Positions 1-64,000 of a stretch of 64,000 nucleotides of DNA are shown piece after piece. This DNA comes from Paenibacillus humicola. GTDB taxonomy: Bacteria > Bacillota > Bacilli > Paenibacillales > Paenibacillaceae. Where the stretch lies: assembly GCF_028826105.1 (NCBI RefSeq), contig NZ_JAQGPL010000001.1:5525501-5589500 (forward strand). Direction: 5' to 3'. The translations under genes were made by a program, and so were the position numbers. The notes under the pieces were generated by a model. The model ran no database searches. It saw nothing but the letters and a program-made list of their open reading frames with translations, and was not told the DNA's origin. Positions within the stretch are counted from its first letter, which is position 1; every line of letters starts with the position of its first letter.

Positions 1-648
1 CGTGCGGTCTGCGGCCTGAAGCTTGCCCAGAATGCGATGTACGTGCGTTTTTACCGTACCCTCCGAGATGTGCAGCGTTTCGGCAATTTCGAAGTTCCGT
101 TTGCCGTAAGCCATCATTTGCAGCACCTCCAGCTCCTTCTCCGTGAGCGGTTCACCCGAGGCAGTGGATACGGCTGCACGATCCCGTTCCGTCCGCTCCG
201 TCTTCATCGCCTGGGCCAGCGCTTTGGAAGCCGTCGTGCTGTGGTAAATGGCCGAACCGCGGTGCGCCATGCGGATGCCCTCCAGCAGCGTTTTCGTATC
301 GGAATCCTTCAGCAGATAACCGGTCGCACCTGCCCGGATGCCTTCAGCCACATAGGTTTGGACATCGAAAGTAGTAAGCAGCATCACTTTGATGCCGGCG
401 CCGGCGGACTGGATTTCGCGCGTTGCCTCAATCCCGCTTTGCCCCGGCATTTCGATGTCCATCAGCACGAGATCCGGCTTCAGCTTCAAGGCGAGGGAGA
501 CCGCTTCCACGCCGTCGCCCGCTTCACCGGTCACTTCCATATCCGGCTGCGCCCCGATAATAAACCGGAGCCCTTGCCGGACGATCGGCTGGTCGTCCGC
601 CAGCATGATGCGGATCACGCCCTGCAGCGTTTCCTCCTTCTCCGGCAC
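1..648 (-). CDS. NarL/LuxR-type response regulator (C-terminus cut by window edge)
   Basis: This is a DNA-binding response regulator that pairs with the kinase upstream of it. An N-terminal receiver domain shows the acidic pair in MLADDQP and the phospho-acceptor aspartate at about residue 64 (LVLMDIEMPG). A LuxR-type helix-turn-helix follows from about residue 158, with the hallmark LTEKELEVLQMM and the recognition helix ISEGTVKTHVHRIL. The frame stays open to base 1, so the last few residues lie outside the window. I chose the GTG at 648: GGAGGGG precedes it by six bases and it begins three bases after the kinase stop, so the two genes are translationally coupled. An internal GTG at 618 is less likely. 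The target genes are unknown. Confidence 0.93.
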   Translation of the reverse strand, partial: MPEKEETLQGVIRIMLADDQPIVRQGLRFIIGAQPDMEVTGEAGDGVEAVSLALKLKPDLVLMDIEMPGQSGIEATREIQSAGAGIKVMLLTTFDVQTYVAEGIRAGATGYLLKDSDTKTLLEGIRMAHRGSAIYHSTTASKALAQAMKTERTERDRAAVSTASGEPLTEKELEVLQMMAYGKRNFEIAETLHISEGTVKTHVHRILGKLQAADRT

Positions 649-651
649 CGA

Positions 652-1845
652 CTACCCCTCCCCTTCGATCGGAATTTCCGCCCGCACGGCAAGCCCGTGC
701 GGAGGATTGAACGCCCAGGTCAGGCGGCCGCCCGCCGCTTCGCAGCGCTGAATCATGCCCTTGATTCCGAAATCCGGCTGCAGGTCCGTATCGCCCGAAA
801 CGATCCCGTCGTCGGTTACGTGCATGACAATGGCTCCGTTCTCCTTCTGCAGGCCGATGCGGACGGTCCCGGCATGCGAATGCTTCATCGCGTTCGTGAG
901 CGCTTCCTGCAGGATGCGATAAAGCGCCGTGCCGGCAGCCATCGGCAGCTCGGGGAAAACGTCCTCGTCGCATTCGAACTGAACATGGATTCCCGAATGC
1001 GCGGCGCATTGGCTGACCAATCCCCGCAGCGCGCTCAGGCTGAGCCCGGATTCGTCGGCGCTCCAGTCGCGGACGGCCGAGCGAATTTCGCCCATCGCCT
1101 GCCGCGCAACGCCAAGCATGACCGGAACCTGCTCCGCCGCTTCTTCGGCCCTGCCGGGAAGCATCATTTCCACTGCCTGCAGCTGAATGATGAGCGAGGT
1201 CAGCTGATGGCCGATGCCGTCGTGGATGTCCCGGGCCAGGCGGGTCCGTTCGGACAGCGCCGCATACCTCATCGAATGCACCGCTACCTCCTGCAGCTCG
1301 AGATGGGCCTGCTGCAGATGCCAATGGGCTTCGTGAAGCTCATGCAGATGCCGTTTGCTGATGCGTGCGCCCTCCTTGAAAAACGAAATGCCCCTGGTGC
1401 CCAAATACAGCCCGATCGGGCCGAACAAATAATTGACGGGGTCCGGCGCATAGCGATTCATGAAACAGATTGCGGCCAAGGTCGCCGCCAGTCCCGCAAC
1501 GGAACTCCTTATCAGCCGCTGCGGCGTGATGCCGAGAAGCCAAATCAGCGGCCACAGCATGCTCGATACGTAATTGCCGTTCGCAAAGCCGGTCCCCGGG
1601 TCGGGATGGCGGTAATCGAGAACAAGCGCGCCGAGCAGAATCAGTACGGTCAGGGCGGCATACTGCCGAAAGCTCCATTTCTCATGGTGAAGCCAAATAA
1701 AAACCATATAGGCCGCCAGCACGACCGCGATCACGATCCCGTCAGCCCACGCCAAGGCGGTATGCTTGCCGTATTGGACGAACAGAAACACCGTGGCGAT
1801 CGTTACAACCAAACGGACGGGCAATTGCCCCATGGCAGGCCTCAA
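652..1845 (-). CDS. Sensor histidine kinase, HisKA_3 family (DesK/LiaS/NarX-like)
   Basis: This 397-residue membrane kinase lies directly upstream of, and coupled to, the NarL-type regulator. The N-terminal 150 residues form several hydrophobic segments with almost no extracellular loop. The stimulus is therefore probably sensed within or at the membrane rather than by a periplasmic-type domain. After a short coiled linker comes the HisKA_3 dimerisation motif RLARDIHDGIGHQL with the phospho-acceptor His at residue 208. A HATPase_c domain ends the protein, with ILQEALTNAMKHS and the VTDDGIV glycine box. The architecture resembles DesK/LiaS-type intramembrane-sensing kinases, but the sequence alone does not give the signal. 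Confidence 0.93.
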   Translation of the reverse strand: MRPAMGQLPVRLVVTIATVFLFVQYGKHTALAWADGIVIAVVLAAYMVFIWLHHEKWSFRQYAALTVLILLGALVLDYRHPDPGTGFANGNYVSSMLWPLIWLLGITPQRLIRSSVAGLAATLAAICFMNRYAPDPVNYLFGPIGLYLGTRGISFFKEGARISKRHLHELHEAHWHLQQAHLELQEVAVHSMRYAALSERTRLARDIHDGIGHQLTSLIIQLQAVEMMLPGRAEEAAEQVPVMLGVARQAMGEIRSAVRDWSADESGLSLSALRGLVSQCAAHSGIHVQFECDEDVFPELPMAAGTALYRILQEALTNAMKHSHAGTVRIGLQKENGAIVMHVTDDGIVSGDTDLQPDFGIKGMIQRCEAAGGRLTWAFNPPHGLAVRAEIPIEGEG

Positions 1846-1875
1846 CTCCTCGACGATTCTCCAAGACTGATGATT

Positions 1876-2271
1876 TTAGTCTAATCGGTGAGCCGGCGCT
1901 TTGTCTATGGCGGCCGTTACCGCACCGCGCGCGAAGAAAATGCCGAAAATCGAGAAGAAAATTTGGACATACGACGAATCGCCGCTGTTTGCCAAATGGG
2001 AGGCAACGCTCGCCGCGAGGATTCCTTTCAACGCCACCAATACGACGAAGGACAGGATGACGATGACGTTTCTGCGCATCTTGCTCATTCGGCCCTGTCT
2101 CGCTTTGACGATGGCGAAGGCTTGCACCGCGCCCGCCACAAATCCAAACAGGACAAAAAGGGCCAGGATGGACCAATCGGCCGGTCCCATTCCCTGAACC
2201 CGGTACGAAAATACAATGCCAACGATTAGAGATACCAGCGCGATCCGCATCATTCGGTTTTTTACGATCAT
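1876..2271 (-). CDS. Small integral membrane protein of unknown function
   Basis: I do not recognise this 131-residue protein. It shows about four hydrophobic segments: near residues 8-24, 33-55, 68-90 and 100-118. A basic stretch (KARQGRMSKMRRN) lies between the second and third. GGAGG sits eight bases before the ATG. It ends about 30 bases before the two-component kinase and reads the same way, so it is probably co-transcribed with the kinase and regulator. It might be a sensory partner or a target of that pair. The first is attractive because the kinase has no obvious extracellular sensor, but this is inference from position. Confidence 0.7.
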   Translation of the reverse strand: MIVKNRMMRIALVSLIVGIVFSYRVQGMGPADWSILALFVLFGFVAGAVQAFAIVKARQGRMSKMRRNVIVILSFVVLVALKGILAASVASHLANSGDSSYVQIFFSIFGIFFARGAVTAAIDKAPAHRLD

Positions 2272-2447
2272 TTTAACAGCCTCCGCTCGGATAATTTCGC
2301 TTGTGTTTCAGCTGTTTTCATCATACTGCGGAGGCCGAGCTCGCCGCGTCTACCGCCGGCTGGATTTTCATCCCGGCCGGGTCTATCCGCAGATAGACGG
2401 CGCGCGGCTTGGTACGACACTTGTCGGTCATCCTGTCAACCGCCGGC

Positions 2448-3182
2448 TTATACCGCTTTCTTAACGAAATAGATCCAGCCGGAGGCCAGAAACAGTACGA
2501 AGCTTCCGCCGATGACGAGCAGCAGCGTCGCCGCAGGTACGGCAAACGCGCCGTAATTGTAATTGCCGGCATGCGGCATCATGGCGAGCAGCGGCTGCGC
2601 CCATGGATAATACGGGCCGTAATGCGCTGAATTGACGATCAGCAGGTTCGGAATCGTGAATATCACATTCACGGCCATCGGGGCCGCGAAATTCGGCCAT
2701 GCCGTCGATACGGCAAGCTGCAGCGCCGCAAGCGGCAGGCAGGCGGCCCAGCCGCCGGCGGCCGAACGCAGCAGCTCCGCCCAGGGCACCTCTCCGGCGA
2801 ACCCGAGCGACGTGCCGATCAGCAGCAGCGCCGCCAGAAACAGCAGCTGCGTTACGGCGATCAGCAGCATGACGAACAGAAATTTCACGAGATACACCTG
2901 ACTTCGGGAAACCGGCAGCGCCAGCAGCTGCTTCCATCCGCCGCCGGCATGCTCATACCGGCAAACGAGTCCGGCGAAAATACCGGTAAGCATCGGCAGA
3001 AACAAGAGCGCATGCAGCGCCGCCATCAGCTGGAGCGCCGTCAGCCAAGGGGCGCCCGTCTGAACGGTGCTCTGCGCGTTCAGCAGGACGACGAGCCCCG
3101 CGGCAATCGGGCTGACGACCGCAAGCAGCCATACGACGGTGCCGCGCACCTTGAGCCACTCGGAACGAATCATGCGAATCAT
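2448..3182 (-). CDS. ABC-2 type permease, LanG/LanE-like
   Basis: This 244-residue permease is the last gene of a three-gene transporter operon. It has six hydrophobic segments and begins with the short cytoplasmic stretch MIRMIRSEWLKVRGT common to ABC-2 permeases. The sequence between segments 2 and 3 (AGGWKQLLALPVSRSQVYLVKFL) matches the 'wk.llalPvsR...yl.K' signature shared by lantibiotic immunity permeases (LanE/LanG/MutE type). It abuts the preceding permease gene with no gap between stop and start. It presumably forms a heterodimeric channel with that protein, driven by the ATPase at 3896-4810. Confidence 0.85.
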   Translation of the reverse strand: MIRMIRSEWLKVRGTVVWLLAVVSPIAAGLVVLLNAQSTVQTGAPWLTALQLMAALHALLFLPMLTGIFAGLVCRYEHAGGGWKQLLALPVSRSQVYLVKFLFVMLLIAVTQLLFLAALLLIGTSLGFAGEVPWAELLRSAAGGWAACLPLAALQLAVSTAWPNFAAPMAVNVIFTIPNLLIVNSAHYGPYYPWAQPLLAMMPHAGNYNYGAFAVPAATLLLVIGGSFVLFLASGWIYFVKKAV

Positions 3183-3899
3183 CTACTTCACATCCTTCCG
3201 GGCGAAATGGACCGCGCCGGCCAGCAGCAGAACAGCGCCGAGCGCAATGCCGGCGGCGACCGGATAAAGCGGATGGTCCGCCGTGCCGACCAGGTACGGC
3301 CAATAATACGGCATCGCGTCGCCGAAGCGGCTGGCGAACAGGGAAAAGACGGTGCCCGCGATGCCGAAGGTCAGCGGCACGGCCTGGTTCTGGATCGTGA
3401 CGGACAACCATACCTGCAGCGCGATGAAGGGTACGATCGCCAAAAAAGGGTAAAAGGCCTTTTCGAGCAGCTGTACATACGGAAGACTCGACATGTTGAG
3501 GCCCAGCGCGGCGCCGAACGCCGCCGTACCGGCCGCAAGGAGCGTGCTGGAGCACAAGAGCAGCAGCGCATTCAGCAAAAATTTGCCCGTGAATACCTGA
3601 GTCCGGGTGACCGGCAGCGCCAGCGTCATTTTCCAGGCGTTCGTCTGGTGCTCGATCCCCGCCGTCATGGAGGTGATGATCGCAAGTCCCATGAACAGCG
3701 TCGGCACCATGAGCGAGAAGACGTTGGAGAAGACGCCGCCCCACGGATCAGCCTTATAAATCTTCATCAAATAGTCGTAGCGAAGGCCGAAATTGACCGC
3801 CTGCAGCCCGACTACCCCAAGCGGCCCGAGAAAGATCAGAAACCAGATCATCTTCCTGCGAATCTTAAGCAGCTCGGCGGAAAGCACCCGCAGCGTCAT
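3183..3899 (-). CDS. ABC-2 type permease, LanE/LanG-like
   Basis: This 238-residue, six-segment membrane protein is paralogous to the permease downstream. It shares the same signature between segments 2 and 3 (NAWKMTLALPVTRTQVFTGKFL). Its start overlaps the end of the ATPase gene by four bases (ATGA), so it is translated in a coupled manner. In the LanFEG family, two different permeases of about this size pair with one ATPase. They expel membrane-active peptides or protect lipid II from them. No peptide biosynthesis gene is present in the window, so a role in resistance to external peptides is more likely than self-immunity. Confidence 0.85.
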   Translation of the reverse strand: MTLRVLSAELLKIRRKMIWFLIFLGPLGVVGLQAVNFGLRYDYLMKIYKADPWGGVFSNVFSLMVPTLFMGLAIITSMTAGIEHQTNAWKMTLALPVTRTQVFTGKFLLNALLLLCSSTLLAAGTAAFGAALGLNMSSLPYVQLLEKAFYPFLAIVPFIALQVWLSVTIQNQAVPLTFGIAGTVFSLFASRFGDAMPYYWPYLVGTADHPLYPVAAGIALGAVLLLAGAVHFARKDVK

Positions 3900-4810
3900 A
3901 AGCTCCCCTCCCCGCCGGTCATGCCGAGGAAGATGCTCTCAAGCGAAGCGCCCTCCTCCTCCACCCGGTAGACGGCGAAATCGTTTCGCACGAGGGCGGC
4001 GACCATCGCGGCGACGGTCTCGTCGGGCGCCATGTCGACGGTCAGCCGGCTCCGGTCCCAATCGGCTTTGTACCCGCCGGCGAGCAGCAGCCGCCAGGCC
4101 TCCTCCGGATCGCTGACGCCAAGCCGGATTTTGCTCTGCGCCCGCTGCCGCAGCGTATCGATTTTATCCTGGAAAATGATCTGCCCTTTGGCGATAATGC
4201 CGACCCGTGTCGCCATCTGCTCGATCTCCGACAGCAGGTGACTCGAGACGAGCACCGTAACGCCCTGCTCGCGGGGCAGGCTCTTGATCAGCTCGCGGAT
4301 CTCGAGGATGCCCGCCGGATCGAGCCCGTTCGTCGGCTCGTCCAGGATGAGCAGCTCCGGCTTGCCGAGCAGCGCGGTCGCGATGCCGAGCCTTTGCTTC
4401 ATGCCGAGCGAATAGCCCTTGACGGCCCGCTTCGCCTCCTTGGTCAGGCGGACCGTGGCGAGCGCCTCGTCGATGCGCGATTTGGGGACGTCCAGCAGCC
4501 GGCGCACCGCCTCCAAATTTTCGACCGCGCTCAAATGGCCGTAATACGAAGGATATTCGACCAGTGAGCCGACCTTGCGAAGGACGGCCATCCGGTGCTT
4601 GCGCATATCCCGGCCGAAGATGCGGATACCCCCGTGCGTCGGCTTCGCCAGACCGAGCAGCATGCGGATCGTCGTCGTTTTGCCCGCGCCGTTCGGCCCG
4701 AGAAAGCCGTAAATATCCCCTTTTGCCATTTGAATGTTCACATCGCTGACGACGGCTCTTCCGCCCAGCTTCTTCGTGAGCCGCTCCGTCTGCAAAATCC
4801 ATTCGTTCAT
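3896..4810 (-). CDS. ABC transporter ATP-binding protein, LanF-like (E-loop)
   Basis: This 304-residue ATPase is the first gene of the transporter operon. It has Walker A GPNGAGKTT at residues 38-46, the signature YSLGMKQR, and Walker B LLILDEPTNGLDP. The segment after the core reads GSLVEYPSYYGHLSA: a glutamate (about residue 85) stands where most ABC proteins have the Q-loop glutamine. The LanF subfamily of lantibiotic immunity ATPases is known for this E-loop. The C-terminal 80 residues form the extra domain seen in peptide and antibiotic ABC exporters. The ATG at 4810 is used. A direct-repeat operator lies 58 bases upstream (4869-4890). Confidence 0.92.
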   Translation of the reverse strand: MNEWILQTERLTKKLGGRAVVSDVNIQMAKGDIYGFLGPNGAGKTTTIRMLLGLAKPTHGGIRIFGRDMRKHRMAVLRKVGSLVEYPSYYGHLSAVENLEAVRRLLDVPKSRIDEALATVRLTKEAKRAVKGYSLGMKQRLGIATALLGKPELLILDEPTNGLDPAGILEIRELIKSLPREQGVTVLVSSHLLSEIEQMATRVGIIAKGQIIFQDKIDTLRQRAQSKIRLGVSDPEEAWRLLLAGGYKADWDRSRLTVDMAPDETVAAMVAALVRNDFAVYRVEEEGASLESIFLGMTGGEGSL

Positions 4811-4868
4811 TGCTGATCACCTCGGTAACAATCGTAATCGGTCAAGTTTAAAGCAAAGCGGTGGCGGC

Positions 4869-4890
4869 GTTTAAAATCCGTTTAAAATTC
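4869..4890. promoter_or_regulatory. Direct-repeat operator in front of the LanFEG-like operon
   Basis: Two copies of GTTTAAA lie 11 bp apart (GTTTAAAATCC then GTTTAAAATTC), one helical turn, as expected for a dimer of an OmpR-type regulator. A third GTTTAAA at 4846-4852 is 23 bp from the nearer one, about two turns. Eighteen of the 22 bases are identical to the site at 26608-26629, upstream of the OmpR-type two-component genes. Both sites end about 60 bases before their start codons. No convincing -35/-10 pair is visible; TTTAAA at 4847-4852 could serve as a weak -10. Confidence 0.65.
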
Positions 4891-5031
4891 GTCCGCCCAA
4901 TGCCGGTTTTCGGCCAAAAAAGAGACCGCCCCCGTGACCGGCGGTGTTTGCTGCATCGCACCTAGCAGTAATTTGTTCCCGCGCTCTTGGCCTGATCGTT
5001 TCACTTCACTCAAATGCTGAAGGTATGGCGG
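4891..5031. other. Intergenic stretch with an isolated hairpin
   Basis: No gene is visible between the transporter operator and the tyrS promoter. At 4914-4945 the leftward strand reads ACCGCC, a nine-base loop, GGCGGT, then CTCTTTTTT. This is terminator-like, yet no leftward gene lies upstream of it. It may insulate the transporter promoter from antisense transcription, or be a relic. Confidence 0.35.
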
Positions 5032-5061
5032 TTGACAAATCCGGGTAAAATTGTGTACAGT
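5032..5061 (+). promoter_or_regulatory. Sigma-A-type promoter of the T-box/tyrS transcript
   Basis: TTGACA at 5032-5037 and TACAGT at 5056-5061 are separated by 18 bp. This is the best promoter in front of the leader RNA, and it places the transcript start near 5068, just before the T-box stem I region. Confidence 0.7.
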
Positions 5062-5065
5062 ATTG

Positions 5066-5330
5066 CAAACGAATGGTTATACATGCTTGGAAGGGAATCA
5101 GTAGCTTTCGACACGTTGTCCCAGAGAGCCGGCGGCTGGTGCGAGCCGGTGCAAGTGCGAAGGTGAATTACGTCCTGGAGCATCCCGGTCCGAAACTGCC
5201 GCGCGCAGAAGGACGAGACGGCGGTCGGCCGTTATCCGATTGAGCGGAGCGTGCCGAGGCATGCTCAATGAGGGTGGTACCGCGAGAACTCGTCCCTGTC
5301 TTTGAGACAGGGGCGTTTTTTATTTTTTAT
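5066..5330 (+). ncRNA. T-box leader (tyrosine, specifier UAC)
   Basis: This leader senses uncharged tRNA-Tyr and controls tyrS by transcription antitermination. The T-box core AGGGTGGTACCGCG lies at 5271-5284 and contains the UGGN that pairs with the tRNA acceptor end. The intrinsic terminator is CGTCCCTGTC, a five-base loop, GACAGGGGCG, then T6 (5291-5325). The overlapping antiterminator alternative uses AGAACTCGTCCC. The likely specifier is TAC at 5169-5171 followed by a purine, which matches tyrosine and the downstream gene. Stem I starts near 5120. Confidence 0.93.
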
Positions 5331-5351
5331 CCTATCGGAGGTAAGAGGGGT

Positions 5352-6638
5352 ATGGCGAATATGACAGCAGCAGGCGTCGATCTATTGGAGGATTTGGAGT
5401 ACCGCGGCCTGATTTACCAGGTGACGGACCGCGAAGGGCTGGACAAAAAGCTGAAGGAAGGGCGGGTCACGCTGTACAGCGGCTACGACCCGACGGCAGA
5501 CAGCCTGCATATCGGGCACCTGCTGCCGATCTTGATCCTGCGCCGCTTTCAGGAGGCGGGACATAACGCGATCGCGCTGGTCGGCGGCGGCACGGGCCTT
5601 ATCGGCGATCCGAGCGGCCGTTCGTCGGAGCGTACGCTGAATACGGCGGATACCGTGGCGATGTGGACGGAAAGTCTGAAGCGGCAGCTGACGCGCTTTC
5701 TGGATTTTGAACGCAAGGATAATCCGGCCAAGCTCGTGAGCAACTACGATTGGCTTGCGCCGCTGGATATGATCACGTTCCTGCGGGATATCGGCAAAAA
5801 CTTCACGGTCAACTATATGCTGGCGAAGGATTCCGTCGATTCGCGCCTTGCGAACGGGATCTCTTTTACGGAATTCAGCTACATGATTCTGCAGTCGTAC
5901 GATTTCTACAAGCTGCATGTCGATCATGGCGTCACCCTGCAGGTTGGCGGCAGCGACCAATGGGGCAACATTACGGCGGGCCTCGACCTGATCGGCAAAA
6001 TGGGCGGGGGCGGCGCCTTCGGCCTGACGCTCCCGCTCGTAACGAAGAGCGACGGCAAGAAATTCGGCAAGTCCGAATCGGGCGCCGTGTGGCTGGACCG
6101 CAGCAAAACGTCGGTCTACCAGTTCTACCAGTTCTGGATCAACACCGACGACAACGACGTCATCAAGTTTCTGAAATACTTCACTTTCCTGACTCGCGAT
6201 CAGATCGAGGCGCTTGAAGAGGAGCTGAAGCAGGCGCCCGAAAAGCGAATCGCCCAGCGGGAGCTTGCCCGCGAGGTTACGCGTTTGGTGCATGGCGAAG
6301 ACGCGCTCGTCAGCGCCGAGAACATTACGCAGGCGCTGTTCTCCGGAGACGTTACCCAGCTGAAAGAGGAAGAGCTGGTCGAGGCGCTGCAGGATATGCC
6401 GACCACCGTGCTGTCCGGGCGGACCGAAATCGGCCTGATCGACCTGCTGGTCGAGACGAAGGCGGCGCCTTCCCGCCGCCAGGCGAAGCAGGACATCGAG
6501 AGCGGCGCTGTGCACGTTAACGGCGTCAAAACGACCGCTGCGGACGCCGTGATCACCGCCGGCGAGCGGCTGCACGGCAAGTTCATCGTCCTGCGCCGCG
6601 GCAAAAAGAATTACTTCCTGGTGCGCTGCGAGCCGTAA
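5352..6638 (+). CDS. tyrS: Tyrosyl-tRNA synthetase
   Basis: This cytoplasmic class I synthetase charges tRNA-Tyr with tyrosine. It is 428 residues long, normal for the bacterial TyrS family. The Rossmann-fold catalytic domain carries the HIGH motif (residues 53-56) within YDPTADSLHIGHLLP. The KMSKS-equivalent loop reads KFGKS at about residue 237. The tyrosine-binding region includes GSDQWGN. A C-terminal S4 RNA-binding domain (SRRQAKQDIESGAVHVNG) ends the protein. I chose the ATG at 5352, with GGAGG ten bases upstream; earlier in-frame codons lie inside the T-box terminator. Expression is controlled by the leader at 5066-5330. Confidence 0.98.
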   Translation: MANMTAAGVDLLEDLEYRGLIYQVTDREGLDKKLKEGRVTLYSGYDPTADSLHIGHLLPILILRRFQEAGHNAIALVGGGTGLIGDPSGRSSERTLNTADTVAMWTESLKRQLTRFLDFERKDNPAKLVSNYDWLAPLDMITFLRDIGKNFTVNYMLAKDSVDSRLANGISFTEFSYMILQSYDFYKLHVDHGVTLQVGGSDQWGNITAGLDLIGKMGGGGAFGLTLPLVTKSDGKKFGKSESGAVWLDRSKTSVYQFYQFWINTDDNDVIKFLKYFTFLTRDQIEALEEELKQAPEKRIAQRELAREVTRLVHGEDALVSAENITQALFSGDVTQLKEEELVEALQDMPTTVLSGRTEIGLIDLLVETKAAPSRRQAKQDIESGAVHVNGVKTTAADAVITAGERLHGKFIVLRRGKKNYFLVRCEP

Positions 6639-6662
6639 ACACCGGCCTTCCCGCACCAAGCC

Positions 6663-6696
6663 AACTGGCCTTGCCGCAGCAAGGCCAGTTTATTTT
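6663..6696 (+). terminator. Intrinsic terminator of tyrS
   Basis: A perfect 12-bp stem (AACTGGCCTTGC, loop CGCA, GCAAGGCCAGTT) is followed by TATTTT, 25 bases after the tyrS stop. Confidence 0.93.
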
Positions 6697-6748
6697 GGCA
6701 TGGTAAGGGACTTTATAGGTAGTTCACGGTACTATCTTGATCTATTTA

Positions 6749-7096
6749 TCAATTGATCGAATTTGCAATCTCACTCATTTTTTCCTTCTTTAAATTTCCA
6801 CTGTCCATTTGTAAATAAGTCCCATCTTGTACCCATCGTAAATATCCCCCGGGTTTGTTATGAACCCAAGGGACAAATCTCGCTTCAACTCCGCTTATGT
6901 TAGCTTTCTCCCCACTTAAATCAAATTTAAAATTCTCAACCACAGTTCTGGTTTTACTCGTTTTATTACGAACATCGATAATGGTTTCTTCTCTTTTGAT
7001 TTTAACCAGCCATCGGCTCGCCCGATGCAATAACGAGTTCATTTGATTCCATCGACAGTATGTAATAGAGACGAGTGAAAATATCCATTTAAACAG
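6749..7096 (-). CDS. Small hypothetical protein in AT-rich island, possible CTG start
   Basis: I do not recognise this protein with certainty. From the first ATG (7042) it has 97 residues. The C-terminal part (GYLRWVQDGTYLQMDSGNL, then KEKMSEIANSI) resembles the end of DUF4367-like domains. The frame stays open upstream of that ATG. It reaches CTG at 7096, six bases after GGAGGG. Starting there adds a short hydrophobic N-terminus (FKWIFSLVSITY) that could anchor the protein in the membrane. No ATG, GTG or TTG lies between. The gene may use CTG, may start at 7042 without a good ribosome site, or may be a remnant. Base composition is much richer in A+T than in its neighbours. Confidence 0.5.
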   Translation of the reverse strand: MFKWIFSLVSITYCRWNQMNSLLHRASRWLVKIKREETIIDVRNKTSKTRTVVENFKFDLSGEKANISGVEARFVPWVHNKPGGYLRWVQDGTYLQMDSGNLKKEKMSEIANSIN

Positions 7097-7159
7097 AATA
7101 ATCCCTCCATAATTAATTCGGGTTCTTTTCCTAATTTAAAAAGTACGCTCGCCTTGAAA

Positions 7160-7723
7160 TCATCTGTTCTTGTAATCCATCACTTCAACTGGAATTGATG
7201 GTTTATTATGTTCTGTTTTCCATCCCTCAATCAGCCATTCATATAGTTCGGGGGATTTTGCTCGCAAGTTTATTGAGACGCTGCTTAGAACAATCTCGTC
7301 TTTTATTGCGCCACAACTTTTAATTGTAACAGTTTGTGTTTCGGGAATGTATATATCAGCCGGAGATTTCTTGAGCTTAATACACTTGTAGCCGGGCTCA
7401 ACGAAAATGGGTTTCCCTGCATTGAATTGAATTTTTAAAATCCTAGGGTATCCGTGCCTGCCATAATCGGGTTGAGTCCCGAGAGGAACCGAAGAATTAA
7501 TCCAGCCTCCAATTTTTGTGATTAGAGCTTTTCCAGTCCCATCCGAGAATTTATATAAAGGCGAGGGTTTAGTTCTAGGGGGTCCCCCGACAACTTGGAT
7601 GGAAGCAATATCTTCGATCTGTAGTATTCGGTTTATGGGTTCAAACACAATGTTATTGGTCGTACAAGAAGTCATAACAAAAATAATGAAAGCAGCAGCC
7701 GGCAAAATACAGCGATTTTTCAA
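7160..7723 (-). CDS. Hypothetical lipoprotein
   Basis: This 187-residue protein has a signal peptide and a plausible lipobox (FVMTSC, cysteine at about residue 20), so it is probably anchored to the outer face of the membrane. The mature part has no family I can name. It is mainly beta-rich in appearance, with two further cysteines (YKCIKL and IKSCGAI) that could form a disulfide. I chose TTG at 7723 because GGAGG lies eight bases upstream. The ATG at 7738 overlaps that ribosome site (ATGGAGG). It lies just upstream of, and in the same direction as, the small gene at 6749. Both are AT-rich, which suggests a separate origin from the flanking DNA. Confidence 0.65.
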   Translation of the reverse strand: MKNRCILPAAAFIIFVMTSCTTNNIVFEPINRILQIEDIASIQVVGGPPRTKPSPLYKFSDGTGKALITKIGGWINSSVPLGTQPDYGRHGYPRILKIQFNAGKPIFVEPGYKCIKLKKSPADIYIPETQTVTIKSCGAIKDEIVLSSVSINLRAKSPELYEWLIEGWKTEHNKPSIPVEVMDYKNR

Positions 7724-7994
7724 TCGTGCAACCTCCATTTTATCGTTGGTTCTTTCTCCCTATATTCTGCCCTGAGTATTGTTCTTCATTGCGAAGTTTT
7801 TCTGAACAGCAATCCGCCGGATTTAATCGATGGAACGAGCGTTCTCATAAAACGCTTGGCAGGATGAATCCCGAATTTTTAAATTTTTCCTTATCCGCAT
7901 ACTGGGAAGTCCGAATTATTTGAGCAATCCAGAAGAAACGCTGTGCCGCTTTAAGTGATACCATTTAAGAAAAATAGGAAAGGAGCAGATCGAA

Positions 7995-8762
7995 ATGGCG
8001 GAAGACGCACACAATATTCAATTTCCCCAAATTGTATCCCGAGAAGAATGGCTTATTGCCCGCAAGGATCTTCTAATCAAAGAGAAGGAGGCCACCCGGG
8101 CAAGAGATGCATTGAATTCTGCGCGGCGCCGGCTCCCCATGGTTAAAATTGAAAAAACGTACGTCTTCGATGGGCCGGACGGCAGAGTCAGCCTGCCGGA
8201 CTTGTTCGACGGCCGTTCTCAGCTCATCGTCGGCCATTTTATGTTCGATCCGAGCTGGGAGAGGGGCTGCCCGGGCTGCTCGGCCGGCGCTGACGAAATG
8301 TCCGACGGCCTCTTTAAACATTTACATGCCCGCGACACCGCTTTCGTTTACATTTCACGCGCTCCACTGGAAAAAATAGAAGCCTACAAGACTCGGAAGG
8401 GCTGGCGATTCCCTTGGTACTCCTCACACGGAAACGACTTTAATTATGATTTCCACGTTACGCTGGACGAGCGTGTCGCTCCGGTCGAGTACAATTACCG
8501 GACCAAGGCGGAGTACGAGCAGTTGGGCAAGCCATTACAAGTCGGTACGGGGAAGTCCATCGAGTTACCGGGACGAAGCTGTTTTCTCCGGTTCGGAGAC
8601 GATGTTTTTCACACCTACTCCGTTTACGCCCGCGGTCTCGAACAGGCTGGCGGGGCTTATTATTTCCTGGATGAGACTGCGCTCGGCCGGCAAGAAAATT
8701 GGGAAGAACCGCAAGGACGCGCGAGCGCAGTTCGCGGCTCGAACCCAAGTTTTTCGGATTGA
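7995..8762 (+). CDS. DUF899 thioredoxin-like protein
   Basis: This 255-residue cytoplasmic protein belongs to the DUF899 family, which has a thioredoxin-like fold. Family landmarks include the N-terminal REEWLIARKDLL, the strand block KTYVFDGPDGRVSLPDLFDG, and the cysteine motif RGCPGCS where peroxiredoxins and thioredoxins carry active-site cysteines. The sequence FYISRAPLEKI-like segment and KGWRFPWYSSHGNDFNYDF are also typical. The enzymatic role is not established for the family. AAAGGAG lies about ten bases before the ATG. It stands alone, ending at a shared bidirectional terminator. Confidence 0.88.
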   Translation: MAEDAHNIQFPQIVSREEWLIARKDLLIKEKEATRARDALNSARRRLPMVKIEKTYVFDGPDGRVSLPDLFDGRSQLIVGHFMFDPSWERGCPGCSAGADEMSDGLFKHLHARDTAFVYISRAPLEKIEAYKTRKGWRFPWYSSHGNDFNYDFHVTLDERVAPVEYNYRTKAEYEQLGKPLQVGTGKSIELPGRSCFLRFGDDVFHTYSVYARGLEQAGGAYYFLDETALGRQENWEEPQGRASAVRGSNPSFSD

Positions 8763-8814
8763 ACCGCCGACCGCCGCACGCCGAACCCGCAGACGTAAAG
8801 CTTCCATCATGAAG

Positions 8815-8858
8815 AAAAAAATGCCCTTTGACCGCCGAAAAACGGCAAGGGCATTTTC
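8815..8858. terminator. Bidirectional terminator between convergent genes
   Basis: ATGCCCTT and AAGGGCAT flank an inner CCG/CGG pair. There is an A-run on the left and a TTTTCT run on the right, so the structure can end both the DUF899 gene and the leftward VOC gene. Confidence 0.75.
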
Positions 8859-8905
8859 TATGTCGCCAGGGACCTGCCATGCACCGAGCAGCCAAGTGAC
8901 CTACA

Positions 8906-9820
8906 TTATCCCTTGAATGCTCTTTGCAGCTCCGCAAGATCCAATTTTTTCATTTTAAGAAAAGCCTTCGTTACTCGCGCGATTTGCTCCGGCGTCCCCT
9001 TGCCCATCATCTCGTCCATCTCGCTCGGCGCAATTTGCCAGGACAGTCCAAACCGATCCTTCAGCCAGCCGCATTGCTCGGCCTCGGGAACCGCCGAGAG
9101 CTTGTCCCAATAGTAATCCATCTCTTTTTGATTGTCGCAATAAACCATGAAAGAGACGGCTTCGTTAAAGCTGAAGGAATGCTCTCTCGCACTGTCCATT
9201 GCGGCAAACCATTGATTCTCAAGCATGAAATCAGAGAACATGACGGTTCCTTCTCTGTCCGGTTCCATGCCTTGAGGGTAACGGGCCATCAGGCCCTGCT
9301 TTGAGTTCTGAAATACGGATGAATAAAAATGAATCGCTTCTTCCGCCTGGCCGCATTTATCGCCGGTAAACATGAGCGACGGCATGATCGCAGGCCGTTC
9401 TTCACCCTCCGGATCGGTAACGATTAACTGCCAGGACAAACCATACTTATCTTGAATCCAGCCATACCGCTCACTGAACGGATATTTATCGAGCGGCATT
9501 AACGCCGTGCCGCCTTCGGACAATTTGTTCCAAACCTGATTGATGTGTTCGCTCGCGTCCTTGTCTCGAGATGGGTCGAAATGAACGATGAAAGACACCG
9601 ACGGATTGAACTTGAAAAATGGACCTGCGCTGATTGCCATAAACTTCTGGCCCCACAGCTCAAAAGAGACGAGATCGGAGTCGCCGGAAGGAGTGTCGCG
9701 GAGAGTTGTTCGATTCGTAATTGCGGAGTCCGGGAATAGGGAAGTATAAAACTCCGCCGCTTCATTCGCCTCCTTGTCATACCATAAATGCGGAACGATG
9801 GTTTGGATTGTTTTTGTCAT
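8906..9820 (-). CDS. VOC-family (PhnB/glyoxalase-like) protein with two domains
   Basis: This 304-residue protein contains two tandem PhnB-like VOC domains. The first spans about residues 5-135 (VPHLWYDKEANEAAEFYTSLF to YGWIQDKYGLSWQLI). The second spans about 150-270 (PSLMFTGDKCGQAEEAIHFYSSVF to CGWLKDRFGLSWQIA). Such proteins include glyoxalase/bleomycin-resistance-like enzymes and proteins annotated as 3-demethylubiquinone methyltransferase-like. The substrate cannot be told from sequence. I chose the ATG at 9820 because AGGGGG lies seven bases before it; an earlier in-frame ATG at 9847 has no ribosome site. Confidence 0.88.
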   Translation of the reverse strand: MTKTIQTIVPHLWYDKEANEAAEFYTSLFPDSAITNRTTLRDTPSGDSDLVSFELWGQKFMAISAGPFFKFNPSVSFIVHFDPSRDKDASEHINQVWNKLSEGGTALMPLDKYPFSERYGWIQDKYGLSWQLIVTDPEGEERPAIMPSLMFTGDKCGQAEEAIHFYSSVFQNSKQGLMARYPQGMEPDREGTVMFSDFMLENQWFAAMDSAREHSFSFNEAVSFMVYCDNQKEMDYYWDKLSAVPEAEQCGWLKDRFGLSWQIAPSEMDEMMGKGTPEQIARVTKAFLKMKKLDLAELQRAFKG

Positions 9821-9918
9821 CGTATTCCCCCTAATCTTCCGATTCATTTTTTATTTAGTGTACCACTATTGTTCGGTTTCCATTTCTTATCGATTGCTGA
9901 AAAATATTGCTCCTTTAT

Positions 9919-10325
9919 TTACCATCCCATACGTTGCTTCAGCGAAGCGATTTGCGCCAAGCGGCGAAACGAATGTGCACGGCTTCCAAGAGTCTCAGGG
10001 AAGGTTCAAGCGGCAGTTGATAATCGCTCAGCTCCGCCCACACATCCTCCCGGTATGAACTTGCTGCCGGATGATCCTCCGTCAGCGCTCTTTTGAACCG
10101 AATAAAGGCGTTCATACCGTTATCAGCCATATGGTGAACGACCTGACGGATCGTCCAGCCTCCTGGACGGTAGGGAGAACGCAGCTGTTCCTCGGTCAGG
10201 TTTGCCACCGTCAACCGAAGGATCTCTCCCGTTCTCACAAGCTCCTCGATCCATCTGTTCCGCTGTTCTGGAGTCGGATCTTGAACGGGCGCAAATTTCC
10301 CGATCGGATAACGAAGTTCATCCAT
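9919..10325 (-). pseudogene. Decayed YfiT/BstA-like DinB-family gene (internal deletion)
   Basis: The reading frame gives a normal YfiT start (LRYPIGKF, then DPTPEQRNRWIEEL) and the first metal-binding region (GGWTIRQVVHHMADNGMNAF). It stops after LLEAVHIRFAAWRKSLR at 9939, about 40 residues early. In the next frame the DNA just past the junction reads RRLAQIASLKQRMGW followed by a stop. This matches the normal C-terminus of YfiT (IAHITELSRRMGW in the Bacillus protein, recalled from memory). About 40 codons carrying the C-terminal histidine ligands have therefore been deleted and the frame shifted. The original product would have been a metal-dependent bacillithiol transferase-like protein. 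The ATG at 10325 has GAGGGG upstream. Confidence 0.8.
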
Positions 10326-10411
10326 CGGCTCATCCCCTCTTTCGCTGATGTGATGCATCTATATTACCATGAAAGTATCACAAAAAACGGAAGAAATTGG
10401 TTTTATTTTAA

Positions 10412-10444
10412 CAAAAACCAGCCCCTCCAAAAGGCTGATTTTTC
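10412..10444 (-). terminator. Possible weak terminator
   Basis: On the leftward strand CAGCC, a nine-base loop and GGCTG are followed by GTTTTTG. The stem is only five pairs, so confidence is modest. It would back up the stronger terminator at 10496. Confidence 0.45.
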
Positions 10445-10495
10445 GCGGCCGTCATGGCTCTCAGACCGTTTTCTTCAACCTATGAACCTTTAATT

Positions 10496-10527
10496 CAAAA
10501 AGGCTGCTTCCCATCCGGGAAGCAGCC
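10496..10527 (-). terminator. Intrinsic terminator of the leftward carbohydrate operon
   Basis: A perfect 11-bp stem (GGCTGCTTCCC, four-base loop, GGGAAGCAGCC) is followed on the leftward strand by TTTTTG. It lies 220 bases past the last gene of the long operon. Confidence 0.85.
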
Positions 10528-10745
10528 AGTCGATGCGCGGCTGCGCGATCAGTGTGGTCTATGCAATCTGTCGCGATCCGTTGCATTATGTCATAAATTG
10601 TTGTATTCCGTCGATATCTGTCGTGGTCCATATACGATGTTGCGTTTTGTTACGATCGGGCACCACCTGAAAGAGGTTTTCCCCCACCCCTCGCACCATG
10701 TTCGACAAAGCATTCCGATTTTGCAAATAATTCCTGTCGATCGGT

Positions 10746-11678
10746 TTAGAAATCGTCCCGTGGGTTCCGCCAGGAATACTGCGGCTCGTACCCCAGCTTC
10801 TCGCGCAGCTTGCGGCACGTAATAAGGCCCTCCGTTCCTTCCAAGCGGGCGGCCATCTCTTTCAGATCAGGCCAGTGGCGTTCGACGACCGTCCGCGTAT
10901 CCTCCCAGTGCCTGCTGTCCGTATGCAGGTAGAACGCTTCGAACAAATCGAGATTGGTCGCCTCAAGCGCCAGCGTGAATGCCTGCGCCGCATCGCGCGG
11001 ATCGATATATTGATGCGTTGTGCCGATCGGCCCGCCGACATGATCCGGACGCGCTTCCGGCGTAATATTATATTTGTACATCTCGCGCTGGAACGGGTAA
11101 TCCACGCCGTTAAGGCGGAAGGCGACGGTCCGAATGCCGTAGGCCAGTCCGAACGCCTTCAACGTTTCCTCGTTGATGAGCTTGGACAGGCTGTAGGAAT
11201 CCTCCGGCCGCAGCGGATGCTCTTCGTCAATGGGCAAATAATCGACCTGGAACGGCCTCCCGCTGATTCGAAAACCGAGTCCGAGCACATAGTACGTCGA
11301 AGCCGCAACGATGGTCTTCACATGGAATCGGCGGGCCGCATCCATCAGGTAATAAGTTCCCATCGCGTTCACCCGCATCGTCTCGTCTTCCGGCATGCGC
11401 TGAATGCGGACGCGTCCGGGCTGCAGCGTCGTATCGTGCGTAATGGCTCCGAGATGGACAATCGCGTCCGCACCGGATATGTGGATCGCGCGCATATTGT
11501 CCTCGAGCGACGTCAAGTTTCCTTTAATAAACCGGACTCCCTTCGGAAAATGCTCCGGATCGGGCGATACGACATCAAACGCCGACACCTGATAATTGCG
11601 CTCCAGCAAATAATCGATGGTAAAGCGGGCCAGACGCCCGGCCCCTCCGGTTACCAGCACGTTTCGGGCTGCCGTCAT
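10746..11678 (-). CDS. NAD-dependent epimerase/dehydratase (extended SDR)
   Basis: This 310-residue enzyme has the N-terminal dinucleotide-binding motif TGGAGRLA (residues 8-15 region). The catalytic tyrosine and lysine appear in SYSLSK (about residue 158). An acidic residue (FDVV) ends the second strand, favouring NAD over NADP. It belongs to the UDP-sugar epimerase-like extended SDR group and most likely oxidises or epimerises a sugar or sugar acid. AAGGAG lies eleven bases before the ATG at 11678; the GTG four codons earlier overlaps that site. As the last gene of the operon behind two TIM-barrel isomerases, it probably takes part in breaking down the sugar imported by the ABC system. Confidence 0.88.
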   Translation of the reverse strand: MTAARNVLVTGGAGRLARFTIDYLLERNYQVSAFDVVSPDPEHFPKGVRFIKGNLTSLEDNMRAIHISGADAIVHLGAITHDTTLQPGRVRIQRMPEDETMRVNAMGTYYLMDAARRFHVKTIVAASTYYVLGLGFRISGRPFQVDYLPIDEEHPLRPEDSYSLSKLINEETLKAFGLAYGIRTVAFRLNGVDYPFQREMYKYNITPEARPDHVGGPIGTTHQYIDPRDAAQAFTLALEATNLDLFEAFYLHTDSRHWEDTRTVVERHWPDLKEMAARLEGTEGLITCRKLREKLGYEPQYSWRNPRDDF

Positions 11679-11716
11679 CGTTTTTTTCACTCCTTATTTT
11701 AAGTCGGGTCAAACCG

Positions 11717-12598
11717 TTACACGGTCCGAAAGTTGTCGTATCCGAGCCGCTGCAGGTAACGTTTGCTCGTCTCGATCGCCTCAAGCGGCGTCATCATCGG
11801 ATGACCCTTGCGGGTTGCGCTCCACTGATTGCCGTCCAGCTCGACCGAGGCATAATGGCCGTACCCGCGCTCTTCCAAATAGCCGAGGATGCCTGGGATA
11901 TCGACAGCTCCCATGCCGAGCGGCGTGTATCCGAGAAATCCGGTGGGATCGATTTCCTTTCCTTCCGCATCCCGCTGTACCGGTCCGCCGATATAATCCT
12001 TGACATGCACCATGCGAATCAGCTCGTAATACTCCTTGATCAATCGGAACGGGTCGGAGCCTCCCTTGGCGATCTGACCGAGGTCCGGCGCGAAAGCGAC
12101 GACACTCGAATCGACCGCGTTCATGACGCGGTGAATTTCATCCTCCGTCTCGACGGGTGTTCCGGTATGCGGATGAAAGCAGCACAGCAGTCCCTGATCG
12201 GTTATCCGCCTGCCCAATTCGTTTAAGGTCGCTGCGATGGCGTCCATATGCTCTGCGATGGCAAAGCCGCTGCGCTGCAGCATCATGCCGCCGATGACGA
12301 CGACGGGACCGTTAAATTTGTTGTACAATTCGACCCATTCCATCACCTGCCGAATGCCGTCCTCGCGCTTGCCCGGATCGACGAGATCCAAATGGCAGTA
12401 CAGGGACGTCAATTGCAGCCCGCTGCGCTGCACGGCCTCCGGCAGATCGCGTCCGCTGCGCTCCCATTCGTCCAGCACCCAGCCGAACGTTTCCGTTCCC
12501 CAGTAGCCGCACGAGCCGATGGCTTCGATCGCCTGCTGCACCTGGTCGTTATCCCAAGTAATGGCCGTGTGCCCGATCCGGATGTTAGGCTTCGTCAT
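11717..12598 (-). CDS. Sugar phosphate isomerase/epimerase (xylose isomerase-like TIM barrel)
   Basis: This 293-residue protein has the fold of the AP endonuclease 2/IolE family. Typical metal-ligand blocks are visible: CFHPHTGTPVETEDEI, a VAFAPDLGQIAKGG segment with an aspartate, HVKDYIGGP with a metal-binding histidine, and YASVELDG with the glutamate. Members isomerise keto-sugars or dehydrate inosose. The exact substrate is not evident. GGAGG precedes the ATG at 12598, and the start lies 14 bases inside the upstream isomerase gene, so translation is coupled. A second paralogue next door suggests two consecutive steps on the same sugar. Confidence 0.85.
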   Translation of the reverse strand: MTKPNIRIGHTAITWDNDQVQQAIEAIGSCGYWGTETFGWVLDEWERSGRDLPEAVQRSGLQLTSLYCHLDLVDPGKREDGIRQVMEWVELYNKFNGPVVVIGGMMLQRSGFAIAEHMDAIAATLNELGRRITDQGLLCCFHPHTGTPVETEDEIHRVMNAVDSSVVAFAPDLGQIAKGGSDPFRLIKEYYELIRMVHVKDYIGGPVQRDAEGKEIDPTGFLGYTPLGMGAVDIPGILGYLEERGYGHYASVELDGNQWSATRKGHPMMTPLEAIETSKRYLQRLGYDNFRTV

Positions 12599-13544
12599 GG
12601 TTCTCCTCCGCGTTCCTGATTTTCTCTTCAAGCAAATTCTTCATATACCGGATTCCCCGCTCAAAATAGTCGTATTCCTGCTCCAACCGGTCCCGGTCCG
12701 GGTCCCACGCCATCCAGCCCGGCTCGATCAAAAGGTGCAGGCCTTCGGCGCGGGGACTATGCTTCTCGAGAAGATCGACGGCGAGCGACAAATCGACATG
12801 TCCTTCTCCGAGGGCGCACCCCTGCGCGGTCATCGGAATATATCCGCGCACCGGCATATCGACAATGACCATATCTTTCATATGGGTCGTAAACGTATAG
12901 GGTGCCATCGCTTCCATATCGTCCCGCGGATCGCAAAATACCGTAAACCCGTTGGCCGTATCAAGCGCCGCTCCCACGTTCGGAAGGTCCATCCGATCGA
13001 ACAGATACGCCATCTCGCGCCCGGTAAAATCGCAATGATTTTCGACCGCGAGGTCCAGTCCTGCGTCCGCCGCGATTTTCCCCGCCTCGCGCAAAGCCGG
13101 GACCAGAGAGTCCAGATGCTCGCGCACGCCGAGGCTCCGGTTGAAGCGGCTCGTCTTGACGTTCAGCCGGCCGTAGCCGGTCCGCACGACCGGCATGCCG
13201 AGAAGACTCGCCGCCCCGATCGCGTTCACGAACCGCGACCTGGCCTCGGCATCCGCATGGGGGCCGCTTACGCCAAAGGCGCCGGGCGCGGTAAGCTCCA
13301 GCTCCATGCCGAGCGAATCGGCCAGCGCCTTGATTTCGAGCAGCCTGCCCCTATCATCCGGCAGATGCCCGAATCCGATCTGGTGTACCGTGCAGCCCAA
13401 AGCGGCCAGCCGGCGGATTTGCCATTCCGTAATGCCGTCCTTCGGCATGCCTTCAGGCGCCGGATAGAAACCGCCCTGCACGCCGATTTTCATGGAACGG
13501 AGCCTCGTGCCCGCATTCCGGTCCGTTTGCAGCAGATCAGCCAT
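12585..13544 (-). CDS. Sugar phosphate isomerase/epimerase (TIM barrel)
   Basis: This protein of about 319 residues is of the same AP endonuclease 2/xylose isomerase-like family as its downstream neighbour. Visible family blocks are DLAVENHCDFTGREMA with the conserved Glu and His, LPNVGAALDTANG with the metal-binding aspartate, TTHMKDMVIVD, and LLIEPGWMAWD. The ATG at 13544 has AAAGGA about ten bases upstream. The family's usual beginning (MKIGVQGGFY) sits at a later ATG, 13493, so 17 residues at the N-terminus are uncertain. It follows the solute-binding lipoprotein gene after a strong intercistronic hairpin. Confidence 0.83.
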   Translation of the reverse strand: MADLLQTDRNAGTRLRSMKIGVQGGFYPAPEGMPKDGITEWQIRRLAALGCTVHQIGFGHLPDDRGRLLEIKALADSLGMELELTAPGAFGVSGPHADAEARSRFVNAIGAASLLGMPVVRTGYGRLNVKTSRFNRSLGVREHLDSLVPALREAGKIAADAGLDLAVENHCDFTGREMAYLFDRMDLPNVGAALDTANGFTVFCDPRDDMEAMAPYTFTTHMKDMVIVDMPVRGYIPMTAQGCALGEGHVDLSLAVDLLEKHSPRAEGLHLLIEPGWMAWDPDRDRLEQEYDYFERGIRYMKNLLEEKIRNAEENHDEA

Positions 13545-13598
13545 TCGTTCCCCGTCCTTTCCGAATTTGTAAATGAGGAATCGGCATACCGTCACCGC

Positions 13599-13627
13599 AG
13601 CGGGGAGAACTCATCGTTCCCCCCGCT
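13599..13627 (-). other. Intercistronic mRNA hairpin behind the solute-binding protein gene
   Basis: On the leftward strand AGCGGGGGGAAC, a five-base loop and GTTCTCCCCGCT form a 12-bp stem with one G-U pair and no U-run. It lies 17 bases after the solute-binding protein stop and 55 bases before the next start. Such a structure usually protects the 3' end of the abundant binding-protein message rather than ending transcription. Confidence 0.6.
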
Positions 13628-13643
13628 TCGATAACATTGCCGC

Positions 13644-15302
13644 TTACGATTTCCCTTTCCAGTTCTTGTCGTATTCGGTTTGTTGAATCTTGAGGAATTG
13701 GTCGAGCCCGATATTTTTCAGTTCGGACAGATACGTATCCCAATCCTTCTCGATATCCCGGTTGCCGACGATGAAGTCGGCGGTAGCCGCTTCATAATAT
13801 TTCTTCAGATCCTGATGGAGCTGATTGTACTGCTGGGCGGTATCGGGATCGAAGAAGAACTTCGGTACGGAAACCTTTTCCGCGTATTGGTCATAGCCTT
13901 TCGCTGCGTCGTACAGCGAGGTTTCGAGGTCGAATTGACCGGCGGGCAGCTTCGAGCGCGCGTCGGAGCCCCAGCGCTGCCATATGCTGTTGGCGCCGTG
14001 CCAATGCGCTTTCTGCGGGTCCTGCCAAATGTCGCTGCCGATAATCTCGAATTGCGCTTCGCCGCCGTTTGCCGCCACCGTGCCCGACTTCGGCTTATCC
14101 CAATTGACTCCCGGCGTGCCATAACGGCCTCTGGCGTTCGCATCCGCGGTGTATTGAAAATCGATCCATTTGATCGCCGCTTCCTTGTCTTTGACCGATG
14201 CGGGAATCATAAACTTGTACGAGCCAATCTCGCCGTAATCGTTGCGGTATGCATTCTGGAAGCCGCTCGGTCCTTTAAGCGGCATTACGATCTGATAGCG
14301 CAGCCTCGTGGCGTCGTTTGCCGCAAACACGTGCTGCCCGCCGCCGGCCACCGCGCCGACCGTCTCTCCGTTATTCAGCTCGACCGTCTGCTTCATTTGA
14401 TTTTCGTCGTTGGTAAATGCCGCGGGATCGATCAGCCCTTCTTTGTAAAGCTTGTTCAAATAACGCAGGCCGTCCCTCCACTCCGGCGTTGCATAAGCGG
14501 CGACGATTTTGTCGTTTTTGACATACAAGCCGTCGCCGTCAAAATAGGTAAACGCATGCAGGATAAACTGATGGATATTGGCGTACCAGCTCTTAGGCGA
14601 CCCGGTGATGCCGATTTCGTCCGCTTTCCCGTTGCCGTTCGGATCCTTTTCCTTCACCGCCTTCAAATATTGCTCCAATTCGTCCGTCGTCGTGGGCATC
14701 TTCATGTTCAGCTTCTTCAGGAAATCCGAGTTGATCCAGAAACGCATCGCCCGGTCGCAGTTGTAGCAGACCCCGAGCTCCCGCAGTCCGTAAATATGCC
14801 CGTCCGGCGCGGTGACCGACTTTTTCAAATCCGGGTACTGCTCGAACTGCTCCTTGATGTTGGGCGCGTATTTGTCGATCAGGTCCTCGAGCGGAATAAG
14901 CGCGTCTTGTGAGCCGTAAGTCGCCAGGAAGGAATTGTCGGCGCCAAAATCCCCCATGATCACGTCGCCCAGATCGCCCCCGGACGAGAGCTCGAGATTG
15001 AGCTTCTGGATCTTGTCGGCGTCCGGATACAGGTTCCACTTGATTTTGACATGCGTTTGATCCTGCTCCCATGTCGTCAGGTCGTTCTGGCCGTACTCGT
15101 ACGATAACGTGTTCGGCCAGCGCGGCGTCGTCACCGTCAGCGTGGCCAGCTGATCCGAGCCGCCGTCCTTGGACCCTTCCGCAGCGGTGCCGCCTTCGCC
15201 GCCGTTTTGCGTAGACGAGCCGGATTTCGAGCCCGAGCAGGCGCTTACAGCCATCATGACCGCAAGCAGTACAATCCATAAACCGCAGACCCTTTTTCTC
15301 AC
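13644..15302 (-). CDS. Extracellular solute-binding lipoprotein of a carbohydrate ABC transporter (second copy)
   Basis: This 552-residue lipoprotein captures a sugar or oligosaccharide outside the cell for the permeases encoded upstream. A signal peptide ends in the lipobox VSAC (cysteine at about residue 22). A Gly/Ser-rich tether (GSKSGSSTQNGGEGGTA) follows. The mature part has the long LplA/YtcQ type of family 1 binding proteins, with DLGDVIMGDFGADN, GHIYGLRELG and FWINSDFLKKLNMK. I chose GTG at 15302, nine bases after GGGAG; TTG at 15308 is too close to that site. It is the second binding protein in the same operon, the other being at 17334-18659. Confidence 0.9.
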   Translation of the reverse strand: MRKRVCGLWIVLLAVMMAVSACSGSKSGSSTQNGGEGGTAAEGSKDGGSDQLATLTVTTPRWPNTLSYEYGQNDLTTWEQDQTHVKIKWNLYPDADKIQKLNLELSSGGDLGDVIMGDFGADNSFLATYGSQDALIPLEDLIDKYAPNIKEQFEQYPDLKKSVTAPDGHIYGLRELGVCYNCDRAMRFWINSDFLKKLNMKMPTTTDELEQYLKAVKEKDPNGNGKADEIGITGSPKSWYANIHQFILHAFTYFDGDGLYVKNDKIVAAYATPEWRDGLRYLNKLYKEGLIDPAAFTNDENQMKQTVELNNGETVGAVAGGGQHVFAANDATRLRYQIVMPLKGPSGFQNAYRNDYGEIGSYKFMIPASVKDKEAAIKWIDFQYTADANARGRYGTPGVNWDKPKSGTVAANGGEAQFEIIGSDIWQDPQKAHWHGANSIWQRWGSDARSKLPAGQFDLETSLYDAAKGYDQYAEKVSVPKFFFDPDTAQQYNQLHQDLKKYYEAATADFIVGNRDIEKDWDTYLSELKNIGLDQFLKIQQTEYDKNWKGKS

Positions 15303-15395
15303 ATGCAATTTCTCCCTTCAATCTGGTTTATATAATCATCCCGATTGCCCGCCTGAGGCGGACGGATCGGCTGGTTATATCGTTGGCGCAGCCGA

Positions 15396-16292
15396 TCAGC
15401 CCTTGATCGACCCGATCATTACGCCTTTGACGAAATGCTTCTGAACGAACGGGTAGACAAGCCATACCGGCAGGCTGGCGACGATAATGATGGAGAATTT
15501 CACCAGGTCGGCCAGCCCCTGCTTGCGCATCATCGATTCCGGGTCCGTTATCGTCGTCGGGTCGATATCGTTCTGCACCAGAATGTCCCGCAGCACGATT
15601 TGCAGTGGAAAGAGATGGTCGCTCTTCAGAAAAATGAACGCATTAAAATACGAATTCCAATGATAGACGCCGTAAAACAGCACGAGCACCGCCGTAATCG
15701 CTTTGGAGAGCGGCAGCACGATATGCCAGATGAACTTCACGTGCGAGCATCCGTCGATTGCCGCCGCCTCGTACAGCTCCGGGCTGATGCTCGTCTGGTA
15801 GAACGTCCGGGCGATAATGACGTTGAAGACGCTGAGCCCGGCCGGAAGCAGCATGGCCCACCTCGTGTCGATCATATGCAGGTTCTTGATCAGCAGATAG
15901 GTGGGAATCAGCCCGCCGTTAAACAGCATGGTGAACGCGAAAATATACATGATGAGATTCCGCCCGGCCATGCTTTTTCGCGAAAGGGGGTAAGCGGCCA
16001 TAATGGTCAGCGTGATGTTGATGAGCGTCCCTGCGACCGTGTAGATGACCGTATTCGTATAGCCGAGCACGATTCTCGGATCGCGGAAGACGGCCGCATA
16101 GCCCTCCAGCGAGAAATCGACCGGCCACAGAACCACTTTACCCGTGACGACGGCTTCCCTGCCGCTGAATGAAGCGCTAAACACGTAAATCAACGGGTAT
16201 AAGACGACCAGCAGCGCGAACAGCAGCAGCAAATCATTGATCAGGTAAAAGGTTTTGTCCGATCGGGACAGCGCCAATTTCGATTCCTTCAT
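15396..16292 (-). CDS. Carbohydrate ABC transporter permease, YtcP/LplC type
   Basis: This 298-residue inner-membrane permease of the MalG-like family has six hydrophobic segments. The cytoplasmic EAA loop that docks on the ATPase reads ELYEAAAIDGCSHVKFIWHIVLPLS. The C-terminus ends in HFVKGVMIGSIKG, typical of YtcP/LplC proteins. AGGAGG lies seven bases before the ATG at 16292, and the gene overlaps the stop region of the other permease. No ATPase is encoded nearby, as is usual for these systems, which share an MsmK/MsmX-type ATPase encoded elsewhere. Confidence 0.93.
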   Translation of the reverse strand: MKESKLALSRSDKTFYLINDLLLLFALLVVLYPLIYVFSASFSGREAVVTGKVVLWPVDFSLEGYAAVFRDPRIVLGYTNTVIYTVAGTLINITLTIMAAYPLSRKSMAGRNLIMYIFAFTMLFNGGLIPTYLLIKNLHMIDTRWAMLLPAGLSVFNVIIARTFYQTSISPELYEAAAIDGCSHVKFIWHIVLPLSKAITAVLVLFYGVYHWNSYFNAFIFLKSDHLFPLQIVLRDILVQNDIDPTTITDPESMMRKQGLADLVKFSIIIVASLPVWLVYPFVQKHFVKGVMIGSIKG

Positions 16293-16303
16293 CGCTCGTC
16301 CTC

Positions 16304-17275
16304 CTACCACAGGCTGGTTTCGCCGACTTTTTTGGCAATCTGGTTGACCGTCATGATCAGGACCAAGTTCACGAACGAGTTAAAAAAGCCGATCGCCGTT
16401 GCGTAAGAGTAGTTCGGCGCCGACGATGCAAGACTGACGGAGTACACATAGGTCGAAATGACTTCGGACGAGGCCAGGTTTAACGGGTTCTGCATCAAAT
16501 AAATTTTCTCGAAGCCGATGCCCATCATTTGCCCCATATGCAGGATCAGCAGCGTAACGATCGTCGGTGCGATGCCGGGCAGGTCCACGTGCCAGATCCG
16601 CTGCAGCCGGCTCGCCCCGTCGATGGTCGCCGCCTCGTGAATTTCCGGGCTGATGCCGGAGAGCGCCGCCAAGTAGATAATCGTACCCCAGCCTGCGTTT
16701 TGCCAGATGCCGGACCACACATAGATCGACTTGAACAAGGAAGGCTCGCCCATAAAATTGATCGGCTCGATGCCGAGGTGACCCAGCGCAATATTGACGA
16801 TGCCGATTCGCGGATTGAGAAACTGCAGGATAATCCCGACCATGACAACCGTTGAGATAAAATAGGGCATATACGTAATGAACTGAACCGCCTGCTTGAA
16901 CCTCGTCCGCATGGTGGCGTTCAGGGCAAGCGCCAGAATGATCGGAATCGGAAAACCCGCAACCAGCTCGTAAACGCTGAGGAGCAGCGTATTTCCGACG
17001 GTGCGGACGAACTGGTACGACTCGAAAAACCGGATAAAATGCTTCAGGCCCGCCCACGGGCTGCCCCAAATGCCCTGCATAATATGAAAATCCTTGAACC
17101 CCAGCTGCAGGCCGTACATGGGTCCGTATTGAAAAATGATCAGCCATGCGAAAGGAAGCGAGAGAATCAAGTAGAGCTGATAGTCGAGCTTGATTTGTTT
17201 CCAGAGCCGCCTGCGGCGGATGGCGGCCGGACGCTCGGAATAAGCCGCCTCCGCGGAAACTGAATTAGCCGGCAT
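16304..17275 (-). CDS. Carbohydrate ABC transporter permease, LplB/YteP type
   Basis: This 323-residue MalF-like permease has a cytoplasmic N-terminal extension, then six hydrophobic segments starting near residue 35 (LYLILSLPFAWLIIFQYGPMY). The EAA loop is EIHEAATIDGASRLQRIWHVDLPG. The ending NQIAKKVGETSLW is typical of LplB. It forms the heterodimeric pore with the permease at 15396. GGAGGG lies six bases before the ATG. An imperfect cre-like palindrome (17296-17307) lies just upstream. Confidence 0.93.
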   Translation of the reverse strand: MPANSVSAEAAYSERPAAIRRRRLWKQIKLDYQLYLILSLPFAWLIIFQYGPMYGLQLGFKDFHIMQGIWGSPWAGLKHFIRFFESYQFVRTVGNTLLLSVYELVAGFPIPIILALALNATMRTRFKQAVQFITYMPYFISTVVMVGIILQFLNPRIGIVNIALGHLGIEPINFMGEPSLFKSIYVWSGIWQNAGWGTIIYLAALSGISPEIHEAATIDGASRLQRIWHVDLPGIAPTIVTLLILHMGQMMGIGFEKIYLMQNPLNLASSEVISTYVYSVSLASSAPNYSYATAIGFFNSFVNLVLIMTVNQIAKKVGETSLW

Positions 17276-17295
17276 ATTTACCCTCCTTTTACAAC

Positions 17296-17307
17296 GAAAG
17301 CACTTTC
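17296..17307. promoter_or_regulatory. Cre-like palindrome before the permease gene
   Basis: GAAAGCACTTTC is a perfect 12-bp palindrome. Extended on the leftward strand it reads TGAAAGTGCTTTCG, which has three departures from the cre consensus TGWAANCGNTNWCA. It lies between the binding-protein stop and the permease ribosome site. It could be a weak CcpA or LacI-family site, or a small mRNA hairpin. Confidence 0.35.
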
Positions 17308-17333
17308 AAATTTGGCTGTGGCGAGGCTTCGAA

Positions 17334-18659
17334 TCAGCTGCCCCGGTGCAGACGCGTGAACGTCTCCAGACTCGCGAACGCATCCTCCGGTTTTTTTCCG
17401 GCCAGAATCGCTTGAATCGTATTGTTGTACTCGTCGCCGATTACCTGTCCCAGCCCGACATCGTAAAAAATGAACATCCGATTCATCGTCGACATCTCCT
17501 TCTGCAGCTGTTTCGTCAGCTGCGGCGTCCGGTTCGGATCAAGCTCCAGCTTGATGACCGGAATATCGCCCTCTTCCGCGATCTTCCGCTGAAATTTCTC
17601 GCTCGTGAACAGCTTGAGCAGCTGGACAGCCGCCTGTTTGTCCTTGGCTTCGGCATTGACGGCAAAATTAACCGACGTTTGCCCGAGCCACGTATCGGCA
17701 TCTCCTTTGCCATTCGGGAAGACAGGAAATTTGACGACGCCGACCGCATCTTTCACCTCCGAGTCCTCTGCAATCATCTGGTTAATCACCCAGCTGCCCG
17801 TCACCAGCATCGCCGCCTTGCCCTGCTTGAACATGAGGTTCACCGCATCGTTATCCAGTTCCAGAAACGCATCCGGAAAAGCCCCCATATCGCGCAGCCG
17901 CTCCATCACGCGCCCCGTTTCGATAAAAGCCGGATGCAGCCAGTTTCCTTCGCCGTGCATAATGGCATCGTACGGTTCGCTGCCGCCGATCCGGTCTGCG
18001 ACCATCTCGCTGAATTGTGCGGCCGTCCACGGCATCTTCGCGCCAAACGCAAACGGCGTCACGCGATTGGCCTTCAATACCCGGATCACATGCAGCAATT
18101 CCTCGTAGGTTCGCGGCGGGGTCAGGCCGTATTGCCCGAAAATATGCTTGTTGTAAAACAGGGCGACGGCGGCAAAGGAGGTTGGAACCGCATAAATGTG
18201 ATCCCGGTACGATAACAGGTCGAACACGCCGGGCGCAAAGCTCGCCTTCCATGCCGGGTCCTGCGCAAACGCATCGTCCAGCGGAAGGAGCCGATCGGCG
18301 GCCGCATACGTTTGCAGAACGCCGGCCGCGTGGCTCATGAACAGATCGGGCCCGTCATTCGCGGCAAGTCTCGCCTTCAGCTTCGTATAATACGGCGTGC
18401 CCGGAATGTGGTGAACCGTTACGGTTGCCCCTAGATCGGGTCTCTTGTTGAACTCCTCTACCCCTTCGCTGTAAATGCCGGTCGTCGGCTGACCTTCCCT
18501 GAGCCAGTCATACATGACCATCTTGATCTTTTCCGGCGCCACCTGGGCTTCGTCCGGCCGGCTGCCAGCCGGAGAACGCATTATCCCGCAGGCGGTAACG
18601 GTGGTAAACAAAACAAGCAGCAAGACCGGCGCTAACGATTGAACCGTTTTCAGTTTCAT
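17334..18659 (-). CDS. Extracellular solute-binding lipoprotein, family 1 (first copy)
   Basis: This 441-residue sugar-binding lipoprotein has a signal peptide and the lipobox TVTAC (cysteine at residue 24). The mature domain shows family 1 features: NDGPDLFMSHAAGVLQTYA, YAVPTSFAAVALFYNKHIFGQYGL, MTGSWV-like MLVTGSWVINQM, and the C-terminal AGKKPEDAFASLE. It is shorter than the other binding protein of this operon and of a different subfamily (MsmE/UgpB-like length). AGGAGG precedes the ATG at 18659. It sits directly behind the YesM-like kinase, so it may act as co-sensor as well as importer. Confidence 0.9.
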   Translation of the reverse strand: MKLKTVQSLAPVLLLVLFTTVTACGIMRSPAGSRPDEAQVAPEKIKMVMYDWLREGQPTTGIYSEGVEEFNKRPDLGATVTVHHIPGTPYYTKLKARLAANDGPDLFMSHAAGVLQTYAAADRLLPLDDAFAQDPAWKASFAPGVFDLLSYRDHIYAVPTSFAAVALFYNKHIFGQYGLTPPRTYEELLHVIRVLKANRVTPFAFGAKMPWTAAQFSEMVADRIGGSEPYDAIMHGEGNWLHPAFIETGRVMERLRDMGAFPDAFLELDNDAVNLMFKQGKAAMLVTGSWVINQMIAEDSEVKDAVGVVKFPVFPNGKGDADTWLGQTSVNFAVNAEAKDKQAAVQLLKLFTSEKFQRKIAEEGDIPVIKLELDPNRTPQLTKQLQKEMSTMNRMFIFYDVGLGQVIGDEYNNTIQAILAGKKPEDAFASLETFTRLHRGS

Positions 18660-18742
18660 CGTGGCCCTCCTATGAATGATGATAATCGTAAAATGCGCTC
18701 TGCACGATGCGGTACTTCTGACTTTTAGGTTGAAGATTCCGA

Positions 18743-20500
18743 CTACTTATCCCTCGGCAGCGTGATTTGAACGATGGTCCCGCTGCCGGGGGCGCTCCGG
18801 ACGGAGAGACCGTAGGATTTCCCGTAATGAAGCTGAATGCGCTGATGAACGTTCATCAGCCCGATGCCCGTCTCGAAATTGTCCGGCAGCCTGGACAGCG
18901 CCGACTGAATCTCGGACAGCCGGGACGGTTCGATTCCCGGGCCGTCGTCGGAGACGGTGAGCACCAGATCGTCACCCTGGAAACGGCCGCGGATTTCCAC
19001 CCTGCCTTTGCCCGGCTTCATGTTCAAGCCGTGAACGATCGCATTTTCGATCAAGGGCTGCAAAATGAAAGGGGGGACAATGGTTTTGAGCGTATCCGGA
19101 TGCATGTCGATATCGATGTCGAATCGGTCGGCATACCGGTATTTCTGGATATAGACATACTTCCCTACATTCGTGATTTCCCGGTCGAGGGTCACCATTT
19201 CTTTCCCCTTGATCGCTTCACGCATCAGATCGCCCAGCATTTTGGACAGCTTGCCGACGTCGGGAGCTCCCTGGATGCGCGCCAGCCAATTCATCGTTTC
19301 GAGCGTGTTGAACAGAAAATGAGGGTTGATTTGCAGCATGAGGGTTTTTAATTGGGAGCGCTGCTTCAGCAGCTCTTCCTGGTAAACCTGATTGATGAGG
19401 TAGCTGATCCGCATGATCATGCGGTTGAAGTTGCGGCTTAAAATGCCGATTTCGTTGCGGGAATTGTAGTGGAAGCTGACGTCGAGACGGCCCCGTTCGA
19501 CGTTCTTCATCATGGCCGACAGCTGCCGGATCGGTCTTGAAATGCTGTTCGACGTGTAATAGGCCAGCATAATCGCAAGCACGAACACCGACAGAAAAAT
19601 AACGAGCATCCATTTTTTCAGGATCGTCGACTGAAGCGAGTAGTTCTCGGCGGGAATGACGCTGACAAGCTTCCAGCCCGTATCTTTGATTTGACGGTAG
19701 ACGATGATTAGCCTGCGGCCGTCGACCGTTTCGGCGAAGCTCCCCTGCCCGCCTCCCTTTATGATCCGATTCCGGGAAGGTAAGCCCGGCCGAATCTCGC
19801 CTTTCTCCTCATGGCCGCCCGAAATCGTTTGCCCGTTCTGATCGATGATGAACAGCTGTCCCGGAATATGCTTGTAATCGTCGTACAGGGCGTTTCGCTT
19901 GTAATCCAGAATAAAATAACCGATCTTCTTCAGGTTATCGACATCGTAAATCGAGCTTCCGCCCACGAGGAGAAGCGGGTCATGCACCGGGTTCACCCAG
20001 ATCAGATTGCCCTTATTGTTCATAATCCGGTCCCAATCCGCCATATTCAGCGGGGGCGAAAACGGCTTGTCTCCCGTTTGAAACACGTCCCCATGCAAGG
20101 AAACGAGATGCACGGCTTCGATATCTTCGCGGTCGATGACCGCAGCGTACAAAATTTGGCTCACCTGATTGGCAAGCGTCAAATAATCGACCATGGACAG
20201 CTGCCCCGTATTAGCCTGCACCAGCGCCCGCCGCACCTCCGGATTCGTAAAAATCGCGTAATACAGCCGGTTGATCTCGCGCAGATTCAGCTCGATATTT
20301 TTGCTGACCTCGCTCAGCAGATCCGACGTATAATCGTTCGTTTTCTCCTGGATGAGCGCGTTCGATTTCTGGTAGGTCAGCGTGCCGATCAGGGCAAGCG
20401 GAATGAAATTGAGCAGCAGAAAGGCGATAAAGAGCTTATGGCGAATGCTGAGATCGGCGCTGAGCTTCTTCAGCTTCGCCGCGAGGATCGTCTCGCGCAT
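18743..20500 (-). CDS. Sensor histidine kinase, YesM family
   Basis: This 585-residue kinase has transmembrane segments near residues 22-45 and 293-315, enclosing a cache-like extracellular sensor of about 250 residues. A HAMP domain (ISRPIRQLSAMMKNVERGRLD) follows. The His_kinase domain has QINPHFLFNTLETMNW, with the phospho-acceptor His at about residue 394. The C-terminal HATPase domain has LQPLIENAIVHG and VSDDGPGI. The start codon overlaps the regulator's stop by one base (TGATG), with GGAGG in the end of the regulator gene. It presumably senses an extracellular sugar and drives the YesN-like regulator at 20500-21321. Confidence 0.95.
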   Translation of the reverse strand: MRETILAAKLKKLSADLSIRHKLFIAFLLLNFIPLALIGTLTYQKSNALIQEKTNDYTSDLLSEVSKNIELNLREINRLYYAIFTNPEVRRALVQANTGQLSMVDYLTLANQVSQILYAAVIDREDIEAVHLVSLHGDVFQTGDKPFSPPLNMADWDRIMNNKGNLIWVNPVHDPLLLVGGSSIYDVDNLKKIGYFILDYKRNALYDDYKHIPGQLFIIDQNGQTISGGHEEKGEIRPGLPSRNRIIKGGGQGSFAETVDGRRLIIVYRQIKDTGWKLVSVIPAENYSLQSTILKKWMLVIFLSVFVLAIMLAYYTSNSISRPIRQLSAMMKNVERGRLDVSFHYNSRNEIGILSRNFNRMIMRISYLINQVYQEELLKQRSQLKTLMLQINPHFLFNTLETMNWLARIQGAPDVGKLSKMLGDLMREAIKGKEMVTLDREITNVGKYVYIQKYRYADRFDIDIDMHPDTLKTIVPPFILQPLIENAIVHGLNMKPGKGRVEIRGRFQGDDLVLTVSDDGPGIEPSRLSEIQSALSRLPDNFETGIGLMNVHQRIQLHYGKSYGLSVRSAPGSGTIVQITLPRDK

Positions 20501-21321
20501 CAGAATTCCTCCGTTTCCGCCTGTCCCGTCGACAACCGCTGGCGGAATCCGTGCGGCGTGACGCCGTAACGTTTTTTGAACATTTGGCCGAAATACCGGG
20601 CATCGCGGAAGCCGACACGTTCCGCAATTTCATAGACCTTGATGGACGGATCGGCCAGCAGGGCGGCTGCCTTCTGCATCCGGATGCGAGCCAGCACATT
20701 CACGAAATTGTCGCCGGTTTCCTTCTTAAACAAACGAGTCAAATAATCGGGGTGAAAATGATACCGCTGCGAAAATTGCTGGAGCGTAAGCTCCTCCATA
20801 TAGCCGGTTTCCATCTCCTGCAGGATGCTCCCGATCACGCTGTTGCCGCAGCCGGAAACGCTGTCCTTCATCACCTTGCCCTCCAGCATGAACTGATATT
20901 CCTCCAGCCGGTGGCGCATATGCTCGTGATCCTTCTTCCGTTCCCGTTCGCTCTCGATGGACTGCTTCGCTTTCCGGCACTCGTGCATGATTTCATCCGG
21001 GTCGGTCGGCTTCAGCACGAAGCCGGAAGCGCCAAGCTGAATCGCCTTCAAGGCATAATCCAGCTCATGGTAAGCGGTAATAAAAATAACCTTCAGCTGC
21101 GGAAATTCATGCCTGGCGTTTTCGATTAATTCAAGGCCGTCCATGAAGGGCATCCGGATATCGGTCAATAAAATATCCGATCCGCTGACGCGGACGAGCT
21201 CAAGCGCCTCGAGCCCGTTGTCGGCCACTCCCGCCAAAACGAACCCTTCCTCCTCCCACGGAAGAATCGATAAACCTTGTCTGGTGATCGGCTCGTCGTC
21301 GGCAATAATAATGCTGATCAC
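20500..21321 (-). CDS. Response regulator with AraC-type DNA-binding domain, YesN family (short)
   Basis: This 273-residue regulator heads the carbohydrate operon. The receiver domain has IIADDEPITRQGL and the phospho-acceptor Asp at residue 54 (LLTDIRMPFMDG). A short charged linker rich in E, R and K (ESERERKKDHEHMRHRLEEY) follows. The C-terminal AraC domain occupies about residues 165-265, with FSQRYHFHPDYLTRLFKKETG and VGFRDARYFGQMFKKRYGVTP. YesN proteins often exceed 400 residues; this one lacks the long middle region. It starts at GTG with GGGGG seven bases upstream. A cre site lies 56 bases upstream. Confidence 0.95.
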   Translation of the reverse strand: MISIIIADDEPITRQGLSILPWEEEGFVLAGVADNGLEALELVRVSGSDILLTDIRMPFMDGLELIENARHEFPQLKVIFITAYHELDYALKAIQLGASGFVLKPTDPDEIMHECRKAKQSIESERERKKDHEHMRHRLEEYQFMLEGKVMKDSVSGCGNSVIGSILQEMETGYMEELTLQQFSQRYHFHPDYLTRLFKKETGDNFVNVLARIRMQKAAALLADPSIKVYEIAERVGFRDARYFGQMFKKRYGVTPHGFRQRLSTGQAETEEF

Positions 21322-21376
21322 GTCATGGCCCCCTTTTTCGCGAAAATAGTCGTCTAAAGGATCCGGCAGTCTCTTT

Positions 21377-21390
21377 CGTAAGCGTTTTCA
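21377..21390 (-). promoter_or_regulatory. Candidate cre site (CcpA) upstream of the YesN/YesM operon
   Basis: The leftward strand reads TGAAAACGCTTACG. This fits the cre consensus TGWAANCGNTNWCA at all but the last base. Its position in front of a carbohydrate uptake operon agrees with catabolite repression. No clear -10/-35 pair could be placed with it. Confidence 0.6.
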
Positions 21391-21475
21391 AAAATTTGAA
21401 GCTTGTTTACAACTACTATGACTAGTATGTACCCTCATAGTACTTCGGAGCTCCGTGTTTCTTCAACCGGGCCGA

Positions 21476-21757
21476 TCAAATAATTGGCACTCCTTCCACA
21501 AAAGAAAGTGAAGCAGCTGCCGCGGCACGCTGCTCCACATGTTCATTTTCGGGGTTAAGCCGAGTCACTTCACGGACCGTACAAGCCGTCCCTGATCGTA
21601 GAGGTAATCGACCGAGGTGCATCCCCTGCTGCGCAAGCGTTTTCCGCTCTTCGTCTCCCTGATGCGCCGCATGCCCGATCACTTGCAGAAGCTCTTGAAG
21701 CACCGCCCGAACTTCTCCCTCTTTCAGCTCGTTCATTTCGCGTTGAATCGCGTTCAA
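21476..21757 (-). CDS. Small hypothetical protein, possibly frameshifted
   Basis: I do not recognise this protein. It starts at TTG with AAGGAGGGG upstream. The first half looks like a genuine amphipathic helical protein (REMNELKEGEVRAVLQELLQ). From about residue 44 the annotated frame becomes less convincing. A neighbouring frame reads CTSVDYLYDQGRLVRSVK and then stops, which looks more natural. A single-base frameshift may therefore have altered the C-terminus. The alternative is that the whole 93-residue frame is genuine, since it also ends plausibly (RLNPENEHVEQRAAAAASL). Confidence 0.4.
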   Translation of the reverse strand: MNAIQREMNELKEGEVRAVLQELLQVIGHAAHQGDEERKTLAQQGMHLGRLPLRSGTACTVREVTRLNPENEHVEQRAAAAASLSFVEGVPII

Positions 21758-21934
21758 CCATTTCCCCTCCTTGTGATGTTCACTTGAATGATTTTTATCA
21801 TAATTGTAAATATTTTACAATAAAGCATTTTAAATGACAACCTATTCCAAAGAGGAGTTTTCATCGTTCATACGGAATGATTATACTGGCTTTGCTTGAC
21901 TGGTTGGAAAATGAATGCGGAGGGAATGGTGCCA

Positions 21935-22167
21935 ATGAACGGATTCATCCGGGCTGTAAAAAATGCAGAGCTTGCCGTCGTCAAGGAAATGCTCCAAAAA
22001 GATGCCAAATGGATCGGCTGGTCGGAGAAAGACGGAAAAAATGCACTTCATTATTTGTGCGGTTTGGAGCGGACTTCAATAAAGCAAATAAAGAGGGCAT
22101 TTCCCCTAAGAAATGGGCCGAAATGAACGGCAGGAAAAAAGCGCTGCGCCTTTTTTCGAACGAATAG
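21935..22167 (+). pseudogene. Ankyrin-repeat protein gene with internal deletion
   Basis: The first part encodes a normal beginning of an ankyrin-repeat protein (MNGFIRAVKNAELAVVKEML, then EKDGKNALHYLCGL). After that the frame is lost. The next frame carries the end of a final repeat (GADFNKANKEGISPKKWAEM, then a lysine-rich tail and a stop). In an intact protein these halves would be separated by one or two further repeats. A deletion near 22063 therefore appears to have removed repeats and shifted the frame. GGAGGG lies upstream of the ATG at 21935. Only 60-80 residues of protein survive. Confidence 0.7.
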
Positions 22168-22182
22168 GGAGAGAAGCCTATC

Positions 22183-23112
22183 TCAGCGGTTCAAGCCGAG
22201 AAGAAAGTTACGCGTACCGAAATAGGCATCCTTCCACCCCATTTTGGCATAAAAACGAAGCCCGTCCATGCCTTTGAAATAATAGGCTCCCGTTAACCGC
22301 TCGTTGAAATTCGGGATCGCGATTCCCATCTGCTCCTGGTACTCTAGATAGGCTTGAACGACCCCCCGTCCCGCCATGTGACGGTCGAAAATGGCCAGAT
22401 CGACGAGAAAATCGCCGTATGCACAGTTGCCGTCTATGATCCCGGTTATGCGCGTGCCGTCAGATAAAATATTCCATTGGTGAAAATCGCCGTGGATAAA
22501 GCCGCGATGAGGCTCATTGTAAGGTATGTAAGCCATTAAACGGCTGTAGCATTCGTCGAACACGTCTTTTTCCAGACACGTGCTTTGAAATAAGTCGTAC
22601 CAGTTTTCCCAAAAGGTCCCGGTTTGGTCCTCCGCAAATGAGGCCGCCGCATATTCCTTCCAGGTCCGATAGGCTCCGCTGCCGTCGGGCCGGATCCACC
22701 CGTAGCCGCTTGTCGTTCCGACATCCACTTGGTTTAAATGCGTCAAAATCCGGATCAGCTCCGGAAGCCGGCGAATCTGCTGCTCCGCCGGAAAATCCGC
22801 CAGATTGCGGCCATCCATCCGTTCCATGATGGAATAGGCGAGGGGGCCGGTTTTCCCCTGCCCGACACACCGGGGGTACGGTATACCCGCCTGGCCTGAC
22901 AGCAGATCCGAAATGTAACGTTCGGTCTGGTACGCCCCCTCCAGGTCGCTGAATTTAATGACGTATCCTTTCCCCTCATGGCTGAAGGAGAACACCAGGC
23001 TCAGGTTCCCTCCCGCGAGCGGGGTTATCGCTTCCGTTTTCGAACGGAAATGAGTCTTCAATACGCTCTCAACCTCGCTGATGGCCAAGCTTGGTTTTTC
23101 GTATGCCGTCAT
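22183..23112 (-). CDS. Aminoglycoside phosphotransferase-fold (APH) family kinase
   Basis: This 309-residue protein has a protein-kinase-like fold. An N-lobe has GGNLSLVFSFSHEGKGYVIKFSD, where the lysine would hold ATP. The catalytic loop is HGDFHQWNIL. The metal-binding segment is GIIDGNCAYGDFLVDLA; here glycine follows the aspartate where most members have Trp, Phe or Tyr. The target may be an antibiotic or a small metabolite, and I see nothing that decides. I start at the ATG 23112, ten bases after GAGGGG. It stands alone and points away from the ankyrin pseudogene. Confidence 0.85.
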   Translation of the reverse strand: MTAYEKPSLAISEVESVLKTHFRSKTEAITPLAGGNLSLVFSFSHEGKGYVIKFSDLEGAYQTERYISDLLSGQAGIPYPRCVGQGKTGPLAYSIMERMDGRNLADFPAEQQIRRLPELIRILTHLNQVDVGTTSGYGWIRPDGSGAYRTWKEYAAASFAEDQTGTFWENWYDLFQSTCLEKDVFDECYSRLMAYIPYNEPHRGFIHGDFHQWNILSDGTRITGIIDGNCAYGDFLVDLAIFDRHMAGRGVVQAYLEYQEQMGIAIPNFNERLTGAYYFKGMDGLRFYAKMGWKDAYFGTRNFLLGLNR

Positions 23113-23230
23113 CGCCCGCACTCCCCTCGTTTATATAAAACTGTTCCATTGTTCGTTCAGATAAATCGGCTATGAATTACGGTATATGACGATTCTGCCG
23201 CATTCTCCGATCGTATGCCGGGTCGCCCGA

Positions 23231-24397
23231 TTATAACTCCAAATCTCCGCTGTAAGCATGCTCGATAATCCGGCGGATATCGGCGGCTGTCGTCAGCCGG
23301 GGATTGATCAGGACATTGCCGCTGCGCATCGAATCCTCGACCATTTTGTCGAGCAGCTTCAGGTCGACCCCGAGCTCCCGGATGCTGGCCGGAATATTCA
23401 AGCTTCTGTTGAGCTGCGTTACAGCCTCGACCGCCATTTCGCCGGCGCGGCGGGTATCGGCTCCGGTCGTATCGCAGCCGAGCGCCCGGGCGATATCGGC
23501 CATATGTTCCGGGCAGGCGGGCAAATTAAATTTCATGACATAGGGGAGCAGCGTGGCGTTGGCGATGCCGTGGGCAATATTGAAGATGCCGCCCAGCGTA
23601 TGGGAAATCGCATGCACGTTGCCCAGCCTCGATTGGGCGAAAGAGGCGCCGGCCATCATGGACGCGACCAGCATCTGCTCGCGGCTGTGGACGTCAGAGC
23701 CGGCGAAATACGCTTTTTCGATATGACCCGCGATCATCCGGACGGCGGAAATCGCGAACGACTGGCTGACCGGGCTGGCCGCCTTCGACGTATACGATTC
23801 GATGGCGTGAGTCAGCGCGTCCATGCCGGTTGCCGCGGTAATCGGCTGCGGGAGCTTCACGGTCAGCAGCGGATCGAGAATCGCCAGCTGCGGAAACAGG
23901 TACGGGCTGATGACCGCCGCTTTGAACTTGGTCGCGAGATTGGTGACAATCGTCGAGGCCGTTACCTCGCTGCCCGTTCCCGCCGTCGTCGGAACCGCGG
24001 TCAGCGGCAGACCGGGCCTCGTCAGCTTGCCGACTCCTTCATAATCGAGAATATGTCCCGGATTCGCGGACATCACCGCAATGCCTTTGGCCGTATCGAT
24101 GCTGCTGCCGCCCCCGAAGGCGAGAATGCCGTCGCAGCCCGTTTCCTTCAGATAAGCCAGCCCCTCCATGATGCTTTCCGCGCTCGGATTGGGCTCCACC
24201 CGGTCGAAAACGGCAAATTCGAGCCCGTGCCGGCTCAACGATTCCGTAATGGGGCCAAGCATATTCGCTTGGACGATGCCCGCGTCGGTGACGACAAGCG
24301 CCTTGCGGACGCCGGCGGAAGCCAGAAACTCCCCGGTTCGTTCGGACATGCCCGCTCCGCATTCCACCCGGGTCGGCATGAAAAATCGGTAATCCAT
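23231..24397 (-). CDS. Iron-containing alcohol dehydrogenase
   Basis: This 388-residue NAD(P)-dependent enzyme is of the group III (FucO/DhaT/AdhB) family and interconverts alcohols and aldehydes. The nucleotide-binding motif FGGGSSIDTAKG is at about residue 95-106. The metal ligands come from DALTHAIESY, HAISHTLGG and IAHGIANA, including the aspartate near PQPITAATGMD. GGAGG precedes the ATG. It is a single-gene unit between the APH-fold gene and the two-component system, and the physiological substrate is not apparent. Confidence 0.93.
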   Translation of the reverse strand: MDYRFFMPTRVECGAGMSERTGEFLASAGVRKALVVTDAGIVQANMLGPITESLSRHGLEFAVFDRVEPNPSAESIMEGLAYLKETGCDGILAFGGGSSIDTAKGIAVMSANPGHILDYEGVGKLTRPGLPLTAVPTTAGTGSEVTASTIVTNLATKFKAAVISPYLFPQLAILDPLLTVKLPQPITAATGMDALTHAIESYTSKAASPVSQSFAISAVRMIAGHIEKAYFAGSDVHSREQMLVASMMAGASFAQSRLGNVHAISHTLGGIFNIAHGIANATLLPYVMKFNLPACPEHMADIARALGCDTTGADTRRAGEMAVEAVTQLNRSLNIPASIRELGVDLKLLDKMVEDSMRSGNVLINPRLTTAADIRRIIEHAYSGDLEL

Positions 24398-24478
24398 TAT
24401 ATCCTTCTCCCTCCCGCAGCCGTAAGATTCGAATCGATTTCCCTGTATGGAAAAATGTAACGCATGGCCACCGGTTCA

Positions 24479-25879
24479 TCAAGAGAAAAGTTTCGATATA
24501 CCGAATTGCGCCTGCTCATGCCCGATGACGATCTCCGTCCCTTCCCTGCCGCTGCGGATATCGGCGCGCAATCCCATCTCCTTCAGCATGAGCGCTGCGA
24601 TGGACAGGCCGAGACCCGCTCCCTTCTCGGCCGATTCCCCGCTCATGCCCGGCCCGCGGTCGGCGATGACGATGCACCCGCCGTGCTCCGGCAGGACGCC
24701 GAGACGGATATACCGGCCGGATTTAGCGTGGCGCCGCACATTTTGGCAGTAATTGTCGAGCACGCGTTCGAGCCACTCCGGGTCAATCGTCCAGACAAGC
24801 GGCTCCTCCGGCAGGTCGATGTCGATCGCGAAGCCCTCCTGCTCGAACACCGGATACCAGCCGGCAAACAGCGTCCGCGCCATCCGCACGATATCCACCT
24901 GCCGCGGCCGATACGGATATTTGCGGGCAGCCAGCAGCGAATAGGAAAACAGATTCTCGATCAGCTGGCTCAAATACCCGATTCTCCGCTCGATCAGCTC
25001 GACGGATTCCATCCCTCTCGCGGTCAGCGGCTCGATTCGAAGCCCGTACGCATGGCTGCGAATCGTCGTCAGCGGCGTGCGCAGATCATGCGACAGCTTG
25101 GCGATCAGGTCGCGGCGCAGAACCTCTTCTTCGGTCTCGCGCCGGCGGCTTGCCTCCAGCTTGCCGATCATGTCGTTAAACGAGCCTTCCAGCCGGCCGA
25201 TTTCATCAGCGTTCAGCGCCTCCACCTTCGCCGGAATTCCGCTTTCGGACGGGGCGTTCATAGCGGACTGCAGCCGAACGAGCCTCCTGCGGATGCGGTT
25301 AAAGAACAGCAGCGAGCCGAGCAGGAACAGGCCGAGGATCAGGAGCGTACCGGTCACGAATAGAACGCCATAGTGCTCCCAAAGCCGCGCGCCCGGCGTC
25401 TTCAGCAGCCTCCGCGGCACCTCGAACACGATGAAGCCTTGCCGCTCCTCCTTCCCGATCAGGGCGACCACCGTGAACGGATCGCCGCCGCTGCGCTCCT
25501 GCATGAACCGGGCGGTAAAGGCCGGCGTCCAGACCGACGGCAGCGAGCCTCCGTCCGGCAGCTGCAGCTTGAGCGAGCCGGTCCCGTCCACCCAGAACAT
25601 TCGCGCCTCGGGATAGTCGTTTTTCAGCTCGCGCAGCCGGCTCTCGATCGCGGCGGAAGAAGCGCCGCCGAGCTTGGCGGCTTCCTGATGCCACATCTCC
25701 TCGAGCTGCAGTCCGTTTTGATACCGGTTCTCACCGGCGCCTGTATGGATGCCGCCGAGCCAGCCCGGCAGGGAAGCGGAAAGCGTAACGACGAGAATCG
25801 AGAACGGAATCACGACGAGCGCGCACAGGATGATCAGCAAATATTGCGCCAGCAGCGAGTTTTTCAGCTTGAAATTCAT
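24479..25879 (-). CDS. Sensor histidine kinase (HAMP, HisKA, HATPase), NisK/SpaK-like layout
   Basis: This 466-residue kinase has a first membrane segment at residues 12-35, then an extracellular region of about 140 residues. A second segment (VLFVTGTLLILGLFLLGSLLFF) follows. A HAMP linker leads into the HisKA domain with LSHDLRTPLTTIRSH (His at about residue 264). The HATPase domain has LERVLDNYCQNVRRHA and ADRGPGM. The substantial extracellular region resembles sensors for lantibiotics and other peptides. It overlaps the regulator by four bases. The operator it shares with the ABC transporter at 2448-4810 suggests that transporter is its output. Confidence 0.93.
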   Translation of the reverse strand: MNFKLKNSLLAQYLLIILCALVVIPFSILVVTLSASLPGWLGGIHTGAGENRYQNGLQLEEMWHQEAAKLGGASSAAIESRLRELKNDYPEARMFWVDGTGSLKLQLPDGGSLPSVWTPAFTARFMQERSGGDPFTVVALIGKEERQGFIVFEVPRRLLKTPGARLWEHYGVLFVTGTLLILGLFLLGSLLFFNRIRRRLVRLQSAMNAPSESGIPAKVEALNADEIGRLEGSFNDMIGKLEASRRRETEEEVLRRDLIAKLSHDLRTPLTTIRSHAYGLRIEPLTARGMESVELIERRIGYLSQLIENLFSYSLLAARKYPYRPRQVDIVRMARTLFAGWYPVFEQEGFAIDIDLPEEPLVWTIDPEWLERVLDNYCQNVRRHAKSGRYIRLGVLPEHGGCIVIADRGPGMSGESAEKGAGLGLSIAALMLKEMGLRADIRSGREGTEIVIGHEQAQFGISKLFS

Positions 25880-26547
25880 TGCTTCACCCGGTAGCCGAGG
25901 CCGCGGATGGTCTCAATAACCGCCGGCTCGCCGGGGTCGAGCTCGATTTTCTCCCGAAGGTAGCGAATATGCACCATCACCGTCTTGTCGCCCTCCATGT
26001 ACGGCTCGCCCCAGACGGCCTCGTAAATTTGCTCTTTCGTCAATATCTGGTTCGGGTGCTTCAGAAAATAGAGCAGGATTTGCAGCTGCTTGGCCGTCAG
26101 CGGAATTTCCTTCCCCGTCCGGCTGTCGACGACGGTCTGCAGTTCCGGTACGACCGCAAGATGCTTCAGCCGGATTTCCTGCCCGGCATTCGGGCCGAAA
26201 CGGCGCAGCAGCACCTCGATTCGCGCCGCCAGCTCGTCCGGATGAAACGGCTTCGTCACATAATCGTCGGCGAACCGCAGTCCCTGCAGTTTATCGTCGA
26301 CCGCCGCGCGCGCGGACAGCATCAGAATCGGCGTCTGCGGCGCTTCCCGCTTCAAGCGCTGCCCGACCGTAAAGCCGTCGAGCCCCGGCAGCATGACGTC
26401 GAGCACGACGATATCCGCATCCGCCGCCCGTTCCGGCGCGCCGTCCCCGGAGGTCAGCCACTCGACGGCGAAGCCGCGCTTCTCCAGATCGTCCTTCGTC
26501 CAGCGGCCGATTTCCGGATCGTCTTCGATGTATAAAATCTTTTTCAC
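25876..26547 (-). CDS. OmpR/PhoB-family response regulator
   Basis: This 223-residue DNA-binding regulator has a receiver domain with IEDDPEIGRW and the phospho-acceptor Asp at residue 50 (IVVLDVMLPGLDG). The phospho-signalling lysine appears in YVTKPF. The C-terminal winged helix occupies about residues 125-222 (PLTAKQLQILLYFLKHP to RYLREKIE and RGLGYRVKQ). It starts at GTG (26547) with GGTGA upstream, since no ATG gives the full receiver. It probably binds as a dimer to the GTTTAAA direct repeats at 26608-26629 (autoregulation) and at 4869-4890. Confidence 0.95.
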   Translation of the reverse strand: MKKILYIEDDPEIGRWTKDDLEKRGFAVEWLTSGDGAPERAADADIVVLDVMLPGLDGFTVGQRLKREAPQTPILMLSARAAVDDKLQGLRFADDYVTKPFHPDELAARIEVLLRRFGPNAGQEIRLKHLAVVPELQTVVDSRTGKEIPLTAKQLQILLYFLKHPNQILTKEQIYEAVWGEPYMEGDKTVMVHIRYLREKIELDPGEPAVIETIRGLGYRVKQ

Positions 26548-26579
26548 GTCACATCACCCGCCCGTGAAGGTTTTCTCTC

Positions 26580-26629
26580 ATGATAGCAAACCGGCGCCGG
26601 AAGGAAAGTTTAAATGTCGTTTAAATTTC
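26580..26629 (-). promoter_or_regulatory. Promoter and direct-repeat operator of the OmpR-type system
   Basis: Two GTTTAAA repeats 11 bp apart (26608-26629; GTTTAAATGTC then GTTTAAATTTC) match 18 of 22 bases of the site in front of the LanFEG-like operon. On the leftward strand a -10-like TATCAT (26580-26585) lies 22 bases downstream of the repeats. The operator therefore covers the place of the -35 element, as in activated promoters of OmpR-type regulators. Confidence 0.62.
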
Positions 26630-26734
26630 GCGGCCGGCAAGGGCATTGCCTGCAGCTGCAGCTCCGATCCGGGGCGGAGACGACCAAGAAGAAACGGCAT
26701 GAGCGTCTTTTCGGCGGCAGGACTTAAGGCGAAC

Positions 26735-26785
26735 AACATTAAAAAAGCGGCCGGCGAAGGTTTAACCCTCCGCTGCCGCTCTTTC
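26735..26785 (-). terminator. Intrinsic terminator of trxA
   Basis: On the leftward strand a GC-rich imperfect stem (AGCGGC...GGAGG with CCTTCGCC..GCCGCT) is followed by T6, about 20 bases after the thioredoxin stop. Confidence 0.75.
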
Positions 26786-26805
26786 CGGATCTCCGCCAAC
26801 GAAAC

Positions 26806-27117
26806 TTACAGCTGGCCTTCGATTTTGTTTTTCAGCGCGTCCTTCGACTGCAGGCCGACCATTTTGTCAACCGGTTGTCCGTCTTTGAACAAAATAAGCG
26901 TCGGGATGCTCATCACGCCGAATTGGGAAGCGATCTCCGGCTCTTCATCTACGTTGATTTTCGCGATGTTCGCCTTGCCGCTCAATTCCGTCGACAGCTC
27001 TTCCACGATCGGGAGCTGCATTTTGCAAGGTCCGCACCAAGGTGCCCAAAAATCGACAAGCGTTACGCCGTTCTCGATCGTTTGATTAAAGGTATCTTTC
27101 GTCAATGCCGTTGCCAT
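26806..27117 (-). CDS. trxA: Thioredoxin
   Basis: This 103-residue cytoplasmic thioredoxin has the active site WCGPC (about residues 26-30) and the cis-proline loop MSIPTL. It reduces disulfides in cytoplasmic proteins using thioredoxin reductase. I start at the ATG 27117, with AGAGG ten bases upstream; TTG two codons earlier is too near that site. It lies 57 bases downstream of an Rrf2-type regulator gene in the same direction, so the two probably form a unit responding to redox stress. Thioredoxin usually follows other genes, so this arrangement deserves note. Confidence 0.95.
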   Translation of the reverse strand: MATALTKDTFNQTIENGVTLVDFWAPWCGPCKMQLPIVEELSTELSGKANIAKINVDEEPEIASQFGVMSIPTLILFKDGQPVDKMVGLQSKDALKNKIEGQL

Positions 27118-27173
27118 AACCAATCATCCTCTCCAAAAAGTATGGTTCTCATGTATGAGAAGGGAGTATCCCG

Positions 27174-27617
27174 TCACACCGGCGGCGAGCTGACCGTTTC
27201 CTCGCATGCGCGGATTTGCCCGAGCACGTCGGAAATCGTAATGCCGTCGAAATACCGCTCCAGCTGCTTCTCCGCCCTGCAGAAAATGCCGTCCATCACT
27301 TCCCGCATATTGGAGCCGACGACGCAGTCCATGTCGGGATCGCCGGAGCACCAGCTCGGAATGACGGAGCCCTGCGCCATGAGCCGGTAAATGTCAGCCA
27401 GGGTGACGTCCGCCGGGTTGAGCGTCAGCTTGTAGCCGCCGCCAGCGCCTTCCCGCGTATCGACGTAACCGCCTCGCCTCAAACAGCTCATCACTTTGCG
27501 TATTCGAGCCGGATTGGTGGATACATTGCCCGCGATTTCCTCGCTGGAGGCCATATGCTCCGGCTTGTAAGCCAGAAATACCAAACTGTGGACGGCAATC
27601 GTGAATTCGCTGTTCAT
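27174..27617 (-). CDS. Rrf2-family transcriptional regulator with three cysteines
   Basis: This 147-residue regulator has an N-terminal winged helix. Segment EEIAGNVSTNPARIRKVMSCLRRGGYVDTREGAGGGYKL contains the typical Rrf2 'GaGGGy.L' wing. The C-terminal half has three cysteines (SWCSGDPDMDCVVGSN, then IFCRAEK) at spacings 7 and 14. In iron-sulfur members such as NsrR and IscR, three cysteines hold a cluster, but the spacing differs. A thiol-redox switch like YwnA-type members is an alternative. The inverted repeat at 27641-27663 overlaps its own promoter, so autorepression is likely. Confidence 0.9.
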   Translation of the reverse strand: MNSEFTIAVHSLVFLAYKPEHMASSEEIAGNVSTNPARIRKVMSCLRRGGYVDTREGAGGGYKLTLNPADVTLADIYRLMAQGSVIPSWCSGDPDMDCVVGSNMREVMDGIFCRAEKQLERYFDGITISDVLGQIRACEETVSSPPV

Positions 27618-27640
27618 TGCTTTACGGCACCCCGCTTTGT

Positions 27641-27675
27641 ACTGTAATAATATCAGTTACAGTTAAGTTTGTCAA
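27641..27675 (-). promoter_or_regulatory. Promoter with inverted-repeat operator of the Rrf2 regulator
   Basis: On the leftward strand TTGACA (27670-27675), 17 bp and TATTAT (27647-27652) form a near-consensus sigma-A promoter. A perfect inverted repeat, ACTGTAA (27641-27647), a nine-base spacer, TTACAGT (27657-27663), covers the -10 and half of the spacer. A dimer bound there would block the promoter. Confidence 0.8.
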
Positions 27676-27889
27676 CCAGCGCGGCCGAATTTATTTTATG
27701 GCACCAGGCATCGATGCTATACATGGAAGATAACGTCTGCCGCCCTGCTGCAGCCTCGTGAAGTCCGGCCTGGAATAGGCGCCGTTGCTTGCTTTTGCGC
27801 AGGGGCTGCTATAGCATGAAGCTGTACGCCTTCGGCGGGAATCCGGAATGAATTCCCGATCATTGAATAGCAAGGAGGATCGATCGCAT

Positions 27890-28528
27890 ATGCAAATCGA
27901 CGTTTATTCCGATATCGTCTGCCCCTGGTGCAGAATCGGCAAAAGCAATTTAACGAAAGCGCTCGAGCTGTGGGCGGCGCAGGGAGGCGAAACGGCGGCG
28001 GTTACTTACCGGGCTTTCCAGCTCGATCCGACCGTGCCGCGTGAAGGGCTTCCCTTCGCCGAAGCGATGGAGACGAAAATGGGCGGCCAGGAGGGCGCGC
28101 TCCGCGCGGCGCAGCGCGTAACCGAGGCCGGCGCAGCCGTCGGCGTGACGTTTCGTTACGACCGGATTACCCGGCTGCCGAACACGAAGCTGGCGCACCG
28201 CCTCGTGAAGCTGACGCCCGAGCGGCTGCAGGCCGAGACGGTGGAAGCGCTGTTCCGCGCTTATTTCGAGGACGGAGCGGATATCGCCCGCCTGGAGACG
28301 CTCGAAGCGCTGGCGGCCGCCATCGGTCCCGAAGCCGCGGACGCCGCCTCCCTCCTGCGGACGGAGGAAACCGCCGGCGAGGCGCAGGTCGACGCCGACC
28401 TGCAGCTGGCGGAGCGGCTCGGCGTAACCGGGGTCCCTTTCTTCGTGTTCAACAACCGCTTCTCGCTGTCGGGCGCCTATCCTGCCGAGCAGCTGGCCGA
28501 GCTGCTGAAGAAGGTCGCCGACGCTTAA
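27890..28528 (+). CDS. DsbA-family oxidoreductase (FrnE-like)
   Basis: This 212-residue thioredoxin-fold protein has an inserted helical domain. The active-site motif CPWC lies at about residues 11-14 (YSDIVCPWCRIGKSNL). The cis-proline loop is GVTGVPFFVFNN. It has no signal peptide, so it acts in the cytoplasm, as do FrnE and related polyketide-cluster or stress proteins. AAGGAGG lies eleven bases before the ATG at 27890. Its stop overlaps that of the convergent DUF72 gene by four bases (TTAA is shared). Confidence 0.92.
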   Translation: MQIDVYSDIVCPWCRIGKSNLTKALELWAAQGGETAAVTYRAFQLDPTVPREGLPFAEAMETKMGGQEGALRAAQRVTEAGAAVGVTFRYDRITRLPNTKLAHRLVKLTPERLQAETVEALFRAYFEDGADIARLETLEALAAAIGPEAADAASLLRTEETAGEAQVDADLQLAERLGVTGVPFFVFNNRFSLSGAYPAEQLAELLKKVADA

Positions 28529-29379
28529 GGCAGGTCGAACAGATCGAGCTGGATCGGCGCCGCCGGCTTCGTTTCCTGACCGAGCAGCGCCATCAGCTCC
28601 AGCGCATTCGCCGCGGCGTCGCCGCCCGAATTATTATTGAAAATAACGTATATTTCCTTGGTTTGGTCCTCGAGCCGGCGCAGCCGCTCCGCCCACTCCG
28701 CCAGCTCGTCCGCCGAATACCGGTACAGGTACCGCACCTCGCGCCAGTTCGGCGCGCTGGCGGCGTTCCAGCCCGCGGCGTTGCGCCCGTGGAAACGGAC
28801 GACCGTAAGCTCGTCGTCGGTGACCTCCGGCACGACCGGCACCGAACCGGGAAGCACCTGAGGCTCGTCGCAAATGCTGTGCGCCCATCCGGCCCGCTTC
28901 ATGAAGGCCAGCGTTTTCTCCCGCATGCCGCCTTCGAACCAGCTTTGATGGCGAAACTCGAGCGCAGCCGGAATGCCGTCCATCCGCTCCTTCGCCGCCC
29001 GCAGCAGCGCCACGTTCGTCCTGTCGCACCGGAACCACGGCGGATATTGAAAGAGCACCGCCTTCAGCTTTCCCGCCTGCCGCAGCGGCTCGATCGACTG
29101 AATGAACGCCCGGTACATCGCCACATCGTCCTCGAAGGCATGCCCGCCGCGCAAATGCCCCGTCATCCCCTGATAAGCTTTGACAATAAACGAAAAGCCC
29201 TCCGGCGTTTCGGCCGCCCACCGCTCCATCAGCTCCGGCTTATGTACGGCATAAAACGAGCTGTCGACCTCCACGATGCGGAAATAACGGCTGTACGCCT
29301 TAAGCTTGTCCCGGGCCGGAACGCCCGCCCCGTACAGCTCCTCGTGATCGCCCCAGCCGGCCAGTCCGACCTGAATCAT
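28525..29379 (-). CDS. DUF72 (YecE-like) TIM-barrel protein
   Basis: This 284-residue protein of the DUF72 family has no agreed function. It shows the family start GLAGWGDHEELY, the EVDSSFYAVHKPELMERWAAETPEGF segment, FQYPPWF, ALEFRHQSWF with the Glu and His, and the ending FNNNSGGDAAANALEL. GAGGAGG precedes the ATG at 29379. It converges with the DsbA-like gene and overlaps it by four bases. Confidence 0.92.
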   Translation of the reverse strand: MIQVGLAGWGDHEELYGAGVPARDKLKAYSRYFRIVEVDSSFYAVHKPELMERWAAETPEGFSFIVKAYQGMTGHLRGGHAFEDDVAMYRAFIQSIEPLRQAGKLKAVLFQYPPWFRCDRTNVALLRAAKERMDGIPAALEFRHQSWFEGGMREKTLAFMKRAGWAHSICDEPQVLPGSVPVVPEVTDDELTVVRFHGRNAAGWNAASAPNWREVRYLYRYSADELAEWAERLRRLEDQTKEIYVIFNNNSGGDAAANALELMALLGQETKPAAPIQLDLFDLP

Positions 29380-29484
29380 GACGGCCTCCTCTTTTTCAGC
29401 CATTTACCGTTAAATGTACCGCACTTTGCGCCCTGCATCCACCTTTTTCGGCCACATCCAGCCAAGTCATCGTTGTCCGTCCCG

Positions 29485-29997
29485 TCACTGGGCAGGCGCC
29501 CCGTTCATGGGAACCCGGAACAGCACGAGCCACAAAATCGTCAAGCCGACGGAAAAGACATAAGCCAGCAGCTCGCGCCTGTAGAACAGCCGCAGCATCG
29601 GAAATAACGTCACGTCAAAAAGAAGCGACCACCAAAAGCTCCACCCGTTCGAATAAACAATACGCCCCGTCAGGCTGAGCAGCCATTCCACGCCGGCATA
29701 CAGCGCGATCCACTGCACATAGTGAAAAATGACCGCCGCCGTCCTTTTCGGGTAATTCGACAAAAAAAGCAGCGCCGTCAGCGGAAACGTTACAAATGTA
29801 TAGATGACTTCGGTCAGAACGGATTTCGGAAACAGATCGGGCTTCAGCGTCCACAGCATATGGCCCGAGCACAAATACAGGTACAGCAAATTGCCGATCG
29901 CAAAATACATCATCGCCGGCCGGTAATCCCGCCAGCGTCTCCAGTCTCCCCATATCAAGCTTGCCAGCAGAGCGCCCGCAGCGATCGCAACATGCAT
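29485..29997 (-). CDS. CBO0543-like integral membrane protein
   Basis: This 170-residue protein has five hydrophobic segments. The sequence RPAMMYFAIGNLLYLYLCSGHMLW and the aromatic-rich FLSNYPKRTAAVIFHYVQWIALYAGVEWL resemble the CBO0543 family of Firmicute membrane proteins. Such genes often lie near germination or sporulation genes, as here, next to a divergent gerA-type operon. The function is unknown. GAGG lies eight bases before the ATG. Confidence 0.78.
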   Translation of the reverse strand: MHVAIAAGALLASLIWGDWRRWRDYRPAMMYFAIGNLLYLYLCSGHMLWTLKPDLFPKSVLTEVIYTFVTFPLTALLFLSNYPKRTAAVIFHYVQWIALYAGVEWLLSLTGRIVYSNGWSFWWSLLFDVTLFPMLRLFYRRELLAYVFSVGLTILWLVLFRVPMNGAPAQ

Positions 29998-30161
29998 GCC
30001 TTTTACCTCTTCCGCTTTCGTTTCTCCATATCAATGCCCTTGTTCGGCCGATTTATGCGCTAGAGGCGTCTTGGGGACCGGGCCGGGCTTCCTCCGCGGG
30101 ATAAAATTGCCAGCCTCCGGTCAAGCTAAAGGGAGCAAACCGAACCAGGGAGGGGATAGCG

Positions 30162-31727
30162 GTGCTGAAGCAGCCAAGCAAGCAAAGCTCGGCCGGACGG
30201 CGCGCCTTTATCGACAGCGCCCCGATGCCCCCGCTCACGGCCGGGTCGGCCGAGAACGCCGAGACGATCAAGCGGCTGCTCGGCTCGCCTGCGGATCTGT
30301 CGGTCAGATCGTTCGCCATCGGGGAATCCAGCCATTCGTGCGCGCTCATCTGCATCGACGGGCTCGTCGATAAAAGCCTGATCAACGAACAGGTGCTGAA
30401 GCCGCTGATGAAGTATTTTACCGGAAAAGAAACGCCCGCTCCCGATCAGCTGGCCCGGCTGATCGAGCAGGAAGTGCTGTCGGTGATCGAAATTCAGACC
30501 GCCGAGTCGATGGATGAAGCGGTCAACGGCATTTTGGAGGGGAACGCCGCCCTGTTCGTGGACGGCTGCAGCAGGGTGATCGTTCTCGACAGCAAGGGCT
30601 GGAAAAGCCGCAGCGTCGAAGAGCCGCAGACGGAATCGATCATTCGCGGCTCGCGGGAAGGGTTCACCGAGGACATCCGCACCAATACCGCGCTCGTGCG
30701 CCGAATCGTGCGGGACAGCCGGCTGCGGTACGAATCGTATAAAATCGGACGCCGCTCCAGACGCGACGTGGTGCTGGCGTACATCGACGGCATCGCCAAT
30801 CCGCAGCTGAAGGAAGAGGCGGTGCGGCGGCTCCAAAGCATCGATGTCGACGACATCACCGGCTCCGGCACCGTCGAGCAATTTATCTCGGACAGCTTTC
30901 TCACCCCCTTCCCGCTCATGATCAATACCGAGCGGCCGGACAAGGTCGCCGGCGGACTGTTTCAGGGGCGTCTCGCCGTTCTCGTGGACGGAGACCCTTT
31001 CGCCCTCATTTTTCCGATTACGTTCTCTTCCAATATTCAATCGCCGGAAGACTTCTATCAGCATTGGCTGATTTCGACGGCCACCCGCGCCCTGCGGATG
31101 ATTGCCGCGTTTATCGCAACCTTTCTGCCCGCGCTGTATATCGCACTGCTCGAGTTTCATCACGGGCTCATTCCGTCCAAGCTCGCCTTCTCAATCGCCG
31201 GCGCCCGCGAAGGGGTTCCCTTCCCGGCCGTCGTCGAAGCGTTCACAATGGAGGCGACGCTGGAGCTGCTGCGGGAAGCGGGAGTCCGGCTGCCCAAGCC
31301 GATCGGGCAGACGATCGGCATCGTCGGCGGTCTCGTGATCGGGGAAGCGGCTGTGGCGGCGGGCATCGTCAGCCCGATTATGGTCATCGTCGTCGCCGTG
31401 ACGGCCATTTCGTCCTTTTCGTTCCCGTCGTATTCGTTCGCGATCGCGCTGCGGCTCATCCGGTTCGTGATCATGCTGGCGGCCGCGGTGTTCGGCCTTT
31501 ACGGCATCGTGCTCGCTTATATCATGATCAATATCCACTTCGTCAATTTAAAGAGCTTCGGCGTTCCGTATTCCTCGCCGTTCGCTCCGTTTTTCTTCAA
31601 GGACTGGAACGACCTCATCCTGCGCGCTCCGGCAACGATGCTGAAAAAACGGCCGGAAATCATCGATCCGGTCGATCCAACGAGGCTAAGCGGGAACCAA
31701 AGCGGTGAGCGCGATGAAATGGTTTGA
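30162..31727 (+). CDS. Spore germination receptor A subunit (GerAA/GerKA family)
   Basis: This 521-residue inner spore membrane protein is the A subunit of a nutrient germinant receptor. The N-terminal cytoplasmic domain covers about 1-280, with SLINEQVLKPL, EIQTAESMDEAVNGILEGN, ESIIRGSREGFTEDIRTN and ALVRRIVRDSRLRYESYKIGRRS, all GerA-family signatures. Several membrane segments follow from about residue 305, including PSKLAFSIAGAREGVPFP. The GTG at 30162 has GGGAGGGG upstream. The downstream B subunit gene overlaps its 3' end. Confidence 0.95.
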   Translation: MLKQPSKQSSAGRRAFIDSAPMPPLTAGSAENAETIKRLLGSPADLSVRSFAIGESSHSCALICIDGLVDKSLINEQVLKPLMKYFTGKETPAPDQLARLIEQEVLSVIEIQTAESMDEAVNGILEGNAALFVDGCSRVIVLDSKGWKSRSVEEPQTESIIRGSREGFTEDIRTNTALVRRIVRDSRLRYESYKIGRRSRRDVVLAYIDGIANPQLKEEAVRRLQSIDVDDITGSGTVEQFISDSFLTPFPLMINTERPDKVAGGLFQGRLAVLVDGDPFALIFPITFSSNIQSPEDFYQHWLISTATRALRMIAAFIATFLPALYIALLEFHHGLIPSKLAFSIAGAREGVPFPAVVEAFTMEATLELLREAGVRLPKPIGQTIGIVGGLVIGEAAVAAGIVSPIMVIVVAVTAISSFSFPSYSFAIALRLIRFVIMLAAAVFGLYGIVLAYIMINIHFVNLKSFGVPYSSPFAPFFFKDWNDLILRAPATMLKKRPEIIDPVDPTRLSGNQSGERDEMV

Positions 31728-32814
31728 ATACGGGAACAACCTGATCGGCCCGCGCGAGGTTTCCTTCAGCGTATCGTCGATTATCGTCGGCGTCGGCATC
31801 CTGACGATGCCCCGGCTTATCGCGGAATCGACCGAATCGTCCGATGGCTGGATCTCGATTGCCATTGCCGGCGCCGCGGCCGTCCTGTTCGGCTGGATTC
31901 TGGCCAAATTTTGCGTCCTGCTGCAGGACCGGGGCTTCTACGCCGTTGCGGCCGAGCTGGTTTCGGCGCCCGCCGCCGCGGCCATCACCGTCTGCATTTC
32001 GCTTTATTTCATGCTCTACTGCGCGTATGAAGTCAGGGCGATCGCCAACATATCGAAGCAGTACATTTTCGACCGGACGCCGGTCGAATATATCGCGCTG
32101 GCGTTTCTGCTCGTGGTCGCCTATGCCGTCTCGGGGTCCCGCGAAGGCATTATCCGGCTCAATATGCTGTTCCTGCCGCTGGTCATCGTGATTGCCCTGG
32201 CGGTGCTCATTTTCAGCATCGGCATTTTCGATTACAACGACTTGAAGCCGTTCTTCATCACGGACTGGCACGGTATTACGAAAGGGGCGCTGCAGACGAT
32301 GAGCTCCATGCTCGGCTTCGAAGCGATCCTGTTTTACAGCACGATGATGGAGAAGCCGAAAAAAGCACCGCAGGCGGTCGTTGTCGGCCTGCTTATCCCG
32401 GTGCTGTTCTATCTGGTCATTTATATGATTTGCGTCGGTGTCTTTACCCATCAAGCGCTGATGGAGATTACGTATCCGGTCATCGAGCTGGCAAAGGAAG
32501 CGCAAATCCCCGGCGAATTTTTCGAGCGGTTCGAATCGCTGTTTTTTACGATCTGGATCATGACGATCTTCAACACCGCCTGCATGGCGTTCGACGTCAC
32601 GGTATATGCGCTCGGCTCGATCTTGAAGCGCGTCGGCAAAATGACATGGATCCTGATTCTCTGCCCGACGATTTATTTGGCGTGTATGCTGCCGCGCAAC
32701 CTGAACGAATTCGAAGCCTTCGGCATGTATATGACGTATTTCGGAGCGGTCGCGGCCGTGCTGGTGCCGTGCCTGCTTTATGCGCTCGCGAAGCTCCGGG
32801 GGGTGAAGCCGTGA
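31714..32814 (+). CDS. Spore germination receptor B subunit (GerAB-type permease)
   Basis: This protein of about 366 residues has ten hydrophobic segments and belongs to the amino-acid permease-like GerAB/endospore germination permease family. It provides the likely germinant-binding site. Family features are ISFSVSSIIVGVGILTMPR-like text near the N-terminus (REVSFSVSSIIVGVGILTMP) and FDYNDLKPFFITDW. I place the start at ATG 31714; GTG 31705 is an alternative, and neither has a strong ribosome site. Both overlap the gerAA end, so translation is coupled. Its stop overlaps the C subunit start by four bases. Confidence 0.93.
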   Translation: MKWFEYGNNLIGPREVSFSVSSIIVGVGILTMPRLIAESTESSDGWISIAIAGAAAVLFGWILAKFCVLLQDRGFYAVAAELVSAPAAAAITVCISLYFMLYCAYEVRAIANISKQYIFDRTPVEYIALAFLLVVAYAVSGSREGIIRLNMLFLPLVIVIALAVLIFSIGIFDYNDLKPFFITDWHGITKGALQTMSSMLGFEAILFYSTMMEKPKKAPQAVVVGLLIPVLFYLVIYMICVGVFTHQALMEITYPVIELAKEAQIPGEFFERFESLFFTIWIMTIFNTACMAFDVTVYALGSILKRVGKMTWILILCPTIYLACMLPRNLNEFEAFGMYMTYFGAVAAVLVPCLLYALAKLRGVKP

Positions 32815-34004
32815 AATTGCTCCAAGCTGCCGCCATTGCGGTCATTTTCGCGCTGCTCGCCGGATGCTGGGACCGGGTCGAGATCGACCAGCGGGGGTTC
32901 GTCGTCGGCGTCGCCATCGACCGGTCGCCGCAAAATGCGGATCCGGAGAAGCATTATTCGGTCGGCGAACGCATGCTCGGGACGTTTCAGTTTATCGTGC
33001 CGGCCGGGCTGAAGGGCTCCGGATCCGGTGAAGAGGGCACGTCGGCGACGCGAAGTTATTTCAATTTGGCCGTAAAAGAGAGCTCCATCAACGCACTGTC
33101 CGCGCGTTTGGCGACGGCAACGAGCCGCGCCCCGTATTACGAGCATTTGAAGCTGATCGTCATTTCCGCGGAGGTCGCGCGCGAGGACGCCGACTTCGCC
33201 GATATTCTCGACTTCTTCCTGCGCGATAACGAGATGCGCAGGGATATGCATGTGCTGATCGCCGACCGCGGCGCTGGCGAAATCATGAAAGAGAAACCGC
33301 CGATCGAGACGTATCCGGTCGCGTTCGTCGAATCCGCCATCGGCAATACGAGGAAAAGCAATTACATGGTGCCGGTGTCGCGCATCGGCGATATTCACGG
33401 GCTGATGCTCGGCAGCAGCAGCTTCACGATCCAGCGGGTCCGCGTGAAGGACGGCCGCATCTCCCTGATCGGCGCCGCCCTGTTCGAGGGAGAACGCCAC
33501 CGGCTCGTCGGCATGCTGAACGGGGCTGAAACGCAGGGGCTTAATTTTTTAAGAAATCAGGTCAAGGGCGGGATCGTGCAGACGGAGTACAACGGCAAAT
33601 CGATCGCCTTCGATCTTGAGCGGGCGAGCCGTTCGATCCGGGCAAAACGGGACAAGCTCGGCCGGTACACCTTCGACATCCGGATCCGGACGGAAGGGAC
33701 ATTGACCAAGTCGGTACGGGACAACGATCTGAATAACCCCGAAAATTTTGAAAAGCTCCAAACGAAATTCGAGGAGCAAATCGAAAAGGTTGCGAAGCTG
33801 ACGATCAGGACGCTGCAAAAGGAATATAAACTGGATGCGCTCGGGCTCGGCGAATATTTGCGGCAAAACAAGTACCGCGAATGGAAGCCGATCGCCTCCG
33901 ACTGGGACCGGGGCGAGAACCTGTTTGCGGATGCGAAAATCGAAGTCAAGGCGAAGGTTAGCCTCCGTCGCATCGGGGACATCAACGAATCCGAAAGGAG
34001 GTGA
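32811..34004 (+). CDS. Spore germination receptor C subunit (GerAC-type lipoprotein)
   Basis: This 397-residue lipoprotein is the C subunit of the receptor. The signal peptide ends in LLAGC (cysteine at residue 19), followed by the family hallmark CWDRVEID and QRGFVVGVAIDRS. The middle has YEHLKLIVISAEVARED, and the end carries VKAKVSLRRIGDINES. It starts at GTG 32811, which overlaps the gerAB stop (GTGA). With A and B subunits in order, this completes a tricistronic receptor. Confidence 0.95.
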   Translation: MKLLQAAAIAVIFALLAGCWDRVEIDQRGFVVGVAIDRSPQNADPEKHYSVGERMLGTFQFIVPAGLKGSGSGEEGTSATRSYFNLAVKESSINALSARLATATSRAPYYEHLKLIVISAEVAREDADFADILDFFLRDNEMRRDMHVLIADRGAGEIMKEKPPIETYPVAFVESAIGNTRKSNYMVPVSRIGDIHGLMLGSSSFTIQRVRVKDGRISLIGAALFEGERHRLVGMLNGAETQGLNFLRNQVKGGIVQTEYNGKSIAFDLERASRSIRAKRDKLGRYTFDIRIRTEGTLTKSVRDNDLNNPENFEKLQTKFEEQIEKVAKLTIRTLQKEYKLDALGLGEYLRQNKYREWKPIASDWDRGENLFADAKIEVKAKVSLRRIGDINESERR

Positions 34005-34010
34005 CGGCTG

Positions 34011-34310
34011 GTGTGGAGCGCGATAATAGGCGTTCTGCCGTCGGGAACGATCCTGTTCTGCACGATCCTGTCGTTTGCCGTCCCGTTCTGTGTGTACAGG
34101 GTGAACCGGAAGCTGCACGAGGACGGCGATCCGCCGTGGAAAAAGCATGCCGCCCGCAACCGGGACGATGATTTCGGCGGCGGCGAGCGGGCAAAAGGCG
34201 ACGGGCAGTACGGCGATAAGCGGCAGATGAGCGGCGAGAGCAAGAACGCCAGCACACAAGCAACCGTCACGGGAACGGCTGACGGCGACGGCTCCGCTCC
34301 CCTGCCGTAA
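34011..34310 (+). CDS. Small membrane protein after the germination operon
   Basis: This 99-residue protein has one or two membrane segments near residues 3-28 (AIIGVLPSGTILFCTILSFAVPFCVYRV). A long hydrophilic tail with many Asp, Gly, Lys and Ser follows. GGAGG lies nine bases before the GTG at 34011, and the start is only seven bases past the gerAC stop, so it belongs to the operon. Some Bacillus receptor operons carry a small D subunit that modulates the receptor. This could be an analogue, but those usually have two membrane segments and little tail, so the equivalence is inference. Confidence 0.72.
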   Translation: MWSAIIGVLPSGTILFCTILSFAVPFCVYRVNRKLHEDGDPPWKKHAARNRDDDFGGGERAKGDGQYGDKRQMSGESKNASTQATVTGTADGDGSAPLP

Positions 34311-34325
34311 TGCAGCGATTTTCAT

Positions 34326-34370
34326 GAAAGCCGCCGCCTCTTCATGTAACAAGATTCCGCGGCTTTTTCA
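34326..34370 (+). terminator. Probable terminator of the germination operon
   Basis: AAGCCGC (34328-34334) pairs with GCGGCTT (34359-34365), followed by TTTTC. The loop is 24 bases, which makes it weaker than usual. Confidence 0.5.
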
Positions 34371-34468
34371 TATACCTCCAGCCTCCAATTTGAAGAAAAA
34401 TTTCCCTTCTGTTCCTGCCGAATGTTCGATATTCTAGAAGCGATCGTACGCCAAAGGAGGAGACAACC

Positions 34469-35641
34469 ATCAGCAAAAAACGGATTGCCATTATCGGCAG
34501 CGGCACCGCGGGTCTGCAGCTTGGTTATGCATTGAAAAACGATTTTGACGTGACGATTTTGCATTACGAGGACCCGTCCGAGATTCGGAGCGGAAGAATC
34601 CGGTCGACGCAGGTCCACTTCCATCCGGCGCTCGACCGGGAGCGGCGCTTCCGGATGCCGGACCAGGACGACGCGCCTCCCATCAAGACGATCCATTTCA
34701 GCCTGGGGCCGCAGAAGCTGTTTATCGGCCGGCTGACGCATGCAGCGGCTTCCGTGGATCAGCGGCTCGCTTTTGCCCGGGTCATGGAAGACTTGGAGCG
34801 GCAGGGGGTAACCTTTCGAAAAACCCGCGTAACACCGGACGATTTGAACGAGCTGGCCGGTTCGTACGAGCTCTTGATCGATGCTTCCGGCAAATCCGGG
34901 CCGCTTGCCCCTTTCCCGGTCGAGCCCGAATTGACGCCGTTTCAAACCCCGCAGCGAAAATGCGCCGTCGGCTATTTTAAAGGCGTCGCCCCGGTCCGGC
35001 CCGAGGGCGTTTCGATTACGGTCGTTCCAGGCGTCGGCGAAATGTTTGAAATTCCCGCCTTGTCGGAATCCGGACCGGTAACCGTTTTATTCGTCGAGGC
35101 GGTTCCCGAAGGGGCGCTGGATGCTTTTAAAGGAGTGAAGACGCCTCAGGATTTCCAAAACCGGATGGAGAGCATCCTGAAGGAATCGTTTCCCGATATA
35201 TTCGGCCGCCTCGATCCCGGGCAATTCTCGCTTGCGGACGAGCAGGCTTACCTGCTGACCGCCATCACCCCGGTCGTGCGCCGGCCTTACGCGATGCGGA
35301 ACGGAACCTTGGTGCTCGGCTGCGGGGACAGCGCCATCCTGGCCGATCCGATCACGGGCCAGGGCTGCAATACCGCATCCTATTGCGCGGACCGGCTGTA
35401 CGAAACGCTCCTGGAGCGCAGGGACTCCCCGTGGGACGAAACCGTCGGCGCCGATTATTGGAACCGCGTCCGCACTTACGTGAAAGAGGTAACGGAGTGG
35501 ACCAACGCGATGACCGGCCCGCTGCCGGGGCACGTGGTGAACATGCTGATGCAGGCGGCAGCGGATCAAAGCGCGGCCGACAAGATCGTCCATTGGTTCG
35601 AAGCGCCGTCGACGGCTCACGCAGCCTTATTCGGCACGTAA
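34469..35641 (+). CDS. StyA-like FAD-dependent monooxygenase, apparent ATC start
   Basis: This 390-residue flavoprotein resembles the oxygenase subunit of styrene/indole monooxygenases. The FAD motif GSGTAG lies at residues 10-15 (KRIAIIGSGTAGLQLGYAL), and family segments include TPQRKCAVGYFKGV, VVPGVGEMFEIP and the FAD-binding GCGDSAILADPITGQG. No ATG, GTG or TTG exists in frame before the FAD motif. ATC at 34469 lies eight bases after GGAGG, the ideal distance, so it is the likely initiation codon. The first canonical start (TTG 34532) would remove the FAD site. No StyB-type flavin reductase gene is adjacent. Confidence 0.82.
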   Translation: MSKKRIAIIGSGTAGLQLGYALKNDFDVTILHYEDPSEIRSGRIRSTQVHFHPALDRERRFRMPDQDDAPPIKTIHFSLGPQKLFIGRLTHAAASVDQRLAFARVMEDLERQGVTFRKTRVTPDDLNELAGSYELLIDASGKSGPLAPFPVEPELTPFQTPQRKCAVGYFKGVAPVRPEGVSITVVPGVGEMFEIPALSESGPVTVLFVEAVPEGALDAFKGVKTPQDFQNRMESILKESFPDIFGRLDPGQFSLADEQAYLLTAITPVVRRPYAMRNGTLVLGCGDSAILADPITGQGCNTASYCADRLYETLLERRDSPWDETVGADYWNRVRTYVKEVTEWTNAMTGPLPGHVVNMLMQAAADQSAADKIVHWFEAPSTAHAALFGT

Positions 35642-35761
35642 CCCGGGCAGTACGGTCGCCGTCTGCACGATCCGGATCATTTTGCCATGATTGTTCCTAC
35701 GAACGGACAGTTTAGCTGTGCCTTCTTTTGAAGCCGATGAATGCTTACCACTCTTAAGTTG

Positions 35762-35790
35762 TTGTAATGAAATAACGGGTATGTTAAAAT
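35762..35790 (+). promoter_or_regulatory. Extended -10 promoter of the ABC-F leader
   Basis: TTGTAA (35762-35767), 17 bp, then TAAAAT (35785-35790) preceded by TGT, which makes an extended -10. The transcript would begin near 35797 and carry a leader of about 240 nt before the ABC-F start. Confidence 0.65.
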
Positions 35791-35809
35791 GACGCTAATA
35801 TTTGACGAC

Positions 35810-35832
35810 AGGAGTTGAAGAGGATAATGTAA
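35810..35832 (+). promoter_or_regulatory. Start-stop element (ATG-TAA) in the ABC-F leader
   Basis: AGGAG (35810-35814) and GAGG (35820-35823) precede ATG at 35827, immediately followed by TAA at 35830. A ribosome would initiate and at once meet the stop codon. Because the element lies just before the first leader hairpin, ribosome residence there could govern folding downstream. Confidence 0.55.
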
Positions 35833-35850
35833 TATTTCTTGCTTAGGTTT

Positions 35851-36013
35851 AAAGAATAAAACAAGTTTTCGCAGCCTCTGTTTTGTTCTTTACCGGCAAG
35901 AAAGTTACCTTATTCTTTTCACTCAAAAAATATTCGATCCGACTCGGCGAAGGGTTAGGTTTGCTTTTTTTGAGCTGTAAGAAAGGTCAACTTTCTTGCG
36001 GCTCTTTTTTATT
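35851..36013 (+). ncRNA. Attenuator leader of the ABC-F gene
   Basis: Three parts are visible. First, a 13-bp hairpin pairs 35851-35863 (AAAGAATAAAACA) with 35879-35891 (TGTTTTGTTCTTT). Second, an arm GCAAGAAAGTT at 35896-35906 is the exact complement of AACTTTCTTGC at 35989-35999. Third, a terminator pairs GAGCTGTAAGAAAG (35972-35985) with CTTTCTTGCGGCTC (35991-36004), with two G-U pairs, followed by T6. The second pairing uses the terminator's 3' arm, so it acts as anti-terminator. Antibiotic-slowed ribosomes in the leader are the likely switch, as in other ABC-F genes. Confidence 0.75.
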
Positions 36014-36035
36014 TGTGCCAAGGAGGTTTAACGCC

Positions 36036-37520
36036 ATGTCCTTGATCAAGGTAACCGATTTAACATTTGCCTATGACGGCAGTTACGACAATATTTTTGA
36101 GCATGTCAGCTTACAAATCGATACGGACTGGAAATTGGGCTTTACGGGGAGGAACGGCCGGGGCAAAACGACGTTTCTCCATCTGCTGCTCGGCAAGTAC
36201 GAATACAGCGGAACGATTTCCTCCAACGTCAGCTTCGAGTATTTCCCGTTCCATGTCGAACATAAGGAGAACCTGACGTACGATGTGGTCGAGAGCATCG
36301 ATCCGGACTATGAGCACTGGCGGCTCATGCGCGAGTTTTCGCTGCTCAAGCTGTCCGAGGATGTGCTGTACCGGCCGTTCGGCTCGCTGTCCAACGGAGA
36401 GCAAACGAAGGTGCTGCTGGCGGTCCTGTTTTTGAAGGAAAACCGCTTTTTGCTGATCGACGAGCCGACCAATCATCTGGATCTGCATGCCCGGAAGCTG
36501 GTAAGCGATTATTTGAACGGCAAAAGCGGGTTTATCCTGGTGTCGCACGATCGGGCGTTTCTCGACAACTGCGTCGACCACATCATTTCGATCAATAAGA
36601 CCGATATCGACATTCAGAAAGGAAATTTCTCAGACTGGTGGGACAATAAACAGCGGCAGGACCTTTTCGAACTGGCCGAGAACGAGAAGCTGAAGAAGGA
36701 CATCAAGAGGCTGTCCGAAGCGGCTAAGCGAACGAGCAGCTGGTCGAACGAAGTAGAAAAAACGAAAAACGGCACCCGTAACTCCGGCTCCAAGGTCGAC
36801 AAAGGATACATCGGGCACAAGGCCGCCAAAATGATGAAACGGTCCAAATCGATCGAGCAGAGACAGCATTCCGCAATCGAGGAACGATCCCAGCTTCTGA
36901 AAAACGTCGATAGCTCGGAAAGCCTGAAAATATCGCAGCTGGCTTATCATAAGCACCAATTGGTCGAGCTTGACCGCGTTTCGATACGTTACGGCGAAAA
37001 AAACGTTTGCCGCGACGTCAGCTTTACGGTCGAGCAAGGGGACCGCATCGCGATCTCCGGTCCGAACGGCTCGGGCAAATCCAGTTTGCTCAAGCTGATT
37101 TGCGGCGAAGAGATCCCTTATTCCGGCGTGTTTCGAAAAGGGAGTCAGATGCAAATTTCCTACGTTTCACAAGATACCTCGCAGCTGCGGGGTGATTTGT
37201 CGGATTTCGCCAGAACCAGCGGGATTGACGAAAGCTTATTCAAAGCGATTTTGAGAAAACTCGATTTTTCGCGCCTGCAATTCGAAAAGGACATCGCATC
37301 TTTTAGCGGCGGTCAAAAGAAGAAGGTTCTGATTGCAAAAAGCCTCTGCGAACGAGCTCATTTGCATGTTTGGGACGAACCGCTCAATTTTGTCGACGTC
37401 CTGTCCCGGATGCAAATCGAAGAGCTGCTGCTGGAGCATTCGCCGACGATCCTTTTTGTGGAGCACGACCGTGAGTTTTGTCATCATATCGCAACAAAAA
37501 GCGTGGAACTGAACGTTTGA
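36036..37520 (+). CDS. ABC-F ribosomal protection protein, Lsa-like
   Basis: This 494-residue cytoplasmic protein has two ATP-binding domains and no membrane segments. Domain 1 has Walker A GRNGRGKTT, signature LSNGEQTK and Walker B LLIDEPTNHLD. A charged interdomain linker that reaches into the ribosome follows (about residues 190-270). Domain 2 has GPNGSGKSS, FSGGQKKK and VWDEPLNFVD. The start (SLIKVTDLTFAYDGSYDNIF) closely matches Lsa-type proteins, which protect ribosomes from lincosamides, streptogramin A and pleuromutilins. The spectrum here is inferred. AGGAGG precedes the ATG at 36036. The gene is less GC-rich than its surroundings. Confidence 0.93.
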   Translation: MSLIKVTDLTFAYDGSYDNIFEHVSLQIDTDWKLGFTGRNGRGKTTFLHLLLGKYEYSGTISSNVSFEYFPFHVEHKENLTYDVVESIDPDYEHWRLMREFSLLKLSEDVLYRPFGSLSNGEQTKVLLAVLFLKENRFLLIDEPTNHLDLHARKLVSDYLNGKSGFILVSHDRAFLDNCVDHIISINKTDIDIQKGNFSDWWDNKQRQDLFELAENEKLKKDIKRLSEAAKRTSSWSNEVEKTKNGTRNSGSKVDKGYIGHKAAKMMKRSKSIEQRQHSAIEERSQLLKNVDSSESLKISQLAYHKHQLVELDRVSIRYGEKNVCRDVSFTVEQGDRIAISGPNGSGKSSLLKLICGEEIPYSGVFRKGSQMQISYVSQDTSQLRGDLSDFARTSGIDESLFKAILRKLDFSRLQFEKDIASFSGGQKKKVLIAKSLCERAHLHVWDEPLNFVDVLSRMQIEELLLEHSPTILFVEHDREFCHHIATKSVELNV

Positions 37521-37587
37521 CTCACATCCGGAAAGTTGACGTTGAGGCTGCAGATGATGAATATCAACGTTTGAAATGTCACCTATG

Positions 37588-37630
37588 CGAAAACGGAGCC
37601 CGCCAAAACCGCGCGGCTCCGTTTATTGTT
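37588..37630. terminator. Bidirectional terminator between ABC-F and MFS genes
   Basis: AAACGGAGCC and GGCTCCGTTT flank a small inner stem, with A-rich and T-rich flanks on either side. It can end both the rightward ABC-F gene and the leftward MFS operon. Confidence 0.8.
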
Positions 37631-37679
37631 GCTGCAGCCCAAACAAACGTATGACCGGTACCGGGGTGAATGATGCAGC

Positions 37680-38975
37680 TCAGCTGCCGCCGCCGGCGGG
37701 CATTTCCGCGCCTTCGGCAGGAGCGCCGTGCCGCTGCGCGCCGCTTGCCGACCGCGCCAGACGGGGCAGCGTCGCCGCATAATAGACGAACGAAATCAGC
37801 ACGACGGCCGCAACCGCGATATAGATCCATTCAAGCGAGAGCGACCGCGGGTATAACGCCGAAATCACACCGAGCGCGACCGATTGCCCGAGCATCAGCA
37901 CGGGGTCGATCCAGGCGGTAACGCGCCCCATCATGGCCGGCTCCGCGATTTGCGGCAGCCAGCCGCCGATGGCGATATTGAGCGGCGCAAGGACGGCGCC
38001 CGTAACGAGCACCAGCGTCAGGTAAACCCACACATTCGGCGTTCCCGCCATCGCGCCGACGAGGCCCGCCGTCACGAGCAGCCCCGCGATCATAACAATA
38101 TGGGGCTTCAGCTTTTTGGCGAGGAGCGCCCCGGCCGCGCTGCCGATCAGGAAGCCGACGCCGAGAAAAACCGCAAACAGCGAAGCGAAGCGCTCATAAG
38201 CGTCCGGCTCCAGCTTATATTTCATCGTGAAAACCGGCAGCACAGCAAACGCTCCGTTCAGCAGCCCGAACAGCAGGAAGCCGGACACCAGCGCAAGCAG
38301 CAGCCGGTTGCCCAAGACATACTTGAGCCCGTCGCGAAAATCGCTCCATACCGCCTTCAGCCCCAGCTCACGCCAGGAGGACTCGCCGGCGGGAAGGCGG
38401 ACGGACCGGTCGATGCGGCATGCCCGCACGAGCAGCGCCGAGAGGATCAGCCCGCAGCCGTCGGCCGCGACGGCGCCGTATACGCCCACCGTTTGGTAAG
38501 CCGCCGCGCCAAGCCCGACGCCGAACAGCATGAACACGCCCATTACCATCTGATTGAGCCCGGATGCTTGTGCGTACTGCTCCTCCGGCATAATGCCCTG
38601 CAGCATCGCCGATTCGGCCGGCCCGTAAAATTTCGACACCGCCGAGCGCAGAAACAAGACCGCAAACACGAGGGGTATCCAGCCCGCGGCGATTGTGCCA
38701 AGCAGCACCGCCGTCAGCAGGACGCGGATCCAGCCCGAATACTCGGCGATCCGCTGGCGGTCGAACCGGTCGGCAAGCACGCCGACGATAAAGAAAACGA
38801 AGAGCGTCGGCAGCGCGTACATCAACTCGGCCAGCGATGCGTATGCAGGCTGGCTGGAGAACCGGTCGAGCAGGTAGAAGGCGAACGCCATATTCCCGAT
38901 CGTCGCGCCCATTTGCGAAGCAAACGACGCCGCGAACAGCTTGACAAACACGCCGTTGCGAAAAAGCTCCTTCAT
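37680..38975 (-). CDS. MFS transporter, macrolide-efflux-like
   Basis: This 431-residue transporter has twelve predicted membrane segments. It belongs to the MFS_3 group: FASQMGATIGNMAFAFYLLD near the start, and the loop 2-3 motif GVLADRFDRQRIAEYSGWIR resembling the MFS signature. Related proteins export macrolides or other drugs. It overlaps the upstream TetR gene by four bases (ATGA), so the pair is a classic regulator-pump unit. The substrate is not known. Confidence 0.9.
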   Translation of the reverse strand: MKELFRNGVFVKLFAASFASQMGATIGNMAFAFYLLDRFSSQPAYASLAELMYALPTLFVFFIVGVLADRFDRQRIAEYSGWIRVLLTAVLLGTIAAGWIPLVFAVLFLRSAVSKFYGPAESAMLQGIMPEEQYAQASGLNQMVMGVFMLFGVGLGAAAYQTVGVYGAVAADGCGLILSALLVRACRIDRSVRLPAGESSWRELGLKAVWSDFRDGLKYVLGNRLLLALVSGFLLFGLLNGAFAVLPVFTMKYKLEPDAYERFASLFAVFLGVGFLIGSAAGALLAKKLKPHIVMIAGLLVTAGLVGAMAGTPNVWVYLTLVLVTGAVLAPLNIAIGGWLPQIAEPAMMGRVTAWIDPVLMLGQSVALGVISALYPRSLSLEWIYIAVAAVVLISFVYYAATLPRLARSASGAQRHGAPAEGAEMPAGGGS

Positions 38976-39622
38976 TCGCTCCGCTCCCCCTTCGTGCCGC
39001 TTCCGAGCTTCTGGACCTGCAGCAAATGCTCCAGCGAAATCAGGACTGTCCCGGTCTGCATATGCGTCGCCGCCGCTTCGTAACCGACCTGCGCGGCGCC
39101 GATCATCAGGCTGTCGCTGAAGCCGATAATCGCTCTCGACGCCGCTTCCGCCGGCACGACCGGCCGGAACTCGCCCGTCTCCACTCCCCGCTTAACCAGC
39201 TCCCCCAACAGCCGCACGGCCCGCTCGTAGCGCTGCTGCATCAGACCGGCAAACTTGCCGCTTTGGCGGGCGATGACGAAAAATTCGATCGTGGCCGGAA
39301 TCATCGTCTCCGAAATCCGTTCGGCTTCCTGTTCGACCCGGTAAAACAGCTCTTTCAGCGATTCCCAGACTGAGCCCCCCGATTCAAGCGCCGTCCGCAC
39401 CCACTGTTCATCCTCCTCCTCGGACTCCGCCACGATTTCCAGCATCATGTCTTCCGTGGAGGAGAAATACAAGTAGACGCCCCCCCTGCTCATGCCCGAT
39501 TCTTCCACGACATCCTTCATCGTGGCCGCCTGGTAGCCTTTCCGGATAAATACGCGTTTTGCGGCCTCCACGATTTCCGCCCGTTTCGAATCCTTATGCG
39601 CTTCCGATACCTTCGGCGACAT
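38972..39622 (-). CDS. TetR-family transcriptional repressor
   Basis: This 216-residue repressor has the N-terminal HTH at about residues 15-60 (EIVEAAKRVFIRKGYQAATM, then VVEESGMSRGGVYLYFSSTEDM). The remaining helical domain would bind a drug-like ligand. I start at ATG 39622 with GGGAGG eight bases upstream; an earlier ATG at 39649 lies inside the operator. Two inverted repeats at 39642-39683 cover its promoter. It presumably represses itself and the coupled MFS pump until the ligand binds. Confidence 0.93.
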   Translation of the reverse strand: MSPKVSEAHKDSKRAEIVEAAKRVFIRKGYQAATMKDVVEESGMSRGGVYLYFSSTEDMMLEIVAESEEEDEQWVRTALESGGSVWESLKELFYRVEQEAERISETMIPATIEFFVIARQSGKFAGLMQQRYERAVRLLGELVKRGVETGEFRPVVPAEAASRAIIGFSDSLMIGAAQVGYEAAATHMQTGTVLISLEHLLQVQKLGSGTKGERSE

Positions 39623-39641
39623 GCTCTGAACCTCCCTTAAA

Positions 39642-39688
39642 AACGACATTTATGTCGTTATTATAAACGACATGTGTGTCGCTGTAAA
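39642..39688 (-). promoter_or_regulatory. Promoter with two TetR operators
   Basis: On the leftward strand TTTACA (39683-39688), 17 bp and TATAAT (39660-39665) form a strong promoter. One inverted repeat AACGACAT-TT-ATGTCGTT (39642-39659) lies directly after the -10. A second, AACGACA-TGTG-TGTCGCT (39666-39683), fills the spacer exactly. Their centres are 24 bp apart, so two dimers could bind on nearly one face. Confidence 0.85.
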
Positions 39689-39699
39689 TAAGCCGCATC

Positions 39700-39737
39700 A
39701 AAATTAAAGAGACCGATTCCGTTGGAATCGGCCTTTC
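39700..39737 (-). terminator. Terminator of the NagZ-like gene
   Basis: GCCGATTCC, a three-base loop and GGAATCGGT on the leftward strand are followed by CTCTTTAATTTT, about 60 bases past the stop. Confidence 0.65.
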
Positions 39738-39795
39738 ATGGTAAAACGCTGCGAGCCTTCGTTCTTCGCCGCCCGCGGCATGCCGGGACGGGCGG

Positions 39796-41244
39796 TTAAT
39801 GCGCCCCAATCGCCTTGCGAATTTCGGCGTTCAGGCTGGTCAGATTCGGCGTCTGCACCGTCTTGCGGTCGGACAGCCCGTATTTCTCTTTCAGCGTCAA
39901 AATGCGCGTCACGCTTTCGTCGATCCGTTTCTTGGAGATGCCGCCCTGCGAGATGCTTTTCTTCAGTGCGTCGATCACCGTAACGACATCGTCGTAGCCA
40001 TGTGCGACGAGCATAATATCCGCGCCGGCTTTTACGCTCTGCACGGCAGCTTCGCCGATGCCGAAATGCTTCCCGATTGCGCCCATCGTCAGATCGTCGG
40101 TTATGACGACGCCTTGGAAGCCAAGCGTCCCGCGCAGTTCGTCCGTAATAATCGTTTTCGAAAGCGATGCCGGGTATTTAGGGTCGATTTTCGGAAACAG
40201 GATATGCGCGACCATCACCGCATCCGCTCCTTCGCGAATGGCGTCCGCGAACGGCACCCATTCGAACTGCTGAAGCTGCTTAAGGCTCTTGTTCACGACG
40301 GGCAGATCGAGATGGGAATCGACCGACGTATCGCCATGCCCCGGAAAATGCTTCACGACGGAAATGACGCCCTGCGCTTGAATCCCTTTCATGACCGGAA
40401 GTCCCATCTGCGAGACGAGATCGGACGTCGCTCCGAACGAACGGACGCCGATGACCGGGTTGTTCGGGTTGGAGTTGATGTCCAGCACCGGGGCATAATC
40501 GACGTTCATGCCCATCGCGCTGCTCGCCGCTCCCAGAAAACCTCCCATATCCGCAGCGTAGCCGGTATCCTTCGTTTTACCGACGTCCCAGGCGTCCGGA
40601 AACTTCTCCAGACCGGGGAGCCGGCTGACCGTCCCGCCTTCCTCGTCGACGGAGAGGAACAGCGCCGACGGATTGTCCCGGTTCCACGCTTTCAGCTGAT
40701 TGACATATGCCGCAAGGCCCTTCGGATCGGTCACATTGTTTTTATAGAAAATGACGCCGCCCACATGCTGCTGCTGAATCATCGTTTTCGTCCGGCTTGT
40801 CGGCGTGTTTCCGTCCATGCCGGCGACGATCATCTCGCCCAGCTTTTCGTCCAGCGTCATCGACTGCAGCTGGCGCAGTACGTTCGCGCTCGGAGCGGGA
40901 AGCCCCGAACCGGTATCCGGGGAAGTTGCTCCCGCCCCGTCTCCATTCTGCGAGCCGCCCGTATTCCCGCTTGTTCCGGCTCCGGGCGAACCGTCTGCGC
41001 CGCCTCCCGCCCCTTCTGACGTCCCGCCGGCGCCGCCGCTCGTATCCGTGCCGCCCGCTGCGGCGTTTTGCTGACCGCCGCTTGCGCCGCCGTCCGCCGT
41101 GCCTTGATTCGTTCCGCCATTGCTCATCTCTTGGCCTGCGCCGCCTGCAGCCTGCTGCCCCGAATCGCTCTTTTGCCCGGAGCAGCCCGATGCGAAGATA
41201 AGCAGCATCGCAAGCACGGCAAGCCCGTATTTGCCTTTATGCAT
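39796..41244 (-). CDS. Glycoside hydrolase family 3 lipoprotein (NagZ/YbbD-like beta-N-acetylhexosaminidase)
   Basis: This 482-residue lipoprotein has the lipobox FASGC (cysteine at about residue 21). About 95 residues of almost only Gly, Ala, Ser, Thr, Asn and Gln follow, a flexible linker. The GH3 TIM-barrel domain begins near residue 125, with LFLSVDEEGGTVSRL, VKHFPGHGDTSVDSH (carrying the His of the NagZ Asp-His dyad) and GVVITDDLTMGAI (the nucleophile Asp). It should release N-acetylglucosamine from muropeptides during wall recycling. It is a monocistronic gene. Confidence 0.93.
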   Translation of the reverse strand: MHKGKYGLAVLAMLLIFASGCSGQKSDSGQQAAGGAGQEMSNGGTNQGTADGGASGGQQNAAAGGTDTSGGAGGTSEGAGGGADGSPGAGTSGNTGGSQNGDGAGATSPDTGSGLPAPSANVLRQLQSMTLDEKLGEMIVAGMDGNTPTSRTKTMIQQQHVGGVIFYKNNVTDPKGLAAYVNQLKAWNRDNPSALFLSVDEEGGTVSRLPGLEKFPDAWDVGKTKDTGYAADMGGFLGAASSAMGMNVDYAPVLDINSNPNNPVIGVRSFGATSDLVSQMGLPVMKGIQAQGVISVVKHFPGHGDTSVDSHLDLPVVNKSLKQLQQFEWVPFADAIREGADAVMVAHILFPKIDPKYPASLSKTIITDELRGTLGFQGVVITDDLTMGAIGKHFGIGEAAVQSVKAGADIMLVAHGYDDVVTVIDALKKSISQGGISKKRIDESVTRILTLKEKYGLSDRKTVQTPNLTSLNAEIRKAIGAH

Positions 41245-41402
41245 CCAAACACCACCGCCTATACCTGATGTCAGTCCATGGACGCGTCAATTTTCATTGT
41301 GTGCCAGACTGCCTTACTTTATCATACAACGAATGGACGGAGCAAAAGGTTGCTCTTGTCCGATATCCTTCCGTTTATTGGCCGGCGGCTTATCGTTAAA
41401 AA

Positions 41403-41440
41403 CGAAAAGAGGTTCGGCCGCGAAGCAGCCGAACCCTTCT
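41403..41440 (-). terminator. Terminator of the nirBD-hemD-cobA operon
   Basis: GGTTCGGC (41411-41418) pairs with GCCGAACC (41428-41435). On the leftward strand the stem is followed by TCTTTTCGTTTTT, about 80 bases past the cobA stop. The rest of 41245-41517 shows nothing else. Confidence 0.75.
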
Positions 41441-41517
41441 ATTTAAAGCGGGTAGATGAACAACTTGAAACGGATAGATGACAACGATGGCACTCGAATT
41501 TTTTCATATGCGGCAGA

Positions 41518-42276
41518 CTACGAAACGACGGCTTCGACTTTGCGCCAGGCCAGGCTGTCCTGCAGTGTAACGACCGGTCCGATGACGATGGCGACGGGGC
41601 TTACAAGATGGGCCGTCTCGGGATTGGCCGTAATATCGGCCAGCGTGCCGGTTACGATCCGCTGCGTCTCCCGCGTGCCGCTTTGGATCAGCGCGATCGG
41701 CACGGACGCGTCCTTGCCGGCTTCCAGAAGTCGCCGGACGATGACCGGAAGCTGCTGAAGCCCCATCAACACGACAAGCGTCTCCGCTCCGGCCGCCCAG
41801 TTCCAGTCGACGCCCGCGCCGTCTTTATCCACGCACTCGTGGCCGGTAATAACGGCGAACGATGCCGCGAGCTTGCGGTGAGTGACCGGAATGCCGGCAT
41901 AAGCCGGAGCCGCGATGCAGGAGGAAATGCCGGGCACGATCTCAAATTCGACGCCGAGCGCGGACAGGTACAGCGCTTCTTCGCCGCCGCGACCGAATAC
42001 GAACGGGTCGCCGCCCTTCAGGCGGGTGACCGTGCAGCCTTTCATGGCGCGGTCCGCGATCAGCGCGTTGATCTCCTCCTGCTTCATCGTATGATGCCCC
42101 GACGCTTTGCCCACATACAGCAGCTCCGCCGACGGGCTCGCTTCCTCGACAAGCTCCTCCGCCACAAGCCGGTCGTAAATGAGGACGTCGGCCAGCCGGA
42201 TCGTTTCCAGCCCCCTCAGCGTGATCAGCTTCGGGTCGCCCGGGCCCGCGCCGGTCAAATAGACTTTCCCGTACAT
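41518..42276 (-). CDS. cobA: Uroporphyrinogen-III C-methyltransferase
   Basis: This 252-residue S-adenosylmethionine-dependent enzyme converts uroporphyrinogen III to precorrin-2, the first step toward siroheme. Family motifs are YLTGAGPGDPKLITLRG near the start, YDRLV, RLKGGDPFVFGRGGEEAL, and VVPGISS-like IVPGISSCIAAPAYAGIPVTHR. It is the last gene of the nitrite reductase operon, and siroheme is the cofactor of NirB. The dehydrogenase and ferrochelatase needed to finish siroheme are not in the window. Confidence 0.97.
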   Translation of the reverse strand: MYGKVYLTGAGPGDPKLITLRGLETIRLADVLIYDRLVAEELVEEASPSAELLYVGKASGHHTMKQEEINALIADRAMKGCTVTRLKGGDPFVFGRGGEEALYLSALGVEFEIVPGISSCIAAPAYAGIPVTHRKLAASFAVITGHECVDKDGAGVDWNWAAGAETLVVLMGLQQLPVIVRRLLEAGKDASVPIALIQSGTRETQRIVTGTLADITANPETAHLVSPVAIVIGPVVTLQDSLAWRKVEAVVS

Positions 42277-42319
42277 GCGTTCACGCTCCCCGCTTTACAC
42301 GATTCGTTTGTTGCCGCCG

Positions 42320-43204
42320 TCACTCCGCGGCGGCGGCGAAGCTTGAACCATCCGCCGGCTTCGAAACCGGCACCGCCGCCAGCTTGGGAATCGATTCATA
42401 CCGGCTGTCGAAATACCGGCTCATCGCTACCACCATGCTGCCCAGCCGCTCTTCCTCCGGATACAGCACGCGCCGGAGGCCTTCCTCGTGCAGCGTCTCC
42501 GCCGTCACCTTCCCGACGGCAACCGCCAGCACCGGGCCTTCGAACGCCTGTCGAACCGCTTCCAGCTTGCCGAGGCGGGCGGCGCATCCCATCACATAGC
42601 GGACCTGCACCGTGCTGGTCATCGTCACCGCGTCGACTTCGCCGGCGGCAATTTCGTCGATCAGCAGCTCCACGACGTCGTTCTCCGGCGGGATATGACG
42701 GTACGGCAGCAGCTCCTCGCATACGGCGCCCCGCTGCGCCAGCGCGCCGTTCAGGCGCGGGGCGGGATCGCCGTACAGCTGCAGCGCCACCCGCGCGCCG
42801 TGCATATCGTAAGGCTCAAGCTCCCGGAGCAGCCCGGCCGTCGTGCCGTCGCCGTCGCGGACCTCCGGCACGAGCCCGATTTTACGCAGCGCGTTCACCG
42901 TCTTGTAGCCGCGCGCCGCCAGACGCATGCGGCGAAGCGCTTCAATGAACCGCTCGGTCAGCCCGAGCTTGCCGGCCGCCTCCAGCAGCGCCTCGAGTCC
43001 GACGCCTGTCGTCAGCACGAACCAATCGGCCGGACGCGCGATGAGCGCATGCAGTTGGCCTTCGATCCGCGTATCGTCCACGAATACGGTGCCCTGCGCC
43101 GGCCGGAGCACGGCTTCTCCCCCGAATTTGCCGACCATGCGGCTCAGTTCCTCCGCTTTGCGCGGGCCGGTTACGGCAATCATTTTGCCTTCCAGACGAG
43201 CCAT
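42320..43204 (-). CDS. Uroporphyrinogen-III synthase-like protein (HemD family)
   Basis: This 294-residue protein has the two-domain HemD fold (MIAVTGPRKAEELSRMVGKFGG at the start, DAVTMTSTVQVRYVM in the second half, and AVAVGKVTAETLHEEGL near the end). HemD closes the tetrapyrrole ring. The copy here, between nirD and cobA, would raise the supply of uroporphyrinogen III for siroheme. A housekeeping hemD normally lies in the haem operon, so this is likely a dedicated paralogue. AAGGAGG precedes the ATG. Confidence 0.88.
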   Translation of the reverse strand: MARLEGKMIAVTGPRKAEELSRMVGKFGGEAVLRPAQGTVFVDDTRIEGQLHALIARPADWFVLTTGVGLEALLEAAGKLGLTERFIEALRRMRLAARGYKTVNALRKIGLVPEVRDGDGTTAGLLRELEPYDMHGARVALQLYGDPAPRLNGALAQRGAVCEELLPYRHIPPENDVVELLIDEIAAGEVDAVTMTSTVQVRYVMGCAARLGKLEAVRQAFEGPVLAVAVGKVTAETLHEEGLRRVLYPEEERLGSMVVAMSRYFDSRYESIPKLAAVPVSKPADGSSFAAAAE

Positions 43205-43233
43205 GGCCGCCGCCTCCTTGTTCTACCGATTCC

Positions 43234-43563
43234 TTAAGAAACCTTCGACTGCATCGCAAGCTGCAGCACGACGTTGCCTTTATCGTCGACGAAGACCGGG
43301 TACGTCTGAATGCAGCCTTCATCCGGCGCCTGCACAAGCCCGTCGTTCAAATCGATTTTCCAATCGTGGAGCGGACAATAGACGTGGTGATCGCACACCA
43401 TTCCCTCCGAAAGCTTGCCGTTCTTGTGCGGGCAGTTGTTCTCAACCGCCTTGACTTCGCCGTCCGACAGCTTGAACAGCGCAAGCTCAAGCTCGCCAAG
43501 CCGGAATACGCGTCCGCGCCGGTCCGTAAATTCGGAAATATGTCCTACGATCACTTCATTCAT
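43234..43563 (-). CDS. nirD: Nitrite reductase small subunit (Rieske-type)
   Basis: This 109-residue protein has a Rieske-like [2Fe-2S] domain. The ligand boxes are CPHKNG and CPLHDW, with Cys-His pairs at about residues 43/45 and 61/64. It is the small partner of NirB in assimilatory reduction of nitrite to ammonia. AAAGGGG precedes the ATG. It follows nirB by about 78 bases in the same operon. Confidence 0.95.
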   Translation of the reverse strand: MNEVIVGHISEFTDRRGRVFRLGELELALFKLSDGEVKAVENNCPHKNGKLSEGMVCDHHVYCPLHDWKIDLNDGLVQAPDEGCIQTYPVFVDDKGNVVLQLAMQSKVS

Positions 43564-43640
43564 TGTTCTCGTTCCCCTTTCGTTATCTCGCCCGCCTGGG
43601 GCCTTTCGTTATTGGGTAAGCCCCGTTCTGCTTTCAAGCT

Positions 43641-46067
43641 CTAAACTTTCGCTTCCGCCGGCGCCGTCAAAGCGTCGAACGCCTTGCTCAGCTCGGCATT
43701 CTCGACGATTTGCTTCCACGGATCCTTCACGAGTCCGAGCGTTTTGTCGATCCGCTCGCACAGCGCGTCGCGGTCTTCCTTGCTCTCCAGCGCTTTCTTA
43801 ACCGTATCGAGCCCGACGCGCTGCGCCCATTCGCTCGTCCGTTCGTTCCAGTTGGCCGTTTCGCGATAGTACTGCAGGTAAGCGCCGGTCCATTCCAGCA
43901 CTTCCTCTTCCGTCTTCACCTTCACGAGCAGGTCGGCCGCCCTTACGCGGGTTCCGCCGTTGCCCGCCACGTAAATTTCCCAGCCGCCGTCAATCGCCAC
44001 GACGCCCAAATCCTTGATCGTCGCTTCCGCGCAGTTCCGCGGGCAGCCGGAAACGGCAAGCTTCACTTTATGCGGCGTATCCAGCCGCTCGAACTTCTTC
44101 TCCAAATCGATGCCCATCTTGATCGAGTCCTGCGTGCCGAAGCGGCAGAACGTCGAGCCGACGCAGGTTTTGACCGTGCGCAGCGCCTTGCCGTAGGCGT
44201 AGCCGGACGGCATATCGAGGTCGCCCCACATGCCCGGAAGATCCTCTTTCTTCACGCCGAGCAGGTCGATCCGCTGTCCGCCGGTGATTTTCACGAGCGG
44301 TACGTTGTACTTCTCCGCCACCGTTGCGATTTTCTTCAGGTCGGCCGGCGTCGTCACGCCGCCGTAAATCCGGGGAACGACCGAGAACGTGCCGTCCTTC
44401 TGGATGTTGGCGTGGCTGCGCTCGTTGACGATGCGCGATTCCAGCTCATCCTCGTGCTCATCCGGGTAAACCATGCCGAGATAATAGTTGAGCGCCGGGC
44501 GGCACTTCGTGCAGCCTTCGGGATTGGCCCACTCCAGCACGTGCATGACTTCCTTCGAGGTCGTCAGGTGCATCCGCTTGATCGCGTCGACCACCTCGTC
44601 GCGGGACAGCGTGGTGCAACCGCAGATGCCTTCCTTGACGGCGGCGACGTTGTCTTCGCCAAGCGCCGACGTCAAAATCGCCTCGACCAGCGGCTTACAG
44701 CCGCCGCAGCCGCCGGACGCCTTCGTGCAGGCCCGGATTTCGCCGACGCTGACGCAGCCTTTCTCGGTGATCGATTCAAGAATCGTATCCTTCGTGACGC
44801 CGTTGCAGCCGCAGACGATTTCGTCGCCGCTCATCGCCGCCACGAGGTCGCCCGTGCTGGCCATCTGTCCGCCGGAGGAGCCGAGCAGCACTTCCTTCTC
44901 CCGGCCCGCGAAGTCTTCGCCGCTGCGGATGAGCGAGAACAGTCGCGAGCTGTCGCCCGTATCGCCGAACAGTACGGCGCCGATCACCTTGCCCTGATCG
45001 AATACAACTTTTTTATAAATCCCGTCGATATCGTCCTGCACCCGGACCGCCTTCGTTCCGGGCTCGTCGTTAAACCGGCCCGCCGAGAAAACGTTGACGC
45101 CGGATACCTTCAGCTTCGTAGAAACGACCGAGCCCTGGTAGCCTTCGCTGTCGACGCCCGCCAGCTTTTTGGCCAAAATCGCGCCCTGCTCGTAAAGCGG
45201 AGCGACGAGGCCATAGGCGATGCCGCGGTGCTCGGCGCATTCGCCGACCGCATATACATTCGGCAGGCTCGTTTGCAAATAGTCATCGACCACGATGCCG
45301 CGGTTCACTTCGATGCCGCTGTCCTTCGCCAATTGCACGTTCGGCTTGATGCCGACGGCCATGACGACCAGATCGGCGTCGACATGCGTGCCGTCCTTGA
45401 ATTTCAGGCCAGTGACGCGTTTCTTGCCCATGATCGAATCGGACTGCTTCTCGAGCAGAAAATTCATGCCCTGGCGCTCGAGCTCCGCCTGGAGCAGCTT
45501 CGACGCCGTCCGGTCGAGCTGACGCTCCATCAGGTTGTCGAAAATATGGACGACATCGACTTCCATTTTCAGATTGAGCAGGCCGCGCGCCGCTTCGAGG
45601 CCGAGCAGACCGCCGCCGATCACGACCGCCTTGCGGTAGTTTTTCGATGCTTCGATCATCGTCTCGCAGTCTTTAATGTCGCGGAAGGCGATGACGCCTT
45701 CCTTGTCGGCGCCCGGCAGCGGCAGCATGAACGGCAGCGAGCCGGTGGCGAATACAAGATCGTCATAGGAAGCGGCGATGCCTTTGTCCGTCGTTACGGT
45801 GCGTTTCTCCGTGTCGATGTGGGCGGCCGTCTGGCCCGCATGGAGCAGAATGTTGTTGTCGCGGTACCAGTCCCAGTCGTTGAGCACGATATCCTGCATG
45901 TTGGCGTCGCCGGCCAAAACCGACGAAAGCATAATCCGGTTATAGTTGGGATGCGGCTCGGCGCCGATAATCGTAATATCGTACCGGTGCGGGTTCAGCT
46001 TGAGCAGCTGTTCGACGAACGAGACGCCTGCCATGCCGTTGCCGATCATGACGAGTTTTCTTTTCAT
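43641..46067 (-). CDS. nirB: Nitrite reductase [NAD(P)H] large subunit
   Basis: This 808-residue enzyme reduces nitrite to ammonia with NAD(P)H. The N-terminal FAD domain has MIGNGMAGVSF, and the NAD domain has VVIGGGLLGLEAARGL. Two BFD-like [2Fe-2S] segments follow (EIVCGCNGVTKDTI, CTKASGGCGGCKPL). The C-terminal siroheme/[4Fe-4S] domain has CVGSTFC and SGCPRNC. I start at ATG 46067, which aligns with the family start and has AGGAG upstream. The long leader contains an ANTAR-type attenuator. Confidence 0.97.
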   Translation of the reverse strand: MKRKLVMIGNGMAGVSFVEQLLKLNPHRYDITIIGAEPHPNYNRIMLSSVLAGDANMQDIVLNDWDWYRDNNILLHAGQTAAHIDTEKRTVTTDKGIAASYDDLVFATGSLPFMLPLPGADKEGVIAFRDIKDCETMIEASKNYRKAVVIGGGLLGLEAARGLLNLKMEVDVVHIFDNLMERQLDRTASKLLQAELERQGMNFLLEKQSDSIMGKKRVTGLKFKDGTHVDADLVVMAVGIKPNVQLAKDSGIEVNRGIVVDDYLQTSLPNVYAVGECAEHRGIAYGLVAPLYEQGAILAKKLAGVDSEGYQGSVVSTKLKVSGVNVFSAGRFNDEPGTKAVRVQDDIDGIYKKVVFDQGKVIGAVLFGDTGDSSRLFSLIRSGEDFAGREKEVLLGSSGGQMASTGDLVAAMSGDEIVCGCNGVTKDTILESITEKGCVSVGEIRACTKASGGCGGCKPLVEAILTSALGEDNVAAVKEGICGCTTLSRDEVVDAIKRMHLTTSKEVMHVLEWANPEGCTKCRPALNYYLGMVYPDEHEDELESRIVNERSHANIQKDGTFSVVPRIYGGVTTPADLKKIATVAEKYNVPLVKITGGQRIDLLGVKKEDLPGMWGDLDMPSGYAYGKALRTVKTCVGSTFCRFGTQDSIKMGIDLEKKFERLDTPHKVKLAVSGCPRNCAEATIKDLGVVAIDGGWEIYVAGNGGTRVRAADLLVKVKTEEEVLEWTGAYLQYYRETANWNERTSEWAQRVGLDTVKKALESKEDRDALCERIDKTLGLVKDPWKQIVENAELSKAFDALTAPAEAKV

Positions 46068-46114
46068 GCCATTCTTCTCTCCTCTTCTTCTCGCGATTTC
46101 CGAAATAAAAACAT

Positions 46115-46192
46115 AAAAAGCCCGTCCCGCCGTCCTGACAGACTGGCGGAATGGGCTCCGTTGCCGATGAAAATGCGGCACGCCGTTGTGCC
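46115..46192 (-). ncRNA. ANTAR-type dual-hexaloop leader and attenuator of nirB
   Basis: On the leftward strand hairpin P1 is GGCAC-AACGGC-GTGCC (46177-46192). Hairpin P2 is ATCGGC-AACGGA-GCCCAT (46151-46168) with one internal mismatch. Both loops are six bases with A first and G fourth, the known ANTAR recognition pattern. A terminator pairs 46145-46157 with 46119-46131, then T5. It shares GCCCAT with P2, so the two structures exclude each other. Binding of the ANTAR protein should favour read-through into nirB. Confidence 0.85.
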
Positions 46193-46214
46193 GACAAGTT
46201 TGCTTTATGGCACC

Positions 46215-46254
46215 AGTATAATGGGGATAGCCGACGATGTCAATAATGTTGACA
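46215..46254 (-). promoter_or_regulatory. nirB promoter with TnrA/GlnR-type box
   Basis: On the leftward strand TTGACA (46238-46243), 17 bp and TATACT (46215-46220) form a strong promoter. The palindrome TGTCAACATTATTGACA (46238-46254 on that strand) matches TGTNA-N7-TNACA and includes the -35. The centre is near -39, a position more typical of repression than of TnrA activation. Confidence 0.8.
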
Positions 46255-46378
46255 CGCTTTAAAATATTTTTAAGGCATGCCGCCAGGCGCATTCTCCATC
46301 TTTTTGCCGTCGACACCCCATGCGATGCTGTGTTATATTTTATTACACCTATACTGCTTGCATTGAGGTGAACGGTTC

Positions 46379-46936
46379 TTGTTAAAATCGATTTTGCTGG
46401 TTGAGGACGAAGCCCGCCTCATATCCATGCACAGTCTGCAGCAGAACTGCCGTACGCTGCACCGCGTTTCGACTCGGGAGGAGGCAAAGGGCCTGATCAG
46501 CGTCGTTGACGCAGCCGTTCTCCATATGCCGGCCGGGTTGATCGTCGACTGGCAGTCGGCGCTCACCAAGATGCGCAAGCTCCCGATCCTGTGGCTCTGC
46601 ACCGAAAACGAGGCGCCGAAGGAAATCGACTGGGGCTTTACGCTGGACGGGATTTTATTCGGATCCATGACATCGATCGAAATGAATATCGCGCTCAAAT
46701 GGGGAATGCGCGTTTTTCAGCAGCACAAGCGGTGGGCCGAGGAACGCGACCAGCTGCTGCAGCGGCTCGAGGAACGCAAATGGATCGACCAGGCGAAAGC
46801 CGTCCTCTGCGAAATCAAAGGCATCTCCGAAGCGGAGGCCTACGATTTTCTGCGCAAGCAGGCGATGAACGAGCGCAAGAGGATCGGCGATATCGCCGCG
46901 TCAATCGTCAAAGTGTATCAGCTGATCCACGGTTAA
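46379..46936 (+). CDS. ANTAR-domain antiterminator with degenerate receiver
   Basis: This 185-residue RNA-binding regulator is divergent from nirB. The C-terminal ANTAR domain (about residues 128-182) reads RKWIDQAKAVLCEIKGISE, then AYDFLRKQAMNERKRIGDIA. The N-terminal part folds like a receiver (ILLVEDEARL keeps the acidic pocket). The phospho-acceptor position is a histidine (AAVLHMPAG, residue 49), and the usual lysine near LDGILFGSM is missing. It is therefore unlikely to be switched by phosphorylation and may resemble AmiR. It starts at TTG 46379 with GAGGTG eight bases upstream. Its targets are the leaders of nirB and narK. Confidence 0.9.
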   Translation: MLKSILLVEDEARLISMHSLQQNCRTLHRVSTREEAKGLISVVDAAVLHMPAGLIVDWQSALTKMRKLPILWLCTENEAPKEIDWGFTLDGILFGSMTSIEMNIALKWGMRVFQQHKRWAEERDQLLQRLEERKWIDQAKAVLCEIKGISEAEAYDFLRKQAMNERKRIGDIAASIVKVYQLIHG

Positions 46937-46981
46937 TGCGAGTGACGGCCATGAGAGGTCAATAATGCAAAAAACATTTGG

Positions 46982-47022
46982 TGTCAGATATATTGACATG
47001 GACTTTCCCGCTCGCATATAAT
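46982..47022 (+). promoter_or_regulatory. narK promoter with TnrA/GlnR-type box
   Basis: TGTCAGATATATTGACA (46982-46998) matches TGTNA-N7-TNACA. Its right half supplies the -35 TTGACA (46993-46998), and TATAAT (47017-47022) follows after 18 bp. The arrangement copies that of nirB. Confidence 0.8.
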
Positions 47023-47064
47023 GCAACTAAGATCACAACGACGTGTTCGAATATTTTTCGGCAA

Positions 47065-47136
47065 GGCACACCGACGTGCCGCCGATGGCAAAGAGGCCGG
47101 ATTGCAGTGGAACTATGACTGCGGTGCGGCCTTTTA
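47065..47136 (+). ncRNA. ANTAR-type dual-hexaloop leader and attenuator of narK
   Basis: P1 is GGCAC-ACCGAC-GTGCC (47065-47080). P2 is GGC-AAAGAG-GCC (47087-47098), short but with the same A1/G4 hexaloop. The terminator begins inside P2 (GGCCG at 47095-47099) and pairs with CGGCC at 47127-47131, then TTTTATTT. An additional CAC-AACGAC-GTG hairpin (47036-47046) upstream could be a third site. P1 and the overlap of P2 with the terminator match the nirB leader. Confidence 0.8.
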
Positions 47137-47205
47137 TTTGTTTACGATGAAGCTAACGAGCCCGACCAGCAAGTAGAGCGCCGGAGAAAAACAGAGAAAC
47201 CCGGA

Positions 47206-47247
47206 ACAGACAGAGTAAAACAGACAGAGCAAAACAGACAGAGAGAG
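47206..47247 (+). repeat. Three 14-bp tandem repeats in the narK 5' region
   Basis: ACAGACAGAGTAAA, ACAGACAGAGCAAA and ACAGACAGAGAGAG follow one another between the attenuator and the narK ribosome site. The stretch is purine-rich and free of obvious structure. Confidence 0.85.
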
Positions 47248-47282
47248 AACAGATCGTTCATTTGGAGAGGAGTTTACCGGAT

Positions 47283-48515
47283 ATGATGGATCGGAAAAGT
47301 TTTTTGAAAAGCGGCCATATGCCGTCGCTGATCAGCGGTTTTCTATACTTTGACGTTAGCTTTATGATATGGAACCTGCTCGGACCGCTTGCGGTCATTA
47401 TAATGAACGATTACCCGATGGACGCCGCGCAGAAGGCGAATCTCGTCGCGCTGCCGGTGCTCGGCGGGTCGGTATTGCGGCTTGTGCTCGGTTATTTAAC
47501 CGACCGGTTCGGCCCGAAACGGACCGGCATGATCGGCATGGCGCTTACGTTCATTCCCCTGGTCTGGGGCTGGCTCGCAGTCTCTTCCCTCAGCCAGCTC
47601 TATATCGTCGCCCTGATGCTCGGTATTGCCGGCGCTTCGTTCGCCGCCGCGCTGCCGCTCGCGAGCCGCTGGTACCCGCCGGAGTATCAAGGACTGGCGA
47701 TGGGCATCGCCGGAGCAGGCAACAGCGGCACGGTCTTCGCCACGCTGTTCGCCAACCGGATCGCGCAGCATTTCGGCAGCTGGCATGTCGTCTTCGGCAT
47801 CGCCATTATCCCGCTCTTGATCGTGTTCCTGATTTTCGCCTTTACGGCCAAGGACGGCCCGACCCAGGTCGCACCGCGCAGGCTGGCCGATTACGGGCGA
47901 GTGCTGAAGCAGCGCGATACGTGGCTGTTCTGCCTGTTCTACAGCGTCACGTTCGGCGGTTTCGTCGGGATGTCGAACTATTTGACCATTTTCTTTAATA
48001 CCCAATATGGGCTCGACCCGGTGCGCGCCGCCGACTTTACGACGCTGTGCGTCATCGCGGGAAGCTTCTTCCGCCCGGTCGGCGGCTGGCTCGCCGATAA
48101 GCTAGGCGGCCTGCGGATGCTGATGCTGCTGTACGGCGTCGTCGCCATCATGATGGCGTGCGTCTCCACGCTTCCGCCGCTGGCGCTGATCACGGTGCTG
48201 CTCTTCATCGGCATGATGGGGCTCGGCATGGGCAACGGCTCGGTCTTTCAGCTTGTCCCCCTGCGCTTCAAGCACGAGGTGGGCATCATCACCGGCATCG
48301 TCGGCGCGGCCGGCGGTCTCGGGGGTTACATTTTGCCGAAAATTCTCGGCAATCTCAAACAATCGGTCGGCTCGTACACGCCGGGCTTTCTGATTCTGAG
48401 CGGGATCGCGCTCCTCTGTATCATCGTCATCTTCGCTTTCCAGGGCTCCTGGAAGCGCTCCTGGATCGGCAGCGGCGGCAAGGCGCGCGGCGCCGACGCC
48501 GCCGTCGGCAGCTGA
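47283..48515 (+). CDS. narK: Nitrate/nitrite transporter (MFS, NarK/NasA family)
   Basis: This 410-residue major facilitator has twelve membrane segments. It has the nitrate signature GIAGAGNSGTVFATLFANRIA in segment 5 and GNGSVFQLVPLRF with GAAGGLGGYILP in the C-terminal half. These glycine-rich NNP motifs are typical of nitrate porters. It imports nitrate for NasC and could export nitrite. I start at ATG 47283, ten bases after AGAGGAG. It is controlled by the ANTAR attenuator and the TGTNA box upstream. Confidence 0.93.
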   Translation: MMDRKSFLKSGHMPSLISGFLYFDVSFMIWNLLGPLAVIIMNDYPMDAAQKANLVALPVLGGSVLRLVLGYLTDRFGPKRTGMIGMALTFIPLVWGWLAVSSLSQLYIVALMLGIAGASFAAALPLASRWYPPEYQGLAMGIAGAGNSGTVFATLFANRIAQHFGSWHVVFGIAIIPLLIVFLIFAFTAKDGPTQVAPRRLADYGRVLKQRDTWLFCLFYSVTFGGFVGMSNYLTIFFNTQYGLDPVRAADFTTLCVIAGSFFRPVGGWLADKLGGLRMLMLLYGVVAIMMACVSTLPPLALITVLLFIGMMGLGMGNGSVFQLVPLRFKHEVGIITGIVGAAGGLGGYILPKILGNLKQSVGSYTPGFLILSGIALLCIIVIFAFQGSWKRSWIGSGGKARGADAAVGS

Positions 48516-48529
48516 GCGGAGTCCGCGGC

Positions 48530-48670
48530 ATGATGGACGCCTTCGACCCGATGGACATATACGAGCTGCTCGATGCGATGGATTGGTGGGGGCCGGAGCC
48601 CGAGCCCGCATCCCGGAAGCACCGCGCAGCGGACGACAAACGACCCGAAGCCGGCGCCGAAGCGGTATGA
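48530..48670 (+). CDS. Small acidic protein between narK and nasC
   Basis: This open frame of 46 codons begins 14 bases after narK with GGAG eight bases before the ATG. It ends 54 bases before nasC. The N-terminal half is acidic and amphipathic (DAFDPMDIYELLDAMDWWG), and the rest is charged and probably unstructured. I know no family for it. The tight spacing and ribosome site suggest a real small gene, possibly a partner of NarK or NasC, but chance cannot be excluded in such GC-rich DNA. Confidence 0.5.
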   Translation: MMDAFDPMDIYELLDAMDWWGPEPEPASRKHRAADDKRPEAGAEAV

Positions 48671-48724
48671 TCGGCCGGCCGAACGCGAAACACACGATTT
48701 GAACCTAAAACGGAGGGATTTACC

Positions 48725-50965
48725 ATGGCCGTTTCGCCCATCGCCGTCAAGCCAGATGCGGACCGGCTCCATTCCCACTGCTGCTACTGCAGCATGCAGT
48801 GCGGAATCGATCTTGTTCGGAGCGGCAGCGAAGCCGGCTGGGAGGTCAAGCCGAGCCAGCATTTCCCGGTGGCGACGGGCCGGCTCTGCCAGAAGGGACT
48901 GAACAGTCTCGGCCATGTCGTGCACCCGGGGCGGCTGCTGACGCCGCTGCGCAGGACGGACGCCGCATTGCCCGGCGAACCGTGGCGTCAAGCCGGCTGG
49001 GACGAGGCGCTCGACGATATCGCCGCCCGCATTCGCCGGATTCAGTCGCAGTACGGCCGCGACGCGGTATCGATTTTCGGAGGCGGCTCCTTGACCAACG
49101 AAGTCTGTTATCTGCTCGGCAAATTCGCCCGTGTCGGCCTTCGCTCGAAATATATCGACTATAACGGCAGATACTGCATGTCGTCGGCGGCCGCCGCGCA
49201 ATCGCGCGCCTTCGGCGTCGACCGGGGCATGAACGTGCCGCTCGACGATATCCCGATGGCGAAATACATTATTTTGGCCGGCACGAACATTGCGGAATGC
49301 CAGCCCACGATGGTGCCCTACCTGCTCGCGGCGAAGAAGCAGAAGGCGATTATCGTCACGATCGATCCGCGGCAGACGATGACCTCGAAGCTGGCGGACA
49401 TTCACGTCAACCTGCAGCCCGGCTTCGACTCCGTCTTCGTCAATGCCCTGCTGCACGTCATCGTGAACGAAGAGCTGTACGATAAAGCGTTCGTCGAAGC
49501 GCATACGGCCGGGCTTGACGAGGTGCGCGAAGCGGTGCGCCATTTTTCCCCGGATACCGTCTCGGTCTATACGGGCATCCCGAAGGAAGTCATTCGCACG
49601 ATCGCCCGGGGCTTCGCCAAAGCGGAAACCGGCATCGTGCTGACGGCCCGCGGGCTCGAGCAGCAGGTGAACGGCGTCGAGCATACGCTCAATTACATCA
49701 ACCTGTGTCTCCTGACGGGCAAAATCGGCCGGCCGGGCTGCGGCTTCGGCGCGGTCACGGGGCAGGCGAACGGCCAGGGCGGGCGCGAGCACGGGCTGAA
49801 GGCCGACCAGCTGCCGGGCTACCGGATGATCGACGATCCCCAGGCGCGGGAGCACGTCGCCGCCGTGTGGGGCGTAGATCCGGACGAATTGCCGGGCAAA
49901 GGCGTGTCGGCTTACGAGCTGTTCGGCAAAATCGAAGAGGGCGAGATCAAAGCGATGATCGTCCTCGGCTCCAATCCGCTCGTCTCCAGTCCGAACAACG
50001 CCCGGGTCGCCGCGGCGCTGCAGAAGCTCGAGCTGCTCGTCGTCGTCGATATGTTCGAAACGGAGACGGCTGCATATGCCCATTGGCTGCTGCCCGGCTC
50101 GTCCTTCCTCGAAGCGGAAGGCACGCTGACGAACCTGGAGGGCCGCGTCTTCCACCGGCCCCGGGCATTCGATACGCCGGGTGAAGCGATGGAGGACTAC
50201 AAGCTGATCCGGCTGCTGGCCGAACGACTCGGGCGGGGGCAATATTTTCAATTCCATTCGCCCAAGGACGTGTTCAACGAGCTGCGCAGAGCTTCGGCCG
50301 GCGGCAAAGCCGATTATTCCGGCATGACCTACGACCGGATCAAGGAGCAGCACGGCCTGTTCTGGCCCTGCCCTTCCGAAGACCATCCGGGTACGCCGCG
50401 CATGTTCGAGAACAGCCAATTTTATTTGCCCGGCGGCCGCGCGAAGCTGCACGGCATCGTGCCCGGGAAGCCGGCGGAGACGACGGACCGCGAGTATCCG
50501 TACATTTTGACGACGGGAAGACTCGGCAGCCATTATTTAAGCGGAGCGCAGACGCGGCGCACCGCCGCGCTGAACAAGAAAGCGCCGCTGCCGATCGCGG
50601 AAATCCATCCGTCGGCGGCCGAGAAAATCCGGCTGCGCTTCGGCGACCGGCTCCGGCTGACGACGCGCCGCGGCTCGCTCGTGTTCGACGTCAAAATCTC
50701 GAGCGACATTCATCCGACAACGGTCTTCGTCCCGTTTCACTTCGGCGGCGATCACGCGGTGAACGCGCTGACGAACGATGCGCTGCACCCGATCAGCCGC
50801 ATGCCCGAGTTCAAGGTATGCGCCGTGCGCCTCGAGCGCGTCGAGCGCGAAGCGCTCGGTGCGGAAGCGGAAGCCGCGGCAGCGGCTGCACCTGCAGCCA
50901 AGGCGAAGGAGAAGGCCAGCGGAGGCGAAATTCCGAACGCGGCGGGACACCCCGTGCGAATCTGA
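48725..50965 (+). CDS. nasC: Assimilatory nitrate reductase catalytic subunit
   Basis: This 746-residue molybdopterin enzyme reduces nitrate to nitrite. The N-terminal [4Fe-4S] motif is CCYCSMQCG with the last ligand in GRLCQKG. The molybdenum-ligand cysteine lies in NGRYCMSSAAAA. The cofactor-binding segments include LAGTNIAECQPTM, LGSNPLVSSPNN and the C-terminal LTTGRLGSHYLSGAQTRR with KISSDIHPTTVFVPFHF. An Ala/Lys-rich tail of about 30 residues is unusual. No NasB-type electron-transfer subunit is encoded here, so electrons must come from a partner elsewhere. Confidence 0.95.
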   Translation: MAVSPIAVKPDADRLHSHCCYCSMQCGIDLVRSGSEAGWEVKPSQHFPVATGRLCQKGLNSLGHVVHPGRLLTPLRRTDAALPGEPWRQAGWDEALDDIAARIRRIQSQYGRDAVSIFGGGSLTNEVCYLLGKFARVGLRSKYIDYNGRYCMSSAAAAQSRAFGVDRGMNVPLDDIPMAKYIILAGTNIAECQPTMVPYLLAAKKQKAIIVTIDPRQTMTSKLADIHVNLQPGFDSVFVNALLHVIVNEELYDKAFVEAHTAGLDEVREAVRHFSPDTVSVYTGIPKEVIRTIARGFAKAETGIVLTARGLEQQVNGVEHTLNYINLCLLTGKIGRPGCGFGAVTGQANGQGGREHGLKADQLPGYRMIDDPQAREHVAAVWGVDPDELPGKGVSAYELFGKIEEGEIKAMIVLGSNPLVSSPNNARVAAALQKLELLVVVDMFETETAAYAHWLLPGSSFLEAEGTLTNLEGRVFHRPRAFDTPGEAMEDYKLIRLLAERLGRGQYFQFHSPKDVFNELRRASAGGKADYSGMTYDRIKEQHGLFWPCPSEDHPGTPRMFENSQFYLPGGRAKLHGIVPGKPAETTDREYPYILTTGRLGSHYLSGAQTRRTAALNKKAPLPIAEIHPSAAEKIRLRFGDRLRLTTRRGSLVFDVKISSDIHPTTVFVPFHFGGDHAVNALTNDALHPISRMPEFKVCAVRLERVEREALGAEAEAAAAAAPAAKAKEKASGGEIPNAAGHPVRI

Positions 50966-51056
50966 ACGCGGCGGGCGCGTGGCGCGCGGCAAACGGGGAG
51001 ACGCCCCGACCACTCCGTCTCCTCCGATGCGCCGCCCGTGCCCGCAAACGAGAAAC

Positions 51057-51102
51057 GGCACGATCGATAGCCCTCGCTATCGGTCGTGCCGGTTTTCATT
51101 TT
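51057..51102. terminator. Shared terminator of nasC and mobA
   Basis: A long stem pairs GGCACGATCGATAG (51057-51070) with CTATCGGTCGTGCC (51077-51090), followed by GGTTTTCATTTT. The leftward mobA stop codon lies inside it, and the structure sits about 90 bases past nasC. Confidence 0.8.
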
Positions 51103-51745
51103 GCCGGCGCTCCCCAAGGAACCGCTCGAACGCCTCCGGCGTATTCAGGTTCGAAAAAGCCCGCCTTTCCTCATCATCCGGCTCGACCGTCTCAGCGGAC
51201 AACCGTTTCAGCAGCCCCATCAGGCGATAATCGCCCTGCTCCAGCATCCGCCGGATTTCCGCTGCCGCCCGCGTATGGTACAGCGCGTGGAACGGCTGCC
51301 CCGGCACATGAACGATTTCCGGCGGTTCGGCGGCTCCGCCTGTTTCCGCTCCCGTGCCTGCCCATCCGTCATGCCGCGCAATCCGCTCCAGCATCCGCCT
51401 GGCGAGCGTCTCCGCGACGAACGGCATGTCGCAGGCCATGACGAACGCATACCCTTCGGGTGCCGCGCCGAGCGACGCGTGCAGCCCTGCCAGCGGGCCG
51501 GAGTCCGCATACACATCCGGCACGAATTCGGCCCGGACGGGAAGCCCTTTGAGCGCCTGCCGGTAAGCCGCTTCGCGGCTGCTATCGCCGGCGGCGACGA
51601 TCAGCGGATCGCACAGGGCGAGCATCTGCTCCGCAAGAACCCCCAGCAGCGGGCGGCCGCCCAGCGGCAGCAGCGCCTTGTCCGTCCCCATGCGCAAGCT
51701 TTGGCCGCCGGCCAGAATGATCCCCGCGACCCGTTTATCCGGCAT
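51077..51745 (-). CDS. mobA: Molybdenum cofactor guanylyltransferase
   Basis: This 222-residue nucleotidyltransferase attaches GMP to molybdopterin, giving the bis-MGD cofactor that NasC needs. It has the family signature LAGGQSLRMGTDKALLPLGG at the start, then CDMPFV with the metal-binding Asp and NLNTPEAF near the end. GGGAGG lies nine bases before the ATG at 51745; TTG two codons earlier is too close to it. It converges on nasC and shares its terminator. Confidence 0.95.
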   Translation of the reverse strand: MPDKRVAGIILAGGQSLRMGTDKALLPLGGRPLLGVLAEQMLALCDPLIVAAGDSSREAAYRQALKGLPVRAEFVPDVYADSGPLAGLHASLGAAPEGYAFVMACDMPFVAETLARRMLERIARHDGWAGTGAETGGAAEPPEIVHVPGQPFHALYHTRAAAEIRRMLEQGDYRLMGLLKRLSAETVEPDDEERRAFSNLNTPEAFERFLGERRQNENRHDR

Positions 51746-52090
51746 GTTCAAGCACCTCCCTTGACTCTTTTTTCAGCACCTCGTGCTGCTCCCAAGCGAG
51801 CTGTACTGGCGCGCGATGGCTTGTCAATTTCATGTTCCCTCCGGACACAGATACTTCATCCTTTCCTTTACTTGATAGTAGCACGTCCCGGCGCTTCGGT
51901 CATGCGCCGATTTCGGGGCCGCGGCGCCCGGCGGCGAAAAAAGAGACGCATGTCCGCGGGACGGAACACGGCGGCAACGGCAGCACTATCGCACCGCGTC
52001 GTCCCGCTAGGGGTGCTTGCGGATCGCCCGATTTGAAAAGATGGAGGCGGTGCCACCCTGCCGCATATGCTGTAACAAGGAGGGATTGCA
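51746..52090. other. Intergenic region without recognisable genes
   Basis: The stretch between divergent mobA and rocD holds no open frame that resembles a protein on either strand. The only clear signal is the rocD ribosome site (GGAGG) at its right end. No convincing -35/-10 pair stands out. Confidence 0.45.
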
Positions 52091-53311
52091 ATGTCCAACA
52101 TGCCGACCGGCGGAGACCGGCCTTCCGCCGATACGATCGCACGCGCCGAACGGTACAGCGCCCGCAACTACAACCCGCTGCCGATCGCAATTACCGAAGC
52201 GAGCGGCGTATGGGTGACCGATGCGGAAGGAAACCGTTACATGGATATGCTGAGCGCTTATTCCGCGCTCAACGCGGGGCACCGGCATCCGCGCATCGTC
52301 GCCGCGCTGAAGAGCCAGGCCGACCGGCTCACGCTCACCTCGCGCGCGTTTCACAACGAGCCGTTCGCCGCGCTGTGCGAGCGGCTCGCCGGGCTGACCG
52401 GCATGCCGCTGACGCTCTTGATGAATACCGGCGCGGAAGCGGTCGAAACCGCGCTCAAAGCGGTCCGGCGCTGGGCCTACCGCGTCAAGGGCGTGCCCGC
52501 CGGCGAGGCCGAGATTATCGTGTGCGAGGGCAACTTCCACGGCCGCACCCTGACAGTCACGTCATTCTCCTCGGCGCCGGAATACAAGGCCGATTTCGGG
52601 CCGTTCACGCCGGGCTTCGTCACGGTCCCGTACGGCGACGCGGATGCGCTGGAGCGGGCGCTGTCGCCGCGGACGGCCGCCTTTCTCGTCGAGCCGGTGC
52701 AGGGCGAGTCCGGCATTCGCATTCCGCCGGACGGATACCTGAAGGCGGCCCGCGAGCTGTGCAGCCGCCATCGCGCGCTGCTGGTCGCCGACGAAATCCA
52801 GACCGGCTTCGGCCGCACGGGAACGCGGTTCGCCTGCGACCGGGAGGGCGTCCGGCCCGACCTGTACGTGCTCGGCAAAGCGCTGGGCGGCGGCGTCCTG
52901 CCGGTCTCGGCCGTGTGCGGCGGTGCCGATACGCTCGGCTTGTTCGAGCCCGGCTCGCACGGCTCGACGTTCGGCGGCAATCCGCTCGCCTGCGCGGTGG
53001 CGCTCGAGGCGCTCGCCGTCGCCGAAGACGAGCGCTTCGCCGAGCGGTCGGAGCGGCTCGGCCGGCGCCTGCTGGCGCGGCTGCGCGCGATCCGCCACGC
53101 GCACATCAAGGAGGTGCGCGGCTGCGGCCTCTTCGCCGGCATCGAGCTGACCGTGCCGGCCCGCCCGTACTGCGAGCGGCTCATGCGGCTCGGGCTGCTG
53201 TGCAAGGAAACGCACACGCACACGATCCGCTTCGCGCCGCCGCTTATCATCAGCGAAGCCGAGCTCGATTACGCCGCGGACAAAATCGAGGAGGCCTTCG
53301 CCTCCGGCTGA
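52091..53311 (+). CDS. rocD: Ornithine aminotransferase
   Basis: This 406-residue class III PLP-dependent aminotransferase moves the delta-amino group of ornithine to 2-oxoglutarate, giving glutamate semialdehyde. Supporting features are [13 protein letters not shown] at the start, [50 protein letters not shown], and the PLP lysine in LGKALGGG (about residue 260). It is of normal length. It stands alone with AGGAGGG before the ATG. Confidence 0.95.
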
Positions 53312-53631
53312 GGCGCCGCCCGCTGTGGCGGGCTCTCGCGGACCGCCGCGTACGGCCCCGGGCTCCTGTAGCGCGATTGCCTGGATCGCCCCGCCCCAGC
53401 CACCGTCCTCTGAGCCGGCCGCCGACAAGGCTTTGCCTTTACCTTCTTGCCCGGGCTCCGGCCCGCCGTGAATATCCCCGCGCGCGATCCGGTTCCGCCG
53501 GCCCAGCGTGACAAAAAAAAAAGAGGTGCATTGCCTGCACCTCTCCAAACGGTCCTTCGCTCGTTTCGATTTTCTCCGACACGCCCCGGCTGACGGAGCC
53601 ATCCGCAGCCGGGATGTTTTGCCGGCCCGGG
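53312..53631. other. GC-rich intergenic region ending in a terminator
   Basis: No protein-like frame is visible. The right half holds the terminator of the convergent GH18 gene. The left half, 53312-53510, is very GC-rich and without obvious structure. Confidence 0.45.
53512..53544 (-). terminator. Terminator of the GH18 operon
   Basis: AGAGGTGCA, a five-base loop and TGCACCTCT form a perfect nine-pair stem followed on the leftward strand by about ten T residues. Confidence 0.88.
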
Positions 53632-54666
53632 CTACCGCCCGAGCCCTTCATACATGGCATGCAGCAGACGTCCGGTCCGGTCGCAGCCGTACTCCCAGAA
53701 CATAAGGCCGCCAAGGCCGCTGCGCCGGATGTACTCGCATTTGTGCCGGATCGATTCTTCGTCGTCATAGGAGATGAAGCTGCTGCCGTTGAACAGGTAT
53801 GGCGCTTTCGCTTCGTCGTCCCAATACCGGGTATAGCCGTTCCTGCCAATGTATTCGGCGGTCAGCGCGGTGAAGTCCGGCCCGTAGCCGCCCGGGGTGC
53901 CGGTCATTTGGAGATGCCCGTTGTTCCGGTCCGGCACCTGATCCCAGCGGCGGGAATAGAACGCGGCCCCGAGCACGATTTTCTCCTTCGGCACGCCCGC
54001 CCGCATGAACAGCTTGGCCGATGCGTCCGCGCTGATGCGGAACAAATCGCCGCCCGGCGTATACAAATTCGTATGATGGCCCGTCAAAGTCTGAAAGCCG
54101 CCGCGCATATCGTACGTCATCAGCTGGACAAAATCGAGAACCCGCTGCACCCGGTCCATTTCCGTGCCGTCGGTGTAGTATTGATCGGCGCCCGCGGCGA
54201 TGGTCAGCAAATAATGGCGCCCGTCCGCTTTTCCCTTGCGGTCCAGCGCCTCCCGCACAGTACCGAGCAGCAGCGTGAAATTCGTCTTGTCCTCCGGGCT
54301 TGACGCAATCCCGGCTTCGCCGTAGCACGGATATTCCCAGTCCAGATCGATGCCGTCAAGCGGCAATTCGCTCAGGACACGGACCGCCGATGCGGCAAAC
54401 CGGCTTCGCCCCTCCTCCGTCGAAGCGGCTTCCGAGAAACCGCCCGCGCTCCATCCGCCGACGGACAGCACGAGGTTCAGCGCGGGATGCTCCCGCTTGA
54501 TCGTCCGCAGCGCCGCCGTTTGCTTCAAATGCTCCGTGCGAATTTCATCGTCGCGTACATGCCCGAACGCGATGTTCAGATGCGTCAGCTTCCGCAAATC
54601 CTCCGGCTTCACGTCCGGCAGATGGGCATCGGACGCATAGCCGGCCACAATATAGTTTCGCTCCAC
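53632..54666 (-). CDS. Glycoside hydrolase family 18 protein (chitinase-like)
   Basis: This 344-residue TIM-barrel hydrolase has the GH18 catalytic motif DGIDLDWEYP (the last Glu is the acid) at about residue 122. Other strands include YIVAGYASD, LNLVLSVGGWSAGG, FVQLMTYDMRGG and GGLMFWEYGCD. It has no signal peptide, so it acts in the cytoplasm, probably on imported chito- or other N-acetylated oligosaccharides. I choose GTG at 54666, behind GAGG; GTG 54678 is too close to GGGGGA. It follows a TIM-barrel isomerase gene in the same direction. Confidence 0.9.
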   Translation of the reverse strand: MERNYIVAGYASDAHLPDVKPEDLRKLTHLNIAFGHVRDDEIRTEHLKQTAALRTIKREHPALNLVLSVGGWSAGGFSEAASTEEGRSRFAASAVRVLSELPLDGIDLDWEYPCYGEAGIASSPEDKTNFTLLLGTVREALDRKGKADGRHYLLTIAAGADQYYTDGTEMDRVQRVLDFVQLMTYDMRGGFQTLTGHHTNLYTPGGDLFRISADASAKLFMRAGVPKEKIVLGAAFYSRRWDQVPDRNNGHLQMTGTPGGYGPDFTALTAEYIGRNGYTRYWDDEAKAPYLFNGSSFISYDDEESIRHKCEYIRRSGLGGLMFWEYGCDRTGRLLHAMYEGLGR

Positions 54667-54688
54667 GCTTGTCCTCACTCCCCCGCCT

Positions 54689-55567
54689 TTAGACGATGCA
54701 CTCGTCCCAGAACCGGCGCAGGTTATCCATCGCGATGCGGGAGGCCGACCTGCATTCTTCCATTCCTTCGAACTCGACGGTGATGTACCCGTCGTAGCCC
54801 GATTCCTTGATCAGCCGGACGATTTTCCGGATCTCGATATCGCCCTGCCCGATAATCGCCCCGCGCAAATAGTTTCCGTACGCGGTCTTGAACCATGCTC
54901 CGTCGCCCGGGTGCTCGTCGTAGGGACGGAAGTAGAAGTCCTTGAAATGAACGAGCGACGCGTAAGGCAAGTTTTTCTTCACGCCGATAATCGAGTTCTC
55001 GTCCGCGCACATAAAATTGCCGATGTCGAGCGTCGTCTTGAAGTTCGGGCGGTTCACGGCGTGCAGGACACGCTGCACCCGGTCGCTCGCCTGCACGGAG
55101 AAGCCGTGGTTCTCGATCGTCGTCGTGATGCCGTACTGCGCCGCATAATCGGCGATGTGCTGGCTGCCTCTCACCATATGATGGAGATTGTCCTCAAACC
55201 ACCGGATGCTCATTAGCTCCTCGGGAATCGTAAAGGCCGTAACGTCGTGGCGCAGGTGCTTGATGCCGAGGCGGCGAAGGAGATCGACGTGCTCCTTGAC
55301 CCGGGCCACCTCCGCTTCGAACAGCTCTTCCGTCTCCTGGACGAAATTCGCGGGCATCGAATAGTTGGACAGCGCGATCCCGGCTTCCTTCGCTTTCTCC
55401 CGGACGGCATCCGCCAGCTCCGGGTTGTCCACCAGGGTAAACCCGTACGGGACGAGCTCCAGATGCTCCCCTCCGTTGGCGGCCACCCACTCGATGACGT
55501 CCAGAATCGTCATTTCTCCGGCTTTAATCGCATTCAGCAAGCTGTACGAGCTAAGTCCGACTTTCAT
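54689..55567 (-). CDS. Sugar phosphate isomerase/epimerase (TIM barrel)
   Basis: This 292-residue member of the AP endonuclease 2/xylose isomerase-like family has GLSSYSLLNAI at the start, ITTTIENHGFSVQ with a metal-binding Glu, FKTTLDIGNFMCA with the Asp, LVHFKDFYFRP with the His, and GYITVEFEGMEE with the final Glu. The ATG at 55567 lies nine bases after GGAGG; two earlier ATGs overlap that site. It is divergent from the AraC-type regulator, so both probably respond to the same sugar. Confidence 0.87.
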   Translation of the reverse strand: MKVGLSSYSLLNAIKAGEMTILDVIEWVAANGGEHLELVPYGFTLVDNPELADAVREKAKEAGIALSNYSMPANFVQETEELFEAEVARVKEHVDLLRRLGIKHLRHDVTAFTIPEELMSIRWFEDNLHHMVRGSQHIADYAAQYGITTTIENHGFSVQASDRVQRVLHAVNRPNFKTTLDIGNFMCADENSIIGVKKNLPYASLVHFKDFYFRPYDEHPGDGAWFKTAYGNYLRGAIIGQGDIEIRKIVRLIKESGYDGYITVEFEGMEECRSASRIAMDNLRRFWDECIV

Positions 55568-55686
55568 CTTCATATCCCTCCGCATTCAAATGTGAATCAC
55601 TTGCAAACCGCTGTCCCCTATTTCCGCAGCGATATTTTTGTTAGTATAAATTTGTTAAGATCATGTGACGGCCGGGGGAGAAGCAA

Positions 55687-57969
55687 TTGAAATGGTCTTA
55701 TTTTAGATCCAGGCTTTTCTTGAAATATATTTGGTCCTATTTGTTTATCCTGCTGATTCCGTTAATTCTGACGACCTTATTCATTTATCAAAATGCCGTC
55801 AGCAGCCTCCGCTCTCAAATCGAGCAGTCCCGTTACAACCAGTTGACGCAGACGAAAAACATTATCGACGCCCGTCTGAAGGAGCTCGGCGAGATCGCGT
55901 CCCGCCTCTCCTACGACGACAGGCTGACCCCGAGCCGCGTTCACGACCCGTATTACAGCCGGGACGCCATCCAGGCGCTGGACCAATACAAGGCGACCAG
56001 CTCGATCATCGGCGAATTGTTTTTGTATTTTCACAAGGATCAGCGGATCTATTCTTCCAAAGGCATGTCGAGTCTGGACGTGTTCGCGGACAAATACAGC
56101 TTTCGCAGCTGGAACCGGACCGAGCTCGTCAAGGACTTGAACGGCGTGAAATATCCGACGATGCGGCCGGCCGACGCCGTCAGGCAAACCTACCTGCAAA
56201 AATCGATTCTCGCCTACCTGGTTCCCATCACCCCCAATAACCCGAATCCGCACGGCACCGTGTTGTATTTCATCGAAGAATCCGAGCTGAACGGCCTGAT
56301 AGATTCTATATTAGGCAATTATAAAGGATTGTCCTACATATTTGACGATAAAGGCCAAATTTTAGCTGCCAACCGTCAGGGCGAATCGATCGGGGATGCG
56401 GACGCCAGGTCCTTGTTCGACCTGCCTCCCGGCATTCACAGCCGGACGCTGAACGGCATTCCGCACTCCGTCGTTTCCGTCAAGTCCGGCCAAAACGGCT
56501 GGACGTATTTGTCGGTTATGCCAAGCACCCAGTTTTTCAGCAGCGTCGTGCACGTCCGCAGCTTCATCATCATGCTGCTCTGCATCGCCGCTCTCGCGGG
56601 TGCCTTCATCGCGCTGCTGCTCGCCCGAATGCAGTACGAGCCGATCTCCTCGCTTGCGGAATACGCGAATCATCCGAAGCGGACGGCCGGCGGCTCGCCC
56701 CCGCGCGGCAACGAGCTGGAACGCATTCATTTTGCGCTTCGCGAATACAGCTCGCTGGCGGATCTGCAGGAGCCTTACGCCCGCAACCACGTGCTCTACA
56801 TGCTGCTCAAATACGGGAATACGGACAGCCTGACGCCGGAGCTTCAGGAGGCGTTCGGTCTCCGGTTCGACCGTCCCCGCCATTTCGCGATGGTAACGGG
56901 ATGGGGCGCGCGGAACGACGGCCGGCAGGACCCGGAGAGCCTGCGCAGGCTTCTTGCGCGGGCGGAATACGCCGCGCTCGGCGCCTGCACGTACGGCGTG
57001 GAGCTTCCCCAGGCCGATCATCTTGCGCTGATCGTCAGCTTCGTCCCGGACGGTATGACGGAGGAATTCCTTCAGGTCCGGCAAATCGTCGAGGCGGTCC
57101 GCGGCAGGATGCGGGAGCTGTTCGACGTCATTCCGGCGATCGGCGTCGGCACCTGCTATTCGAAGCCGGAGCAGCTGAACCCGTCCTATATCGAAGCCTG
57201 CTCCGCGTTCGAGCTGCGGGCGGAAGGCAGCGCGGGCACCGCCACCTACTTCGAGAAGCTGTCCGATGAGCCGAAGCTCGCGTCCTGGATTCCCGGCAGC
57301 GAGCTGCTGAAGCTTTCCCAGAGCTTGAAGCAGGGCAGCTACGACGTGGCCGCGCAAACGATCGGCACGGCCGTCCGGAGCCTGCAGACGTCACGGCCGT
57401 CCGATCTGCTCGCGCGGTGCATCTGCTTCGACATCCTGAATACGATGCTGCGAACCGCATCGGAGCTGGACTTTCATGACGCGATACACGACATTGCGCC
57501 TCATGCGATTTCCGGCGGTTCATGGGAGGACGCGGAGAACGTCTTCCTTGGACTCGCGTCCCGCATCTGCGCCCAGGTCGAACGCAAAAACCGGATCGAG
57601 GAGCACTCCCAGATCGACCGGATCGCGGCGTACATCGATCGGCATTATGCGGATCATACGCTTAGTCTCGAGAAAATCGCCTTCGAGTTCGCCGTCTCGC
57701 CGTCGCACGTCAGCCGTTCGTTCAAGGAGAAGGTCGGTCTCAATTTCATCCAGTATATCTGGCAGAAGCGGCTCGAAGAGGTGAAGCGCCAATTAACGTC
57801 GACAAGCGATCCGCTGAAGGACATCATCGCCCGGGTCGGCTACCTGGATACCCCGAACTTCATCCGCCGTTTCAAGAAAGAAACGGGGCTGACGCCGGGG
57901 CAGTTCCGCAAGCTTTATGATTCCGCCGGCGAGACGGACGATTCGCCGGACGGCACCGAGGGCAGATAA
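55687..57969 (+). CDS. Membrane-anchored AraC-family regulator with cache-like sensor
   Basis: This 760-residue one-component regulator has a membrane segment at residues 12-35, an extracellular cache-like domain of about 250 residues and a second segment near residues 285-310 (FIIMLLCIAALAGAFIALLLA). A long cytoplasmic middle part and a C-terminal AraC domain follow from about residue 655, with HTHs in LEKIAFEFAVSPSHVSRSFKEKVG and VGYLDTPNFIRRFKKETGLTP. It resembles YesM sensors joined to a DNA-binding output. It starts at TTG 55687 with GGGGGAG six bases upstream. It probably controls the neighbouring ABC transporter and the GH18 operon. Confidence 0.92.
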   Translation: MKWSYFRSRLFLKYIWSYLFILLIPLILTTLFIYQNAVSSLRSQIEQSRYNQLTQTKNIIDARLKELGEIASRLSYDDRLTPSRVHDPYYSRDAIQALDQYKATSSIIGELFLYFHKDQRIYSSKGMSSLDVFADKYSFRSWNRTELVKDLNGVKYPTMRPADAVRQTYLQKSILAYLVPITPNNPNPHGTVLYFIEESELNGLIDSILGNYKGLSYIFDDKGQILAANRQGESIGDADARSLFDLPPGIHSRTLNGIPHSVVSVKSGQNGWTYLSVMPSTQFFSSVVHVRSFIIMLLCIAALAGAFIALLLARMQYEPISSLAEYANHPKRTAGGSPPRGNELERIHFALREYSSLADLQEPYARNHVLYMLLKYGNTDSLTPELQEAFGLRFDRPRHFAMVTGWGARNDGRQDPESLRRLLARAEYAALGACTYGVELPQADHLALIVSFVPDGMTEEFLQVRQIVEAVRGRMRELFDVIPAIGVGTCYSKPEQLNPSYIEACSAFELRAEGSAGTATYFEKLSDEPKLASWIPGSELLKLSQSLKQGSYDVAAQTIGTAVRSLQTSRPSDLLARCICFDILNTMLRTASELDFHDAIHDIAPHAISGGSWEDAENVFLGLASRICAQVERKNRIEEHSQIDRIAAYIDRHYADHTLSLEKIAFEFAVSPSHVSRSFKEKVGLNFIQYIWQKRLEEVKRQLTSTSDPLKDIIARVGYLDTPNFIRRFKKETGLTPGQFRKLYDSAGETDDSPDGTEGR

Positions 57970-58017
57970 AAATCAACATATCCGGTCACAATGGACGGGA
58001 TATGTTGATTGTTTTTT
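57967..58017. terminator. Bidirectional terminator between AraC and binding-protein genes
   Basis: A perfect 13-bp stem (AATCAACATATCC with GGATATGTTGATT) has GTTTTTT on the right. The A-run on the left gives TTTTTAT to the leftward transcript. Confidence 0.88.
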
Positions 58018-58031
58018 CATCTCGCGGATGA

Positions 58032-59672
58032 TTATTTGGCAGTTTGATTCCACGTGTCGTAGGCCTGCTGATAAATTTCGACCAGCCGGTCGCCGCCCAT
58101 TTTCTTCACCTGCGACAAATAGTTGTCCCAGCCCGAGAGCGGCTCCTGGCCGGTGACGAATTTGGCCTCCATCTGCTTTACATACGTATCGAGGTCGGAC
58201 CGGATCGCCGAGACCTCCGACTGCTGGTCGTTCGTCAAATAGACGTTCGGGAACGGCGCCTTGGCGATCGGCAGCAGCTTCGTCGCGTTTTGCTGATCCA
58301 GCCATTTGTCGAAGTCCCCCTGGAGCCCGTTCGTCAAATCGCTCGTATTGATTCCCGGCGCCACAATGCCATAATTCGGCGTCAGCTTCGATCTGTAATC
58401 GTCGCGGTTGCCGCCGCCCGGCACCGGCAGCCATTCCTTCACATGGTTCGTTTTGTCCTTATATTTCCAAAGGACGTTCTCGGGTCCCTGCGAGAACAGG
58501 GTCGCGCCGTCGTAGCTGTACAAATAATCGACCCAGCGCATGGAAGCTTCCGGCGACGGATTGGTGCTCGAAATCGCGAAGGTGCCATTGGCCGAAATGC
58601 CGGGATGCTTACCGTAAACCGGCGAGTCCGCGATCTCGCTCTTGACCGGTGTCATGAGCGGATTGCTCTCGTCCGAATCGCCGCCGAGCGTAAAATTCGG
58701 AAACCAGTCGTTGAACAGCCCGATCTGGTTATTCTTTCCTTTTGCTTTCTTCTGGTCGTCCGTTTGCGAGAACGTATCGTGATCCAGCAAATCCTCGTTC
58801 CACAGGCGGTTCATGAAGGTCAGGTAGCCTTTGTAGCCCTCTTCCTGGAACGGGTAGTGAACTTTGCCCTGCTTGTCGGCGTAAATATCCTCGTTGTACA
58901 TGCCCCAGAAGCCGAAGAAATACATGCGCAGGTCGTCCAGCTTGACGGAAGTGAGCGGAATTTCGTCCTTTTTCCCGTTGTGGTTCGGGTCCTCGTTTTT
59001 GACCCGCTTCAGGTACGTGTACAGCTCATCCGTCGTCTTCGGCTCCGAAGCGCCGAGCGCCTTCAGAAACTTGCCGTTGTACCACATCGGGCCGCGGTAC
59101 CAGACGGCGGACAGATCGATATACGGCAGCGCGTATATATGGCCGTCGGGCGTCGTGAAAGACTTGCGGATATCCGGATGCTCGTCGAAAATTTTCTTGA
59201 GGTTCGGCGCGTAGCCGCCGTCAATGTACTTCTCCAGCGGAAGCAGCACGCCCTGGCTGCCGTACGTCACCTGCTCGGCCGGCGTCAGGTCCGCCGCGTA
59301 GAAGATGTCCGGCAGGGTGCCGCTTGCGAAGATCAGGTTCTTCTTTGCCGAAAAACTGTCCGTCGGCACGTTCTGGTACTGCATTTTGATGCCCGTCATT
59401 TTCTCCATGTCCTGCAGAACGGGCATTTTGTTCCAGTCCTGTACGCCGATGTCCTGCGACATCATCTTCAGCGTCAGCGGCTTGCTGACGATCGGGAAAC
59501 CGTCCTTGCTAACATCCGAAGCCGCATCCGCCGCCGGCTTATTCGCAGCGGACGTTCCGGCCGCCGCGCTTCCGGCGTCCTTGCCCGAGTCGGAACCGCA
59601 AGCGGCGAGCACCGACGCAAGCAGCGTCAGCGATACCGACAAAGCGGCGCTTTTCTTCATTGCTTTCGCCAC
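58032..59672 (-). CDS. Extracellular solute-binding lipoprotein of a carbohydrate ABC transporter
   Basis: This 546-residue lipoprotein is of the LplA/YtcQ type. The signal peptide ends in the lipobox VLAAC (cysteine at about residue 26), and an Ala/Gly/Ser-rich tether follows. Family features are NLIFASGTLPDIFYAADL, TTPDGHIYALPYID and DELYTYLKRVKNEDPNHNGK. The GTG at 59672 is preceded by GGGGAG. It is the third gene of a permease-permease-binding protein operon and has the same general order as the cluster at 13644-17275. Confidence 0.92.
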   Translation of the reverse strand: MAKAMKKSAALSVSLTLLASVLAACGSDSGKDAGSAAAGTSAANKPAADAASDVSKDGFPIVSKPLTLKMMSQDIGVQDWNKMPVLQDMEKMTGIKMQYQNVPTDSFSAKKNLIFASGTLPDIFYAADLTPAEQVTYGSQGVLLPLEKYIDGGYAPNLKKIFDEHPDIRKSFTTPDGHIYALPYIDLSAVWYRGPMWYNGKFLKALGASEPKTTDELYTYLKRVKNEDPNHNGKKDEIPLTSVKLDDLRMYFFGFWGMYNEDIYADKQGKVHYPFQEEGYKGYLTFMNRLWNEDLLDHDTFSQTDDQKKAKGKNNQIGLFNDWFPNFTLGGDSDESNPLMTPVKSEIADSPVYGKHPGISANGTFAISSTNPSPEASMRWVDYLYSYDGATLFSQGPENVLWKYKDKTNHVKEWLPVPGGGNRDDYRSKLTPNYGIVAPGINTSDLTNGLQGDFDKWLDQQNATKLLPIAKAPFPNVYLTNDQQSEVSAIRSDLDTYVKQMEAKFVTGQEPLSGWDNYLSQVKKMGGDRLVEIYQQAYDTWNQTAK

Positions 59673-59708
59673 ATTCCTCTCCCCTTACCGTGAAAATATA
59701 TGAGCAGA

Positions 59709-60620
59709 TCAGCCCTTGACGGAGCCGATCATAACCCCTTGCACAAAATAACGCTGAAGAAACGGATAAATGGCAATGACGGGCACGATCGCCACGATGA
59801 TCACGGCATATTTCACGAGCGCGGCAACCTCCGCCTTGCTGTTCAGCGCCTCCGCCGTCGTCGCATCGATCGAAACGCCGGCCTGCGTGGACAAATCCTG
59901 CAGCACCAAAATTTGGCGCAGCACGAGCTGCAGCGGATATTTCGCGCTGTCGTTCAAATAAATGAGCGCCGGAAAGTAGCTGTTCCAGTTGCCGACCCCG
60001 TAGAAAAGCGCCATCACGGCGACAATCGCCATCGAAAGCGGCAGGACGATTTTCACGAACAGCCGGAAGTTGCTGCAGCCGTCGATCTGCGCGGCCTCCT
60101 GCAGCTCTTTCGGGATTGAGGTCTGAAAGAACGTCCGGCAGACGACGATGTTCCAGATCGAAGCGGCCGACGGAAGGACGATCGCCCAAATCGTATTGAT
60201 CATGCCCAGCTCCTTCACCAGCAGATAAGTCGGCACGAGCCCCCCGCCGAAGAACATGGTTACCATGAACATCGCCATAAAAAAGCCGCGCCCGGCAAAA
60301 TCCTTTCGGCTGAGCGCATATGCCGCCGGAAGCGTTACCGCCAAATTGATGAACGTGCCTACCGCCGTATACAGGATCGCGTTCGCGTATCCGGTCCAAA
60401 TATCCGCGTCCTGAAACACCCGCCGGTAGCCGTCGAACGTGATGCCCTTCGGCAGCAGCCACATTTCGCCGGAGCTGACGGCCTTCGGATCGCTGACCGA
60501 TGCGCTGATCATATACAGCATCGGATACAGCACGACAACAAACGCAACGGTTAACATCGCGTAATTGAAAATCAGATAAGCTCTGTCCCTGCCCGTTTCT
60601 TTAATGGCCGAAACCGCCAT
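59709..60620 (-). CDS. Carbohydrate ABC transporter permease, YtcP/LplC type
   Basis: This 303-residue MalG-like permease has six membrane segments. The EAA loop is KELQEAAQIDGCSNFRLFVKIVLPLS, and the C-terminal end is YFVQGVMIGSVKG. GGGAGG lies eight bases before the ATG at 60620, and only 15 bases separate it from the partner permease. It imports a sugar with the permease at 60636 and the lipoprotein at 58032, driven by an ATPase not encoded here. Confidence 0.94.
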   Translation of the reverse strand: MAVSAIKETGRDRAYLIFNYAMLTVAFVVVLYPMLYMISASVSDPKAVSSGEMWLLPKGITFDGYRRVFQDADIWTGYANAILYTAVGTFINLAVTLPAAYALSRKDFAGRGFFMAMFMVTMFFGGGLVPTYLLVKELGMINTIWAIVLPSAASIWNIVVCRTFFQTSIPKELQEAAQIDGCSNFRLFVKIVLPLSMAIVAVMALFYGVGNWNSYFPALIYLNDSAKYPLQLVLRQILVLQDLSTQAGVSIDATTAEALNSKAEVAALVKYAVIIVAIVPVIAIYPFLQRYFVQGVMIGSVKG

Positions 60621-60635
60621 AGCCGTTCCTCCCTT

Positions 60636-61622
60636 CTACCATAAGCTGCTGCTTTCATTTGTCCGGCGCACGATCTGGTTGACGAGCACAAGCAGGATCG
60701 CATTGACAACCGAGTTGAACACGCCGATGGCCGTCGAAAAGCTGTATTGCGCGTCCAATAGCCCCGACCGGTACACATAGGTGGAAATCACATCCGACGA
60801 TTCCATATTGAGCGGATTTTGCAGCAGCAAAATTTTCTCATAGCCGACGCCCAGCAGCGTCCCCATATTCAGGATGAGCAAAATGGTCATCGCCGGGACG
60901 AGCGCCGGGAAATTGATGTGGCGGACGCGCTGGAAGCGCGATGCGCCGTCGATGATCGCCGCTTCGTGCAGCCCCGGATCGACGCCGGATAACGCAGCCA
61001 GGAAAATAATCGTGCCCCAGCCCGCGCCCTGCCAGATATCCGAGAGCACGTACATCGTTTTGAACCATCTCGGGTCGGTCAGGAAATCGGGGGTATCGAT
61101 TCCGAGCCATTTGATCGCGTGCGGGATCAGCCCCGTCGAGGGCGACAGGAATGAAATGATCATGCCGGCCATGACGACGATCGAAATAAAGTGCGGCGCA
61201 TAAGTGACCGTCTGTACCGCCCGTTTGAAAAAGCCGTCCTTCACTTCATTGAACGCAAGCGCAAGGAGGATGGGAATCGGAAAGCCGACGGCGAGCCCGT
61301 ACAGGCTGATGCTGAACGTGTTCCACAGCAAGTCCCAAAAATAATACGAATGGAAAAATCGTACGAAATGGTCGAAGCCGACCCAGGGGCTCCCGATAAT
61401 CCCTTTGACCGGAATGAAGTTTTTGAACGCGATCTGAATGCCGTACATCGGACCGTACACAAAGATTAAAAAGTAAAAAAAGGCCGGCGCGATAAACAGA
61501 TACAGCTCCCAATTCCGTAAGACGCGTTTGAATAGGTGACGCTGTTTTCGTTTCCGCAGCTCCGGAAGCTTGTGCAATTCCGGAAGCGTGCCGCCTGTCA
61601 AGACGCTCTTGGCATCCTGCAT
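60636..61622 (-). CDS. Carbohydrate ABC transporter permease, LplB type
   Basis: This 328-residue MalF-like permease has a basic cytoplasmic N-terminus (RKRKQRHLFKRVLRNWELYLF). Six membrane segments and the EAA loop GLHEAAIIDGASRFQRVRHINFPA follow. It ends in RRTNESSSLW. I choose ATG 61622 with GGGGGAG seven bases upstream; longer frames have no ribosome site. It is the first gene of this transporter operon. Confidence 0.93.
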   Translation of the reverse strand: MQDAKSVLTGGTLPELHKLPELRKRKQRHLFKRVLRNWELYLFIAPAFFYFLIFVYGPMYGIQIAFKNFIPVKGIIGSPWVGFDHFVRFFHSYYFWDLLWNTFSISLYGLAVGFPIPILLALAFNEVKDGFFKRAVQTVTYAPHFISIVVMAGMIISFLSPSTGLIPHAIKWLGIDTPDFLTDPRWFKTMYVLSDIWQGAGWGTIIFLAALSGVDPGLHEAAIIDGASRFQRVRHINFPALVPAMTILLILNMGTLLGVGYEKILLLQNPLNMESSDVISTYVYRSGLLDAQYSFSTAIGVFNSVVNAILLVLVNQIVRRTNESSSLW

Positions 61623-62041
61623 GCTTCTCCCCCTTCCAGTCGATTTCTTGTTCCGCCTTACCGCCACCATAACCGACGAGCCGCCGCCTTGAAAATATGT
61701 CATTTCCGGACGGTACGGAAACGCTTGCACCGTTTAAAATCTCCTTTATTCGAAACAACTTCATCGGATTCGAATCGGGGCAGGCAGGCGTGAGGGAGCA
61801 AAAGACATTCGTGCCGATGTGTAAAATTTGCCGTAAGGCGGTCAAAACGCCGTCCTCGATCAATTTCGGCCTATCCATCGGATGAGCGGAACGGCTTATT
61901 GGAAGCGGTTTTTCTCATGTTATCAAAAATAACATACCGGTGTCCGCTGGAAACGGGTTCCATGTTTACGGCTTGGACGGGAAGGATTCAGCGCCAGAAA
62001 TGGAGAAGTTGTCGGAACGAATTCGGATCGGAGGCGGGGGG
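61623..62041. other. Divergent intergenic region with an inverted repeat
   Basis: No gene is supported here. At 61917-61935 there is a perfect inverted repeat, ATGTTAT, five A-rich bases, ATAACAT, which could be an operator or an RNA hairpin for the rightward GrpB-like gene. On the leftward strand TGCAAGCGTTTCCG (about 61717-61730) is a poor cre-like match in front of the permease operon. Confidence 0.4.
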
Positions 62042-62557
62042 ATGGCCAGAACTTGGGAGGTCGTGCCGTGGGTAAGCAATTGGGCACGGATGTATGAGAA
62101 GGAAGCGGATATGCTGCGGGCGATATTCGGCGGTGAGCTTGAGGCTATCCATCATATTGGCAGCACGTCCGTGCCGGCGGTCGGCTGGGCCAAGCCGATT
62201 ATCGATATTTTAGTTGTCGTCCGGAATATCAATGCAGTGGAAGGGTATCATGACAAAATGAGGAACGCCGGATACCGGCCGCGCGGAGAGAACGGCATTT
62301 CGGGACGTAGCTATTTTACGAAAGGGGAAACGCCGCGAACGCATCACGTCCATGTCTTTCAAACCGGCAATGAATCGATACGGAGGCATCTGCATTTCAA
62401 GGCTTTTCTAATGGAGCACCCGGAGGAAGCCGCGGCGTACGGCCGGTTAAAGCAGGAGATTCTCGCCGCCTATCCCCATACCGAATACCAGCAGGAGAAG
62501 GAAAAACGGATGCGCCCCTTCGTCGAAAAGGCGCTGAATTGGGGGCAGGAACGATAA
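62042..62557 (+). CDS. GrpB (UPF0157) family protein
   Basis: This 171-residue protein of the GrpB family has a nucleotidyltransferase-like fold. The family motif HHIGSTSVPAVGWAKPIIDILVVV carries the 'GSTSvpgl..KpiiDi' signature, and FTKGETPRTHHVHVFQ and HLHFKAFLMEHPEEAAAY are also typical. The biochemical role is unclear. GGAGG lies just before the ATG at 62042. It stands alone between the transporter operon and the SDR. Confidence 0.93.
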   Translation: MARTWEVVPWVSNWARMYEKEADMLRAIFGGELEAIHHIGSTSVPAVGWAKPIIDILVVVRNINAVEGYHDKMRNAGYRPRGENGISGRSYFTKGETPRTHHVHVFQTGNESIRRHLHFKAFLMEHPEEAAAYGRLKQEILAAYPHTEYQQEKEKRMRPFVEKALNWGQER

Positions 62558-62653
62558 ACGACAGAAAAAAGTATAGCTTCTTACTTAAATTAATTATAAA
62601 ATTGGAAGGGACGTACCTAATCAACCCCATTAAACTCTAGGAGGCATAATGTA

Positions 62654-63427
62654 ATGACACAAGTCAGCTTCGATTTAACGGGTAAAGTCGCGATCGTGAC
62701 CGGCGCGGGACGCGGGATCGGACGAACGGTTGCGGAAGGTTTGGCGCACGCCGGCGCGGACGTCGTGCTGACCGCCCGGACCGAAGCCGAGGTGCTGAAG
62801 GCCGCGGAGGAAATCCGGCTTGCGACCGGGCGGCGGACGCTTGGCGTAACCTGCGACGTTTCGGACAGCGCCGCCGTCGATTCGGCCGTGCGGCAGGTGA
62901 TGGAGACGTTCGGGAAAATCGATATCCTGGTGAACAATGCGGGGACAACCGTCCGCAGTAACGCCTTCGAACTGAGCGAGGACGAATGGGATTTGATCGT
63001 CGATACGAACCTCAAGTCGGTATTCCTCATGTCTCGGGCGGCCGGCCGGCATATGGTCGAGCGCGGAAGCGGGCGCATCGTCAATATCGCTTCCGCCGCC
63101 TCCGAATTGACGCTGTCTTTTTCCACCGTTTATGGTCCGAGCAAAGCGGGTGTCGTCCACCTGACGCGTCAGCTCGCGATGGAATGGGCCAAATCCGGCG
63201 TCACCGTCAATGCCGTCAGTCCCTGGTTTTTCCGGACCTCTCTGAACGAGAAAAATCTCGACAACCCAGAGGTCAAGGAGGTTATCGAGCGGCGCACGCC
63301 GATGGGCCGGTACGGCCGTCTGGAGGAACTGATCGCGCCCGTCCTGTTCTTCTGCTCCGACGCTTCGAGCTACGTGACCGGGCAAAACCTGCTCGTCGAC
63401 GGAGGCGCCTCCCATTTCGCCATTTGA
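62654..63427 (+). CDS. Short-chain dehydrogenase/reductase
   Basis: This 257-residue classical SDR has the cofactor motif TGAGRGIG at residues 15-22, NNAG at about residue 94, the catalytic Ser in NIASAASELTLSFS, and the catalytic tyrosine and lysine in YGPSK. It is of the FabG/gluconate 5-dehydrogenase type and oxidises or reduces a sugar or keto acid. TAGGAGG precedes the ATG. It is followed by a strong terminator shared with the convergent GH127 gene. Confidence 0.94.
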   Translation: MTQVSFDLTGKVAIVTGAGRGIGRTVAEGLAHAGADVVLTARTEAEVLKAAEEIRLATGRRTLGVTCDVSDSAAVDSAVRQVMETFGKIDILVNNAGTTVRSNAFELSEDEWDLIVDTNLKSVFLMSRAAGRHMVERGSGRIVNIASAASELTLSFSTVYGPSKAGVVHLTRQLAMEWAKSGVTVNAVSPWFFRTSLNEKNLDNPEVKEVIERRTPMGRYGRLEELIAPVLFFCSDASSYVTGQNLLVDGGASHFAI

Positions 63428-63464
63428 AGCTTGGAAGCCGGGCGGTCTTCACGCCAGGCAAAAT

Positions 63465-63510
63465 CAAAAAACCATCCGCCTTCCCGACTCGAAGAACGGA
63501 TGGTTTTTTG
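63465..63510. terminator. Bidirectional terminator after the SDR and GH127 genes
   Basis: AAAAAACCATCCG (63466-63478) pairs with CGGATGGTTTTTT (63497-63509), giving T-runs in both directions. Confidence 0.9.
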
Positions 63511-63595
63511 CATTTCGCCGGTCGAAACCCGGCCCGGGGCGGCAGGTGATCTGCCCGCCCCGAGCCGAGAGCCGCCGGTTCGGTCCCGGATGCCG

Positions 63596-64000
63596 CTACT
63601 GAGCCGCCGTCCGGATCCAAACGGTCATTTCGCCTTCCTCCCGGTTGCCCCACAAATAATACGGCACGGCCTTCAGGCGGACCGGCTCCGCCGCCTTTTC
63701 CTCCGCCAGCGGCCGGTAAGACGCGTCCTCCGGCCAGGAGGCCCGGTCGTCCGCGCACCCGTCCGCTTCGATAACGACCGCTCCGCCGCACAGCCCCTCG
63801 TCGAACCTCGAATCCAGCTTCGCGGTACGCACGATCGACAGCGACGCCATCGGGCTGCCGTTGTCCGTTTCCTCCAGGCAGTACACGAGCGGACCGCGTT
63901 GAATCGCGGCTTTGCCCGCATTCGCCCGGATGTCCGGGCGGGCGGCGATCAGCTCGGCCGCAAGCTCGGGCCGCCACTCCACGACATCGCCCTGCGCCCA
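63596..64000 (-). CDS. Glycoside hydrolase family 127-like protein (C-terminal part only)
   Basis: The last 134 residues are in the window; the frame runs off the right edge. The text WAQGDVVEWRPELAAEL, IRANAGKAAIQRGPLVYCLEE and the ending VPYYLWGNREEGEMTVWI match the C-terminal beta-sandwich domain of GH127/DUF1680 beta-L-arabinofuranosidases. These release arabinose from plant or glycoprotein chains. The catalytic domain lies outside the window. The shared terminator at 63465 follows the stop. Confidence 0.82.
   Translation of the reverse strand, partial: WAQGDVVEWRPELAAELIAARPDIRANAGKAAIQRGPLVYCLEETDNGSPMASLSIVRTAKLDSRFDEGLCGGAVVIEADGCADDRASWPEDASYRPLAEEKAAEPVRLKAVPYYLWGNREEGEMTVWIRTAAQ

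Follow-up and report, generated by a model that had tools for sequence, protein, structure and literature searches.

The passages of PMC5786555 that deal with Clostridioides difficile describe CprABC as an ATPase of 26 kDa with permeases of 238 and 252 aa, CprK as a kinase with a 113-aa extracellular loop, and CprR as a separate response regulator; cprABC lies beside cprK, and cprR is distant. A similar set of genes is found in the 64-kb stretch of DNA analysed here (the window; Table 1). As in Cpr, to the extent that it is described there, one ATPase is combined with two different permeases of around 240 aa (304, 238 and 244 aa here), and a kinase with a sizeable outer loop (about 130 aa here, 113 aa in CprK) is accompanied by a separate response regulator. 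Set against the same passages, the present locus differs in that the regulator gene adjoins the kinase while the transporter is found 20 kb off, and in the longer ATPase (304 aa versus 26 kDa). BceAB-BceRS, as far as that source treats it (PMC5786555), also joins a two-component system to an ABC transporter for peptide defence, but its permease of about 650 aa with a large extracellular loop is absent here, and the kinase described here has an outer domain, in contrast to the intramembrane sensing described for that system. The simplest reading is that the module would be of the Cpr type in function, a type that confers resistance to lantibiotics.

The LanFEG immunity transporters (NisFEG, SpaFEG) share with this locus their three-subunit layout and a glutamate in place of the Q-loop glutamine. 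Residue E85 of the ATPase aligned with the Q-loop glutamine of ABCA3 and ABCA4 and was invariant in 13 orthologues; an E-loop in place of the Q-loop, as E85 provides, is what we take to be a trait of LanF-type ATPases. No paper on the LanF E-loop was found in a shallow search of open-licence PMC papers. Unlike LanFEG transporters, all three subunits scored below the NCBIfam cut-offs. The best match of the ATPase was TIGR03740 (lantibiotic protection subunit), and since its 260.3 bits lie below the cut-off of 309.75, we describe it as a LanF relative and not as a formal member of that family. The permeases reached 43.4 and 50.4 bits against TIGR03733 (cut-off 117.2), and 31.7 and 36 bits against TIGR03732 (cut-off 145.2). 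Each permease of a Cpr-type module would be expected to have six transmembrane helices; a simple hydropathy scan gave six peaks per permease, two of them overlapping, and thus five separate stretches. A further difference from LanFEG loci is that the ORFs scanned with Pfam in the DNA separating the operons gave no match to a lantibiotic synthesis family. In the kinase, two hydrophobic segments flank the outer domain of approximately 130 residues (about 40-168), which had no sequence match in a PDB profile search, because none of the 50 matches began before profile position 190. Some 3 kb leftwards of the transporter (L188:13411-15212), outside the window, there is a second kinase-regulator pair with 30-35% identity.

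Table 1. Features of the two operons, their candidate operators and the DNA between them, in coordinates of the window
Feature	Coordinates	Strand	Remarks
ABC-2 permease 2	2448-3182	minus	244 aa; LanE/G-like, weak MutG/MutE matches
ABC-2 permease 1	3183-3899	minus	238 aa; LanE/G-like, weak MutG/MutE matches
ABC ATPase	3896-4810	minus	304 aa; LanF-like, E85 replacing the Q-loop glutamine
-10-like hexamer, transporter operon	4831-4836	minus	TACGAT, 9 nt after half-site C; predicted
Half-site C, transporter operator	4846-4852	minus	TTTAAAC, 16 nt after B
Half-site B, transporter operator	4869-4875	minus	11 bp from A
Half-site A, transporter operator	4880-4886	minus	TTTAAAC on the minus strand
Block of about 20 kb between kinase and transporter	4811-24478		Absent from the junction in four same-genus relatives
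Sensor histidine kinase	24479-25879	minus	466 aa; HAMP, HisKA, HATPase
OmpR/PhoB-type response regulator	25876-26547	minus	223 aa; Response_reg, Trans_reg_C
-10-like hexamer, regulator operon	26580-26585	minus	TATCAT, 22 nt after half-site B; predicted
Half-site B, regulator operator	26608-26614	minus	
Half-site A, regulator operator	26619-26625	minus	

Operator architecture at the two promoters

The original prediction placed a direct repeat, GTTTAAA-N4-GTTTAAA, before both the regulator and the ATPase, and this description was confirmed in each particular. The 22-base stretches at 4869-4890 and 26608-26629 are equal at 18 of 22 positions, and the sites lie 21.7 kb apart. Their 18-bp cores end 58 bases 5' of the ATPase start (ATG, 4810) and 60 bases 5' of the regulator start (GTG, 26547), in the same orientation relative to their genes. 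Rather than many copies at unrelated places, a scan of the whole 5.93-Mb genome returned two exact copies, both inside the window. Markov models predicted 1.6e-4 to 2.7e-4 exact pairs per window and 0.015-0.025 per genome, the latter figure being scaled up from window composition with the half-sites treated as independent. When up to three mismatches were allowed, the window gave 10 matches against 2.02 expected, a number reached in none of 100 shuffles; these correspond to six separate places, because the core of the repeat is partly palindromic.

Searches with models built from relatives gave a similar result. A degenerate family consensus found the same two sites in the genome at zero mismatches; with up to one mismatch it gave 17 matches, versus 42 for the reversed control. 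A weight matrix trained on 49 sites (30 ATPase and 19 regulator promoters of the family) recovered, at scores of at least 14, only the two known sites in the window. The tripartite pattern, which includes the third half-site described below, gave one further match in the genome, with three mismatches, when up to three were allowed, as against five control matches. The clear sites in this genome are thus those at the pump and the regulator.

Comparison with orthologues indicated that the transporter operator is larger than first described, comprising also a third half-site and a -10-like hexamer at near-fixed spacing. All 30 family orthologues carry the pair of half-sites A and B, with up to three mismatches, no more than 300 bp from the start codon of the ATPase, and in all 30 promoters half-site C follows B by 15-16 nt (best of nine offsets). 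For 29 of the 30, a spacing of 9 nt from C gave the best -10-like hexamer (seven offsets tried, ties assigned to 9). Provided that this hexamer is used, half-site C spans roughly -28 to -22. Among the 30 regulator promoters of the family, 19 have an A and B pair with up to three mismatches and 11 lack such a box; the best hexamer lay 22-23 nt after B in every one of the 19. The direct repeat, with its 11-bp period and its position upstream of a -10-like hexamer, is an element that is conserved alongside the regulator. The proposal that the 11-bp period would suit a head-to-tail dimer of an OmpR-type regulator is supported by this comparison with relatives. A shallow search of open-licence PMC papers found no earlier report of the operator.

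A weaker site elsewhere in the genome was considered as a third target (G000:C1:351750; L219:4751-4768, minus strand). It scored 14.0 and has a third half-site and a TACGAT -10 hexamer before a 140-aa ORF with a SHOCT domain. This ORF is present in nine of 22 genomes of the genus, and the best box scores in the other eight ranged from -6.2 to 12.9. Three genomes (G003, G010 and G017) keep the -10 region of the SHOCT promoter in the absence of the ATPase. The low scores in relatives and the retention of the -10 region in ATPase-less genomes disfavour this site as a target, and the promoter probably belongs to another, related regulator.

Distribution of the pattern and its targets

We searched 394 genomes of the family for the tripartite pattern and found it in 252, whereas the reversed control was found in one. 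The ATPase was present in 300 of the 394 at a cut-off of E<=1e-85. Both were found in 248 genomes, the pattern only in four, the ATPase only in 52 and neither in 90, in a tabulation that ignores kinship and includes 30 genomes that helped define the pattern. None of 15 genomes with merely a weak ATPase match carried the pattern. Seventy family sites were read in two sets. An ATPase match followed in 52 (26 of the first 30, one of them a 37% match, and 26 of the next 40), and a kinase match was present just upstream in 49 (23 and 26, respectively). The other 18 (4 of 30 and 14 of 40) precede genes for PAF-acetylhydrolase-like, other alpha/beta-hydrolase, erythromycin-esterase-like and VanZ-like proteins, with Pfam support checked for 13 of the 18; the share of such targets is higher in the second set because 20 of its 40 sites were chosen on purpose from multi-site genomes.

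In a sample of the order, the pattern was found in 184 of 324 genomes, a number that includes many of the family genomes above, and the reversed control in three. Thirty loci from outside the family were read. Seventeen have the pattern before an ATPase match, one of which is weak (33%), two before an erythromycin-esterase-like gene and one before another gene. In the remaining 10 (L284-L293), all from one other genus, it precedes an ORF that resembles an FAD enzyme (named by eye), and no kinase or ATPase match was present within the 3-kb locus read. These 10 loci share a conserved TTTAAACTAAATTTAAACTAAAAAGAAGGTT-type element of different appearance, which fits the tripartite pattern and looks unrelated to the kinase module. 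Strict exclusivity of the pattern for the transporter was rejected, given the non-ATPase targets inside and outside the family.

A second collection, of 80 named loci fetched by kinase profile, contains 66 with an ATPase on the same strand, including loci from Bacillaceae, Caryophanaceae and Thermoactinomycetaceae. All 66 have a box before the ATPase that exceeds the 99th percentile of shuffle scores (8.8), and in five of them it falls short of the maximum among 2920 such scores (18.1); the 66 are not wholly independent, since the matrix was derived from 49 such sites and some named loci come from the same genomes. Across the 971,825 bp of these loci, 76 of 78 sites with scores of at least 18 fall at the promoters of the regulator or the ATPase. 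In L146, one of the other 14 loci, the ATPase gene is inverted onto the opposite strand, and the box stays with the ATPase. Among the 14 loci of the 80 without an ATPase on the kinase strand, L095 and L111 run off the end side of the contig, and no site downstream of the kinase reached a score of 14 in L123, L166 and L170. Eight pumpless loci of Neobacillus/Bacillus (L135, L136, L141, L150, L158, L160, L163 and L171) have a box on the downstream side of the kinase gene. It precedes a multi-pass membrane protein of about 360 aa in seven of them, and in L141 a 225-aa membrane protein that is followed by the one of about 360 aa. No Pfam match was obtained for the latter in the one protein tested (L135).

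A box before the regulator was seen in 16 of the 80 named loci. In a quick tree of 81 joined regulator and kinase rows, these 16 and the window formed one clade (SH-aLRT 100), such that the trait is accounted for by one change. The autoregulation that the original prediction had proposed thus holds up for the clade of the window and was rejected as a general feature of the module.

Separation of the kinase and transporter genes

In the window, 19.7 kb of DNA separates the kinase from the transporter, and the adjacency of Cpr-type modules is absent. Within the genus, the ATPase was found in five of 22 genomes (E<=1e-80) and the kinase at the same threshold in these five and G010, a genome that has weaker kinase matches only and no ATPase at E<=1e-80. 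At a threshold of E<=1e-125, the ATPase was found in 30 of the 394 family genomes. The kinase reached E<=1e-120 in 29 of them; in the thirtieth (G290), a 42% kinase adjoins the ATPase. Kinase and ATPase are on one strand and at most 5.4 kb apart in 28 of the 29, with the kinase upstream of the transporter in all 28 compared. The sole exception is the window genome, to which the separation is peculiar among those 29.

In the four same-genus relatives that were read, kinase and ATPase are adjacent. The thioredoxin, Rrf2 and DUF72 genes on the right-hand side of the regulator are common to all four. Left of the transporter, where one or two relatives were tested, these share a 411-aa protein and two further ones. 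A transcription-regulator-like ORF, the next gene on the left in the relatives, was not recovered here in a test with the ORFs of two of them. The matching flanks indicate that the window carries, between kinase and ATPase, a block of about 20 kb that is absent from this junction in those four relatives. Movement of the transporter itself is disfavoured, as genes on both flanks keep the order of the relatives. The module (regulator, kinase, operator and transporter) was probably once contiguous, to judge from the relatives. The transporter, termed 'orphan' in the original prediction, is indeed separated here, but looks so only because of this block, being adjacent to the kinase in the four relatives. 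Other DNA occupies the same junction in G050, G057, G058, G310 and G314 (Pfam run on three).

The block includes a tyrosyl-tRNA synthetase with a T-box leader, an AraC-type two-component system, ABC uptake genes and others. The leader (5079-5300, plus strand, 125.2 bits) is directly upstream of the synthetase ORF (5268-6638). The minus-strand genes at 13644-21321 encode an AraC-type response regulator, a Cache-domain kinase, two extracellular solute-binding proteins and two permeases, and are likely a sugar-uptake locus.

Proposed control of the two operons

Taken together, the comparisons with relatives support the original prediction of one operator common to the regulator and the LanFEG-like transporter, and both operons are very probably under the shared control of the regulator encoded in the window. 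We propose that the kinase would perceive a stress from outside, the likeliest being a peptide that acts on membrane or cell wall, and that the phosphorylated regulator would bind TTTAAAC-N4-TTTAAAC as a head-to-tail dimer. It would activate its own promoter from two half-sites, with the -10 element about 22 nt downstream, and the promoter of the transporter from three half-sites, the third lying shortly before the -10 element; the transporter would then remove the compound. Binding, phosphorylation, activation, the inducer, transport and resistance are what we infer from the genes and their relatives. Since each half of the module kept its own operator, control would work in trans despite the block of about 20 kb.

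A chance likeness between A/T-rich promoter elements might be suspected, as both sites are A/T-rich and promoter-proximal, but the excess of observed over expected sites across the genome and the conservation of the repeat in relatives led us to reject it, and its probability is negligible. A more substantial concern is whether the sites serve another OmpR-family regulator, either PhoP-like or a paralogue, that recognises a similar A/T-rich 11-bp repeat, with the neighbouring two-component system not being the main one. Paralogous regulators whose promoters lack the box have almost the same recognition helix, so that another regulator could use these sites, and the SHOCT promoters keep a similar TTTAAGG and a -10 element in members of the genus that lack the ATPase. 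Against this, the pattern tracks the module: the ATPase is present in nearly all genomes with the pattern and the pattern in none with only a weak ATPase match, and in both sets of family sites read the majority lie before an ATPase with a kinase upstream. We therefore regard control by another regulator as improbable.

The nature of the signal is less firmly indicated than the shared control. A membrane- or cell-wall-active peptide appears the probable signal, a view that derives from the type of pump and from VanZ-like targets elsewhere. The regulation could also be as proposed with a signal other than a peptide, for instance an ester-containing or macrolide-like antibiotic or general envelope stress, and with the pump as one of several detoxifying outputs. 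The hydrolase targets make other antibiotics or envelope stress conceivable signals, because outside this genome the pattern is also seen before genes for PAF-acetylhydrolase-like proteins and other alpha/beta hydrolases, for erythromycin-esterase-like proteins and for VanZ-like proteins. However, the window genome has clear sites at the pump and regulator only, and VanZ-like proteins and LanFEG-type pumps indicate cell-wall-active compounds. A non-peptide signal can be entertained tentatively.

A broader proposal, for and against which we see the case as evenly balanced, is that of an order-wide resistance regulon in which a rigid operator of three half-sites and a kinase-regulator pair are retained while the outputs are exchanged between species. 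These outputs would be the LanFEG-like pump, VanZ-like proteins, erythromycin-esterase-like and PAF-acetylhydrolase-like proteins and other alpha/beta hydrolases, with the membrane protein of about 360 aa taking the place of the pump in the Neobacillus/Bacillus clade. The pair in the window would then be a minimal and physically split form, and half-site C, absent from the autoregulatory promoter, may act as a brake or an element of ultrasensitivity at the output promoter.

An observation of two sites thus becomes a testable regulon, with a fixed geometry that predicts which genes would answer to one sensor, probably of antimicrobial stress, in hundreds of genomes. A common regulator would allow the ligand to be sought together with unannotated outputs such as the membrane protein of about 360 aa, the esterases and the VanZ-like proteins. 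The window offers a clean case of a module that was split by intervening DNA with a copy of the operator retained by each half, and the occurrence of the same signal before a related pump in many relatives suggests one widespread resistance switch.
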